From the NCBI GenBank assembly GCA_030765065.1, contig CM060980.1:66572364-66636363 (forward strand): a stretch of 64,000 nt of DNA, read 5' to 3'. This document shows positions 1 to 64,000 of this stretch, in pieces (positions within the stretch are counted from its first letter, which is position 1; each line of letters begins with the position of its first letter). Position numbers and translations under genes: made by a program. The notes beneath the pieces were generated by a model, which searched no databases, had not been told where the DNA came from, and saw only the letters and a program-made list of their open reading frames with translations. The stretch comes from Deroplatys truncata. Its lineage: Eukaryota > Arthropoda > Insecta > Mantodea > Mantidae.

Positions 1-192
1 ATCGCCGAAGAAGTAAGAAGTTCGTATTCTCTTGTGGATAAATCGGATTCCAACAACATGAGTGTCTTCCTAAAATCACGCTACCGAATGCTGGTTTTTA
101 AGGATGAGGCACCAGAGCTGGCTTTACCTTCATATCCAGTTCTCACCAGATGGGGAACCTGGATCTCTGCAGCCAAATGTTGCTACGGCAAT
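1..192 (+). pseudogene. hAT-type transposase fragment, cut by window start
   Basis: Frame 1 is open from the first base to a TGA at 181-183. It contains the run PVLTRWGTWISAA preceded by a proline/leucine-rich stretch. From memory this resembles a conserved segment of hAT-family transposases and their domesticated relatives, where a P-V-x-T-R-W-G-T-W core is followed by a tyrosine pair. Here the pair has become C-C-Y and stops follow at once, before a long (TAA)n tract. The fragment is therefore a decayed piece whose 5' part lies outside the window. The family call is by motif only. Confidence 0.5.
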
Positions 193-216
193 ACGTGAGG
201 TATTTGACGATATGAT

Positions 217-345
<129 letters not shown>

Positions 346-449
346 GTCGATTTCTGTTACCAAAGCGTGACTCAAAAGGGGATATACGGATAGTAAGACA
401 AACAAACACATTATCATTCAAAGTTTGGATTTCCATTCGGTCCTCCAAA

Positions 450-1005
450 TTGTGTGGGTACCAAGCGATATGACCCTACGCTAACGTGCGAGACTCGCAA
501 TCGGGAGGTCTGGGTTCGATTCCTGGGGCAGGCCACTCTATATTTTTTTGTGGCTTTACGTGGTTAGCAAGGCACATGCTGGAGTGGTTTCCTCTTCTAC
601 CACGAATTTCCTTTCTCTCGTTTGCTATCATTTCGCTTCCTTTTCATGTTTCAGGCAGACTTAGGGACTGTGTGGTGTTGTTCAATGTCGGATAGATGGC
701 GCAGATGCTTTCTCGTTGGAAAGTTCTTCTAGGTCCTGCCAGATGGCAGCCTCCTCTTAATCGCCTCAGGTGGGTGCAGTTCTCCCTGGTTCCGCCAGAG
801 GGAAGCCTTCCCTGAGCAGCCCGCTGTGTCCGGTACTCAAGCTTGGAATCATTAGCGACTGCTGCACATTTCTGCCGGATGGCCTGTCCTGCGGCCTATG
901 GCCTCCTGCGGTCCCTTCACCTCAATCGTTCCACCTGGGGATGGTAAGCACAAAAGATCCCGGTGAGTCGAGGGGCAAGGTGCCCCTCCATTCCCTGACC
1001 ATATC
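450..1005 (+). mobile_element. tRNA-derived SINE, long subtype
   Basis: A tRNA-like head carries a B box (GGGTTCGATTCC, about 510-522). It is followed by a body module shared with other SINEs in the window: CACTCT, then a T-rich run, then GCTGGAGTGGTTTCC. A long GC-richer tail ends near AAGGTGCCCCTCC. The tail matches, in reverse complement, the 5' parts of the copies at 1517, 50170 and 61845. This is a Pol III retroposon with no coding capacity. Confidence 0.75.
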
Positions 1006-1516
1006 ACAGGATATCAAGTCTTGTGGGTCTTCCTTCATCCTTAAACGCAATTCGGTTTATATTTAAACATAATTTTCGGCCGCCCAAAGGTATTCATTGT
1101 TTCCATAGGTTCCCTCTATCTCAGCTTACTCTCTTGGATCCTTCACTGAGTTAATATATCTAAAGTTCATTCCTTACATCTTCGCTTTCTTTTAATAACG
1201 CCCAGATATTTAACCTAGAAACCAAATTATATTACATATTATCAAAATTACCCAAATTAATGCAAAACCGCAGAAATTTTAAAACCATTCAGTTAATTAT
1301 TACGTAACTGAAGGTAAAAAGTAAAAATATGACGTGATGCACTCACATAACTTTCCCTACCAATGACAGATTCACATATATCCGTTATTTATTATAGTAT
1401 CCCTATAATACGCGATTCTTCTATCCACAGTACTTTATGATATATTTTTGCTTGGAAATGATTTCAAATTAACCAAGACTTGCGGAAACAGTAGGGTATG
1501 TAGGATGTAGAATGTG
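1006..1516. other. no feature recognised
   Basis: AT-rich sequence with no convincing ORF, repeat or RNA gene. Confidence 0.5.
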
Positions 1517-1870
1517 TTTATCGGAGGGGGCGCCTTGAGCCCTGCGACCATTTTGATCTATTGAGACTATACCCCCGGGAGACAAGGATGAGGTGAAGGA
1601 ACCGTTGGAGGTCCCAGGTAGATAGGCCCACATATACACGTAGAACTATAACATTTCCAGTTTGAACCGCACACCAGGACGAGGGATCTGAAGAGGGCGA
1701 CGCAACGACCCCATCGCGGGACAGCTCTCTCTGGCGGCATAGGGAGAAATCCTTCCATTGCGCATGCATCCACGCCATCTGCCCAGCACCGCCAGCACCA
1801 CAGGACCCGAAAGCATACTTGAAACGTCAAATGAAGATGAAGTGAGAGGAAAGGGGAAAAGAAGAAATCC
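1517..1870 (-). mobile_element. long-subtype SINE, 3' part only
   Basis: Reverse-strand copy of the tail and middle of the long SINE. It shares the GGAGGGGGC start, the GGGAGA-AAGGATGAGGTGAAGGAACC block and the GCATGCATCC block with the copies at 50170 and 61845. The tRNA head is missing; the next SINE (1903) begins shortly after the break. Confidence 0.75.
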
Positions 1871-1902
1871 TAACAGAATACACCAACGTAAATTTAAAAT
1901 TG

Positions 1903-2079
1903 AGTTTTACTTATGGACGCTCTTTAACTACTATGGTCATTAGAGTCCCATTCTATATTGGGCGTGAAAGACCGGTAATTTTGCTCAGAGGCCTCTTTAT
2001 TAGGCTTGAGGTTCTTTTACGTGCCGTAAATCTACGACACGAGACCACCGGCTTTACTTCCCTTCCGCAGGAAGCCATG
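1903..2079 (-). mobile_element. SINE interrupted by the Polinton (3' half)
   Basis: This is the 3' half of a tRNA-derived SINE read on the minus strand. It matches the uninterrupted copy at 23039-23300, which continues from GGAAGCCATG straight into CTAAAGATTTTTACG. In this locus the continuation lies 17.5 kb away at 19553. The join shows that the Polinton inserted into the SINE. Confidence 0.9.
2074..2079. repeat. 6-bp target-site duplication (left copy)
   Basis: GCCATG directly abuts the terminal inverted repeat and recurs at 19553-19558. The unoccupied SINE at 23039-23300 has this hexamer once. Six-bp duplications are the norm for Polinton/Maverick integration. Confidence 0.93.
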
Positions 2080-2114
2080 AGTAGGATATATAGGACAGAC
2101 CTGGCTCACTTTTT

Positions 2115-3180
2115 GCGTTTATATGGGAAAGGATAGGGAAAACGAGGGTATATGCGGTGGTTCACGGAGGAAAATGCGTTTATATGGGGAAGATAGGGAC
2201 TACGAGGATTGATGATAGGCTAGTCAGATGCTAAAGGAGGGAGGGATACGCTTTATACGAGAGAGATAGGGAATACAAGGAAAGATGTTATACTAAACAG
2301 GACTTGAAGGGTAGAATATGTCGTTTTATATGAGCGAGATAGTGAACCGAGGAGAGGTATTAGGCTAGGAGATTTGAATGATAGAGTAGACGTTTATATG
2401 CGAGAGATAGGGAATACGAGGGTCGATGCTAGGCTAGACAGGGTTGAAGTAGGGAATGCGTCTTATATGAGAGAGGTGGGGGAATATGAGGAGAAGTGTT
2501 AGGCTAGACAGGAAGGTCTGAATGACAGAGTATGCGTTTATATGGGAAAGGATAGGGAAAACGAGGGTAGATGCGACAGTTCAAGGAGGAAAATGCGTTT
2601 ATAGGGGAGAGATAGGGAATACCAGGGCTGATGCTAGGCTAGTCAGATGCTAAAGGATGGAGGGATACGCTTTATACGAGAGAGATAGGGGATACAAGGA
2701 AAGATGCTATACTAAACAGGACTTGAAGGGTAGAATATGGCGTTTTATATGAGCGAGATAGCGAACCGAGGAGAGGTATTAGGCTAGGAGTTTTGAATGA
2801 TACAGTAGGCGTTTATATTAGAGAGATAGGGAATACGAGGGTCGATGCTAGGCTAGACAGGGTTGAAGTAGGGAATGCGTCTTATATGAGAGAGGTAGGG
2901 AATATGAGGAGAAGCGCTAGGCTAGACAGGAAGGTCTGAATGACAGAGTATGCGTTTATATGGGAAATATAGGGAAAACGAAGGTAGTGCTAGGTTGAGA
3001 GAGTCTTCAAGGAGGAAAATGCATTTATATGAGAGCGGTAGGGGCATATGAGGAGAGGTGCTAGTCTAGACATGGGTTGAGGAGCAGAGTATACGTTTAT
3101 ATGGGTGAAATATGGATAACGGGAGAGATACAAGGATAGACAGGGTTTGAAGGAGAAGGAATGTAGGTTTATACGGTAAT
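2115..3180. repeat. outer satellite with higher-order periodicity (left)
   Basis: Units of roughly 60-77 bp share the pattern CGTTTATATGGGAGAGATAGGGAATACGAGG. About six units form a larger repeat: the GCGTTTATATGGGAAA variant recurs at 2115, 2534 and 2952, a period of 418-419 bp. It lies just inside the terminal repeat and is mirrored in the right arm. Confidence 0.9.
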
Positions 3181-3398
3181 ATAGAGAGTAATTCGATTAT
3201 AAAACTTTTATCATCCAGCGTTACAACACTTTTATATACTTTTTTCTAAACCTTACAAACTTTTTATATGTTAAAGAGTAGTGTGCGAGACGGAGAGGGA
3301 CAAACTGTATATCGTTTCACAGTGAAGTATACGTCCTAACCTATGCCCACCTTGTATGTTCGACATCTTCTCATTGTCTATTCATTCCTAACATAATC

Positions 3399-3606
3399 AC
3401 GTAACAAGACGTAACCAACAAACGTAACCACGTAACAAGACGTAACACAACGTAACATAACGGCATGACAAGACGTCACACTAAGTAACATAAGCACGTA
3501 TCCTCATAACATCACGTGACCATCACGTAACCAGAAACGTCACACGACGTAACAACACGTAGCAACTATGTAACCATGTAACAAAACGTAAGAATAACAC
3601 GTAACC
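3399..3606. promoter_or_regulatory. phased ACGTAAC motif array (left)
   Basis: About 18 exact or near copies of ACGTAAC, mostly 10-12 bp apart, about one helical turn. Some variants read ACGTCAC, ACGTGAC or ATGTAAC. The array sits between the outer satellite and the 3' side of polB and is mirrored at 18026-18233. A binding array for a replication or transcription factor is an inference from spacing alone. Confidence 0.6.
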
Positions 3607-3851
3607 AGCCCATTCCTAAAGCGATCTAAACTAATTCATCCTTCATAACTTAGACAATAAGTACGAGAACCTAGCCTACATTAACCCGACCAATCCTAAA
3701 CGTTCCTCTCATCATCCATTCTAGTCAGGCATCGACTAACCTAATCTGGCTAACCAAAGATAACCTCAACTTTCTTGTAGTGAAATTGCAATGTTTTATT
3801 CAGGTTTTATTATTCGAGAGTTTCAATTGAAAAGTTTACGTCAACATACCT

Positions 3852-3950
3852 TTATTTTAGTTTGTTGTAGGCGTCTCTCCCCTTTTTATCTAGGCTTGAG
3901 ACTAGCACTAGGATTGCTCCTAATGGCAGGGTTACCACCTTCCCTTCCAT
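3852..3950 (-). CDS. 32-codon micro-ORF downstream of polB (left copy)
   Basis: ATG to TAA encodes MEGKVVTLPLGAILVLVSSL followed by a charged tail ending YNKLK. The residues V6-L20 look like a short membrane segment. The right-arm copy has the same length and differs by one conservative change (L to I). The stop codon overlaps an AATAAA motif that could serve as the polB polyadenylation signal. I recognise no family, and the low number of differences is not itself proof of coding because the arms are similar everywhere. Confidence 0.25.
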   Translation of the reverse strand: MEGKVVTLPLGAILVLVSSLDKKGRDAYNKLK

Positions 3951-4063
3951 CTTCTTCTTTCTTCATCGGTCGTCAGCTAGCTGCATATACAGCACACGGA
4001 TGACCTTCATTTTTTTAAGATTGTAGACTCACGAGAAAATCTTCATATTCGACTGACATTCTC

Positions 4064-7000
4064 TTATGCACTACTTGTAATGCTGTAATGTCCATAGGCG
4101 TATGTCGTTATACCGTCCTCAGCAATAATTCTTTTATCGTCGTATGGTGTCAATGTAATTTTATTCACTTGTACTGCGGCAAGAGCATGCTGTCGCGACA
4201 GGATCAGATTCATGGGCGTTCTGATAATTTCTCTGGTTTTAAGGCAGTCAGTATAGCTCTCGAACGTGACGTACTGCTTAATAGCACTACGTTTTATGCC
4301 TTTAATCTTTTTTATCATTTAACCGTCGATATCTAGGGCATACATTTTAGGTCGTAGCCCTACAAAGCGTTGAATGATTTTACCATTAGCCTCATCTTTA
4401 AATTTCCCAAGTACCTTCTTGTTTAGAGGTGAATAGCATATATGGCTTGTAGGATAATCAGCAGTATCTAGGTGCTCAATAAAACGTAACTTATCCTGGT
4501 ACACATCTTCAGTTGTAACACGATGAATGAACGAATCAGTGTCCATATACATAAGCTTCAGGTTTTCAGCTCCATAATACGGTAGCAACACATCATAGTG
4601 ATACCGGTACATTAATGTCTTGGAGATATCCAACACACTCATACCGATGTATATAGGCTTGTTGAACACGATCTGTCGGGAGGCCATATGTACAGCAGCT
4701 AGATTAGAAGCATATATCGTCCTGTCTATAAACGTTGGCTTTGCAATTAACTTTTCCAGAGTCTTCTCATTTGTCACCAGCCGTATATCCATACGATTAC
4801 GCAGGTTCTCCATAGTTTTTCCGAACATAGCATTGTTGAACAATTTGTAGAGATCCTTCTCAAAATCATTTGCAGCTTGTTGTCGTAGTCTGTTGTTAAA
4901 TTCCACATACGGTTTTAACCATCGAGACTGTTGGAATTGTAGCACACGATGGATTTTTGTTAACCGTAGTCCATGATCAAGAGCTTGCTTCAAAGCCATG
5001 TAATGCACTACATACTTATTTCGAGGTCCTAGATGAGGTATCAGTTTATTTGTAGGAGAGTCCTTAGGCGTCATACACTCAGGCAGGAAAGGTAGATCGT
5101 TGTGTAGATCGTGAAGTTCTGCAGGATACTCGATGTCGACTTCTAATATGTAACCGTAAGGATCATCTTCTTGTAGTCTTTCTAAGTCAATTTTTTCAGG
5201 TGATACCCACTCAAATCCACCATAAGGGAGAGCGTGACTCATTGCCCACCCATATTGGTTGTTGGCGTCCTCATAGGTAATAAATTGGGTTGGTCTCGAC
5301 GGATCATACTTCTCCATGTAGGTGTTATTAGCCTCTGCATAGCGGTGGGAAACTTGACATAAACCTCCTCTTATACCGGATTCCACCATGAGTAATTGAT
5401 CATAATCCTGTAACAATTCCAGCTGAATTCCAGTGTACAGTAACATGGAATCCCATGTAAGTCCTGGAGAGGTGAAATAATGTGCAGGGGCGACTTTGTG
5501 TGTTTTGAGTGTTTGCTCCCTAAATGTCTCAAAGACATCAGCTAGGAGAAGCACATCAGAGATTAAGTAGAGGTCGCTGTACTCACCCAGGTTTCTGACA
5601 TTAAACAGCTCCCATACATTTTTAGCATGATCGTAGTCAGCATCACTAATTTCCTCTTCATTTAATTTATTGTAGGAGTCCTTAGGAGGTAAGCAGGTTT
5701 CGCTCAAGACGTCCCATGAAGTGATGTAATCATAGGGAAATACCCCCTTACGGGTCATCAACTTCAACTTGTCTTCTCCGAAGTACTTCAATGTTTCAGG
5801 ATACGATGTTAGATTTTTTACCAGCTTATCCAAGCTTGTACTCAGGAACCGAAAACTATCTACAAACCGTAGCTTTATATCTCCGACATACTTGGAGAAT
5901 GATATATAGCTTTCTTCAGAGCTAGGAATTACTTCCACCCGCTCACTTGTACATCCCAGCTCCTTAACAATGAAGTGTGAGACATATCCACTGAGGTTGT
6001 GCATGAAGACAGGGATATATTTAGGTGTTTTGCAGGCTAAATTACATTCATTATGCAGACTCCCCCGATATTCACCACTGATGTGATCATGGTCGCGTAC
6101 TTTATAGTTCTCTTCAGTAAAGGTTTTTCCGCACAAGTAGCATACTGTAGAGGCGCTGAAATACAACTGCTGTTGATCTGTAAGTTTCAGGGGCATGACA
6201 GATTTGTATATATTGTTAATCTCCTTTGCAAGGAATGACAGGTATTCCATAAACTTCTGAGCAGCATCAACACCACGATATACATAGGGATGCTTAGGAA
6301 GACCAGTTTCCAGATGTTCAACGTTGGTCGATGGTTTAACGTAAACACAGAAGCTCATTGCTGTGTGCTCTTGATAGGGGGTTGTATAGGAGGTTTCAGG
6401 ACTGGGAATACACGTATGACATGGAGTGAGAATACTCTCAAAATCCGCATAGATGACGTAAGGTAGTTTCAGCATCCTCTCCACATTTTTAAACTGTACA
6501 ATTGATTTATCCTTTGTAGGCATAACTACCCTTGCAACACCATGCTGATTACAGATGGATGCATGTTCTTGCAGTTTTTCCAGCCCACTTTGTCCATATC
6601 AATTGTCAAAATGTGTAAAGCACCGCTTACAGGTATATATCACTCCATCATGCTTAGTTTTCTGACGTCGAACGAGCTTCTCAAAATTCTTGATATATAC
6701 ATAGTGATGTATTCCACTACTGTCACTCAATAGTAGGAGGTCACGGTGGTCAGGTAGTTCCGTGTCAACAACCTTTATCGGATGCACTTCATGCTTCTCA
6801 TCCAGACCGAAAACGTTGATAGACATCCTATTAAGCTTCTCAAATTTAGGTATTTGAGAAAGCGGAGTAGGATAGAAAACACAGCTGAAGTCGTACTTAT
6901 CTTGAAGTTTCTTATATTTGCTTACCCGTAGGGCATTCTTTCCTATGAATTTAGCTAATACAGAGTACATGAAACATAGCTCATCAGTTAAATTCTGGAT

Positions 7001-7714
7001 GTTAATGCAGGCTTTTCTTGCTTCAACAGATGGAGGTAGGGGTATGTAGCTACTTCCTCGTAGCGGATTGTACTTGTTGATACGAAGGCGCACCCCTTCC
7101 ACAGCAAGCAGAGCCCAATTGCTTCCCTTTAGTTGTGATTCCTCCATTTCAGTAACCAATTTCTTCATTTTGGTTTCCAGCATAGAGTCCAGATCCGTTT
7201 CTAGGAAAACAGCTTGATTTCTGGTTTTAAATGTCTTGTCACAGGTTTCTCCGATACTGTTAACAAATCTACACTCAGCTAACAGATTAATTTTCAAACT
7301 CTTGTGAATACCAAGCTCTTTATGCACAGCTTGGATTATCCGCTGTTTTGCTTCATGCAGGTATATATTCAGATCCTTAGTTGATTCACATCGTATAAAA
7401 TACGATTTCAAGCGTCCATGGAATGAAGTTTCATATTCTTTCATGTCACACTCCTCCATTGCAGATAACAACTCTTGCTTTGACGGTTCTAATCTACGTT
7501 TCTTCTCAGGTCTGTTTATTTCACACACATCTTCGTGTCGACGACCCTTATAACTGTCTTTGAAGGCTACATTACAATATTTACACTTGAAGAACTTTTT
7601 ACAACGTAGCTCACGTCGTCTTTTATCATATCCACGGAGGAACTTCTTACAGCATTTACCACAAGAATATCCTGAGACACTAGGAATGATATCCTTATAC
7701 GAGGACTTATTCAT
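4064..7714 (-). pseudogene. polB: Polinton protein-primed-type DNA polymerase B, left copy
   Basis: Family B polymerase for replicating a linear element, 1216 codons plus stop in one frame. Two C2HC zinc motifs come first; the first (C18, C21, position 34, C38) has lost its His (H34R). A third zinc motif lies at C362-C388. Exo I is Y-A-D424-F-E426. An HNH/endonuclease VII-like insert has CxxC at 525-528 and DHDH at 541-544. Exo II should be GYDSHF but reads V at 578. Exo III is Y716-D720. Polymerase motif A is DANNQYG from D816, B is KLFNNAMFGKT near 957, and C is MDTDSF with D1058/D1060. Breaks: TGA at codon 372 (6599-6601; CGA in the other arm) and TAA at codon 1132 (4319-4321; also in the other arm). 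I chose the ATG at 7714 because it precedes the first zinc motif directly; an in-frame ATG lies at 7849. Confidence 0.93.
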
Positions 7715-7863
7715 TTTTCTTCTTGATATAATAAGGTATTTACCTTTCTTCAAGGAAATGTACGCCTTGATATCACTTAGAAAGCTTATTATTTTCTGAG
7801 AGAACAGCGATGTTAACACCTCAGAGATGATCAACAGAATGCATTTCAATACTCAAGTTCGCT

Positions 7864-7872
7864 CTATTTATA
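7864..7872 (-). promoter_or_regulatory. TATA box of left polB
   Basis: TATAAATAG on the minus strand, 150 bp upstream of the chosen polB ATG. The same motif stands twice upstream of the right-arm polB. Confidence 0.6.
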
Positions 7873-8149
7873 GAGAAAGCACGAACCTTTTTATAATCAA
7901 TTATATCCTTATTATTAATACTAAAAACGGTGATGAAGCGTGTAAGCTCTTATATATTTCAATTCGTGTTACACTGATGTTCGAGCGTCTCCGTATAGCT
8001 TCGTATGCTTAGAGAGAAAGTGTAAAGTATTGTGAAGATGTTACGTATTGTTCGGCTATAATCGTACAGATTCGGAGAGCTTGACTGGTGAAGGTGATGA
8101 ACGATCCGTCGACCGAGCAGGAGGCAAGCATTCCCCTCGCGCAACGAAA

Positions 8150-8745
8150 CCTAGATGCAAAAGAAAGAAAATCGTGATAGATGAGAAACCACCCATACAT
8201 TCGCCTGCAGACCATGGAAAACCATGAAAAAATATGTCAGAGTGAACGTCCAACGGAACTCGAACCAGGGACTCTAAAAGCACACGTGAAAGATACAAAT
8301 TATATAGAATGAAAGGAAATCGGTGACGATGAGAAACCACTCCAGCATTCGCCTGCAGACCAGGGAAAACCCTAAAAAATATGATGTCAGAGTGATCAAC
8401 CAACAGGAATCAAACAAAAGACCTTAGAAGCATATAGGTTAAGATGTAAATCAAATAAAAATGCAATAAAATCGTGCTAGATGAGAAACCACCCAGACAT
8501 TCGCCTACAGACCAGGCAAAACCATGAAAAATATGTCAGAGTAAACAAACAACGACAATCGAACGAGGGAAACATTCAGATTACTCTAGAATCATAAAGT
8601 TGCAAATGAAAGAAAATCGTGATAGATGAGAACCCACTCAGGCATTCGCCTGCAGACCAGCGAAAATCGTGAGAAACGTAAGGTCAGAGTGCTCGCCCCT
8701 ACGGGAATCGAATCCGAGACATCTCGAATGCAAAGTGCTGCCGTT
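8150..8745 (-). repeat. four-unit SINE-like tandem array (left)
   Basis: Mirror image of the array at 12735-13340. Each unit holds a B-box-like GGTTCGA segment, CACTCTGACAT, GGTCTGCAGGCGAATG and GGTTTCTCATC. These also form the body module of the free SINEs in this window. Open frames here are by-products of the repeat. Confidence 0.8.
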
Positions 8746-8910
8746 ATTTACTGAACAAAACAGTATAAACAGACCTCATTAGCAGTCGACATGCTTAAGC
8801 ACGTTAACTTTCACCATATGACGTCACAGTGGGGGACAGTTTGACTGTCGCAGCCATGTCGAGACATGCTTCTCATATTCTAGCATCATACCAACGTACT
8901 CACTACGCTC

Positions 8911-9800
8911 GCAAAGATAATCTAAGATTTCATCGTTGAAATACTTTGGAAATAGCGTAGATGTTTTTCAGCCCTTATTTAATTAAAATTCATGTATATA
9001 CCCTATTATTTAGTGATTTTTTCAATAATTTCTTACTCTCATCTCAATCATTCATCAAAAAATCAGTGTACAATATGCATTTTTATACGTTTTAATGTTC
9101 GTTTATTTCTAAAACCGCTGCATTTGCCCGTAATTACGAGCAATAATTTTTTTTCAGATTTACCCAGATGTGTAGCTTGTAGAATCGAATTAGGAAATGT
9201 TTTAATAAATGTATTGTATTTTTTTTAGCTTAAAGTATCTACATTTTAAAGCCGCCATGACCGTTATTTGTATTTAGTATAAAGATTGTTATATTTTCAT
9301 TTTTAAGACTTCCTTTGTTAAAGATAATGTCTTGCAATCTAATTTTTAAATTTCTTTTGCAAAGATAATCTAAAATCTCATCGTTGAAATACTTTGGAAA
9401 TAGTGTAGAAGTTTTTCCACCCTTATTTAATTAAATTCATGTATATACCCTATTATTTAGTGATTTTTTCAATAATTTCTTCCTCTCATTCTTCAACAAA
9501 TCAGTGTACAATACGCATTTTTATACGTTTTAATGTTCGTTTATTTTTTAAAAAAACCGCTGCATTTGCCCGTAATTACGAGCAATAATTTTTTTCAGAT
9601 TTACTCCGATTTTTAGCTTATAGAATCGAATTAGGAAATGTTTTAATAAATGTATTGTATTTTTTTAGCTTTAAGTATCTACATTTTTAAAGCTGCCATG
9701 ACCGTTATTTGTATTTAGTATAAAGATTGTTATATTTTCATTTTTAAGACTTCCTTTGTTAAAGATAATGTCTTGCAATCTATTTTTAAATTTCTTTTAA
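8911..9800. repeat. two-unit 448-bp AT-rich tandem (left)
   Basis: The sequence beginning GCAAAGATAATCTAA at 8911 restarts at 9359. The two units are nearly the same throughout and end with a block containing TCTTGCAATCTA. The pair recurs inverted in the right arm. No coding signal. Confidence 0.93.
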
Positions 9801-9879
9801 AACCAAAGCGAACGTTAACAACTATAATGGCTGCCTTCATGTATTGAAAAGCTAACATGGCCGCTTCAGTCGTCTTTTA

Positions 9880-10110
9880 GAAGCGTACCTTACATGTAGG
9901 TAAGGAAGGTAGCATCAGCTGGCGGAGAGGAGAAGGCTTGCGAAAGGCGGCTGAGGGGCGGCACCTGGAGTGAGTAAGGTAGGGATGAAAGGCCGGCTTC
10001 ATGAGGCGCTGAGAGCTAGCCGAGACCGCCAGTACGGCACAGCACGCCGTAAGGGTCGGACCAAATACAGTGTCGAGCTTATACAGCTGCAGCGCTCGTC
10101 AGCGTTTTAC
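9880..10110. other. GC-rich inner-arm block (left)
   Basis: Distinctly GC-richer than its surroundings, with GGCGG and CCGCC motifs, and conserved in the right arm at 11350-11570. No ORF. It could be a promoter or captured host sequence; the sequence alone does not decide. Confidence 0.4.
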
Positions 10111-10504
10111 GTAATCTAGTTATTTACGCTCACTATACCATTTAAGTCTACATTCATCTAAGAGATATAATATTCGTCAGGATGACAGATGTCCAAATAT
10201 ACATTACAAAGAAATTAGTTATTGATATAAATGTAATATCGTACGTTCACCATTTTATTTTTAATTACTTTTTTATTTTATTCCAGGATGACTTTGTATT
10301 CATGTCACTGGATTCAATCCTAGTCCTCCAGCCCGACTTGGAACAACAATCAATAACGAGCTACAATCCAAGGATATAATCGGTAATAATAAAAAAAAAA
10401 TTTTTTTGATAAAGACCGTCAAATAAAAAGCTCTGTAAACGTATGTAAACGTATGTACTTCCCCTCTTCCCCCACCCTACAGTAGATAATAGATAGCGAC
10501 TCTG

Positions 10505-10949
10505 AGGCGCCATGGGCCGATCATATGATCGTATAACCGGAGGACATGTGGTTTCACGCCCCCGCCTTCTGTGCGACCACTACACTGCCGCTAACGACGG
10601 GAGCAATGGCGGATTGTCCACACCACCATTAACGATGAGAACTATCCGCCATTTTCAATATTGCTAAGGGTAGCGATCAGGATATCACATAAGGAAAGGG
10701 GCGGGACCAGCGTACGGGGGCAATACCTTATTGGCCTCGTACGCAACCCCGCTCCTCCACAGGGAACCTATTGGACCAGACCATTAAGGAAGTGGGGGAG
10801 GCTGTGGAGGGAGGCGTTAGGGGTTAGACCACAATGGAGGGGAGGGTGGCGCGTGCCAGGCGGCAAAGCGGTCAGGACAGAGGAAGGGGGCGGGGCTTGC
10901 CGGCATACAACAAAGGATCTTATCAGTGGTCGGCATCTCCTTTGTGCGC
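10505..10949. other. unique centre of the palindrome
   Basis: The only part of the element without an inverted partner. It is GC-rich and contains GC-box-like GGGGCGGG near 10697 and GGGGGCGGGG near 10887. No convincing ORF. It separates the two arms exactly where a replication turn-around or recombination junction would lie. Confidence 0.85.
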
Positions 10950-11654
10950 CAGAGTCGCTATCTATTATCTACTGTAGGGTGGGTGAAGAGGGGAAGTGAG
11001 GGGAAATACATACGTTTACAGAGCTTTTTATTTGACGGTCTTTATCAAAAAAAAATTTTTTTATTATTACCGATTATATTCTTGGATTGTAGCTCGTTAT
11101 TGATTGTTGTTCCAAGTCGGGCTGGAGGACTAGGATTGAATCCAGTGACATGAATACAAAGTCATCCTCGAATAAAATAAAAAAAGTAATTAAAAATAAA
11201 ATGGTGAACGTACGATATTACATTTATATCAATAATTAATTTCTTTGTAATGTATATTTAGACATCTGTCATCCTGACGAATATTATATCTCTTAGATGA
11301 ATGTATATTTAAGTAGTATAGTGAGCGTAAATAACTAGATTACGTAAAACGCTGACGAGCGCTGCAGCTGTATAAGCTCGACACTGTATTAGGTCCGACC
11401 CTTACGGCGTGCTGTGCCGTACTGGCGGTCTCGGCTAGCTCTCAGCGCCTCACGAAGCCGGCCTTTCATCCCTACCTTACTCACTCCAGGTGCCGCCCCT
11501 CAGCCGCCTTTCGCAAGCCTTCTCCTCTCCGCCAGCTGATGCTACCTTCCTTACCTGCATGTAAGGTACGCTTCTAAAAGACAACTGAAGCGGCCATGTT
11601 AGCTTTTTAAATACATGAAGGCAGCCATTATAGTTGTAAACGTTCGCTTTGGTT

Positions 11655-12546
11655 TTAAAAGAAATTTAAAAATAGATTGCAAGACATTATCTTTAACAAA
11701 GGAAGTCTTAAAAATGAAAATATAACAATCTTTATACTAAATACAAATAACGGTCATGACAGCTTTAAAAATGTAGATACTTAAAGCTAAAAAAATACAA
11801 TACATTTATTAAAACATTTCCTAATTCGATTCTATAAGCTAAAAATTGGAGTAAATCTGAAAAAAATTATTGCTCGTAATTACGGGCAAATGCAGCCAGC
11901 GGTTTTTTTAAAAAATAAACGAACATTAAAACGTATAAAAATGCGTATTGTACACTGATTTTTTGAAGAATGAGAGGAAGAAATTATTGAAAAAATCACT
12001 AAATAATAGGGTATATACATGAATTTAATTAAATAAGGGTGGAAAAACTTCTACACTATTTCCAAAGTATTTCAACGATGAGATTTTAGATTATCTTTGC
12101 AAAAGAAATTTAAAAATTAGATTGCAAGACATTATCTTTAACAAAGTAAGTCTTAAAAATGAAAATATAACAATCTTTATACTAAATACAAATAACGGTC
12201 ATGGCGGCTTTAAAATGTAGATACTTTAAGCTAAAAAAAATACAATACATTTATTAAAACATTTCCTAATTCGATTCTACAAGCTACACATCTGAGTAAA
12301 TCTGAAAAAAAATTATTGCTCGTAATTACGGGCAAATGCAGCGGTTTTAAAAATAAACGAACATTAAAACGTATAAAAATGCATATAGTACACAGATTTT
12401 TTGATGAATGATTGAGATGAGAGGAAGAAATTATTGAAAAAATCACTAAATAATAGGGTATATACATGAATTTTAATTAAATAAGGGCTGAAAAACTTCT
12501 ACGCTATTTCCAAAGTATTTCAACGATGAAATCTTAGATTATCCTT
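11655..12546. repeat. 448-bp AT-rich tandem (right)
   Basis: Inverted equivalent of 8911-9800, again two units, with small indels between arms (for example one short duplicated CAGC near 11897). Confidence 0.9.
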
Positions 12547-12734
12547 GCGAGCGTAGTGAGTACGTTGGTATGATGCTAGAATATGAGAAGCATGTCTCGA
12601 GATGGCTGCGACAGTCAAACTGTCCCCGACTGTGACGTCATATGGTGAAAGTTAACGTGCTTAAGCATGTCGACTGCTAATGAGGTCTGTTTTTACTGTT
12701 TTGTTCAGTCAATAACGGCAGCACTTTGCATTCG

Positions 12735-13340
12735 AGATGTCTCGGATTCGATTCCCGTAGGGGCGAGCACTCTGACCTTACGTTTCTCACGATTTTCGCT
12801 GGTCTGCAGGCGAATGCCTGAGTGGGTTCTCATCTATCACGATTTTCTTTCATTTGCAACTTTATGATTCTAGAGTAATCTGAATGTTTCCCTCGTTCGA
12901 TTGTCATTGGTTGTTTACTCTGACATATTTTTCATGGTTTTGCCTGGTCTGTAGGCGAATGTCTGGGTGGTTTCTCATCTAGCACGATTTTATTGCATTT
13001 TTATTTGATTTACATCTTAACCTATATGCTTCTAAGGTCTTTTGTTTGATTCCTGTTGGTTGATCACTCTGACATCATATTTTTTAGGGTTTTCCCTGGT
13101 CTGCAGGCGAATGCTGGAGTGGTTTCTCATCGTCACCGATTTCCTTTCATTCTATATAATTTGTATCTTTCACGTGTGCTTTTAGAGTCCCTGGTTCGAG
13201 TTCCGTTGGACGTTCACTCTGACATATTTTTTCATGGTTTTCCATGGTCTGCAGGCGAATGTCTGGGTGGTTTCTCATCTATCACGATTTTCTTTCTTTT
13301 GCATCTAGGTTTCGTTGCGCGAGGGGAATGCTTGCCTCCT
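12735..13340 (+). repeat. four-unit SINE-like tandem array (right)
   Basis: ACTCTGAC recurs at 12769, 12917, 13066 and 13216, a very regular spacing of 148-150 bp. Units diverge from each other more than the two arms diverge, so the array formed before the palindrome. Each unit has a B-box-like segment such as GGATTCGATTCCC or GGTTCGAGTTCC. The last unit runs on into a SINE-type sequence (TCTAGGTTTCGTTGCG). Confidence 0.85.
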
Positions 13341-13586
13341 GCTCGGTCGACGGATCGTTCATCACCTTCACCAGTCAAGCTCTCCGAATCTGTACGATTA
13401 TAGCCGAACAATACATAACATCTTCACAATACTTTACACTATCTCTCTAAGCATACGAAGCTATACGGAGACGCTCGAACATCAGTGTAACACGAATTGA
13501 AATATATAAGAGCTTACACGCTCCATCACCGTTTTTAGTATTAATAATCAGGATATAATTGATTAAAAAAAGGTTCGTGCTTTCTC

Positions 13587-13595
13587 TATAAATAG
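13587..13595 (+). promoter_or_regulatory. TATA box, distal promoter unit of right polB
   Basis: TATAAATAG, about 333 bp before the chosen ATG, in the first of the two tandem promoter units. Confidence 0.5.
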
Positions 13596-13761
13596 AGCGA
13601 ACTTGAGTATTGAAATGCACTCTGTTGATCATCTCTGAGGTGTTAACATCGCTGTTCTCTCAGAAAATAATCTAAAGTGTTATCAATGTGAAGAAGAGTA
13701 CATTTCCTTGAAGAAGGGCTAATACGTTATATAATTGATGAATAAAGGTTGGTGCTTCCTC

Positions 13762-13770
13762 TATAAATAG
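13762..13770 (+). promoter_or_regulatory. TATA box, proximal promoter unit of right polB
   Basis: TATAAATAG, 175 bp after the distal one and 150 bp before the ATG, the same distance as in the left arm. Confidence 0.6.
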
Positions 13771-13919
13771 AGCATCCTCTAGCATTGAAATTCATTCTGT
13801 TGATCATCTCTGAGGTGTTAACATCGCTGTTCTCTCAGAAAATAATAAGCTTTCTAAGTGATATCAAGGCGTACATTTCCTTGAAGAAAGGTAAATACCT
13901 TATTATATCAAGAAGAAAA

Positions 13920-16900
13920 ATGAATAAGTCCTCGTATAAGGATATCATTCCTAGTGTCTCAGGATATTCTTGTGGTAAATGCTGTAAGAAGTTCCTCCGT
14001 GGATATGATAAAAGACGACATGAGCTACGTTGTAAAAAGCTCTTCAAGTGTAAATATTGTAATGTAGCCTTCAAAGACGGTTATAAAGGTCGTCGACACG
14101 AAGATGTGTGTGAAATAAACAGACCTGAGAAGAAACGTAGATTAGAACCGTCAAAGCAAGAGTTGTTATCTGCAATGGAGGAGTGTGACATGAAAGAATA
14201 TGAAACTTCATTCCATGGACGCTTGAAATCGTATTTTATACGATGTGAATCAACTAAGGATCTGAATATATACCTGCATGAAGCAAAACAGCGGATAATC
14301 CAAGCTGTGCATAAAGAGCTTGGTATTCACAAGAGTTTGAAAATTAATCTGTTAGCTGAGTGTAGATTTGTTAACAGTATCGGAGAAACCTGTGACAAGA
14401 CATTTAAAACCAGAAATCAAGCTGTTTTCCTAGAAACGGATCTGGACTCTATGCTGGAAACCAAAATGAAGAAATTGGTTACTGAAATGGAGGAATCACA
14501 ACTAAAGGGAAGCAATTGGGCTCTGCTTGCTGTGGAAGGGGTGCGCCTTCGTATCAACAAGTACAATCCGCTACGAGGAAGTAGCTACATCCCTACCTCC
14601 ATCTGTTGAAGCAAGAAAAGCCTGCATTAACATCCAGAATTTAACTGATGAGCTATGTTTCATGTACTCTGTATTAGCTAAATTCATAGGAAAGAATGCC
14701 CTACGGGTAAGCAAATATAAGAAACTTCAAGATAAGTACGACTTCAGCTGTGTTTTCTATCCTACTCCGCTTTCTCAAATACCTAAATTTGAGAAGCTTA
14801 ATAGGATGTCTATCAACGTTTTCGGTCTGGATGAGAAGCATGAAGTGCATCCGATAAAGGTTGTTGACACGGAACTACCTGACCACCGTGACCTCCTACT
14901 ATTGAGTGACAGTAGTGGAATACATCACTATGTATATATCAAGAATTTTGAGAAGCTCGTTCGACGTCAGAAAACTAAGCATGATGGAGTGATATATACC
15001 TGTAAGCGGTGCTTTACACATTTTGACAATCGATATGGACAAAGTGGGCTGGAAAAACTGCAAGAACATGCATCCATCTGTAATCAGCATGGTGTTGCAA
15101 GGGTAGTTATGCCTACAAAGGATAAATCAATTGTACAGTTTAAAAATGTGGAGAGGATGCTGAAACTACCTTACGTCATCTATGCGGATTTTGAGAGTAT
15201 TCTCACTCCATGTCATACGTGTATTCCTAGTCCTGAAACTTCCTATACAACCCCTTATCAAGAGCACACAGCAATGAGCTTCTGTGTTTACGTTAAACCA
15301 TCGACCAACGTTGAACATCTGGAAACTGGTCTTCCTAAGCATCCCTATGTATATCGTGGTGTTGATGCTGCTCAGAAGTTTATGGAATACCTGTCATTCC
15401 TTGCAAAGGAGATTAACAATATATACAAATCTGTCATGCCCCTGAAACTTACAGATCAACAGCAGTTGTATTTCAGCGCCTCTACAGTATGCTACTTGTG
15501 CGGAAAAACCTTTACTGAAGAGAACTATAAAGTACGCGACCATGATCACATCAGTGGTGAATATCGGGGGAGTCTGCATAATGAATGTAATTTAGCCTGC
15601 AAAACACCTAAATATATCCCTGTCTTCATGCACAACCTCAGTGGATATGACTCACACTTCATTGTTAAGGAGCTGGGATGTACAAGTGAGCGGGTGGAAG
15701 TAATTCCTAGCTCTGAAGAAAGCTATATATCATTCTCCAAGTATGTCGGAGATATAAAGCTACGGTTTGTAGATAGTTTTCGGTTCCTGAGTACAAGCTT
15801 GGATAAGCTGGTAAAAAATCTAACATCGTATCCTGAAACATTGAAGTACTTCGGAGAAGACAAGTTGAAGTTGATGACCCGTAAGGGGGTATTTCCCTAT
15901 GATTACATCACTTCATGGGACGTCTTGAGCGAAACCTGCTTACCTCCTAAGGACTCCTACAATAAATTAAATGAAGAGGAAATTAGTGATGCTGACTACG
16001 ATCATGCTAAAAATGTATGGGAGCTGTTTAATGTCAGAAACCTGGGTGAGTACAGCGACCTCTACTTAATCTCTGATGTGCTTCTCCTAGCTGATGTCTT
16101 TGAGACATTTAGGGAGCAAACACTCAAAACACACAAAGTCGCCCCTGCACATTATTTCACCTCTCCAGGACTTACATGGGATTCCATGTTACTGTACACT
16201 GGAATTCAGCTGGAATTGTTACAGGATTATGATCAATTACTCATGGTGGAATCCGGTATAAGAGGAGGTTTATGTCAAGTTTCCCACCGCTATGCAGAGG
16301 CTAATAACACCTACATGGAGAAGTATGATCCGTCGAGACCAACCCAATTTATTACCTATGAGGACGCCAACAACCAATATGGGTGGGCAATGAGTCACGC
16401 TCTCCCTTATGGTGGATTTGAGTGGGTATTACCTGAAAAAATTGACTTAGAAAGACTACAAGAAGATGATCCTTACGGTTACATATTAGAAGTCGACATC
16501 GAGTATCCTGCAGAACTTCACGATCTACACAACGATCTACCTTTCCTGCCTGAGTGTATGACGCCTAAGGACTCTCCTACAAAGAAACTGATACCTCATC
16601 TAGGACCTCGAAATAAGTATGTAGTGCATTACATGGCTTTGAAGCAAGCTCTTGATCATGGACTACGGTTAACAAAAATCCATCGTGTGCTACAATTCCA
16701 ACAGTCTCGATGGTTAAAACCGTATGTGGAATTTAACAACAGACTACGACAACAAGCTGCAAATGATTTTGAGAAGGATCTCTACAAATTGTTCAACAAT
16801 GCTATGTTCGGAAAAACTATGGAGAACCTGCGTAATCTTATGGATATACGGCTGGTGACAAATGAGAAGACTCTGGAAAAGTTAATTGCAAAGCCAACGT

Positions 16901-17568
16901 TTATAGACAGGACGATATATGCTTCTAATCTAGCTGCTATGCATATTGCCTCCCGACAGATTCTGTTCAACAAGCCTATATACATCGGTATGAGTGTGTT
17001 GGATATCTCCAAGACATTAATGTACCGGTATCACTATGATGTGTTGCTACCGTATTATGGAGCTGAAAACCTGAAGCTTATGTATATGGACACTGATTCG
17101 TTCATTCATCGTGTTACAACTGAAGATGTGTACCAGGATAAGTTACGTTTTATTGAGCACCTAGATACTGCTGATTATCCTACAAGCCATATATGCTATT
17201 CACCTCTAAACAAGAAGGTACTTGGGAAATTTAAAGATGAGACTGATGGTAAAATCATTCAACGCTTTGTAGGGCTGCGACCTAAAATGTATGCCCTAGA
17301 TATCGACGGTTAAATGATAAAAAAGATTAAAGGCATAAAACGTAGTGCTATTAAGCAGTACGTCACGTTCGAGAGCTATACTGACTGCCTTAAAACCAGA
17401 GAAATTATCAGAACGCCCATGAATCTGATCCTGTCGCGACAGCATGCTCTTGCCACAGTACAAGTGAATAAAATTACATTGACACCATACGACGATAAAA
17501 GAATTATTGCTGAGGACGGTATAACGACATACGCCTATGGACATTACAGCATTACAAGTAGTGCATAA
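13920..17568 (+). pseudogene. polB: Polinton protein-primed-type DNA polymerase B, right copy
   Basis: Same protein as the left copy, with the same order of zinc motifs, exonuclease motifs, HNH-like insert and polymerase motifs A, B and C. Here the first zinc motif keeps its His at 34 and Exo II keeps its Asp at 578. A 2-nt deletion near 14590 shifts the frame after about residue 223; reading resumes in the second frame and stays open to 17313. A TAA at 17311-17313 (codon 1132) is shared with the left arm. The 85 codons after it still encode the normal C-terminal block, including MNLILSRQHALA and an EDGITTYAYGHY end. The gene lies about 1.3 kb downstream of the 448-bp tandem and reads toward the element's end. 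It is broken as it stands. About a dozen residues differ between arms. Confidence 0.93.
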
Positions 17569-17681
17569 GAGAATGTCAGTCGAATATGAAGATTTTCTCG
17601 TGAGTCTACAATCTTAAAAAAATGAAGGTCATCCGTGTGCTGTATATGCAGCTAGCTGACGACCGATGAAGAAAGAAGAAG

Positions 17682-17780
17682 ATGGAAGGGAAGGTGGTAA
17701 CCCTGCCATTAGGAGCAATCCTAGTAATAGTCTCAAGCCTAGATAAAAAGGGGAGAGACGCCTACAACAAACTAAAATAA
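17682..17780 (+). CDS. 32-codon micro-ORF downstream of polB (right copy)
   Basis: Starts 114 bp after the polB C-terminal stop on the same strand and ends in a TAA that overlaps AATAAA (17776-17781). One residue differs from the left copy. A hydrophobic stretch is followed by a DKKGRDAYNKLK tail. Function unknown; it may be chance. Confidence 0.25.
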   Translation: MEGKVVTLPLGAILVIVSSLDKKGRDAYNKLK

Positions 17781-18025
17781 AGGTATGTTGACGTAAACTT
17801 TTCAATTGAAACTCTCGAATAATAAAACCTGAATAAAACATTGCAATTTCACTACAAGAAAGTTGAGGTTATCTTTGGTTAGCCAGATTAGGTTAGTCGA
17901 TGCCTGACTAGAATGGATGATGAGAGGAACGTTTAGGATTGGTCGGGTTAATGTAGGCTAGGTTCTCGTACTTATTGTCTAAGTTATGAAGGATGAATTA
18001 GTTTAGATCGCTTTAGGAATGGGCT

Positions 18026-18233
18026 GGTTACGTGTTATTCTTACGTTTTGTTACATGGTTACATAGTTGCTACGTGTTGTTACGTCGTGTGACGTTTCTG
18101 GTTACGTGATGGTCACGTGATGTTATGAGGATACGTGCTTATGTTACTTAGTGTGACGTCTTGTCATGCCGTTATGTTACGTTGTGTTACGTCTTGTTAC
18201 GTGGTTACGTTTGTTGGTTACGTCTTGTTACGT
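18026..18233. promoter_or_regulatory. phased GTTACGT motif array (right)
   Basis: Inverted partner of 3399-3606, with the same motif order and spacing. Confidence 0.6.
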
Positions 18234-18451
18234 GATTATGTTAGGAATGAATAGACAATGAGAAGATGTCGAACATACAAGGTGGGCATAGGTTAGGACG
18301 TATACTTCACTGTGAAACGATATACAGTTTGTCCCTCTCCGTCTCGCACACTACTCTTTAACATATAAAAAGTTTGTAAGGTTTAGAAAAAAGTATATAA
18401 AAGTGATGTAACGCTGGATGATAAAAGTTTTATAATCGAATTACTCTCTAT

Positions 18452-19517
18452 ATTACCGTATAAACCTACATTCCTTCTCCTTCAAACCCTGTCTATCCTT
18501 GTATCTCTCCCGTTATCCATATTTCACCTATATAAACGTATACTCTGCTCCTCAACCCATGTCTAGACTAGCACCTCTCCTCATATGCCCCTACCGCTCT
18601 CATATAAATGCATTTTCCTCCTTGAAGACTCTCTCAACCTAGCACTACCTTCGTTTTCCCTATCTTTCCCATATAAACGCATACTCTGTCATTCAGACCT
18701 TCCTGTCTAGCCTAGCGCTTCTCCTCATATTCCCTACCTCTCTCATATAAGACGCATTCCCTACTTCAACCCTGTCTAGCCTAGCATCGACCCTCGTATT
18801 CCCTATCTCTCGCATATAAACGCCTACTGTATCATTCAAAACTCCTAGCCTAATACATCTCCTCGGTTCGCTATCTCGCTCATATAAAACGCCATATTCT
18901 GCCCTTCAAGTCCTGTTTAGTTTAGCATCTTTCCTTGTATCCCCTATCTCTCTCGTATAAAGCGTATCCCTCCCTCCTTTAGCATCTGACTAGCCTAGCA
19001 TCAGCCCTGGTATTCCCTATCTCTCCCCTATAAACGCATTTTCCTCCTTGAACTGTCGCATCTACCCTCGTTTTCCCTATCCTTTCCCATATAAACGCAT
19101 ACTCTGTCATTCAGACCTTCCTGTCTAGCCTAACACTTCTCCTCATATTCCCCCACCTCTCTCATATAAGACGCATTCCCTACTTCAACCCTGTCTAGCC
19201 TAGCATCGACCCTCGTATTCCCTATCTCTCGCATATAAACGTCTACTCTATCATTCAAAACTCCTAGCCTAATACCTCTCCTCGGTTCACTATCTCGCTC
19301 ATATAAAACGCCATATTCTACCCTTCAAGTCCTGTTTAGTATAACATCTTTCCTTGTATTCCCTATCTCTCTCGTATAAAGCGTATCCCTCCCTCCTTTA
19401 GCATCTGACTAGCCTAGCATCAATCCTCGTAGCCCCTATCTTCCCCATATAAACGCATTTTCCTCCGTGAACCACCGCATATACCCTCGTTTTCCCTATC
19501 CTTTCCCATATAAACGC
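18452..19517. repeat. outer satellite (right)
   Basis: Inverted partner of the 70/419-bp satellite at 2115-3180. CATATAAACGC marks unit starts. Its last unit runs into the terminal repeat. Confidence 0.9.
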
Positions 19518-19552
19518 AAAAAGTGAGCCAGGTCTGTCCTATATATCCTACT

Positions 19553-19558
19553 GCCATG
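19553..19558. repeat. 6-bp target-site duplication (right copy)
   Basis: GCCATG immediately after the element's last base (T19552), followed by CTAAGAATTTT as in the unoccupied SINE copy. Confidence 0.93.
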
Positions 19559-19662
19559 CTAAGAATTTTCACGTCCGAAGAAAATCCATCGCCCTCCGCC
19601 GGGTTTGAACCCACGACTTCGGGAACTAGAGGATAGCATGGTAACCACTACACCATGGACGT
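19553..19662 (-). mobile_element. SINE interrupted by the Polinton (tRNA head half)
   Basis: On the minus strand: A box TGGTGTAGTGG, then B box GTGGGTTCAAACCC, then body leading to CTTAG. This is the 5' half of the SINE whose 3' half is at 1903-2079. Confidence 0.9.
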
Positions 19663-19800
19663 GGCATTCGCCTTGGCGACCAGAGGAAAACCGCGAAAAA
19701 TCCCCCGTCGGAGTGGGAGGTTACCGGGAATCGAATCCCGGGACCTCCCGAATGCGGGCCACCAGCATTGCCACCTGAGCCAGCTCGTTGCGGAAACAGT
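19663..19800 (-). mobile_element. SINE 5' part fused to the preceding SINE
   Basis: A second tRNA-like head on the minus strand (TGGCTCAGGTGG and GGATTCGATTCCC), followed by GGTTTTCCTCTGGTCGCC. The module GGCGAATGCC then joins directly to the head of the next SINE. This is either a dimeric SINE or one inserted in another. Confidence 0.8.
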
Positions 19801-20039
19801 ATTCAAATGTTTATTCTTAGTAAAAACTGGTGTGATAAACAGAAAAAAAGAAAGCAAGAAAGGGTAGATAGAATAAAATCGAAATGTGATATTTCATCGA
19901 CTTTTTATACCAATGGGAATTTCACATGAATCTGGTAATAATCATATATAAGAAGTGATTATTGCATTCACGCTACACTATTCATTATATACTTACCTCG
20001 ATGATGAATTCTAATTAGACATTAAGCGCTAAACTCTCG

Positions 20040-20511
20040 CGATGGAAAGAAAGGGGAAAAACAAGAATCACAAGCTTTCAAGCATGTCCGCTAGATGACG
20101 CTTTGGAAACGCATAAACTTGCAATGCATGTATTGCTATGTAATTCTTTGAAAACGACCAACAATGCCAAAAAGTATACATTTTTCTTGTAGTAAGTTTT
20201 GGGGAATCTTCCAAGGATTCCTAATTATGCACAATAATACAAAATTCAATCAAATTAAAGCGACTTAATGAACTATTCACAGAAAATTCAACTTATATAT
20301 TTTATTTTTCGTATCAATATCGTTAACTTATGCTATTTCAATAAAAATTATTACAATCATTTTGTAGAAAATAAAAATAACGAAACATTGTAAAGCGGTG
20401 GTGAATTTTCTTGAAAATGTTCGTGTAGCATCTTTGGATGGTACTAACTTAAATACAAGTTTGGTATTTTACAGAATTTTTGCTTTTATTTACCTCTTCA
20501 TAGTCCCTCCC

Positions 20512-20546
<35 letters not shown>

Positions 20547-20640
20547 TAACATAAGCTTTAGTGGACCTCAAAACATGTGTTTTCCGCGAAATCTCGATAT
20601 TCCTCTACCTACCATTAATATGTTGTAGATAAAGTAAAAC
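20040..20640 (-). repeat. repeat A copy 1 (inverse)
   Basis: Interspersed repeat of about 850 bp found at least ten times in this window. Diagnostic blocks here are AAATACAAGTTTGGTATTT, a (TC)n(AC)n microsatellite at about 20510-20545, CCTCAAAACATGTGTTTTCC and AATCTCGATATTCC. 'Direct' orientation is defined by TTCCACCCAAAAATTC. No ORF of its own. The far end (20040-20270) is more diverged. Confidence 0.75.
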
Positions 20641-21241
20641 AGTTTTGATCAGATAGCTACGAAACGCGAGCAGGAAGCAACTTATATATATATATATATA
20701 TATACATATATGAGTTTTGTTCAAGCTGTTGCAAGGTTTGAGAGCTTAGCGAAACTATAAAACTATTTCATAATCTTGAATTAATTTAGCGCATTACACC
20801 ATTGACATATTAAAACCATGAAGGAGAACTGCTGTATATGTCTTACCGTTAACAATGACAGTGTTTACGCTGAATACACGAGAATCTGGATTGCAACCAA
20901 TCACTGAAGTGTAATACATGTACAGGAAATATTCCAAGATTTTGCTTTAACGAGTTCCAAATATCCCTTCCTAATGAAATTTTTCAAAGCAGTTAAATAA
21001 TACAATAAATTAGCTTGGTTTCCATGACATTGTTGTTCAGAAGTACTTACTTGCTTTCCAAAGCACCTACTTAACCATATGAATTTAAAATAAAATAATT
21101 TGTACCAAAGAAAAATATTAAACTCTCAACCCTGAAGAGGTACAATTTTGCGCGGAACGAATCTGCGTATTCTTGACGGGACTAAAAATGAAACCCGATT
21201 GGCTGAAAAGTTTTATCTGAAATTTTGTTTTAGCTCCCGGA
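20641..21241. other. no gene; (TA)n microsatellite
   Basis: A (TA)n run lies at 20681-20706. Otherwise AT-rich with nothing recognised. Confidence 0.5.
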
Positions 21242-21245
21242 ATAT

Positions 21246-22371
21246 TGTAGCGGACCAGGTTGCACATATTTCGTATACCAGGAAGTGTGAAGTTCAGGTT
21301 AGCAGAATTCGTCCACGCCGCACTACGCCGAGTCAGCGCTTATGTATGTATTTATACTACAGGGTTTTTGACTCGGTCGTGAGAGTGTGAGTGTGAGTTG
21401 CCTCTTGGTTGTTGCCAAGAGGTTGTTGTTGCTACGAGAGAGTCGTCAGATTAGGTATCAGTTTCGAGACCCGTCGCCACCAGTCAACAGGTAAGCATGC
21501 GACTCATCTAAGTTCTCTTGACTTGTCGGGGCTTCACCCCTAAGTTCTATTGACTTGTCGGGGCTTCACCAGATAACCTCAGGCAAAAGGTTATCCCAAA
21601 ATGAGGCGTATTTTACACCTTGCAAAAAGACGAAAGGAAAAAAAAGAGGTAGAGGTAAGGATGTTTTCCCCAATTATACTCGGTGAGTCCGCCACATTGT
21701 AGCCGGCGCTCCACCACACTGTAGCCGGCGCCTACACCACGTTGTAACACCCCACGGAGGTGTTTACCCCCGCAGTAGGTGATTACACAGGGGTGTTGGT
21801 AGCTCAGAGGTACGGGGGGATGCGTTGGTACCGGGGTGGTAGGCAGGCCACGGTGGCGTTCTAGGATAGGGGTATTTAAATAAAGCACAGGGGATGCATT
21901 GGCCCAATAAATTATACTTGTAGCTTTAAGTATGCGTACATTCAGTTCGGGGTGAAGCCCCGACAAGTCAATAGAACTTAGGGGTGAAGCCCCGACAAGT
22001 CAATAGAACTTAGGGGTGAAGCCCCGACAAGTCAATAGAACTTAGGGGTGAAGCCCCGACAAGTCAATAGAACTTAGGGGTGAAGCCCCGACAAGTCAAG
22101 AGAACTTAGATGAGTCGCATGCTTACCTGTTGACTGGTGGCGACGGGTCTCGAAACTGATACCTAATCTGACGACTCTCTCGTAGCAACACCAACCTCTT
22201 GGCAACAACCACGAGGCAACTCACACTCACACTCTCACGACCGAGTCAAAAACCCTGTAGTATAAATACATACATAAGCGCTGACTCGGCGTAGTGCGGC
22301 GTGGACGAATTCTGCTAACCTGAACTTCACACTTCCTGGTATACGAAATATGTGCAACCTGGTCCGCTACA
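21246..22371. mobile_element. foldback-type element with TGT...ACA ends
   Basis: Inverted arms of about 330 bp (21246-21573 and about 22030-22371) begin TGTAGCGGACCAGGTTGCAC and are flanked by ATAT on both sides (21242-21245, 22372-22375). The arms are nearly identical. The core of about 400 bp has short GTAGCCGGCG repeats and no convincing gene; a 117-codon minus-strand frame there has no recognisable domain. TG...CA ends with a 4-bp duplication would also suit an LTR-derived structure. Confidence 0.75.
21949..22108. repeat. five-copy 32-bp tandem with hairpin core
   Basis: GGGGTGAAGCCCC recurs at 21949, 21981, 22013, 22045 and 22077, exactly 32 bp apart. The left arm of the same element has only two units, so copy number differs between arms. 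Confidence 0.95.
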
Positions 22372-22375
22372 ATAT

Positions 22376-23038
22376 AACTGCACTATCGTTACTTCGATTT
22401 TCTTAGAACTGAAAGACCTTGGTAATTGACAGCAATTAATTAAATTGAAAAATTATCACTGAAGACACTATCTAACGTTATTTTGAAACTAAGCTATGTT
22501 ACAATTATTAATTAGATTATTAATAAGCTTTGGAATTATCAAGGACCAAATCCCGAAGAAAAGGAAAATAAATTATGTTGGTAACCGAATAGAGAGAATG
22601 CCATCACACCCATAATCTCCATTTCCCTCTTGCACAGATGGTATTCTGAACCACTTTACCTACTGACCAAAAAATTCAGCTTTTGTCGTTTTCACATTTT
22701 GCAATGGTTTTGTAGTTTGAACAGTTAACATAGTGTTAAATACTTAAAAGTTCCGCAGTATGATTGTCTGTTTTGTTTGTATTTTGCAATCTAAATCTAT
22801 CTTTACTTCAACAGCATCTATTAAATTCATTACATGGATTATGGACGTACATTTGGCGAGTTAATATGAAAAATGTACAAATGCATGCTTTTTTGCCAAA
22901 CATATTAACCAGAGCAGGCCTACAGTTTGGCAAATGAATCGTCATAGAAGTAAACTATATGAGAATCTGTCCTATTTGAAAGCAGAAATAATAGTGGATG
23001 AACATCGCGACAAGAATTTGTTTTTTGTTTGTTTGTTT
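22376..23038. other. no feature recognised
   Basis: AT-rich; no ORF, repeat family or RNA gene seen. Confidence 0.5.
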
Positions 23039-23300
23039 TTTTAGTTTTATTTATGGACGCTCTTTAACTACTGTGGTTTTATATTGGGTGTGAAAGACCG
23101 GAAGGTTTGCTCAGAGGCCTCTTTATCAGGTTTGGGGTTCTTTTACGTACCGTAAATCTGCGACACGGGACCACCGGCTTTACTTCCCTTCCAAAGGAAG
23201 CCATGCTAAAGATTTTTACGCCCGGAAAATTCTTGCTCTCCTGCCGAGTTTGAACACGCGACCTCGGGAACTGTAGGATAGCATGTTACTCCTTTCCACG
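23039..23300 (-). mobile_element. tRNA-derived SINE, uninterrupted reference copy
   Basis: Same family as the SINE split by the Polinton. It is continuous through GGAAGCCATGCTAAAG, which gives the pre-insertion state of the target site. The tRNA-like head is at the right end, with a weakened B box (GTGTTCAAACTC). Confidence 0.85.
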
Positions 23301-24379
23301 GAGGTCGATTCTATTGATAGCGATGGGCATGGTGGGCGCTGCTGCTGGATTGAGAAGAGAAGGAAGCTGCAAGCAAATTTGTTGCAGGGAGACAACTCAA
23401 GCTACTAATTATTATTTAGGAGGAATGCGTGAATTAAGCCAATGACACAATGCCACAATGATACTTTACCATGCATGAACATTCGCACTGGAGCTGATTC
23501 GTATTGATTGTTTGTTCACTCCAGAAATGCTTAAATTCCTAATCATATCCCAAGTATAAAACTGGTTAAAGGCCAGTAAGGCACGAACCATATAAGGAAG
23601 ATTAAACGACCTATCTCGCTGATAAATTTGCAAACTTCATGACCCGTTATTCAGAAATTGTATAAGATATCAGACTGCAATTTTTAAAGTTTTAGATGTA
23701 TGGGATCTAAGATCACTGATTTATCTTTACACAATAAGGTCGTTTACTAAGATATGATTTGTCTTATGGTACAATTTTGTGATTAAAGTTTACCAGCAAT
23801 TCTATTTTTTCTTAAAATAAGCAGTCATCTTATTAATAGAAAAGGAGATTCACAACAGTATTAATGTGTTGCTTTTATCGTTCTAAAGTTTAGTTTACCT
23901 ACCTTTGGTGGTTTCTGAAAGAAAAATGTGTAATTTATATTAGAAAATGCCATTCACGGAAGGAGCTGTTTAAAGTAAAAATATAAAAAAAGCTCCCGCT
24001 GTAACGAAACAAACCACATGGCTTGGCCATACGGAAGCTGCCATATTTAGCCATGGTACCAACTTGTAAAGCAACTTTCCTAAAAGATGAACTAACATGT
24101 ATCTCTCAATTCCAAAGAGTACCTATAGAGGTTTAACTTTTTCTATAAAGTGGCACACAATTCAGAGTACAAAACTGCGATGCAGTGATGTTTTAAAAAT
24201 CTAATATTACCTTAATATTACCCTCTACCCACTATTCAACAAACTATTCTCATAAAAAGCTAAGTCTTCTACCTGGTTCTGAATGGAGATTAAAGTTTAC
24301 GGAAATTGTTTATTATATATTTCGTTGTATGTACAAGGGCAATAAAGGGGATTAAGTCAAATGTTTGAAAGAGAGTCCT
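23301..24379. other. no feature recognised
   Basis: AT-rich, no supported gene or repeat. Confidence 0.5.
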
Positions 24380-24975
24380 AAGTGTTGGCTTTGAAATTTC
24401 GTTCTCTTTGAATGACCACGAGAAATAACGACTTAGCAATAGAAAAATGTGTAAGTATTTGACAATTAAAATCAATAGTAAAGAATATTTCAGAAATGGT
24501 TAACGCCAAAATTGACATAAGTTGTGTGTAGTAAGATATGATATATCTTTTATAGTTTACCTATTATACAAAAGTCATTCAGAATGGAGAGGACTTCATA
24601 GCGTATTCCCAGAAAATTCAAGATGTACATTTTATTTTTCATGTAAATATGTTAACATATGATATTTTAATCAAAATCGTTAGAATCAGTTTTGATAAAA
24701 TAAAAAATAACAATTTTTTTTCATTTATGGACAGTCGTATGGGCAGGGGGATGTTGTAAATCTTGCAAACCTTGGAAAACGTTGAACTAAAATACAAAGT
24801 TTGGTATTTAATCGAATTTTCATTTCTTAACTTTGTTGTTCACAGACAGACAGCCAGCCATAGACTCACACACACGCACACACGCACGTTAATTCAAACG
24901 TGCTTTTTTGGATTCAGAGAGTCTCAAAACATGTATTTCTTGTGAAATCTTGGTATCGAATACTTCTACTTACTA
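24380..24975 (-). repeat. repeat A copy 2 (inverse)
   Basis: Contains AAATACAAAGTTTGGTATTT, CACAGACAGACAG, an (AC)n run near 24868-24890, CTCAAAACATGTATTTC and AATCTTGGTATCGAA. It also preserves the outer block TTTCGTTCTCTTTGAATGACC, missing in many copies. Confidence 0.85.
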
Positions 24976-25521
24976 AAGGTAAGAAGTACATAAACTAAAC
25001 AGACCTTTAAAATGCGTGTATTGGTCTACAGCAATCAATTGATCTTATAAATTAAAGATTAAGTTTCAGTTTACAGATTCCACATACTTTTCCCCTCCCG
25101 AAAGCATTTTTTGGCAATTTTTACCATTTCATCTCCCCTTAAATTGTTTGTACCATAGTTGGTCGAAGCAGATTTGAGGCATGATTTGCCTTGTTACCTG
25201 ACTCGAATTCTGTCTACGTTCTCTTACTGGAATCTATAAAGTTTAGGGGATACGTTGGATCGCTGGCATGCATATTCGAAGAAATATCTATGTTATATCT
25301 GTAAAACCGTTTGAAATTATTTCAAGAGCTTTAGCTTGACCGTTGCAAAGTTTACACGTATCCACACAGTTGGAGGTAATGGTACTAAATGTTTACAATG
25401 TGAGTTTATGGTACACTTCCGTTCTTGAGTTTTTATTTCTATTCTATTTTACGTCGCTTTAACTCCTTGGTCATATCGCGACGGATCTGTTGGTGGATAT
25501 CTCTTAGAACGATATGTAACG
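24976..25521. other. no feature recognised
   Basis: Nothing supported beyond scattered short frames. Confidence 0.5.
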
Positions 25522-25713
25522 TTAGCCTTCTAGGTCTCATCCCTGTAACCCCTGCTTCATGCTGTGCAGATGGCATTAGAGTGCCGTCCAGGCTAACCGC
25601 CTCCCTCACACAGAAAGGCGGACAGTTAGCCTTCAAGGTCTCATCCCTGTAACCAACCCCTGCTTCATGCCGTGCAGATGGCATTAGGGTGCCGTCCAGT
25701 CTGACTGCTTACA
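25522..25713. repeat. two-unit 103-bp tandem
   Basis: GTTAGCCTTC at 25522 and 25625 starts two units. They share GGTCTCATCCCTGTAACC, CCCTGCTTCATGC and GTGCAGATGGCATTAG. Confidence 0.9.
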
Positions 25714-25844
25714 TTGTCTGTAGATAAATGGCATAGCATTCGCTATTACCACTTATTTTTCATTTTACTATTGTTATGGACTTAAGATGGAGCTTTGGGT
25801 CGTGGTATTAAATATCCAATCCGGTATTTACATTGGCGACTGAG

Positions 25845-25945
25845 AAAAACCACGAAAAAACCTCAGACAGATTGGTCAGTCCAAGGGATTTGAACTCGGG
25901 ACCTCCCGAATGCGGGCCACAGACATCCCATTCGGTTGATTTTTT
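25845..25945 (-). mobile_element. SINE head fragment
   Basis: Minus-strand tRNA-like head and first body module (GGATTTGAACTCGGGACCTC seen on plus), truncated after about 100 bp. Confidence 0.65.
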
Positions 25946-26365
25946 TTTCCCTCGCTATTCCTGCAACTATATCTAATATTTATCTCCAAAAGTTAGTAAT
26001 TTCCAGTGTATTTAAACTAAAATAAATCTCACAAACACGTATACTACTTAAAGTAAAGCTGAATGTCAAAGAATGATGGTACCAGATACAATATATTTTT
26101 GTAGTAATTTATGTTAGAAAAACACAGGGAGAGGTAACAGGAGGTATTCTCTCCAAGATTTCTTTCATATAACTTAAGTGCTAGACGTTCAGATGGGACG
26201 CATAGCGATACTCTTATCTTCTCAGTGTGCATCAACTTATAAATATAACACTGCCTAGTTGTGTGAAAGATTCATGTGTGGAGCATTTGTGATAACTTGG
26301 AAACACCTCTGCTAATTTAGTGCTCACGGCGTTGAACGAGCACAATCATTTTTAAATGCTAAGTA

Positions 26366-27644
26366 CGAGGGGTACTATTTATATTTTGAGACTAATAATT
26401 AAAACAAAGTAATTTCTGATTGAAAACTGCTTTATTGTTTTCCAAAATATTCTCCTTTATGATCAATACACTTTTGCATCTGTTTGAACCATTTGTCAAA
26501 GCATTTATTCCAGTCTTCTTGAAACGCCTCCAAAACATGGTTTTTGAAGGCATCAACGGCTTCTTCTGCCAACGAAAATCGTTGTCCACGTAATTTATTC
26601 TTGATGTTCGGGAACAAAAAGAAGTCATTGAGTGCCAAATCAGGACTGTATGGCGGATGAACCATCAATTCGATTTTATGAGCCTTCAAATACTCTGTTG
26701 TTAGACGAGATGTGTGTGCGCTCGCATTGTCTTGATGAAGAACGATCCTACGGTTCTTGTTGGTTTTCCTTACTTCACCGAAGACTTCCGACAAACAAGT
26801 GGTGGTGTACCATTTAGCATTGACCGTTTTACGTTCCCTAAAGCCACTGTTGCCACATGGCCAGTTTTGCTGAAAAAGCAGGCGACCATTTGCTTCGAAG
26901 TGCTTTGAGTGCGAACAACTTTTGTTGGATTTGCTTCATCTTGAAACACCCATACAGTCGACTGCTGTTTACGTTCCGGCTCATACGCATAGATCCATGA
27001 TTCGTCACCTGTTACAATCTTATATACGTTTTTTAAGGCATCGGCATTGTATTTCTTGAGCATTTTTGTACACCGATCGACACGAGCATCTTTTTGAGAT
27101 TGCGTCAAATTATGTGGGATCCAACGAGAGCGAATCTTATTTACGGCTAAATAATCATGCAATATTTTATATATGCTGGTGGAACTAATGCCTAGGGTTG
27201 CCTCAATCTCACAATATTTCGCATGATGACCTTTCATTATTAGTTTTTGCACAGCAGCAATGTTTTCTGGCACAACAACTGATTTTGGACGACCTACACG
27301 AACTTCATCATTGAGCGAACGGCGGCCACGCTTAAATTCGCTTCACAGTGGCAAAGGATGGAGCTTCGTCGCCAAATGTGGAAGTTAGTTGGTCGATGCA
27401 CTCTTGTCTTGATAATCCACTTGAAAGTCATAATAAATCATTGCACGAACATTTTCACGAGTTAATTCCATGTTTTTGTTGACACACAATTTTCAAGTTA
27501 GTTTAAACAAAACAAATGACGCTCTATTGATAACATGTTTGAAGTAGATTATGGTAAAAAATATCAAACTTTCCATTGGAAACATCAGATGGCAGCTACA
27601 ACATTAACGGTTGCCAAGGCTCAAAATATAAATAGTGCCCCTCG
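26366..27644 (-). mobile_element. mariner element with D34D transposase
   Basis: Terminal inverted repeats of about 25 bp: CGAGGGGTACTATTTATATT at the left, its near-perfect reverse complement at the right. A TA precedes the left end; the right end has CA then TA. Length 1.28 kb is normal for mariner. Confidence 0.95.
26432..27471 (-). pseudogene. mariner transposase, frameshifted
   Basis: DDE transposase that would cut and paste the element. The start MELTRENVRAMIYYDF at 27471 is followed by a frame change. The helix-turn-helix and WIPHN linker region follows in 27273-26770, with catalytic block VTGDESWIYAYEPE. The C-terminal part (26794-26432) is in another frame and holds HQDNASAH and YSPDLALNDFF, with 34 residues between the second and third Asp. 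All three catalytic Asp are present, but at least two frameshifts break the gene. Length over the breaks is about 345 codons, the usual mariner size. Confidence 0.93.
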
Positions 27645-27990
27645 CATACTGTTACTTTGTCCAATTTTTAACTATCATTTTCTCAGGTCTGACTGTCACT
27701 GTTTTGTTTTCATCTAGTTCAACTTTCCCTGAAACTGCACTTCGTTCAACTATCACTTTATTTTGGTGAACTAGTTTAATTTCCTGTCACTTCAATTCTT
27801 CGTGACGTAGCCTCTCCTTCCGGACGGTTCACTCGGTGGGAGTCAATGCAAGACCTCCACAACCCCTCGCCACAAACTCGCTCGGAGAATCGCACTTGAT
27901 GTCGCACGGAGAACGCACCCGCCAACTCGGTCGGTCACTGACTGACCGATGCAACTCAACTTGACTAACTGCTCTCGCGAGAATGCTCGC

Positions 27991-27998
27991 TTATATAG
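27991..27998 (-). promoter_or_regulatory. TATA box of repeat B
   Basis: CTATATAA on the minus strand, downstream of the heat-shock motifs by about 7 bp. Confidence 0.5.
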
Positions 27999-28004
27999 TC
28001 AGTG

Positions 28005-28029
28005 GAATCTTCCACAGAACATTCTAGAA
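28005..28029 (-). promoter_or_regulatory. heat-shock-element motifs
   Basis: On the plus strand GAA-TC-TTC then, after 4 bp, GAA-CA-TTC-TA-GAA. The last three modules form a perfect alternating GAA/TTC array with 2-bp gaps, the known binding pattern of heat shock factor. The position just upstream of a TATA box fits a working promoter. Confidence 0.6.
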
Positions 28030-28199
28030 ATATCTCGACACATGTTCTGAGGAGGGGAAGAAGAAACTTCCAGACAGTTCTGGCCATTTGCCGATAGAGC
28101 TCCTGATGCTTACGCTGGCGAGCGGCAGTTAAAACGTTATTTACTCCCACCTCGGCAACGATCTCCCGACAACCTTGGACCATAGCCGCTACGTCACAA

Positions 28200-29007
28200 T
28201 ATTTACCTATGCCATTTACTAAAGGATAGTAGTTGGTAAATTCTATTGGCTGAAAATGTTAAACATTTTTTTGACTGCTTCCATAATTTTTACTGTAATA
28301 CATAGAAATGCTGCTAGAAATCGTTTAGTTAGTAATTGCACCGAAATGTTAGTATCCCAAACCAATATGGTGCGCCATTACATCTCTCACGATTGTACGT
28401 CAATAGTCTTTTTTTTCAGGAGATGAACCCTCTACCAGGCTTGTTGAACTGCAGCCAAACTGTACGCGCTTCAGTCAACAGTTGCCGCAACCGACAGGAA
28501 AAGTCATATTTTGTGTGCTTTCTCCTTTAAATTGAATAAAGCGGCGCCGAGCAGTCGAACCGGGAAAAGATACTTATCAACTGGCGCCACGACAGATAAG
28601 AAAACACTGCGGTTCAATATCGGTTCAAGCTATACAACACAGTGGCAATAAAAGTAACTGGCCTCTGACAGGCGCGATTAAATGAATTGGTGAGAAACAT
28701 CCTTCTTGACGTGAAACAACTCCAAATGACTTCCCTATCTCTAAACTGAGAAACCTAAACCGGCGTATTTCCTTTTCAAATTATAATTTATTCAGAATGT
28801 ATCACATTAAACTCTGTTCCATATAACTTTTCCCCGTATCTCTTAACTGTCAGGTGCACGAGTCATCTCTCATTGGCTGCTATCGTGGAATAGAATGTTG
28901 TTCGATACAAACTAGCTCCTTATTTAGCATTATTATTTATATTTATATATTCAAGAGAATTGTAAACTTTACATTTTCATTACGTATGAGTGAAATATAT
29001 TATCAAC
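28200..29007. other. no feature recognised
   Basis: No supported gene. Short frames only. Confidence 0.5.
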
Positions 29008-29405
29008 AAAGTTAATGCATCCGGAATGCATGTACATTTTTATCAACAAATACGTAGGAGGATGCTTCGGTTTATACCTGCATCCCAGGTTAACGAAAGC
29101 AGGTGCATTTATACTGACATATTGTTTATAGCCTTTCTTTTGTTTATATCACACAGATAATGCATCTGGAACTACTGTAAACTTTATATCAACAAACAGG
29201 TAGGATGATCCTTCGGTTTGGCCCTGCATCTCAGGATACCGAAGGCACGTGCATTTATCATGACAGATTGGCTATATAGTTTTTATTTTGTTTATATCAC
29301 ACAGTTAATGCCTCTGGAATGCAAGGCCATTTTTATCACCAAATGGGTAGGAGGATCATCCAGTTTTAACTTTCTTCTCAGGATAACAAAAGTATATCGT
29401 TTTTC
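29008..29405. repeat. three-unit 146-bp minisatellite
   Basis: Units begin at GTTAATGCATCCGGAATGC (29011), near 29156 and near 29303. They share TATCAACAAA..GTAGGA, TTTATATCACACAG and GTGCATTTAT blocks. Confidence 0.85.
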
Positions 29406-32400
29406 TCGCCTCTGCATTACATGGGGCTTGTACATTGTAATTCAAAGGTAAATACTGGTATATATTAGCCAAACAGGGAAAAGAGGAAGAAAGGGGGAGT
29501 GGAATTACACATTGACAGCGGGGAAGTTTATAAGATAAAGAGTTTGGTTATATACGTAAACAATGAAGAAGGAATGTTTCCAAAAATAAATACATGTAAG
29601 TTAAGCAGGAGCTTGTCTCAGCTATGAAATATCAAAAAATTAGTTTCCTTTTACTTTCTCTACCCATTCACCCATGTAGAGGATGTATTGTGTTCGACCC
29701 AAAAATTCCTTAATAAACGTATTTTCGGTTTCTGAAAGGCAATTAACAAGTGCAGCAGCTCGGGTTTATGTGGGGTAACGTAGCTGAAAACTGAAAACCA
29801 AAAATGGAATAAGCCACGGTTTACGAATACCAAGCGAAATCACCCCAAGCAAAAGCCCTTATTCCTTGCATAAAAATTTTTTCATTTTCTTTTTTGAATA
29901 ATGGAGGTAATGATTTTGTTTAAAATTTCATAGCTATGAGATGTTGCCATGAAAAAGAAAAGAAATTCCCTGTATCCTTTAAGGGTAGTTAAATTGATTT
30001 GGTATTTATATATGTTAACAGACTGAATGGCGTGCACGCACGCTCACACATACACACCCGCGCGACCTAATGTTATATGTTTTGCCGATTTGGCACATAG
30101 TAGTTTAGATTTGTTCCGTGAGCGGTGTAGCTGTAGTTTTACTGTGTTCGTATCTTCACCGCTTGTTGCGCCACGGTCGCGTCTTCAGGTCCAGCCAGAC
30201 TGGATTTACCCCAATAAGTTGCCCTCTTTCTGTGCCGCGAAGTGTTAGGATCAAGACGTCGTTGCCGTTTTGCTTTTTGATCCAAGGCCTGTCTGACTGT
30301 TACCTTTTACTTGGGTTTGCGTTGCATTTTGTGATTATCAAATATAAGAGAATGGATATGCAGTCGCAAACGTTATCGGATCATACTTGTATTTTTATAG
30401 GAGCAGTTTAACTTTTGGTATTCTGGCTTCCATTTAGTATGCGTTGTATTACTCTTGTTGTTCAATATTCAGAGTTTATGTAAATTGTTAAATATTGAAG
30501 AAGGTTATTTGTTACGTTATTTACACCACGCTTTGGGCGTGAAGTAGTTTGTATTGTAATCCAACTGTTGGGGAGCCGAACACTTGAAGTTGGTTGCAAC
30601 CGCACGTATAGTACCCGGTTTCCGGTAGCCTTCGCCCCAAAATGTACTTTCAGGTGACCTTTGTCCCAAGTTTAAAAAATATTTACTCTGTAATTTGACT
30701 GTTTCTTTAAATATTATATATTTATGTTTGCTTCGGCTGCGTCAGTATTATTGTTAGAGACATGGGGTCTAAGCAGGGTTGTGGTGCAACAAGAATGTAG
30801 GCTTACACAGATTATAATTTTACTTCACTCCTTTTATTAATGCTTGAAACGATTTAAGTAACACTTCACTGATATAGAGAGAGAGCTGTGAGATTTTTTT
30901 TTATTAAATACTGGCACTTTTTAACACGTAAACTATTTTGGTCTCACATAAAATACGTATAAATTTCTCGAGGACGCATCTCACATCCGATTAGGAACGC
31001 TGTCTAGTAGTAAACTGAACTATAAATTTGTAAATGTTTCTCCTTATCAGTTTCTGATTGGCTAATCCTACTCCAATAAAATATCTTCATTTAACTAAAG
31101 CTTTTTCTGGTTGTTGATTGGCTATTTTATAAACTGTCACTAAAATTACATTATTGCTTCCAAGAATCACAAGTAACATTATTAAACTCTCAAACTCATT
31201 GCCTCAAGGTTACCTCATTGTTAGCAACGTTTGACCTATTTATCATAGCTCCTACATTATTAAGTTACGTAATACATTCACATAACATTATTGAAGATGT
31301 TACAATAATATTAACATACACAATGACTGTAATATACACTTTTTATATATTGTTACATACACATATAGCTTTAAGGCGGGCTGTTATTGAATTTATATTT
31401 ATATAATTAGACTTAAAATCATTTAAGTGTTAAAAATACTGCCTCAATATCTACAGTCTGTTTACGTTGTTCAATACATAGTACATTTAAAACTGTTAAC
31501 GTTCAAAGCCTATCAACATTGTTAATACAAGTAAGCTTCATTAAAGTAATCAAAGAACTGCGGTTAGAATGTAGCTCAGTGTGAAGCCTTTGTTCCGAAT
31601 TGTTATATTTGGGCTATTTACGCAATGCCGCGTATGTCATGTAAGGTAAAACAGGTTGCTGCCGAGGGACTTGTGTACTAGATTTGTGTACTGCAGGTAT
31701 CTCCTAACCAAACCGTTGCTTCTTTCCTTGAGTGTTTGTTACAAGACAGTACAGTCTAGCACTGTAAAGATTTATATATCCACTTTTATATAATTATAGT
31801 GTTCACTATAGTGTAACACATTCAAACAATAGCAGGTTTTCTTTGGGTGAATTAATATACGGGGGAAGGCCAGTGTTCACATACTGAAATTAAAGGCTAT
31901 ATCTACTACTTGACTTGCGTGTTTTGTGTTTAAATTTTGGGGCCATTTCTCTACTTTGTTGTGGGTGCTGCATGACCTCGTTCTTGGATTCGAACGTTTT
32001 CTCGACTAACATAGGTATTAGTAAGCAAAGTTAGCGCAATTTCTAGAAAAAAATCCCCATTTTAAATACAGAAATCCGCAAAAGAGGTATTCACGGTGAA
32101 ATTTGGAGGTTAGGTTTGTAAGTGGGGGCACTACTACTTCTCTTTCACAAGGAAAGTATAAAATTTATTTTGAAATTCCTGTGAGAGAAACCATGTGATA
32201 ATATCATAACTAAAAATATAGTTGCTAGCTCAACGAGAAGTATCCAAATCACAGCTGAAATCTTGTAATTTCAGTGAAGTATTATGCATTACGGACGAAT
32301 TTCCCTACTTGAAATGGAGCTCAGCACTTAAAGTACCATGACACAACTAATCAACTTTTGTCATTCCTAATGAAGCATCCAGTAATTATGGCTACCCAGT

Positions 32401-32589
32401 CCAGTCAGCTACATTAATTCTCTTTACTTTAAATAGTTAACAAGACACACGATTTGGGAACCTTGAAGTTAAAAGTGGCACTTAATGTGTTCACATTGGA
32501 GTCCTCTTACGACAACACCTCTGTATAACAGAAACCTCGAGAAGGTGTTAGTATGAAGGATCTGATACTTCGGTAACCAAGTAAGTGGT
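29406..32589. other. mostly featureless, GC-richer patch at 30.0-30.4 kb
   Basis: The patch 30027-30411 is less AT-rich and has short open frames on the plus strand but no recognisable domain. It could be a non-coding exon or promoter. The rest shows nothing supported. Confidence 0.35.
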
Positions 32590-32935
32590 ATATAATTCTA
32601 ACAATCTTCAACAATTATAAATTTTATTTCAAAAGGTTTATTCCTTGTTTGTTGAGTTTTTCTAGTCTCACTTTATGTAGCATCAAGAACGACTCACTAT
32701 CTCGCTTTACTAACTAGCTCCCTCGTGAGCACGCTCGCTTATACAACCGCTGGGATTTTTCAGAGAGTTGTAGAATGTTCGGGAGGCGAAGAGAAAGAGG
32801 ATTTCCAAACAATCCCGCTTCTGGTGTTTACGCTGGATAAGAGCACTTATCTTTTCAGCCGGATAGCCGGTCGGTTGGTTGGTTTCTAGTATGCGGTAAC
32901 TGAGCTCCATAGCTGTGTCACATGTCAAAAGATTA
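32590..32935 (-). mobile_element. LTR-like repeat B, copy 2
   Basis: Aligns with copy 1: start TGTGACA, GAA-TG-TTC remnant at 32773-32780, TGTATAAGCGAGC, TAGTTAGTAAAG leader, and AATAAA signals near 32640. The heat-shock array is largely decayed here. Confidence 0.5.
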
Positions 32936-33399
32936 ATTATAAATCTAAAATCCCATCGTTACAGAACGTAAAACTGAATAAAGCGGAAGTGCCAGAAAGA
33001 GGAGTTACTAAGATTTGCCTAAGAATCTTCCATATGCTTAAAATCTCGCCCTCGTTTGTGTGGACACAATAGACCTGACAACGAGTCTTTCTTGACGTCG
33101 TAATTGAAATTTCCAAAACGTTCTATACTTGAACCGTTCAAAGCATCGCTCTAATCCACGTGCACTCCTCAAGTACTACGAAGTAACATCACAATGTGTG
33201 TTAAGATAACAGATAAATGCACCGAATGATTTCCTTAAACTTCACAACTAGCATTTCGCTATTAAAATATTATAACAATGATCATATATTATATAGCCAG
33301 CGTGCATGCGAAAAAAATTGAGTGTAGGTAAAATTTTACAAATTTAAAATTACTATTAGTCTGTATTTATTTTAATTATCATAAGTTATTCTAATCTCA
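32936..33399. other. no feature recognised
   Basis: Nothing supported. Confidence 0.5.
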
Positions 33400-34215
33400 C
33401 TTACAAGTTTCAGCATGTGTGAACGTTTCATTACTTTCTCTACTACGTATAGTAAGTAGCAGAAGTATTGCATTCCACCCAAAAATTCCATACCGAGGTT
33501 TCACCGGAAATACATGTTTTGAGACCCCCTGAATCCAAATAAAGTATTTTTGGAAACATGTCCGCGCGCTTGTGTATGTGTGTGTCAGGATATCTGTATG
33601 TCTGTCTGTGAACAGCATAACTCAAAAACGAAAAATCGGATAAATACTAAACTTAGTATTTAGGTTCAGTACCTTCCAAGGATGCCACACGAAGATTTTC
33701 AACAAAATTCCCTAGCCCAGTCTACTCTTTACATGGAGCATTTTTCGAAAATTTTGATTTTCTAAAAAATGGCTCTAACGATTTTTATTAAAACGCCATA
33801 TATTAAAAATATTTACATGATAAATAAAATGTATATCTTGAATTTTCAGAAAATTGCCTGTGAAGTCCTCTTTATTCACAGGGAATTTTGTATAATCTTG
33901 TACAACGCAAACGTTAACCAATAGACGAAAATGTACTATACAAATAATGTAGATCTCTTTAAAACACATGATCTATTTCCAATAAACTTTTGTGGCATAA
34001 GCTGTTTCCAAGGTATCCGATTATTAATGGTTCGAATTTCTCATTACTTGGCCATTCTCTTGAAATTCTGTCAACATTCAGTTGTTTCTCGCGATTGCAT
34101 GGAAACAGTATGGAATTTTAAGGCAAGCGTATGGCGTCCTGTTCTTAAACATTTTACAATTGCAGTTCCCTTTGTATCTATAACGAAATATGTAATGTAA
34201 CTATTTCTGCAAAGG
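33400..34215 (+). repeat. repeat A copy 3 (direct, near full length)
   Basis: Best long copy. It runs from CTTTCTCTACTACGTATAGT through TTCCACCCAAAAATTCC, GAGACCCCCTGAATCC, a GT-rich microsatellite, AACAGCATAACTC, AAATGGCTCTAACGATTTT and the tail CGCGATTGCATGGAAACAG to TCTATAACGAAATATG. About 815 bp, no ORF of its own. Confidence 0.88.
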
Positions 34216-34299
34216 TTTAGTTGGGTTAAAATGCAGTAGACAGAAAAATAAGCTTTAGTAAGAATAGTTTGTAATCCCACTAATAAACGATAGAGGGTA

Positions 34300-34690
34300 G
34301 AGACACCATGTGAATGCATCACAACACATTTGTTTACTTTGTGTGCCACCTTCCTATAATAGGAGAGAGGAAGTATTATATCCCACACAAACTTTGATAT
34401 TGAGATAAAACCGTAAATACATGTTTTGAGGCCCCTGAATAAAATCAGCATGTTTAGAAAAGACCTGTGAACAGCATAATTAAAAAATAGAAAGCCCTTT
34501 AAATACCAAATTTGGTATTTAAATAGAATCTTCCACTTCAATTTACCTTTACATATAAAATCTCCGTTATTTTTTACTTTATCAAAAATGGTTGTATAAA
34601 TGTTGACCTAGGTTTAATATATTTGTACAACAAAATGTAAATATTGAATGTTTTGGGAATAGCCCCGGAAGTCCTCTAGTAAACCGTAAG
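34300..34690 (+). repeat. repeat A copy 4 (direct, partial)
   Basis: Matches from AAATACATGTTTTGAGGCCC to GGAAGTCCTCTAGTAAACCG, with the GT-rich core lost. Confidence 0.75.
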
Positions 34691-34699
34691 AGATACACA

Positions 34700-34860
34700 A
34701 AACCTTAATACGCTACCTTTTTTTTAAATGCTCTTTTTTATTCAGAGAGCCTCAAAACGTGATTTCCTGATGAAATCTCCATATCGAATTTTTGGGTGAG
34801 ATGCAATACTTCTCATCTTACTATAGGTAAACAGCAGAGAAAGTAAAAATAAAAGTGAAT
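34700..34860 (-). repeat. repeat A copy 5 (inverse, partial)
   Basis: Contains GAGAGCCTCAAAACGTGATT and TCGAATTTTTGGGTGAGATG, the edge of the family in inverse orientation, directly after a direct copy. Confidence 0.75.
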
Positions 34861-35089
34861 TTTTAAACTATACAATGAGTATTTTTTTTAACATGTAATC
34901 CAAATGTTGAATTTCCCAAAACGTTCGAATTTCAGTGGTGCATTCCTAAATTAAAAATTTATTCTAAAAATTGGGCATAGTAATAAAATAGTAAAATAAA
35001 TCTCACACCGGGTGATTTTAATTATTTCATCATCGTACAAGGATGCCTACCACCGTTTATTTTAACGTGAATTCACCCAACTTATAAAT

Positions 35090-35300
35090 TACAGATAAAT
35101 AACGGAGGGGAACACCTCACGCACTGCAACCTACATAGGTGTGTTGTGGAGAAAGGGATGAATTGAATGAACCATAAGAGGTTACAGGCCACACAGACAC
35201 GCGGAAGTCCCTAACAGTTCTATGCTCGAAGATCCGTCCTCTGCTGGAGCTCCCTAGAGAGGGCAATGACGGTCACCCCAAATTAACCCATATGCGAGGT
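35090..35300 (-). mobile_element. long-subtype SINE, 3' fragment
   Basis: GGAGGGGAACACCTC, CACGCGGAAGTCCCTAAC and AGAGAGGGCAATGACGG match the tail of the SINEs at 50170 and 61845. The tRNA head is absent. Confidence 0.65.
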
Positions 35301-35457
35301 AGAACACCCCGATGACCTAACTATACCGTATCAGCATCAGTGGACTATCTATCTTTTGTTAGACGCAGTCCGATTCATACGAAGCGGCTTTCGCTTTTCC
35401 ACGTGTAAATAAATAAGGCTGAATGCTCGAAAACGGTGCCTGTAAGACTAACGTCTA

Positions 35458-36681
35458 TAGGGTCTTTCAACAAGTTCCTTTGAACTTAAATAAAATACGT
35501 TTTGTAAATGATAGAGGTTTATTTCTTTTTTTATTTTGGAACTAATTAATGTCCTTACGTGTGGAAGAGAACATAAGTTAAGTGGCCGCGACATCGTTGG
35601 GTTGCGCGTATACGGTTGACCCAATTTTCAATGACAGAAGAACGTAAATTAGGTCCAACTTCACGAATAACACGCGTGATGTTATTCATAAGATCATTTA
35701 CTGTTTCTGGCTTGTTGACATAAACTCGAGATTTAACATAACCCCACAAGAAGTAATCCAACGGCGTTAAATCACATGACCTCGGGGGCCAGTTAACATC
35801 ATCACCACGGGAAATGATGAAACCTCTGAACTTCTCCTTCAAAAGATCGACTGTTTCGAGAGCAGTGTGACATGTGGCACCATGTTGCTGGTACTAGATG
35901 TTTCCGAGATCCGTTCCATCCAATTGAGGCTAAAATAGTCCCTTATAAGAGCCCGGTATCTTTCTTCATTGACAGTTAGAGCTTCTCCATCTTCATCTTG
36001 GAAAACATATGGACCAATGATTCCACCATACCAAAATCCACACCAAACAGTAACCTTTTGGGAATGAAGTGGTCGTTCTTGAATCTGCATTGGATTGTGA
36101 TTGCTCCAATAGCGGCAATTTTGTTTGTTAACACAACCATCCATCCAAAAGTGGGCTTCGTCGCTGAAGAGGTTTTTTCAGCAAAAATCCGGGTCAGCTT
36201 CCAATTGCTCCATAGCCCAGTCAGCGCATACACGGCGCAACCTATGGTCGTTGGGCTTTAGTTCTTGAGTTAAAAGCATTTTGTAAGCGTGAAACTTCAA
36301 GTCCAGATGCAGAATTCGCGTACACTCTTCGAACGGCGCCTATGTTTTCATTGAAGCGCTTACGTCGATTACGTACAGGCGTTCTTTGATCGCAGACAGA
36401 ACCACTTCTTTCAAATTTATCGATCAAACGCCGAATCGTTCTCTCGCAGGGACGAATATGCACACCTTAAACTTCACGCAATACACGGAAGGTTTGGCGA
36501 ACAGATGATTCACTTTCATAATAAATTTTCACAATTTCTACGCGTTGCTGAATGCTGTAATCTTCCATGGCTATTTGCCAATAACAACTGTAACCACATG
36601 AAAACAATGACTGCTGTAACTCAATAATAACAGCAGCTATCACATGTTAAAGATAGAACACTCTTGTTGAAAGATCCTATA
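35458..36681 (-). mobile_element. Tc1/mariner-type element with D41D spacing
   Basis: Ends AGGGTCTTTCAACAAG (left) and CTTGTTGAAAGATCCT (right) flanked by TATA/TA, giving TA target duplications and a length of about 1.22 kb. The transposase is on the minus strand. Confidence 0.88.
35555..36568 (-). pseudogene. Tc1/mariner-type transposase (D41D), inactive
   Basis: Starts MEDYSIQQRVEIVKIYYESE at 36568. A helix-turn-helix region follows a TAA (CERTIRRLIDKFERSGS), then the catalytic block SDEAHFWMDGCVNKQNC, then VTVWCGFWYGGIIGPYVFQ. The second catalytic site reads YQQHGATCHT, so the expected Asp is His. The third is PRSCDLTPLDYFLWGYV, 41 residues later. Spacing of 41 is known from the rosa group of this superfamily. 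A stop and several frameshifts break it, so it is dead on two counts. Confidence 0.88.
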
Positions 36682-37554
36682 CTTATACAGTATATAAATA
36701 CTTCTAAGTTATTGATTAAAATTCTGTATAAAATGGCACGTTTAAATGGATAAGGTTTGGCTACTGCAGGCTGTGTCTGTGGGTTAAGAAAGATCATCAC
36801 ATTCATTGTCAACTAAGCAGCATAGCTGATATTCTATTCCTAAGTTCTACTAGCAAGGTTCAACAACCGATGCTTATATGCTTAATTCACTCATACTATG
36901 CGTGCTATCATGGAAAGGAATTTTAACACTTCATCGAAAAATCAAGAAAAAAAGGCAGTACGCAATGGAAGTCTAATAAAGCGCATTTGCAGATGCAATT
37001 AGAACGCTTTAGACCACACCTAAATTATAGCAATAAAAAGAGTATGCATCTCTTGCGCTGAAATTAAGAATACAGCTGTTAAATTGTTTCAGCGCTTAGT
37101 CAGTCAGAATAGGAAAAAAATAAATCAAACTGGAATTACAGGGTAGCACTAATTGTTGAAAACCTTCAGGAAGTAATAGCAAAAACTGTTAATAACTGCA
37201 CTTACACAGCACTGCGTCTAATGGCAGATTGCGTTAACCTTCGTTTTTCTTATGAGTTTCCCAGGGCGTTGGCCGGGCTCATTCATGGTTCTGATGGACG
37301 CAATTTTATGGAGAATAAACCATGCGTACTTTATTTACCTTTCTTTTTCTATCCTACATAAATCGCAAAATCATCGTCCTCTGCATTTTACAGGGTATGT
37401 CCCGCAATTGGTCATTATTTCTGTAACGACAATCTGCCAGGCTTTGATGCATATCGTCAAACGATTTGTGTAATAGTTCATCCGGAATAATATTAATTTC
37501 TTCTGCAAATATTGCCTTAAAGATCGACAAGGAAGCATGGTTCCAGCTGTACGA
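36682..37554. other. no feature recognised
   Basis: No supported gene. May include decayed 5' parts of the transposase fragment that follows. Confidence 0.45.
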
Positions 37555-37780
37555 TGCCACACACTACTAAAATTTTTATAGGGACTGTGAGTCTCTCTTT
37601 GTGAATCAAGTGATCTCGAAAAATTGAGACATTGTATGGCTTCCGGATTTATTTGGCTGTGACTACTTTCTGTGGGTGAATCTGAAGAGCAAAGTTTATT
37701 TAGCTCGTCCATAACCGCTTGTGAAATTCAAAGACAATATTCATTGCGATACTAACGCTATTAAAAAATCGTTTTACGAT
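37555..37780 (+). pseudogene. decayed Tc1/mariner-type transposase fragment
   Basis: On the plus strand, across stops, one reads DATHY, then QVISKN, DIVWLPDLFGCDYFLWVN and LKSKVYLARP. These line up with the C-terminal catalytic region of insect Tc1/mariner-type transposases (normally CDYFLWGxLKSKVY). Strongly degraded, no ends found. Confidence 0.55.
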
Positions 37781-40639
37781 GACAGATTGTCGTCGCAGAA
37801 ATAGAAGCCATTACCGTACATAATTTTCAATGTATTAAATGATTTCTTGTGCTGCATAATGAACATAATAGGAAAAATCTCATTTATCTGTTAACTTAAT
37901 ATAAATAATACGCAATAATAAACAATTGGTTACATTGAATTTCCGGTATTTTCAAGTATTGAGTCCTTAAAAGCTACAATAGCTATGATAATGGACATTC
38001 TCTTAGGCAGTGAGAGAAAGTGTGTGAAATGACAGAATGGAGAAGATGAAAGAGTAAGGTTTATTCATCTATAACGGATTTTCAATATTTACATTACTAT
38101 TTATGTCAACTACCCTACACCGTGGAGGGTGCTGTTCTGGTTTCCTGCCACGAAACATGTCTGGGTTGGAGCCTCGCCTTGAGGGGTGTGGATTTTTACA
38201 TCCTGTAGAGTACGGTGCACATTCACCATTGTGAGGAATATGAGAAACTACGATATGTAGCAATTTTTGGGTCAGTAAGATCAGTATTCGGCAACAGGTT
38301 TGATCAGCTGTTGCTGTGAAGGTTATTGTGCTACAAATCATCATCATCATCATCACCATCATCATGAACTTAATTGGTGCATTTTAGGTCTCGAATAATA
38401 TTTCTATTACTTTCATTAAAAGCCGCCCACTTTTTCCTCACAGCATGCTTGGAAAAGACCGACATCACGTTCCAGGGAATTTTTTTAATGTTGTTTCAAC
38501 TAATCTGGATTCTTTTTCACATTGAAAGATTTTCACAATCTCAGAATATTTCATTACCAACAGGTACAGCTTAGGTTTATATTATCTTGGTCAGTCTCGA
38601 AAAAATTTGGGATCTGTGTGTCTGTCAATTGGAATCAGTTTTAAAACAATCTTTATACAACTGACAATATGCTTGAAGTGTATGTGTGTACACTGATAAA
38701 GAGAGAGGGAGAGAGAGGGAGAGAGAGATATATATAGCCAGACCCACAGTGAGTAAAATTGAAACGAAAAGCCAGAGAAATACCTCGCTCATATTATTTA
38801 AATTGGCCGTATTTTAAGCAAGTAAGCCAAAGCAAACAGCTCTATACATGGAACAATATTTTTGTGTTTTACTGTCTAAATAGTGTCTAACGTTATTGAT
38901 CAAAACATATTTCTGAAATACGGAAACAACAAATGACACGTAAATCTTGAATTTTTTGTAGACAGCCAACGAAGCCTTCAATTCCCTCGACATAACTGAG
39001 AAACCATAAGAGATTATCACTCCAGTCTGCATATTTTTCAGTGGTGGAAAACTTCTCTCCTGACTTCAATATGGGATTCCCAATTTTGGAAGCCAACGTA
39101 AATCATTGAAAATATAAGGATACCCAGTATGCCCTTGACGAATCGCGTTTGCTAACTATGCCGAAACTATCTTCGGACAGAACACTCATCTCATCAATTT
39201 ATTCTTAAGCCCATTTGTGTTCTATGATGTGTAAAGTAACAGAGTAGCTATCTGTTGAAATGATCGGAGAAAGCAAATTTTGTTCCACAAAGCACCTAGC
39301 AAGGGGATCTTGCACAACTTAGAATTTTAGCTCCATAGTGGAAACTGATTTAATGCATGTATAAAGTCGTTAATACTAATCCAAAATAAGTAAAAAATTA
39401 TCAATTTAGATTTGGCTTTATTACCAAAAAATTAAACAGACCCTATGTAATAGGATACCAAGTAGAGGAGATCGCTCAATATGCTTTTTATAAAAAAGAA
39501 CAATTGAATCCTTGAGAAACCAAATAAAGTAAGTAAAGGTGTCATTCATTTTCTTAAAATAGTTTTTTCCTGGGTTATACTTTTCTTTTAAAAATATAAT
39601 AAAAATGTCTTAATTACTATTAACTCTTTCAAAGTAGCAAACAAAGCAACAGTTTCCTTACTTAAAAACAAATATACATCTACATTTTTTTATTTTTAAT
39701 TTTGCTAAGAGCACTTCATAATGGAGCCTGTGGAATCTGGTCCTGGTCTCTATCCCCAAAGGCATCCATGCATACAAATTGTGACACTAAATGTATTGTC
39801 CAGTTATTTTTATATTGCTAAAACATATTTAAATAAACAAACTACTAACTCTTATCCACTGATCATTTTCATTTCAAATATTGCAAACAAAATCCCCTAA
39901 CCTTCTTAACTGAAAGTGATCGCTAAACATTTTCTTAATTTTATTATTTCTTTATTATTTATAAGTCAATTTTTCTAATCAATTTTCCCCTATTCATCAC
40001 TTCCTCTAAATTTCATGAAAATATGGACCCCATCTTCATTATCTCCAATTATTGGACACATTCCCTGTATAATATTACTTCGAAAACTTTTGAATTTCAA
40101 CATTCCTAATAAAAACCATGCAATACCCGCTCTGTGCTTTTTGTTACAACGCCTAAACACTTTTCAGTATTTAATTCTGTCGTAATAGTGTTATACAAAT
40201 CAAGGAGCTTCTCTATTTCGTTGCGGTGTGTAACTCCTGTTTATGTATACCTACATCCCGGAATGGAGATATTTCCAATATCCCCTGACAATGTCATGTC
40301 TTTGTAACCTCTGAGTTACATGATTTTGTGGGTTGTGTCGTTACATACTCAGGAGCAAAGGATACTTCTTACAAAACTGATATGATTCAGAATCACCCCC
40401 CAAATTTAACGAAGCAAACCTGTTTACAATAAAAGAAAGTAAGAAAGTGTTCGCCTGTACCTTAAAATATCGGATGTGTTGCATTAACTTGACTTCCTCT
40501 GCTCACTTTTCTAAAACTATTCCTACTAAAGCTTATTCTTCTATCAACTTCTTGTTAATTGAGATAACTTTCATTAGACACTTACACATTTCGTTGTACT
40601 TATAAGAGTATGCTAAAGCGAAAGTCAGAACTTTAGAAA
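37781..40639. other. no gene; two microsatellites
   Basis: (ATC)n at about 38340-38366 and (GA)n at about 38697-38735. Frames in this AT-rich stretch carry no domain I can recognise. Confidence 0.5.
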
Positions 40640-41157
40640 TCCGAACGTTACACGATGACTTTGAATTTCCGTTCTCTTTGCATCACCATTAGAACAAAGA
40701 AAGAAAGAAAGAAAGAAAGCAAGAAAGAAAGAAAGAAAAGAAAGAAAAAAACGAAGAGCAAATTCCCATTGGAAAGAAGCATAAGTATTTGTAAATTCAA
40801 ACCAATAACAAAGAATATCTCGGAAAACGAGTTAAAATCTCGTTAACGGCATAGACATTTTTGAAATAAATTGTGGGCCTTAACAGATCTACATTTTTAT
40901 GTATGTAGTAAGATTTTGTCTGTCTCTTACGGTTTACAAGTTATATAAATCCATTCAGAATAAAACATTTTCACAGGCTATTCCAGATATACATTTTGTT
41001 TGTCATGAAACATCTTAAATACAGTGTATTTTAATAAAAATTGTTGGAGCCGTTTTTGAGAAAACCTAAAAAATAATAAAAATTCTTCCATGTACACGGT
41101 AGTTTGGGGTTTTGGGGGCATTTCTTAAAAATCATCGAGTCACATACCTGGCTGAAC
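40640..41157 (-). repeat. repeat A copy 6, part 1 (inverse)
   Basis: Begins with GAATTTCCGTTCTCTTTGCATCACC, the outer block also seen at 24380, and runs to CTGGCTGAACTTAA, where the TTAA transposon interrupts it. A (GAAA)n run at 40695-40748 replaces a short GAAA-bearing segment of the family. Confidence 0.8.
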
Positions 41158-41161
41158 TTAA
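41158..41161. repeat. TTAA target-site duplication (left)
   Basis: TTAA abuts the inverted repeat GGGACACTGG; the same tetramer follows the right end at 45795-45798. Confidence 0.85.
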
Positions 41162-41263
41162 GGGACACTGGTGCTGATTTTTTAGGTGAAATTACAACAT
41201 TTTTTACTTTTGAATTATATAAATATTCTACCGACACCTGTGAATCTTGCATTTGAGTGGTCC

Positions 41264-41541
41264 ACTTGCAAAACCTGTTAAATGAACATTTTTAAAAAAT
41301 CAAGTTATATAGCTCATTGGAAAGGACTCGGCGTCATCTACAGAGATCTGAAGTTATCCACTAGCGAAACCCAATAAATCGCTTGAAAAGTCGATGAGAA
41401 ACTCACGTCCTCCAGCAAAACCTGTTAAAATTGCAAGAGCTACACTTACAAAACCTGTTAAAAACAGTCCACTTGCAAAACCAGCTAAATTACAATCAGA
41501 AAATGGCCGTCAGGAGTGATACACATGCAAAACCCGTTAAA
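41264..41541 (+). repeat. subterminal GCAAAACCTGTTAA repeats (left)
   Basis: Five near copies at about 41264, 41412, 41443, 41468 and 41524, all in the same orientation. Two more lie near the right end (inverse about 44938, direct about 45008). Subterminal repeats of this kind often bind the transposase. Confidence 0.75.
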
Positions 41542-41769
41542 ATCTAAGAACTTTACATTAAGAAAGCTCAAAGAGACTGTTTTATTTGTTTTTACTTCTC
41601 TAGGTTTCGTTTTGGTGGCACTGTTTCTCGCACAGTTATGTAGGCAACATGCTTTTAACTGCAGTGTAGCTATAACAATAATGGTTTGTCTATTTAAATG
41701 TTGAGCTTGGCCTTAACTAATGTGTGCAGGGCAGGGACTGAGGTATTGAGTAATTATTAGTTATTTAAA

Positions 41770-43769
41770 ATGAGTGACAGTGAAAACAGTAGAAATAATA
41801 TTGAAGTGCTAGCCATCGAAACTCAGTTCATAGATGTTGATCCTGTGGAAGCAAACAATATTCCAGGAAATTGTAACCAAAAGTGGTTGCAAGGAGACCA
41901 ATGTTCCTCGTAAGAAGAAACTACGTCCAGAAACCTGGAAAATAAATGTCGCGAAGGAAAAAAGGTAAGAAAATATTAGGTATGTTAAAATAATCAGATA
42001 AGATCTGTAGAGTCATTTGTAACAATACATGAATAAATATGAATGGATGACGTAACCTAATCAAACTTCAATTTTTTGTTCTTCAGGTACTCTCCCAAAG
42101 GATTCCCTAAAATGTCGACCTGTTCACACAAAGGAAAGAGCTTCCGCTGTAAAGAGCTTAACTGCCAAGATGTCAAAAGAATTCATTAGATTTACTTTAA
42201 GGAAAAATCACTACTTGCACAAAATAATTTCAGCTTGCAGCACGTCCAAGTTTCAACACCGAAACAAAGTACTGAAAACAGTAAAATAAGATTGAGCACA
42301 GAGTAAATTTTACCAAAAAGAGGAGAAGGCGTCACTGAAAATATACCAGTCTGCCGAGAAGCTTTTACGACAGTTCTTCAAGTGGGAAGAGACAGGCTGC
42401 AACGTTTGTGTTCCAATATTCTGAAAAATCCATAACCACCCGAAAAGAGAGGAGGATACCGCATATCTGAAAAATTTGCCGAGAAAAAAGAAAAAAGTCA
42501 CATCAGCAAATTCATCCCACTCGAAGCCCACTGCTCAAGAGTTAAGAATTGTGAACAACGTTACTTAGCTCAGATCTTACCATTACAAAGATGCATGAAA
42601 TGTTCAATAAGCAACACCCATACATTTTGGTTCAATACGAGTACTACAGAAGAATTTTCTGTACCTACTTTAATATTGGTTTTGGTGCGCTAAGTTTCGA
42701 TGCTTACTCAACAAGCGCCAGCCTTCAGTCAAGAATCGAGGCTGCAATGACCGAAGAAGAAAAGGTGGATCTAAGATTTCAACTTATGGTGCACAAAAAA
42801 GGGCAGATGTGTTCTACAAAAGGCTGAAAGAAGTTGCAGAAGATAATTTGCGTTCATCTATGATTGCCAGAATAACTTTGTGATACGTAAACTCTCAGAT
42901 CAAGCTGCCTATTACCTACGTCAAGTGTACCTGTACAACTTTACAGTGTGTCAAGAAAATTCACACTTTTCTCAAGCTCCAGAAAACGTGTTCACATACG
43001 CATGGCTAGAGAGCTTCGAACCAAATAGCTTCCGCCATCCATCAAAACTTATCACAGCATACAGATTTTGAAGGCGTAGATCCGCTTGTTTGCAGTTGGA
43101 TGCAGGGAACAACATAAAAACAAGACTGTAATAGGCATGCTAATGCACTGGTTTCTGAACGAATTCAAGAAATTCAAATGTGGTTTCCTATTGTGGGTCA
43201 CTCTTTCATTCCACCTGACTGAGTATTCGGACATTTAGAGCGAGAGTTACGGAAAACTGACGTGATTGAGAAATCAGACATCTACAAGGACATCATGAAA
43301 AAGCACGCGACCGTCATTCGCCTAGGAGAAGAAGATTGCTCTGTTCGAGACTGGAAGGCATATGTAGATGCACAGATTAAAGAACCAGGGAAATGGCATT
43401 TTCAGTTCCAAAAGGCCCCCTCCCAAAGTATCACCAAACCCAAAAACAAGAGTGCATGCCTAGTACAAGGTGAGCCTTTATAACTTCGAAGGTGGGAAGC
43501 CTAAATCTGTAAACAGAAGAGGAAGGAGCTTCAAAAACCAGAACTTACCAACACTTACCCCCCAAAGGTGCCGCGCTTAAATCAAAGAAGACCGAAGACA
43601 TCAAAGCACTGTTGAAGAAACACTATGGTGATCAATGGGAAGACTCTGAAAACTTGATGTTTTTCTCCGAACTTTTCAAAGAATAAGAATACCTGGAAGT
43701 TGCAGATAACACCAACGACACTAACACTATTTTTGAGCTGTTAGACGATCAGAATACCAGTATTTTGTA
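41770..43769 (+). pseudogene. putative transposase of the TTAA element, decayed
   Basis: Starts MSDSENSRNNIEVLAIETQF. A KKKLRPETWKINVAKEKR segment ends at a GTAAG donor near 41967; TTCTTCAG at about 42081-42088 is a plausible acceptor. Later pieces in shifting frames are VCREAFTTVLQVGRDRLQRL, QYEYYRRIFCTYFNIGFG, AELMVHKK-like LMVHKK, and FPIVGHSFIPPD followed by a stop and VFGHLERELRKTD. From memory this resembles a widespread family of uncharacterised arthropod proteins (I think annotated DUF7869) with a GHSFLPCDRDFG-type motif. I could not verify that. Many stops and frameshifts make it non-functional. Confidence 0.65.
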
Positions 43770-44099
43770 AATGCATTAATTCTTTTTTTAGCTGACCTAT
43801 TTTTATAAGTTTTTCAATTTTTTCAAACGCCATTGTGAAAACATTTTGCAGATTAGCCGATCGTTAATGGAAACATTAATGAGATCTGTGGTACCTTCAA
43901 CCCGTAAGGGTTCAATGCAAAGGGTTCTATGCAAAAGCAGAAAAAAAGTTGCAGATTATTTCCTATTTTATATTATTCAGAAAATACGTAATATTTTATG
44001 GTTGCTTGTTAGAAGACTAAGTTTCAATGTCAGTCGTTAACTACAATAGAAATTATCAGGTTCTGTATTATGTTAATGAGTCAATAATATGATGTGTTT

Positions 44100-44460
44100 T
44101 AAACTTTTGGTGTATACATAAGTTCTGTGCCAAATCCACCCTCCCAGGAGAAATATACATTACGCGACGGGCATGTATCAAAGAAACGCTGCCGAATGCG
44201 GCAAAAAGAAGTGCAACGATCAACGTAGCAGTTCTTCAACCAGTTCGCTACAAGAAGAAGAACCAGCACAAGTTTGGACTCACGTAGTAGGTCACGCCAC
44301 GGGACTCGTCGACTGCGCACGCGCAAAAACTCTCGATCTGCTCCAACGTGCTGGGTAGCAGGACGAACCAGTCTGTCTTCACCGAGGGAAACAAGCAGGA
44401 TCACGTCAGATAGAAGCATTCGGCACGGTACACAAAATTCTCTTTCGGCTAAATATATTT
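44100..44460. other. GC-richer block inside the TTAA element
   Basis: Composition differs from the AT-rich surroundings. Frames on both strands are open for 60-106 codons without a recognisable domain. It may be a nested insertion or a second, lost gene. Confidence 0.35.
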
Positions 44461-45794
44461 AAAATTCTCTTTTGTAATTGGGTAGCGGTAAAGACTTATC
44501 GTCGGATAGATACATTTATTCTTGGCGTTTAACTATTAATCTTTAAATGTGAGAGCAGGAAGCAAATTGTAAAAATTGTAATTGAATAATAAATATTGAA
44601 ACTGTAAACTCTAAAATGAAATAGGGAATGAACAAGGGTTGATAATTGTAACCATTTGTGTGATATTGACGTGTTGAGTTATTAAAGTAAAGAATACGGT
44701 TGTTAATTATTTTATGAATATATCTTCAAGCCATTATTCCTTGTACAATCCATGTAATCTTGGGTCAAAGTATTCGCTTCAGTTCTCAAATCCAATAAAA
44801 ATTGTACCAAAATTCTGTTTTTTAAATTTTTTTATGATTATTAAATCTTACTAGCGATGCCCTTCTACTAGAAGATTTAGATTGTAATTACTAAAAACAT
44901 ATTTATGTTGCAGGTGTTGAAAGTTTAGGGTGCATTTGACAGGTTTTGCAAGTGTGTATGTTGGCAAGATAGCGGAAAGTCAACTAGCAAAAGCAGCCTT
45001 GTTTGCGTTACACTAGCAAAACCTGTTAAGTGTAAATTAAAGTATTAAAAATAAATAATTTACAAGAGATTATACAGCTTCTAACAGTAAAATCAGCAAA
45101 TACTTGCACTTTTTTTTTTAGAAAAAGAACATTGGCATGCATCATAGAATTGGACCATAAAACGTTTTTGTCAAATTTCTCCATTCCGTTTATGATGCAT
45201 TTAACAAGTTATGCATGTGAACAACTCATTTGTAGAAGCCCGGCGACATATATAAAACGCCCATGCGCTCCCTTTTAACAGCACTGGACCCTTTTTGTAG
45301 GTGTGTGTGTTTTTTCTCAGTTTTACATTTTTGCGGATGAAAATTATTCGTTATATTTCAGTTTTGCTCTGATTTGGATACTTAATATAAAATGTACTAT
45401 CTAAGTATTCAATCATTCACTTTATGATTTCCTTATTCATCGGCTCACAAAATATTAATTTATACCTACTGAAAAACCAGGAAAAGTATAACACCAACGT
45501 CATAAAAACAAAATTTTATTTCTCTATAACTAATAACGTCACTTCAATCAGATCCTTATATTTAGTTTCACTATGTTAAAGTATTATAAAATGCCACTTT
45601 CATACTTCTCTGACAAATATGAATGCACGAGGCAGCTTTAGGAAATTGCTTTTTTTCCCACTAATTGAACATATTTGAGCTAGAGCTTTGAACGTTTGCA
45701 CACTCATTTATTTATGTACTCATATTAAGTGTACCAATTTTAAAGTTAACAGCTTTAACATTTAACAATTTAGAAAGTTCAGTTCTAGTGTCCC

Positions 45795-45798
45795 TTAA
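45795..45798. repeat. TTAA target-site duplication (right)
   Basis: Follows CTAGTGTCCC directly; partner of 41158-41161. Confidence 0.85.
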
Positions 45799-46010
45799 AT
45801 CCCAAGTTTCGTTTTAAACCGACTTTTGGTTTTTCAGTAATGAGTCCACAAACAGAAACATATTCACATGAACCTTTTCTGAAAGTAAGGTTTAGGATAT
45901 TCAGGAAGCCTCAAAACGTGTATCGAAATTTTGAGTGGAATACAGTACTTCTTAGGGTATATAAGAAGTAAAGTGGTAAAGAAAGTGTAGCAGTCAAATA
46001 AATGAAGAGT
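45799..46010 (-). repeat. repeat A copy 6, part 2 (inverse)
   Basis: Resumes with ATCCCAAGTTTCGTTTTAAA, matching the ATACCAAGTTTGG block that follows TTAA in other copies. Continues to GCCTCAAAACGTG and TTTTGAGTGGAATACAG. The microsatellite core is lost. Confidence 0.8.
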
Positions 46011-46169
46011 AAATTCTCATTCTCACTATGCTGGCAAAACAAACGATATTACAACTTAAGTGTTGCGGCATACTTCCAAGTTTTTCTTGTGTAGTGTATG
46101 CAAAATTATTTGTTGTTTATTAAGTCGTAAAAACTGAGGTGTTAATGAGAACAATAAAAATATGGATAC

Positions 46170-46540
46170 TTCTCGGCGTTTACCTGTTTTTCTTCTTCTT
46201 CTTTGGCCAATTTCCTCTTCGTTGTAGGACTTACAAGGCCATAAAAGCCAATGGCTTAGGTCAGTAGTCTGTCGAGGAGAAAGAAAACGCTGGATCATAG
46301 CATAACCAGGATGGGTGATTAGCCCAATGCCTGGTATGGTGGTGAAGAAGGACATCAAATTAGTGATGAAAAGGACGAAAGTAAAATTCGTGGATCAAAT
46401 TATTCAATCCAGTAGTCGCCCAGCGATCGAGGAAAACTGCGAAACACCTTCGATCAGATTGGTCAGCCCCGGGGTTTTAACCGGGAACCTCCGGAATACG
46501 GGTCACAGACGTTACCGCCTGAGCCATTCCGCTCGATTTT
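46170..46540 (-). mobile_element. tRNA-derived SINE, short subtype
   Basis: Full copy on the minus strand. The head is at the right end (TGGCTCAGGCGG), then TTTCGCAGTTTTCCTCGATCG, the CACCCATCCTGG block, CTCCTCGACAG and a tail with GTAGGACTTACAAGG on plus. Same subtype as 58243-58590. Confidence 0.8.
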
Positions 46541-47049
46541 ACATTTTTCCTTCGTCAACAGTAATTTTTTCCGTAATTTCAGGTACTATATAATTATGTG
46601 CACTACTAAATGCTTTTAGAATAATTTTGTAAACGTTACATACGAAAAAGTCGAAAAACTTGATGGAATTACTAATAAAAATTATGAAAGTGATAAAATG
46701 AAAAATCTTAAATGAAAAAGTTGGGATACATCAACTGTACATAAAATCGGTTGTTCTTTCTGGGTATTAAAACTTAGAATTTCTATCCTTCAATTTGACT
46801 GCTAAAATGTTTTAAAGTTGAGCGAATACTTCCCGAAGTCACTCAACATTTTAAAATATCTTCATACCCTTGAACCACGGGGGAGTTGGAACTATAACTG
46901 AAGACTAGAACGGCAGAGATGTAGTGTATATTTAATTAATTGTAGCATTTCCCAAAATATCAATTTAATGCGTATAAAGCCATTTGAGCTTATTTGCTTG
47001 TTAATGTTTATTATATTTTTTCATTTCTTTGATATTTCTGACACCCTCT
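46541..47049. other. no feature recognised
   Basis: Nothing supported. Confidence 0.5.
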
Positions 47050-47790
47050 CGTTACACTTTTTGCTTTCTCTACCACGTACTAGTAACAATGCATTGCATT
47101 CCACCCAAAAAATCGTTGTCGAGATTTTACCAGAAACATGTGTTTTGAATCCAAAACAGTATTTTTAGAAAAAGGTCCGTTTGTGTATGAATAGTATAAC
47201 TGAAAAACGAAATGTTGGAAAAAAATACCAAACTTCGAATTTAATTTCACTGTCATCCAAAGATGCGACCCAAGATTTTCAAGAAACTCCTCCCACTCCT
47301 TTATACGAGATGGATAATTGGTTATTATTTTTCATCATCTCAAAAATAACTAACGGTTTTGATTAAAACATCACATATTTAAGATAGTTATAATATAAAT
47401 AAAGTCTATATTTAGAATTTTCTGGGAATAGCTTGTGAACTCTTCATTAGGTAGAAATTTTGGATAATTTTCTGTAACTGATAAATCAATGAATGAGACA
47501 ATGACTCATTAAAAAAAATCCAATTATATTTAAGGCACACAATTTATTTATTTAAAATTTATGATCCTTTTGTGGAAATTCTTTCGTTTTGGGTTATGGA
47601 TTCAATAATTTTGCTTCCTTTGAAGTGCTGTCACAATGCAGTTGTTTCTTGTAAATTTATGGGAAGTGTATGAAATTTGAAGGCCAAAATGTAGCGAGCC
47701 GCTTTTAAACATTTGGCAATCGCTTGTCTTGTGTATTCATTTTTCATCCACATCTAAATGTGTAAGAAACCGTTTCTACAAACATTCATC
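47050..47790 (+). repeat. repeat A copy 7 (direct)
   Basis: CTTTCTCTACCACGTACTAG, TTCCACCCAAAAAATC, TTTTGAATCC, then AACTAACGGTTTTGATTAAA and tail GCCGCTTTTAAACATTTGG. Near full length with a reduced microsatellite core. Confidence 0.82.
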
Positions 47791-48419
47791 TCGACTAACA
47801 TGAAGTAAAAGAAAACAAGATTTTGGTTGTTCAAGATTTCGTAGCTGAAATGCCTGCTCTTATTCAGGCAGTAATAATACTGAGAACAAGAGTGTAATAA
47901 ACTTTACATTAATGCATTCAACCTTTTCCCCCAATGTAGATGTTTTCCAGCAGTATATCTACTGTTTAATTCCGCGGAACTTTTGTTTTTAAGAAATTTT
48001 ATTTTATTATCCTTATTCTAAAACAAGTAGCTCCACTATACAATTTTAAGAGCAGATGTTGCCGCCGGCAGGTGTTGAGACGTTTCATGGTTGACAAGTC
48101 TTCCACGAAATGACATTCCACATCATTACCCACTCATTTTGAGATCTTTTCATTTCCGCTCTTCATTTAATGGGTTTTTCCTTTCATACTAAAATTCCTT
48201 GAAGCCTAACAATGCATAACAGAGTGATAAATGACACATGGTAAAATAAATGATAGAATAAAATAAAAACAACAAAAGAATATATTGCCAAGCAAAGCAA
48301 CAAGACTTTTGTAACCGGCGTAATACGCTCAATTTAGTACATAAATACTTTGCACGGTGCTTACTCATGAACGGTAGAATTGTCTTTATCCACTGTCTGT
48401 TAAATCGTGATTTGGAAAT

Positions 48420-49120
48420 TTAAAAAACATTTTATTGCTTCCTCTACTATTTACCTACTGTAAGTAGAAGATGCATTGTATTCCATCTAAAAATTCGATA
48501 CCGAGAATTAATCGGAAATACACACCTCGAAGCTCCCTGAATATATACAAAAAATCTTTTTATAAAAAGGTCTGTGTGTGATATTTTTTCTCTGTCTAAC
48601 TGTGTGCAAAGCATAACTCGAAAACAAAACGTCGATTAAACTCGAAACTTGGTATTTAAGTTCAGCATCTTTCAACGATGCGACACGATTTTCAAGAAAA
48701 TTCCCCCAATATCAACTACATGGAAACTTTTACGTTAATGATGATTTTCTCAAAAATGGCTCTAACGATTTTGATTAAAGTACCATATATTCTAGATATT
48801 TTCTTTACAAATAAAATATATATGTTGGATTTATTGGTAATACCCTGTGAATTGTGAGTGAATTTTGTATTTCTGTGAAGCCGTAAGAGATAGATAAAAT
48901 CTTATTACAGAAAAAGTGAAGCTCTCTTTAAAGCACACAATTTATGCCAAATAAAAATTTTTGTGAGGTTAAGCATTTCGGAGATAGACTTTATTATCGG
49001 TATCGATTTTCAAATACGTTATACCTTTACCGCTCTTCACTTTTTTTCTCGTAGTCACTCAAAGAGAACGCAACTTCAAAGCCATCGCATAGAGACCGCC
49101 TTTAAAAATTTAAATATCAC
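48420..49120 (+). repeat. repeat A copy 8 (direct)
   Basis: CTACTATTTACCTACTGTAAG, TTCCATCTAAAAATTCG, AAACTTGGTATTTAAG, AAAATGGCTCTAACGATTTT, and the outer block TCACTCAAAGAGAACG near 49056. Confidence 0.82.
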
Positions 49121-49506
49121 TTAAAGGAGGACTGAACTAAGAATTCACGTGTCTATTTTATTTAATATTCTAAAATATCTTGGGTCGTGCATAAATAACT
49201 GTGAAAACTGGTACAATGTACGTACAACTTACTATTGAGGATCTGCAGGGTATTTTACACACCGGCACGCACTGTTGTGACGTCATATGGCTAGTCACCA
49301 GTTTTGAAGCAGGTATCTACTGATCAGTCATAGCGTTAAATTTCAACAGGAATGTGCAGTCAGTGTAGTGCCTGAATATCCATACTTTAAAATTACACTT
49401 CCTTGAACTCGTCTCATTATTTACATATTTTGTTCTTTTTCTCCCTTTCTTTTATTTCCACAGTTTTCTCATAAAGGTAATCCAAACCGAGAGAACTACC
49501 AGCCTT

Positions 49507-49781
49507 CTATTTCCTGTTTATTAGGCTTAAATTTATGGAGGAACCAATATTACAAGGCATGTCGCTCTGGTCAGTAATCCCTGGTACAACGTACTTGTAT
49601 TGAAACTTGTGTTCATCTACTTCACTCACTATTTGCTTTTTGTCTCCACTCACAAGTTCCTTTTTCTTCTCATACACCCACTCTCCAGCCGATTTATAAT
49701 ATTCCAATAAACCGTCCCCTACTTTTTTCCCTTGGTGAAAACTATGATCAACAGCAGCTATCATTGTTCTGACATAAATGC
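49507..49781 (-). CDS. possible host terminal exon, unknown protein
   Basis: On the minus strand a T-rich acceptor (TTTTTCATTTCTAG) ends at 49782. The frame stays open for about 91 codons to a TAG at 49507, starting phase 1 with GIYVRTMIAAVDHSFHQGKK and containing EYYKSAGEWVYEKKKELV and YKYVVPGITDQSDMPC. AATAAA occurs within 60 bp after the stop. Codon composition and charged, helix-like residues look like real protein, and the segment is not repeated in the window. I recognise no family and see no other exon of it. Confidence 0.45.
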
Positions 49782-50169
49782 CTAGAAATGAAAAATGTGT
49801 TTGTTTTGGGATATACTTCAAGCACTTACTGTGATAGGATTCAAGGCTTCCTGTATGATGAAAATGATTGAAATGCGTAATGTCACTTAAAATATTCCAT
49901 TATTTATGATACTACACATTGACAAGTTTGTGCTTTTAACATCTTCTTCGCTCAACGCATCATGAGCACATGAGTGACTTTTCTCAAAATCTAACCATAT
50001 CTACACTAGTAATGTGATTTAAAATTAACTGAACGTTTGCTTTAGGAGAACACTGTTACCTCACAAGTACCAGCTGCTTCCAGTCACGAAGGACCGATAA
50101 TTTTGGAGTCTTATTAAACATTTTCATGAGGGGTTTAGCAAAATGTCATACATCAAATTCATGATGTAG

Positions 50170-50695
50170 AATGGTATTACCGGAGGGGGACATCTCGCTA
50201 CTACGGCCAACTAGATCTATTGTGGCTACACCCCCCGGGAGATAGGGATGAAGTGAAGGAACCCCAGGAGGTCGGAGGTCCGCAGGCAGACGGGATCATA
50301 GATACGCACGGAAGTCCCTATCATTTTCAATATGAAACGCCCGCTCTCGCCAGTAGAGGTGAGGAGTCCCGCGAGTGGGAGACAAAGCGGCCCTTGCAGA
50401 CAGGCTAACGCCCCCTGTCGTTGACGGGGAGAAATCTTTCCAAAGTGCAGCAACCATGCTGTCTGTCCATCACCAGACCCCTATGTAACCCGAAGACACT
50501 GCCTGAAATATGAAATGACAGGAAAGGAGGATAAGGAGAAATCGTGGTAGAATACACTACCCCGGCATTCGCCTAGGCGACTAGAGGAAAACGACGAAAG
50601 ACCCCCATGGTCAGAGTGGGAGGCCACCGGGAATCGAACTGGGACTTCTGAATGCGGGGCACAGGCGTTATCGTCTGATCCATCCCGCCGGTAAA
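50170..50695 (-). mobile_element. tRNA-derived SINE, long subtype, full copy
   Basis: Head at the right end on minus (B box near 50630: GGGAATCGAACTGGG on plus), then the CCTCTAGTCGCCTAGGCGAATGCC module and the long tail ending GGAGGGGGACATC. Best full-length example of the long subtype with 61845-62345. Confidence 0.85.
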
Positions 50696-51683
50696 TTCAT
50701 GTGTATAAGCAAAAATTTCTTTTTCATCAAATCTATAGTAGTAAAGTTCTGTCTTTCAGGAACAATTTTATGGGCAGGTTTTCATTCATAGAAGTCGGTA
50801 TATTTTCGCAAGTAGCTTTCTGAATATAATAATTTTCAGTTACTCTCTGTACAATTATGAAGTCTAATATTCATTACAGAATATGTCACATATTTATTGG
50901 AAAATCCTGGGGAATCATACTGTCCATTCCCACATAAACAGTATTTGAATCATGCAAAATTATTATATTTTTCTTTTAAACAGCCTTTATGTACGAAGGG
51001 AACACAAATTTTAACAATTCTATAAAAATATGATTCAGAAAAAAATAATATGTAGTTTTATTGCTTTCGAGAATGCCAAGAAACAATTAATTGCTATTCG
51101 CAAAGATGCCTTAAACTACCCCACACTACTTTTCACAGTTCCACTTTTACAGCATCACTCATAAATGTGTCCATTCACTGAGTGAGTTTTGCCTTTATGC
51201 CCCTCGTGCGTTAGATTTCCTTCGTGACAGGCCCACCATATGCGTGACAAATACTGAATAGCGCAAGGAGAGCGTTTACACCACAAACACAAAATAATGT
51301 TTTCTGGATATACTACCATCGTCTTCTCCATCTTCACTGCATTCCCTCAAATATTCATTCGGTTTATAATCATCATTTACAGCAAGATTTGCCTTCCTCA
51401 TCAGTCAAACTTTGGATCACATTAACCCGTTTATAGGACTAAAGGCTTCAGTTCCCAACTCGCAGTGATTTCAGCACCAACCTGCAACTCCACGTAAAAA
51501 CTTAGAAACTAGTGTAGATTTAGTTTCTTGCTGAGAATTGCTTACTGAATTATCGACTAGCAGTAGTATTTGCTTTTTTTAAGAAGATTTTAATTTCTTT
51601 TTGGGGTGTTTTTCTTCCAGTCCTCCTAAAAGTTTCAAAGGAACCACATTATCTTTCAGTCTAAGGTTTTTAACTTTTGTTCT

Positions 51684-51724
<41 letters not shown>

Positions 51725-53864
51725 ATCCGATTTCTTTGAAATGAATTCCACATACTTTGGCATTTTTGGTTGATAAAGTTTTTGTGTTTCATAGCAGCAA
51801 CCCATTTGTTGTACACATGTCGATTCTTATCCCTCAGGGAATGAGTAATAACCAACATTTCTGTTTACGCCGGAATTATTTGCATAAGTATAAGCACTGC
51901 ACAATGCATTCTTGGCCTTACACTCACAGAACAATAGGAAAGGAAAACTATGCTATAATCACCAAATAACAATAGGAATTAAATACAACGCAAGGCTAAC
52001 TAATGCCAGAGCAATGAGTAGCGTGGCACGATCTTAGCTTTATGACCATGTTTAATGGTCAGCGTCTTCGCGAGATGACCATTAAACATAAAAGTGCTTC
52101 TAATGTTTGTCTCAACCTTAAAATACAGTATGGAGGTAAATGGGATTTATCTGTCTCTATCTAACGCATACATGTAGTCATTAGCTTCGTCCTTTTCTAC
52201 TCTCGCGTTGTTGCCAAGTTGCTAATAACATGGTGTAAATATTCAGTTCTTATGAATTTCAGCTTTGAGTACATTACCTTATGCAGAATATTTTTCTCTA
52301 TCAGATTAAGGCATTTTTAGAACCTGTATTGATTTCTGTGGGCCCAAATTTCTAAGAAAAACGAGCGTTTTAGTAAAAGTCCGATATTTCCTGTTTCTAT
52401 GCTTATCACGCAGTAACTAATAAACTAAAGGGTAGAATGTAACAATATATTTTTTTAGCTAAAGTAAACTTGAGTACTGATACCTCCCAGTTTGAGTTCT
52501 CTTATCTTTAATAACATGAGCGTTATAATGTTTTAATTTAAACATTTTTTGAAAATGCTATATCTATGTTGTAGAAAAGTCAGCCAGCCAGAAACTTCTT
52601 TTGTTATTGGGTTTACAACGGGGACCAAGTGAGAAAAAATGTTAAGGAGGGTTGGGAACATTATTTATTTAAAATGTTACGTAATACTTATAGTTATGGG
52701 GAGAGAAGCTAGGAAATGTTGGTAAACTAAGAAGATACTCAAACTAATAATGTTGGATTATTCAAATAAAATGGGTTTTAGTAAGCCAGTAAAAGAAACA
52801 GCTAAGACTGCCGTGTGCCCAGAAACGGTAGTGTGTGTAGGATAAAAAAAGGAATGAAAGGACTTCTAAGGACGCCATGGGTATAAGCAGAAAGTGTGTG
52901 GAAAACAAAGCCACGCTAGATATGATGGAAAAAAGCAAAGCGATTGTGGCTCATCGTTTATTTTTTTTCTTTGAAAACATTCCACCCATGATGAATGCAA
53001 TTTTGTCAAGGGTAAAAAGTGATGATACCATACCAACTTAACGCTTTTACAATTTTGTATCTCTATATTTCTTCGATAGTACTCTTTTTATGCCTGTAAA
53101 ATCGTATTTCAAAGTGCCTAAAAATGCAAAGAGGAAAGATAAAATGCAGCTGAAAATTAAATGTGCCTTACACAGCAGTGCAGATACCAGTATTTAGAGA
53201 TGTATCATTAGAAGATGACTAATTGGTAGACCGATAGCAGCTGGGCAGCAAATATTGCGAGCATACGTACAGTACATGTGGCAACAATGCGCGCCATTTA
53301 CACTGTACTGCCTTTTAAGCTTGAGATGCGATATAGAATGAAAACGAGTGGTCGTAGAACGACGCACTTTTCAACAATGTGCTCATAATTGTTTATGTTT
53401 TATTGTTAGAAGTCTTAAAATGTCTCGTTTGGTCCTACTTTAAACCTACTGTATTCCCTTCAAAGAAAAGTGCAAATGTATAATATAAGTTTATCCCGAT
53501 AAACAGGAAGAAGATAGAAGAATAAACTTTTGTAAGAATATCTTTTGAAGGGTGAACAGATAAAGTAATGCGAATTTAGCAATTTTTTCTCTTGTTGTTG
53601 GAAACTCCTCTCTTTAATTGAATCGGTAACATTTTGAAACAAAACGAAGTTCAAATTTAGTGTCTAAGAGGAAAGAGTAAAGAGAAAAACCAAGACAGAT
53701 TCAGATAGCAATAAAGAATGGGCACACTAAAAGCAAATGAGCTTAGTCATCATGGTAAACTTGCAAACGTTCAGATTTGCGACAGTCCTCGTGATTTAAA
53801 TTTCTGGAATTTATCGATCGGAAAGATAAAATCTTCAGATAGTGTGACGAACATTCCCTACCAG
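50696..53864. other. no gene recognised; (TTA)n microsatellite
   Basis: (ATT)n at about 51687-51722 and the hairpin at 52048-52089 are the only structures seen. Short AT-rich frames lack domains. Confidence 0.5.
52048..52089. other. perfect 14-bp hairpin
   Basis: ATGTTTAATGGTCA (52048-52061) pairs perfectly with TGACCATTAAACAT (52076-52089) across a 14-nt loop. The left stem itself lies in TGACCAT-GTTTA-ATGGTCA, an inner inverted repeat. Confidence 0.75.
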
Positions 53865-54033
53865 CTTGGAAGGCAATGGTTGAGGGCGACGGAGTGAAAA
53901 AACCACAAATACGTGCCATTGTTCTCCATCCAGATGCATATCAGCAGGGCACGCTCTCCAAACACTTGGTGGAAATTGATTTCTGTAATTTGCAGGAAGG
54001 GGATGTTTATTACAGTAATGCTAGAGTACAAAG
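53865..54033 (+). CDS. possible host internal exon, unknown protein
   Basis: Bounded by a weak acceptor (ATTCCCTACCAG) and a consensus donor (AAAG|GTAAGT at 54034). Open for 56 codons in one frame with protein-like content: AWKAMVEGDGVKKPQIRAIV, then LHPDAYQQGTLSKHLVEIDF, then EGDVYYSNARVQ. A second good acceptor (TTCTGTAATTTGCAG) inside would give a 38-nt alternative exon. Not found elsewhere in the window. No family recognised. Confidence 0.45.
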
Positions 54034-54039
54034 GTAAGT

Positions 54040-54889
54040 ATGAAGCAAAGGTGCAAGGTGGTTTTGGCTCGGAACGTGACCCCATTACTCAGCAGATAGC
54101 ATCGCATACCTCAAGCTTCCCTCCTATAACTCTTACGTGCTTTGTGTTGAATTTCCTTTCCTCATTTCTGCATAAGTTAGCAGTGATAATATTTCACTAG
54201 AAACACTAAGTATTTCCCATTTGTAATTGTTCATTTTAAACGGAGTTCAGTGGTCACATTGTGTTCAGTATATAATTCATGTCTGGACTAAAACTTCATC
54301 ACGATAAACTCTGCATTTTATTAGTAAACACTGAGTGTGATATTCGTGATATTTTTAAGGGTAACCAGGTCTTAGAACTTATTACTGTATTTTTCGTTTA
54401 CACTTTATACCTAAGATATTATTTCTAAGGAAACGAAGAAAAATGTAACTTAAATACTTCATAAGAAACACCCAAGATTTCTGCATTACTAAAAGGTTCT
54501 TCTTTGTGGCAGAGATTGAATAGCTGGATTATGTCCGTAATATATTTCTGAAGTTTATTTAAAAAGTATATTAGAAAATCGTCCACCAGATTACTTCTAA
54601 TTTATGAACACATATTTTTCCATTCACATAATAAAGAATAGGAGCAATACCATCTGTAAACCTTTTCAGTCGAGTGTCGCATTATAACTGAGCTCCCGGA
54701 TTCATGGCTGGGGTTAGGGAATGTTTTTTAATTAGAATCATTCCCTCCCCTCCACAAAATCTGGAAGTATGAATTTGGGAGTAAATGAGTCAAGAGTTTA
54801 GTTGTTTCTAAAGTTAAGCCACCCCTATATTACCTCAAAAGTTAAAGAGGACGATCTAGTTATGAAGTGAAAAGATTGTATTAATATAA
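54040..54889. other. no feature recognised
   Basis: Nothing supported. Confidence 0.5.
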
Positions 54890-55640
54890 AATTAAACACA
54901 CCTTTAAATACTTTCCCATATACTGATCATCAAGAAACAGAAGATAATCCACAAAAACAGTGTATAGATTATGTGCAAAATATTATGCATTATAATTTAG
55001 CTACGCCTACAAATAAAACAAAGATAAGAAAAGGGAAGAAACCCGTTAGATCGAAGATACTAAGAAATAAGCAAATATTGAAATAAGTATCCCACTTGAA
55101 TTCTCTAGGATATAACATTAATTTTAAATTTGGCAAAGAAATAGAGATAAAATACTGATTTCATACCATTTGTGGAAAATTAGAAGAGCATTACGAGGAA
55201 GTAAAGAAACACAAATTAAATTCTAAAAGATTATAGCTGTTCCTAATGTGTCATATGGCTCTGAATCGTGGACAATAACAAAACGAGATAAATCACGTAC
55301 ACAGTCTGCGGAATTGAAATGTGTGAGATATGTAAGAGAGCGCACTAAAGCTGATAAAATAAGAAATGAATCAATAAGATCAGAATGATGAAAATAAAGC
55401 AAACTGGAAAATATCACGCCAACAGAATGGTAGGTGATACGTTACCAAAAAGATAATGAATTACCAATCAACAGGGAAAGAAACCCAGGTAGACCAAGAG
55501 GTGGTTTGATATTAGAGATCGGGACAGTTGATATCTAATATATCCTTGAAGGGAAAGAAGAACAGAAGCTAAAGAGGGTCATACAGATGAAACAATAAAA
55601 GAATAAAGAAGACATGGAAGTGATGAGAATAAATTTTACA
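54890..55640 (+). pseudogene. LINE reverse-transcriptase ORF, C-terminal fragment (plus)
   Basis: Across frameshifts one reads LNSLGYNINF, then SYGSESWTITKRDKSRTQSA, ELKCVRYVRERTKADKIRNE and GKRNPGRPRGG. The order matches the end of many non-LTR retrotransposon ORF2 proteins (LGYxI, YGSExWT, RNExI, GRPR). Many stops; no 3' end or poly(A) found. Confidence 0.75.
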
Positions 55641-55789
55641 AGAAGCAGTCTTCGAATAAAGGAAGCAACAAAATCTAAATAAGTACAATAAAATTAAACA
55701 TAATGGATTTCGTAGTAACAACAATCATTATGCTCTAAACCGATAACAGAAACTATAGTAAACACTTAATCAATTATTAATAGTTCCTG

Positions 55790-56700
55790 CTGAGAATGGA
55801 CACTGACGTTCTGATATAATTTCTGTTATCTATATCCCGTCTCAATATTACAATTTCTGATGCTTGTGTTTATTCTTTCAGGGTTTATGTTGTTATCCAA
55901 ATTTCACAGTCATAAAATAAAGTTGGGTACCTAGTCATAGTTTTGTAGAATTTATTACTGTTTCTTTCTTATTAGTGTTCTTCCATATATGTAGGAATTT
56001 ACGGTGTTTCTTTCCTGTATCAACGGAATTTGGCAACCTAGACAGATAAACTTAGACACATTTTCGGAAATAACATTAGAAATAATTGTTGCCCCTAGAG
56101 GGTATAGCTCCTTAAATTCCAAAACCTTTCTTTCTTTATGGATACTGTTAGATTAGACACGTGTTTTTAATCGCTCGTACCGCTCTTTTCTTCTTCCAAC
56201 GTTGTGATTTGTCCGTGGCTGGACTCTACGCCGACACTTTGCTAATGCAGTAAGAACTTCTTGGACGTCAGGCAACCCGAATAGCATCGGGGTGAAGTAT
56301 TTACAGACAGCGTCCCTGTGTTGTTTCTTCTCATAGCCTCGTCAACGTACGCAGGCGATAGAGGTTCCATTGTATCAATCTTTGTGGTACTTTTTGTTAT
56401 CCTTTTTAATTCTCAAACACACATTTATTCTTACACTTCCCATATACATCCTATTGTGTCCTCTAAAACATTTTGTATTTATTTTGTAAGCGTTATGTGC
56501 CAAAGTTTTCCTGCACTGACTGTATCAAATGCTTTTTCTAGGTCTGCTAATACCATATACAGAAAATCTGTATTCTCTATTTTCCTGTTATTTGAGATTT
56601 GAAAAGAAATATAAATATGTATAAAATACTGTCCATAGGAGAATCTGTCTAAATCCATTCTGCACTTCCAACAGCACTCTAATTTGATACATAAGAACAA
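55790..56700 (-). pseudogene. LINE reverse-transcriptase ORF fragment (minus)
   Basis: The minus strand carries NGFRQ, then MVLADLEKAFDTVSAGKLW (the RT catalytic-domain D-x-E-K-A-F-D motif). After several breaks come FICLGCQI and YPTLFYDCEIWITT, the C-terminal region. It runs tail to tail with the plus-strand LINE fragment next to it. Non-functional. Confidence 0.75.
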
Positions 56701-56759
56701 TGACTGCTATTTTGCATTCCTCAGATATATGTCCGTGGGTTCAGCATGTGTGCAAAAAT

Positions 56760-58242
56760 CGATAAATTAATTTTGAATGGTTGATGGTATATTTTTAAAC
56801 AATTTTTTTTCGATACCACCAGAATCTGGATGATAACTGATTTTAAGCCTGTTTGAGGCATCTGTAAGTTTTTCATTTTTATCAAGTCTCCTCTACCTTC
56901 TTCTGTCTGCATTTCTTTGGTTCCTAATTTAGAGGATAACAACTAAACCAATCCTATTCTAAGATAATACTTGTATTATCTTTCTTGTTTTTATTTTAGT
57001 TGCTTAAATATCAGCTTGATTTTAAGCAGTAATAATTATAAATTTGCTTAACTTAATCATTAATTTTAGTTTAACATGTATATACCCTGTACTTTAAAAT
57101 GTGACGTCATTGTGTTACTATTCTTGTAACATCTTTGCGGCAGTGCCATCAGAAAGTAAAGTTTTTTTTCTTTTTTTTTTTCTTTTTTCTTAGTTTTATA
57201 CATTAGAAAGTCAAATTTCCGAAGTTTCTTGAATGTATACTTTCCATTTTAGTGTGATAAAATGACTGTTTTGAAAGAGGCATAATACATAGCATACTTA
57301 AACAATTAAGGCATTAGTCGTTAGACAAAGACTGAATATAGCTTCAGAAAGTTATAAAAGTTTCATCTATAAAATAAAGACCAATATGAACAAAAATAAG
57401 TAAGTATATCTTCTATTTTCCTAAAAAAGAAAACTGAAAATTTATGTAAAAAGAGATATAAAATATAGTTTACTACCTAAAAAATAAGGTTGTTGGTTTT
57501 TAATCCTAATACACCGACGTTTATTTATTACCTCAGTTTTATAACACGATTTAGTTACTGGAACATCATAACATTCCCTATTTCAAAGCTCAATGAACGA
57601 AAAAGATTTTCTGCTCGGAATCCAAATGCATATATTAACTGAATGAAGTCATACGGTTTCAATAACATTTAAAAGCAAAACATTCAGCATCATATTGCAA
57701 TAAAATATTCAGTTTCAAAATATCATATCCTTTTAAGCCAAATATGAATGATTTTTTTTTTATTGCATGCGTTTGAAATGAAAGGGACCTTGCGAGCAAG
57801 CCAAATGGCGCGGCCCATTAATTATAAAGCTCATCACTAGAGCGCACTGCGGATGTAGAGACCGAAATGGGGCAATGGGTAAAAATATTAATTGAACCGA
57901 TGACGTCATCAGCCGCATTCGTAGGCCAGTACCATTTCCACCTGGTGTTCCCGTACAAATACAGAAAAGCAAACTTGTTCAGTTGTATGAAAAGGACACT
58001 TTCGTTTATCAGGATGTGAAACAAAACCGCTTGATTTCCTTTCAAGCTTTTAAAAATATTTTTTTTTAATTGAGTGTAATATGTATGTTCGTACAATCAC
58101 AAAACCATGCAGTAAATTAGAATTATCAAATTTACTTGGTAAAGAGTTGTTGCAGTTTATTTAAAGAATTTTCCAAGAGTTAATTATAAGCGTGATTTTA
58201 TTTTTGTGTATTCAATACGTGATGCATATTTAAATTTAACGC
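56760..58242. other. no gene; one perfect cAMP-response-type site
   Basis: AT-rich with a poly-T patch near 57160-57190. The segment 57780-57960 is GC-richer and holds the CRE described separately. Confidence 0.45.
57899..57910. promoter_or_regulatory. CRE/ATF palindrome
   Basis: GATGACGTCATC, a perfect 12-bp palindrome with the TGACGTCA core bound by CREB/ATF proteins, in a GC-richer patch. Could be a promoter or chance. Confidence 0.3.
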
Positions 58243-58590
58243 AAATGGACAGAGCGAGGTGGCACCATGATAGGGCGTGCGACTCGGAGTCGGAAGGCCC
58301 AGGGTTCAAAACCCCAGACGTTCCAATCTGGCCGAAGGTTTTTCGCGGTTTTCTCGGTCGCTAGGCGAATGCTGGGTGGATAATTTAGTCTGCGAATTTT
58401 ACTTTCATCCCTACATTTAATTTTCTTCTTCTATCGCCATATAAGACATTGGGCTGCTCACCCATCCTGAATATGCTATGGTCCAGAGTTTGCTTACTCC
58501 TCGACAGGCTACTGACCCAAGGCATTGCCTTGTAAATTCTTGGGGGTGTACGTCCTACAAAGTGGAATTTAAACCGTTAAAGAAGAAGAT
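58243..58590 (+). mobile_element. tRNA-derived SINE, short subtype, full copy
   Basis: A box region GAGGTGGCACCATGATAGGG, B box GGGTTCAAAACCCC, then TTTTTCGCGGTTTTCTCGG, GGCGAATGCTGGGTGG, GCTCACCCATCCTG, CTCCTCGACAGGC and tail GGGGGTGTACGTCC. Confidence 0.88.
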
Positions 58591-59279
58591 AAGGATGTAA
58601 CGGACTATCAAAAACATTTTATTAGTGTTCTTGCGAAAGATCTGGTTTTATTATAAATGCATTAAAATTGCCTAGGCAATACTTTGAGAAAGGTGCGTGG
58701 GGTTCCATGGCCTTCAACAAGGGTGTGTTTAGCTTTCAAAGTAGGTCGCCGCCTCATATTGCAGCTCATAATACACAAAGTGCATATCGTAAGCTTCTGC
58801 GATGATTTTTTTCTTTTTTTTTTGTGGGAAGGGGATTAAAATAAAAGATAAAAGGAAGAACAATGGAAAGGGGAAGGTACGACAAAGAAGAAATAAGTTA
58901 GCAGAAACAATAATTACAGGCTTGTGTGGTAGTTCGGAACTTATAAAAACGGATTTTCAAGGTAAGAAGATAGCGGCGGTTCGAAGAATAACTTGCAGGT
59001 AAGGCGAATACAGGAGACAGATTTGACCCAGGGCCTGTCCTCCCACCGCGGATTCAGAAGAGGATTGATTATGTGTGGGTGAAACTATTTTTACATATTT
59101 ATGCATTAATTGTGTGGCTGCGATTTTCCGCCATGAAGCGCACCGCTCAAGTTGTATTTGCGATGCTTTGGGAAATCTGCATCTTCGGGTACTTTTTAAC
59201 GTATTGTTGCAATCGTCGCCTGAAGGGCCACCACTTCTTCCTTGATAAACCTACGAATAGCTAATATAAGCGACTGCAG
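58591..59279. other. no recognised gene; one 63-codon frame
   Basis: A frame at 59073-59264 encodes a hydrophobic protein (LFLHIYALIVWLRF, IFGYFLTYCC) that could span a membrane. It has no family match I know and no splice support, so it is not called as a gene. Confidence 0.35.
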
Positions 59280-59600
59280 TTCAATCCCAGGGACCCGCAT
59301 GTAGGATTTGTGGTGGACAAAGCGGCGTCTGGGCGGGTTTTCTCCGGGTTCTCCGGTTTCCCCCGCCATTCATTCCACCATCTGCTCCATCATCAGCTTT
59401 CCTTTCATCCATTTCGCCGTCATTTCGTTTCATCTACTTCCTTCATCCCATACCAGGCATCGGGCTGATCACCCATCCTGGACATTCTGTCTGCTCAATG
59501 AGAGAGTCTGCTCCTCGACGGGCCTCTGACCCCAGTCACCCGCTTGTAAGTCCTGGGGGTGTAAGTCCTACATCAGATGAGGTTAAACAGTCAATGAATG
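59280..59600 (+). mobile_element. SINE of the short subtype, diverged
   Basis: GCAGTTCAATCCCAGGGACC, GGGTTTTCTCCGGGTTCTCC, GATCACCCATCCTGGACAT, CTCCTCGACGGGCC and TCCTGGGGGTGTAAGTCC. Ends in a short (AATG)n run. The 3' half matches 58243-58590 and 46170-46540. Confidence 0.75.
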
Positions 59601-60369
59601 AATGAATGAATGCAGTTCTATGCAGAGATCCTGTTAAGTGAGTACCGGTGGAAGCGCTGCGGTTGAAGCTGTAATATGCCTAACTGTTGATATTCGTTGT
59701 CGTTGCCTGTTTACGGTGTAAACTGTTTCTTCCAGTGTTATGATCTTGAACGTGATGTGCACAGCTACGCTTGGATGTCCTCCAGCTGCTGGAGTAACTC
59801 AGGCGGTGCTATGGTAGAACGCGATGGTGGTGGTTGTGTGTGTTGCCGATGTTATAATTCAGTGTGCGTAAACTGGTTATCATCAACTGTGACTACGCAT
59901 TATTTTTCACACATTTACTTACTTCACACATTGTAGTTCGATAGTATGTTTTTTCACGAAAGCATAAAATTTACATTAAATAAATACTGCAAGATAGACT
60001 AAAATATCACAATTTTATAGTCAATTAAACGGGTGGTCATCACCTAACTACGCATTACCCTATGTGCACATCCTTACTTCATACACTGGCGTTCAAAAGA
60101 TTAATTCCATGCAATAACAACGGTATAAAGCCATTTTAAATAACTCACCTCCTTATATTGTATACAGCAAACACTGAAGTCTTACCTGAAACAAAAGATT
60201 ATATTACCTGATTAATATAATTGCTACTTAAGAAGGCAATGGATAGTAATTTCAATGGTAAGCTTGAAAATATATTATGTGATACATTCACGTGATTTTC
60301 TCTACCCTCTATCTTTATCAGTGGGTATGCAAACTATTCTTACTATAGCTTATTTTATCTAATTACTAC
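59601..60369. other. no feature recognised
   Basis: An open frame at 59697-59936 lacks a known domain. Nothing else supported. Confidence 0.45.
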
Positions 60370-61170
60370 ATTTTAATCCAAATAACCTTTGCAGAAATAG
60401 CTAATTATACATGGCATTACAGATACAAAGAACACAGGGATAACCGTATGTTTAAGAACTGGACGTTAATGCTGGCCTTAAAATTCCATATTGTTTCCAT
60501 GCAAACGCGAGAAGCAACTGAATGTTGAAAAGACTTTAACAGAATGACCAATGAACAATTCGAACCATTAATAACAAATATCTCAGAAATGATTTATGCC
60601 ACAAAAAAGGTTATTTTAAATAAATTGTGTGTTTTAAAGAGATATACATTTTTTGTGTAGTTCGTTTTCTTCTATTGCTTAACAGTTACCAGTTATACAA
60701 GATTATACATAATTCCTTCTGAATGAAGAAGACTTCACAGGCCATTCCCAGAAAATTCAAGATATACATTTTATATATCATCTAAATATGAGATCTTTAA
60801 TATATGGTATTTTAATCAAAACGGTTAGAGCCACTTTTTAGAAAATAAAAATTTTCGACAAATGTTCCATGTAAAGGGTAGTTGGGGTGAGGGGGTTGTC
60901 TTGGAAATCTCCGTGTTGCATCTTTGAAAGATACTGCACTTAAATACCAAGTTTGGCACTTATCCGAGTTTTGGTTTTTAAATTATGCTATTTACTGGCA
61001 CACACACACACACACGCACACACACACACACACTCACACAGACACGAAACTTTTTCTAAAAATTATCTTTTTGTATTTAGGAGGCCTCAAAAGAAACTTT
61101 TCCGGTAAAATCTCGAATTTTTGGGTGGAATGCAATACCTACTTACTGTCACCATAGTAAAAATCCAGTT
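60370..61170 (-). repeat. repeat A copy 9 (inverse, near full length)
   Basis: From TACAGATACAAAGAACACAGGG through TTCCATATTGTTTCCATGC, AAATACCAAGTTTGGCACTT and (CA)n at 60996-61035, to CTCGAATTTTTGGGTGGAAT. Pairs with copy 10 as an inverted repeat with a short spacer. Confidence 0.88.
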
Positions 61171-61189
61171 TCAGTAAAATCTAAGCCAA

Positions 61190-61352
61190 AATATCTACTC
61201 TTAAAGTATATAACCATTAATTTCTCTACTACTTACCTATAGTAGAGGAGTATTACATTCCACCCAAGAGTCATATATAGAGAATCCATAGGAAATACAT
61301 GTTTAGGTCCCCAGAATAAGAGTTAGAAAAAGGAGCATGAGTCTCCTGTGTG

Positions 61353-61383
<31 letters not shown>

Positions 61384-61844
61384 TTGTGTGTGTGAGTGTG
61401 TGTGTGTGTATACAGCAAAACACAAAATCAAGATGTGGAATAGATACCGTACTTGTTATTTAAGTTCATCATCTTCCAAGGATACGACACGAAGAATTCC
61501 AAGAAAATGCCCCACCACAAGCTTCCTTTATACGTAAAATGTTTCGTTATTTTTTAATTTTTAAAAATGGATCTAACGATTTTTACTAAAAGACTACATG
61601 TTTAGAATATTTGCAGGACAAGAAAACGTAAACCTTTAATTTCCTTTCAGTACGTGTGAAGTCCGCTTTGTTTTGAATGGATTTTGAATAATTCAGTGTT
61701 ACTGGTAAGCCGTAAGAGAAGACAAAACATTGTCACAAAAAATATAGATGTTGTTAAAGTACACAATTTATGTTCATTAACCATTTCCGTGATACTCCTT
61801 GCTATTCCTTTCAATTTTTAAATACTTCTTCCTTTTTTAAGTGG
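61190..61844 (+). repeat. repeat A copy 10, part 1 (direct)
   Basis: CTCTACTACTTACCTATAGT, TTCCACCCAAGAGTC, (GT)n at 61350-61410, TTATTTAAGTTCATCATCTT and AAAAATGGATCTAACGATTT. Interrupted by the SINE that follows. Confidence 0.85.
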
Positions 61845-62345
61845 TAGAGGCAGAGGCGATACCTTGCGGGCTGCGATCTGCGCAAATCTATTGCGGCTAC
61901 TACCCCCCAGGAGAAGAGATGAGGTGAAGGAACCAAGGGAGTCTACAGCCCTTAGGAAAACTGGTCACAGGGACACGCAGAAGTCCCTAATATTTCCAAG
62001 CTCATAGACCCGTCGCCGAGAGAGGGCGAAGAACGATCAACCAATCAAGCAGCCTTCTTAGTGTTCACGGAGAACACTTTTTTTCCATTGAGCATGCATC
62101 CGCGCCATCTGTCCCTCCATGCACTGCCATACGCCACGAAACCTAGAAGCACACCTGAAAGATGAGAAGGAAACGGAATGAAAGGGAGTTATGGAAAGCA
62201 AATCGGTGTAGAGCATTCCCCAGCATTCGCCTGCCGACCCCGGTGAAACCACGCAAACACATGGGTCAGAGTAGACGGTCGCCATAGATCGAACCCAGGA
62301 CCTCCAGAATGCGAGTCGCACACGTTACCGCGGTGCCAGTTCGCC
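61845..62345 (-). mobile_element. tRNA-derived SINE, long subtype, inside repeat A
   Basis: Minus-strand copy: head GGCACCGCGGTAACG with B box GGGTTCGATC, module GGCAGGCGAATGCTGG, GATGGCGCGGATGCATGC, and tail to the left. It splits repeat A copy 10, so this SINE was active after that copy was in place. Confidence 0.85.
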
Positions 62346-62520
62346 GTTTTCAGGTGGTAAGTTCACTATAGGTGTTTTTCTCGTGATCATGCAAAGACCA
62401 CGAGAAAAACATGCACATTTTAAATTCATTACATAGCGACCCGCTTTTTAAGATTTGACTGTCGCTTCAGCCTATTGTATCTACAACGAAGTAGTGGGTA
62501 CAGAAAGTAATGTGAATATA
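62346..62520 (+). repeat. repeat A copy 10, part 2 (direct tail)
   Basis: ATCATGCAAAGACCACGAG, GACCCGCTTTTTAAGATTTG and TTGTATCTACAACGAAGTAG match the tail of copy 3. A perfect 12-bp hairpin GTTTTTCTCGTG/CACGAGAAAAAC sits at 62374-62410. Confidence 0.7.
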
Positions 62521-63429
62521 ACGCATAAGTTCTTTTCCCTTCTAACATTGAAGATAAAATAAGGAAACAATATTTTCACACAGTCTAATTGATCGATAAC
62601 ACAGATGCTAATATTTAGTTTGCCTTCTTGAAACATTACAAGATCTAATTGTAACCATAGCGTTAGACACATTCACGAAAGCTTGTGCTTTGCATGGTAG
62701 TGTTTAATGACGCTTTGGAAAACCATTCCTAAAATGCTATACTTTTAAAAGTGCTCATGCTTTCAAGTGTTTCATAAAAATCTGATACGTATGGTAAATC
62801 ACCTTAAAACGTTATATATAAATACTAGCTCAGTAAGAGCGCAGGTTACAAAGCCCACTGTATTAGTAATAGCACATCTAACTACTATGTGTTAGTATAC
62901 ACTTAGTATGTGTACACTAAGTATACACAAACCTAGTTCGTTTGCTTTTATAATCTAACATTATCCAGAGGTAAATAATCATATAATTATTCTTAGAAGC
63001 TAGTAAAAGAAGACAGCGTAGCTGTCGATGATACCCTGCAAATAAAGTGTATATATACATAAATGGAAGTGGTGCAGTATTTGTTAACAATGTTTATTTA
63101 GTACCTTCGCATTTTTCCTGGAACATTTAAGTAACCGATATCATTTCATTAAATATTTTAGTTGTTCTCCAATACTTGCATCTCCTATAGAATATACAAT
63201 ATCGAAATTCCGGTAAAATTTCAAATGTCAATCCCGCCTATATTTCCATCAAATTTAATATCTTGTAGCAGTGGTTCAAATTCATTTCAGAAATATCTGT
63301 TGATGAAAATATGTTGCTAATAATGATCTAAAGCATTTTAACCAATTACACGAGTTGTTTCAACCGACATTGCATGGATGTATTCTATAAGTACGAAATG
63401 AAGATAACAATATTATATTTTCTGAAAGT
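62521..63429. other. no feature recognised
   Basis: AT-rich, no supported gene or repeat. Confidence 0.5.
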
Positions 63430-64000
63430 AGGGATAAGCTTGCAATTTTTACTTTCTCTACTACGTATAGTAAGTAGGGGAAGTAGTGTATTCCACCCAA
63501 AATTTCGATACCGAGATTTCACCGGAAATACATGTTTTGAGACCCCCTGAATCCAAAAAAAGCATTTTTGGAAACATGTCCGTGTGTGTCTGTGTGTCTG
63601 TGTCTGTTTGTGTGTCTGTGAACAGCATAACTCAGAAACGAACAGTCGGATAAACACCAAACTTGGTATTTGGGTTCAGTATCTTCCAGGGATGCGACAC
63701 GAAGGTTTTCAAGAAAATCCCCCCACCCCAAAGTACCCTTTACATGGAAGATTTTTCGAAAATTTTAATTTTCTCAAAAATGGCTCTAACGATTTTGATG
63801 AAAATATCATATGTTTAAGATATTTTTATGCCAAATAAAATGTATATGTTGAATTTTCTGGGAATGTATCCAAAAGTATTCTTTATTGTGAACGACTTTT
63901 GCATAACTGGTAAACCATAAGAGATAGACAAAATGGTACTACACAAAAATGTAGATCTCCTTAAAATACACAATTTATGTCATATACATTTTTTTCGTTG
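63430..64000 (+). repeat. repeat A copy 11 (direct), cut by window end
   Basis: Well conserved with copy 3: CTCTACTACGTATAGTAAGT, TTCCACCCAAAATTTCG, GAGACCCCCTGAATCC, (GT/CTGT)n at 63580-63620, AAATGGCTCTAACGATTTTG. Continues past 64000. Confidence 0.88.

Follow-up and report, generated by a model that had tools for sequence, protein, structure and literature searches.

Palindromic elements of Polinton descent carrying paired PolB genes in the genome of the mantis Deroplatys truncata

Introduction

To our knowledge, the replication of Polintons has never been watched; what is said of it derives from sequence. The extrachromosomal rDNA of Tetrahymena and Physarum forms a large palindrome whose short centre is not palindromic; its genes are divergent and its arms are kept alike. 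Foldback elements feature very long inverted repeats around a short middle, with arms made of non-coding repeat arrays. Palindromic defective genomes of adenoviruses are self-complementary and helper-dependent, and the snap-back genomes of adenovirus and AAV are by-products of infection. According to PMC8235507, AAV snapback genomes are self-complementary and use helper-supplied replication enzymes. Teratorn (herpesvirus–piggyBac) is described in PMC6431247 as giant, with long inverted repeats and a unique region. Vertebrate Mavericks measure 12.7–24.6 kb, with terminal repeats of 46–1447 bp, AGT ends and 6-bp duplications (PMC8097293).

The element of Deroplatys truncata described here shares with Polintons/Mavericks of the adintovirus type the PolB family, the 6-bp target duplication and AGT-type ends, and its relatives with mirror-image PolB genes span 13.3–27.7 kb, comparable to the vertebrate Maverick range cited above. 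Unlike Mavericks, the palindromes have two PolB genes and, in the pieces read, no integrase, ATPase or capsid; the whole 8.4–8.6-kb arm takes the place of the Maverick terminal repeats and their unique core. The likeness to adenovirus and AAV snap-back defective genomes lies in self-complementarity from one end and in helper replication enzymes, but here one palindrome appears to have been inherited, diversified and multiplied in the germ line. The rDNA palindromes, alike in their short centre, divergent genes and like arms, are telomeric cellular minichromosomes, not transposable and without PolB or target duplication. Teratorn is similar in giant size and long inverted repeats but has unrelated enzymes and a unique region and is not palindromic overall. 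Foldback elements, alike in their very long inverted repeats around a short middle, differ in ends, duplications and non-coding arms without PolB. No report of palindromic Polintons was found in the titles and abstract openings listed from an open-access collection, a scope outside which preprints and most subscription papers lie.

Results

Architecture and ends of the element

The window, that is, the whole 64,000-nt stretch analysed, corresponds to positions 66,572,364–66,636,363 of the forward strand of CM060980.1 (GCA_030765065.1). An inverted-repeat search and an alignment at the centre resolve positions 2080–19552 into two inverted arms. The search returned six inverted blocks, all 92–99% complementary (2080–7041/14591–19552, 7041–7890/13744–14593, 7788–9562/11897–13671, 9559–9850/11605–11896, 9844–10279/11175–11610 and 10253–10406/11047–11200), and the alignment extends the repeat to 10504/10950, leaving a 445-bp spacer (Table 1). 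The arms, cut at 10507/10951, differ by 85 substitutions in 8421 columns (1.0%); a shorter alignment gave 76 substitutions in 8325 columns and 5 indels, the largest of 175 bp. Immediately inside the flanking GCCATG duplication the element reads AGTAGG..CCTACT. When up to 3 mismatches are allowed, the window contains the terminal 22-mer only at 2080 and 19552, with no matches in shuffles; therefore, there is no second pair of ends in the centre. No tRNA genes were found in the 64-kb window.

Table 1. Features of the palindromic element, in window coordinates
Feature	Positions	Strand	Basis
Target-site duplication GCCATG, left copy, 6 bp	2074..2079	.	flank read
Left palindrome arm	2080..10504	.	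inverted repeats and arm alignment
Left terminal region: AGTAGGATATATAGG end plus a degenerate tandem array (period 419 bp, 2114–2987)	2080..3190	+	
Left-arm PolB gene, outward; open stretches 4319–6598 and 6599–7852, stop-terminated (broken frame)	4064..7852	-	
Inner part of left arm, lacking a long ORF; repeats of 148-bp period 8159–8554, 441-bp duplication 8911–9798	7906..10504	.	
Non-palindromic centre, 445 bp	10505..10949	.	alignment at centre
Right palindrome arm	10950..19552	.	inverted repeats and arm alignment
Right-arm PolB gene, outward; open stretches 13785–14609 and 14527–17313 in different frames (broken)	13785..17568	+	C-terminal end placed from left-arm symmetry
Right-arm terminal tandem array and end ..CCTATATATCCTACT	18460..19552	-	
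Target-site duplication GCCATG, right copy, 6 bp	19553..19558	.	flank read

Coding content and centre

In each arm of the window element lies an outward-pointing PolB that matches PF03175 (E = 7e-23 and 7e-24) and also has an Endonuclease_7 domain. Among its relatives is the PolB of an adintovirus of the dragonfly Ladona, at 48%. The two remaining ORFs of at least 120 aa are N-terminal pieces of PolB without a Pfam match. In types B and C, PF03175 was recovered with a PolB fragment, the full-length proteins matching nothing beyond Endonuclease_7 and, weakly, DUF7128. One type-B copy has a 1225-aa PolB open in both arms, and PolB is the only long ORF in the palindromes read. Thirteen non-PolB proteins of two ordinary Polintons, including both integrases, the ATPase, the capsid and others, had no tblastn match at E ≤ 0.01 in 18 palindrome or derivative pieces, in which the PolB controls did match; as a positive control, the C16 integrase found its C12 relative at 96%. 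Six exact peptide patterns revealed no relative in viral contigs, and solved structures gave no match by sequence.

The centre (10508–10950) has a GC-content of 57%, against 33% at 9001–10507, a CpG observed/expected ratio of 0.81 and two GGGCGG boxes. On sequence grounds, the 445-bp centre is a putative divergent promoter serving both PolB genes.

The initial annotation of this DNA had read it as a Polinton derivative with two arms inverted around a 445-bp spacer, a single GCCATG duplication around the whole, two polB genes and neither integrase nor capsid. The inverted repeats with the alignment at the centre, the flanks, the PF03175 domain in each arm, the PolB family with AGT-type ends and 6-bp duplication, and the tblastn result for the pieces read agree with that description throughout.

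Target duplications and ordinary Polintons

The 6-bp target-site duplication is exact in 10 of 11 insertions and off at one base in the eleventh; two of the exact ones (TATATA and CATAAC) sit in simple repeats and carry little weight. The AGT..ACT-type ends agree independently only for the window element, as the other copies were located through that word and therefore agree by construction.

Ordinary Polintons inhabit the same genome. The one at C16:593793663–593811508 encodes an rve integrase (6.7e-10) and an A32 ATPase and has an 838-bp terminal repeat and a GTTAGG duplication. Its ends and those of the C12 Polinton are similar, not identical, to the palindrome ends; the C12 and type-D ends agree at 20 of 32 positions, compared with a mean of 8.2 in letter shuffles, none of which (0/20,000) scored as high. 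Going by this likeness of ends, the proteins that integrated the palindromes probably acted in trans.

Genome-wide family

Two subfamily-specific PolB words were searched through the whole genome with at most one mismatch. They gave 1641 (809 + 832) and 1770 (883 + 887) matches, counts that may overlap, since the element at C1:198.32–198.34 Mb is matched by both; the reversed-pattern controls gave none. Among the first 100 listed matches of the first word, 84 form 42 divergent (−,+) pairs and 16 are single; for the second word, 92 form 46 such pairs and 8 are single. No neighbours in other orientations occurred within 30 kb among the first 100 of either word. At 36 of the 41 terminus pairs listed, PolB is present in both arms in mirror orientation. 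In this family a palindromic build is the rule rather than the exception. Arms were aligned over their whole length in the window element and one type-B copy, and centres were also read in C3, C13_156 and one type-C copy; the remaining palindromes are called from sampled PolB.

The other five listed terminus pairs are short and have one PolB. Such 9–12 kb elements were considered as an ancestral monomer and rejected: in each of the four whose join was read through, a different deletion cuts through the centre, and two of the four retain part of the second PolB. In the fifth (C1:224883246–224893089), where the read covered the left terminus and sequence beyond the left 3.25 kb, the one PolB lies towards the right end.

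Two PolB genes could also come from two ordinary Polintons lying head-to-head. This is refuted by a centre without a terminus, a single duplication found only on the outside and the recurrence of the mirror layout at the listed terminus pairs, and we give it practically no credence; the confinement of the terminal 22-mer to the outer ends bears out the earlier description of one palindromic unit.

Subfamilies, common centre and selection

The centres of the window element, two type-A copies, type B and type C are homologous by sequence comparison, and the arm/spacer junction is homologous across subfamilies about 14% apart. For most of the inner arm, types A and B show no clear match to each other; the junction sequence shared with B amounts to 58 bp. 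PolB is under purifying selection between subfamilies: dN/dS is 0.147 at dS 0.16 for B versus C, 0.12 at dS 0.42 for the window element versus C and 0.108 at dS 0.54 for the window element versus B. In the type-B copy, dS between the two PolB genes is 0.

The initial annotation explained the palindrome as a defective genome, produced from an ordinary Polinton by snap-back or template switching, integrated once in trans and fossilised. Integration in trans remains probable, and the palindrome, the one target duplication, the missing integrase and capsid and the ordinary Polintons of the same genome all suit this account. A one-off fossil is refuted by the recurrence of the element, seen in the genome-wide word matches, the mirror pairs among those listed and the terminus pairs, and by the centre common to the subfamilies; purifying selection on PolB and the existence of a very young type-B copy with both PolB frames open also contradict it. 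We regard it as extremely improbable. The search for further copies and the parent that the annotation called for gave a family with homologous centres, and no integrase-bearing parent among the listed terminus pairs.

Alternatively, an unseen non-palindromic master could repeatedly give birth to palindromes at a fixed turn-around site, none of them replicating as a palindrome. This would account for near-identical arms in each copy and, in the master, for selection on PolB; the fast-evolving centre also fits, the 34-mer at the arm/spacer junction having only 7 matches genome-wide (up to 2 mismatches). Yet none of the 41 listed terminus pairs holds an integrase-bearing element with these ends, none of the 38 ATPase hits (150 of 1207 candidates scored) falls inside them, and the one-PolB elements whose joins were read each stem from a distinct deletion through the centre. 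The same turn-around site would also have to be retained across lineages at dS of about 0.5. We consider this origin improbable.

Similarity of the arms

Within one element the arms are 97.7–100% alike (13 sampled elements), closer to each other than to the arms of other elements. The end tree joins the two arms as sisters for 10 elements of 11, and the PolB tree does so for 13 of 16, the other three being unresolved. The arms of the type-B copy with both halves read differ by 4 substitutions in 7833 columns, and those of B_C2_5 by none in 797. Within the PolB region, 20 of 24 differences in the window element and 23 of 24 in C3 occur in a single arm only, the six "other" arms of this comparison including L003, which is about 13% off the others and probably misaligned.

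An assembly fold-back is a further rival, since long-read libraries are known to produce artefactual palindromes. The distinct insertion sites, each with a duplication on either outer side, the differences private to one arm and the trees in which sister arms carry element-specific changes speak against it, as the initial annotation had argued from arm divergence; its probability is vanishingly small.

Given the recurrence and the divergence of PolB between subfamilies, set against near-identical arms, palindromy looks ancestral and inherited, and the arms look homogenised within each element. One reading of the stage is gene conversion after insertion, evening initially unequal arms as in sex-chromosome palindromes; it concerns the homogenisation step only and is compatible with the rest of our interpretation. 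The differences in the window element are patchy (over-dispersed, variance/mean 1.79, p = 0.03) and leave one stretch of 943 bp identical. In the type-C copy an identical run reaches 1038 bp against a mean gap of 144. Both observations allow conversion after insertion. In C2_22 the ends belong to two clades (85% alike) despite an exact duplication; either arms sometimes differ already at insertion, or conversion has since altered one end. Against this reading, differences in C3, C13_156, B and C are not over-dispersed (p = 0.56–1.0), most differences are private to one arm, and the young-looking type-B arms are already near-identical. In the pooled counts, changes present in both arms seem to have been under selection (N 63, S 75) when compared with those in one arm (N 70, S 20; Fisher 1.3e-6; 9 ambiguous changes excluded). 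Without types B and C the both-arm changes look neutral (N 22, S 7), as conversion would have it; the contrast thus vanishes, and the mechanism is not rested on it. Overall, conversion after insertion is unlikely as the main step.

Discussion

The window element is, in our judgement, quite probably one copy of a large, palindromic, PolB-only family of Polinton derivation, with inherited palindromy and integration in trans. Units are built as end–PolB–spacer–PolB–end, the whole arm serving as terminal inverted repeat. What is observed looks like an inherited, multiplying palindrome lineage, which may have originated once through a snap-back-like accident.

Under this preferred interpretation, the palindrome would have been born once, before the split of the sampled subfamilies, and passed on as a palindrome since. 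Replication would be carried out by a protein-primed polymerase of the Polinton type, encoded by the element itself or a sister copy. Each displaced strand, being self-complementary, could pair with itself to give a hairpin whose stem is about 8.5 kb long. Mutual correction of the arms would follow, through mismatch repair, gene conversion or fold-back copying. Integrase would come from ordinary Polintons of the same genome with similar end sequences, and copies would degenerate once inserted, in some cases shedding the centre along with most of one arm. More tentatively, and at slightly less than even chances, the elements replicate in a novel manner, as fully self-complementary replicons of the germ line: in each protein-primed round the freed strand folds on itself, and every cycle re-makes the two arms alike.

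A successful lineage with its whole body as terminal repeat ties palindromy to copying success and suggests that PolB and ends can suffice for multiplication with a borrowed integrase. The family is also a natural experiment on how long palindromes persist in chromosomes. If the arms are made alike at birth, their divergence dates each insertion, providing a clock similar to that of LTRs. If the self-folding replicon is true, every copy would carry a proof-reading duplicate of the polymerase gene, and the family would live without an integrase or capsid of its own, borrowing them from ordinary Polintons.

Structure of the palindromic element

The window corresponds to C6:66572364-66636363 on chromosome 6 of the 4.29-Gb assembly. 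Two inverted arms surround a 445-bp centre, both outer ends carry the terminal word AGTAGGATATATAGG.., and GCCATG flanks the whole on both sides, which confirms the palindrome claimed in the initial annotation. The terminal word has no further occurrence in the window beyond these ends; hence, the palindrome is one unit and not two adjacent Polintons, the arrangement weighed against it.

Position of the palindrome components in the window
Feature	Coordinates	Length	Basis
Inverted arms	2080-10504 and 10950-19552		Repeat search and alignment at the centre
Centre between arms	10505-10949	445 bp	

Cut at 10507/10951, the arms differ by 85 substitutions over 8421 aligned positions; a slightly shorter alignment contains five indels, the biggest of 175 bp. 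Each arm has one Polinton-type PolB gene directed outward. The frame is broken in both arms, and all ORFs of at least 120 aa within the element are PolB pieces. The nearest named PolB relatives are from Rhodnius, Hylaeus and Halyomorpha, which suggests an arthropod host. In the copies read of types A (the window's own subfamily) and C (locus L045), the centre is GC-rich with GC boxes and the inner arm is AT-rich; by composition, this centre looks like a divergent animal promoter. It evolves quickly, with seven genome-wide matches to the junction 34-mer.

The 129 bp directly left of the palindrome (1951-2079) are 90% identical to 23077-23205, located 3.5 kb beyond its right end. This similarity breaks off precisely where the palindrome inserted, possibly within a dispersed repeat. 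A 329-bp inverted repeat (21242-21570 and 22047-22375, 99.4%) built of 32-bp tandem units (GGGGTGAAGCCCCGACAAGTCAATAGAACTTA) is apparently a separate small element. A short ORF at 26432-26794 matches DDE_3, a Tc1/mariner-type endonuclease (E = 5e-8), and the adjoining ORF 26770-27273 has no Pfam match.

Genome-wide distribution

The PolB probe found 12 inverted-neighbour pairs among 40 full-length matches (40 of 4372 candidates scored). When up to two mismatches are allowed, the terminal 30-mer matches the genome 160 times in forward and 147 times in reverse orientation (control 0). Pairing of ends drew on 100 listed of these 307 matches, and 82 of the 100 form 41 pairs 9.3-27.7 kb long. All 41 were sampled: PolB lies in mirror orientation in both arms of 36, and the other five, all short, show a single PolB. 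Ten of the 36 came from the PolB probe, 23 from arm sampling (some with one arm from other searches) and three were established one by one; the right arm of one, at C2:133.30 Mb, was found by a PolB-word match. Arm sampling alone located PolB in both arms of 23 of 24 elements.

Two PolB words were chosen to separate subfamily A from subfamily B. With up to one mismatch, the former gave 809 + 832 matches and the latter 883 + 887 (control 0 for each). Orientation was counted on the first 100 listed matches per word, which follow genome order and contain no mismatch. Those for A (chromosomes 1 and 2) comprise 42 divergent pairs and 16 singles, and those for B (chromosome 1) 46 divergent pairs and 8 singles; neighbours oriented otherwise are absent from both lists. 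By chance, a site would be expected to have about 0.01 neighbours inside 30 kb. If the remainder resembles the listed matches, A and B together would amount to well over a thousand insertions. Type-B pair spacing is 6860-6890 bp in 23 of 46 cases, and among the 27 B elements with both ends, three share a length of exactly 16,922 bp; such uniformity is what a recent burst would leave. The further copies proposed as a check thus proved numerous, and the reading of the palindrome as a one-off defective genome was not borne out.

Integration and relation to ordinary Polintons

Both ends are in hand for 11 elements, all located by the terminal word. Ten of them are flanked by perfect 6-bp duplications; no two of these are the same, and two lie in simple repeats. 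The eleventh has a one-base mismatch between its copies. The family moves like a Polinton; vertebrate Mavericks, according to PMC8097293, duplicate 6 bp of target, end in AGT-type sequences and carry terminal repeats of 46-1447 bp. Integrase, capsid and short terminal repeats, by which membership is judged, are lacking in the palindrome pieces read, so the lineage is a strongly derived, PolB-only Polinton and not a full member. The open-access literature matches listed, a scope outside which preprints and most subscription papers fall, contain no report of palindromic Polintons.

With an E cut-off of 0.01, tblastn matched none of thirteen non-PolB proteins of two ordinary Polintons from the same genome (integrase, ATPase, capsid and others) to any of 18 palindrome or derivative pieces, while both PolB controls matched; the absence of integrase, ATPase and capsid noted initially therefore holds. 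Ordinary Polintons are many, with at least 38 A32 packaging ATPase hits (150 of 1207 candidates scored), none of the 38 inside the 41 terminus pairs. One on chromosome 12 has frames for a double-jelly-roll capsid gene, ATPase and PolB, an integrase-like frame below cut-off (rve, E = 0.0027) and an 837-bp terminal repeat (96%); a 6-bp duplication was looked for at its ends and not found. In its close relative, C16:593793663-593811508, the integrase is clear (E = 6.7e-10) and occurs with an ATPase and a phospholipase domain; this element has an 838-bp terminal repeat (97%) and is flanked by a GTTAGG duplication. The gene block read there (C16:593799500-593806500) contains integrase, an A32-type ATPase and a phospholipase A2-like protein, the last also with a weak Adeno_PX match below cut-off.

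Compared with the type-D palindrome end, the chromosome 12 end (AGTAGTAGGGATATAGGGTTTCTGGGCCACTT) has the same base at 20 of 32 positions, with CTGGGCCACTT at the same offset; none of 20,000 letter shuffles reached this agreement. The chromosome 16 end differs from the chromosome 12 end at one position. With ends that are similar but not identical, the palindromes were likely integrated in trans by ordinary Polintons' proteins.

Homogenisation and decay of the arms

A tree of 30 element ends groups the two ends of an element as sisters for 10 of 11 elements; in the PolB tree, arms are sisters in 13 of 16, with three unresolved and none contradicting. In 13 elements, 800-bp samples were taken from both sides and PolB was located; their arms are 97.7-100% identical in these samples. 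Most arm differences in the PolB region are private to one arm (20 of 24 for the window copy, 23 of 24 for the C3 copy); a further 7 and 13 changes, respectively, occur in both arms but in none of six other A arms. Consequently, the two arms were nearly identical at a time later than the split between copies, and drift has followed.

This equalisation probably took place in the replicating form, the displaced strand of the palindrome folding on itself: the arms are nearly identical even in B copies that look young, and arm differences are evenly spread in four of five copies tested. Gene conversion after insertion, the less probable course, would fit the patchy differences (p = 0.03) and 943-bp identical run of the window copy, and a 1038-bp identical run in a C copy. 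A class-of-change test pooling all types (N 63/S 75 in the shared phase vs N 70/S 20) favours selection in the shared phase; without types B and C (N 22/S 7), there is no difference, as conversion after insertion would allow. Element C2:22126071-22144544 also bears on the timing: its TGCCTC duplication is exact, yet its ends, 85% alike, come from different clades, a pattern that recombination between two lineages ahead of insertion, or later conversion of one end, could produce. Separately, C1:178650097-178673384 combines type-C ends with a PolB nearer type A; subfamilies exchange modules.

Four of the five short one-PolB elements were read across the join. In all four, both ends persist but the centre is gone, together with much of one arm. 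No ancestral monomer was seen. Their joins all differ, so palindromes were lost one by one.

Age of the palindromic lineage

About 700 bp around the window copy's centre is homologous to two other A copies (82-95%). The arm/spacer junction matches subfamily C at 81% over 179 bp, and the adjoining spacer edge matches B at 83% over 58 bp (E = 9e-11). PolB comparisons from one subfamily to another give dS of 0.16-0.54 and dN/dS of 0.11-0.15. The C copy has an uninterrupted 1225-aa PolB frame in its left arm, and the B copy read has one in each arm; between these two B arms, PolB dS is 0, and over their whole length they differ by four substitutions in 7833 columns. On these alignments, the palindrome looks ancestral to the sampled subfamilies, and the best reading replaces a one-off fossil with an inherited, multiplying palindromic lineage.
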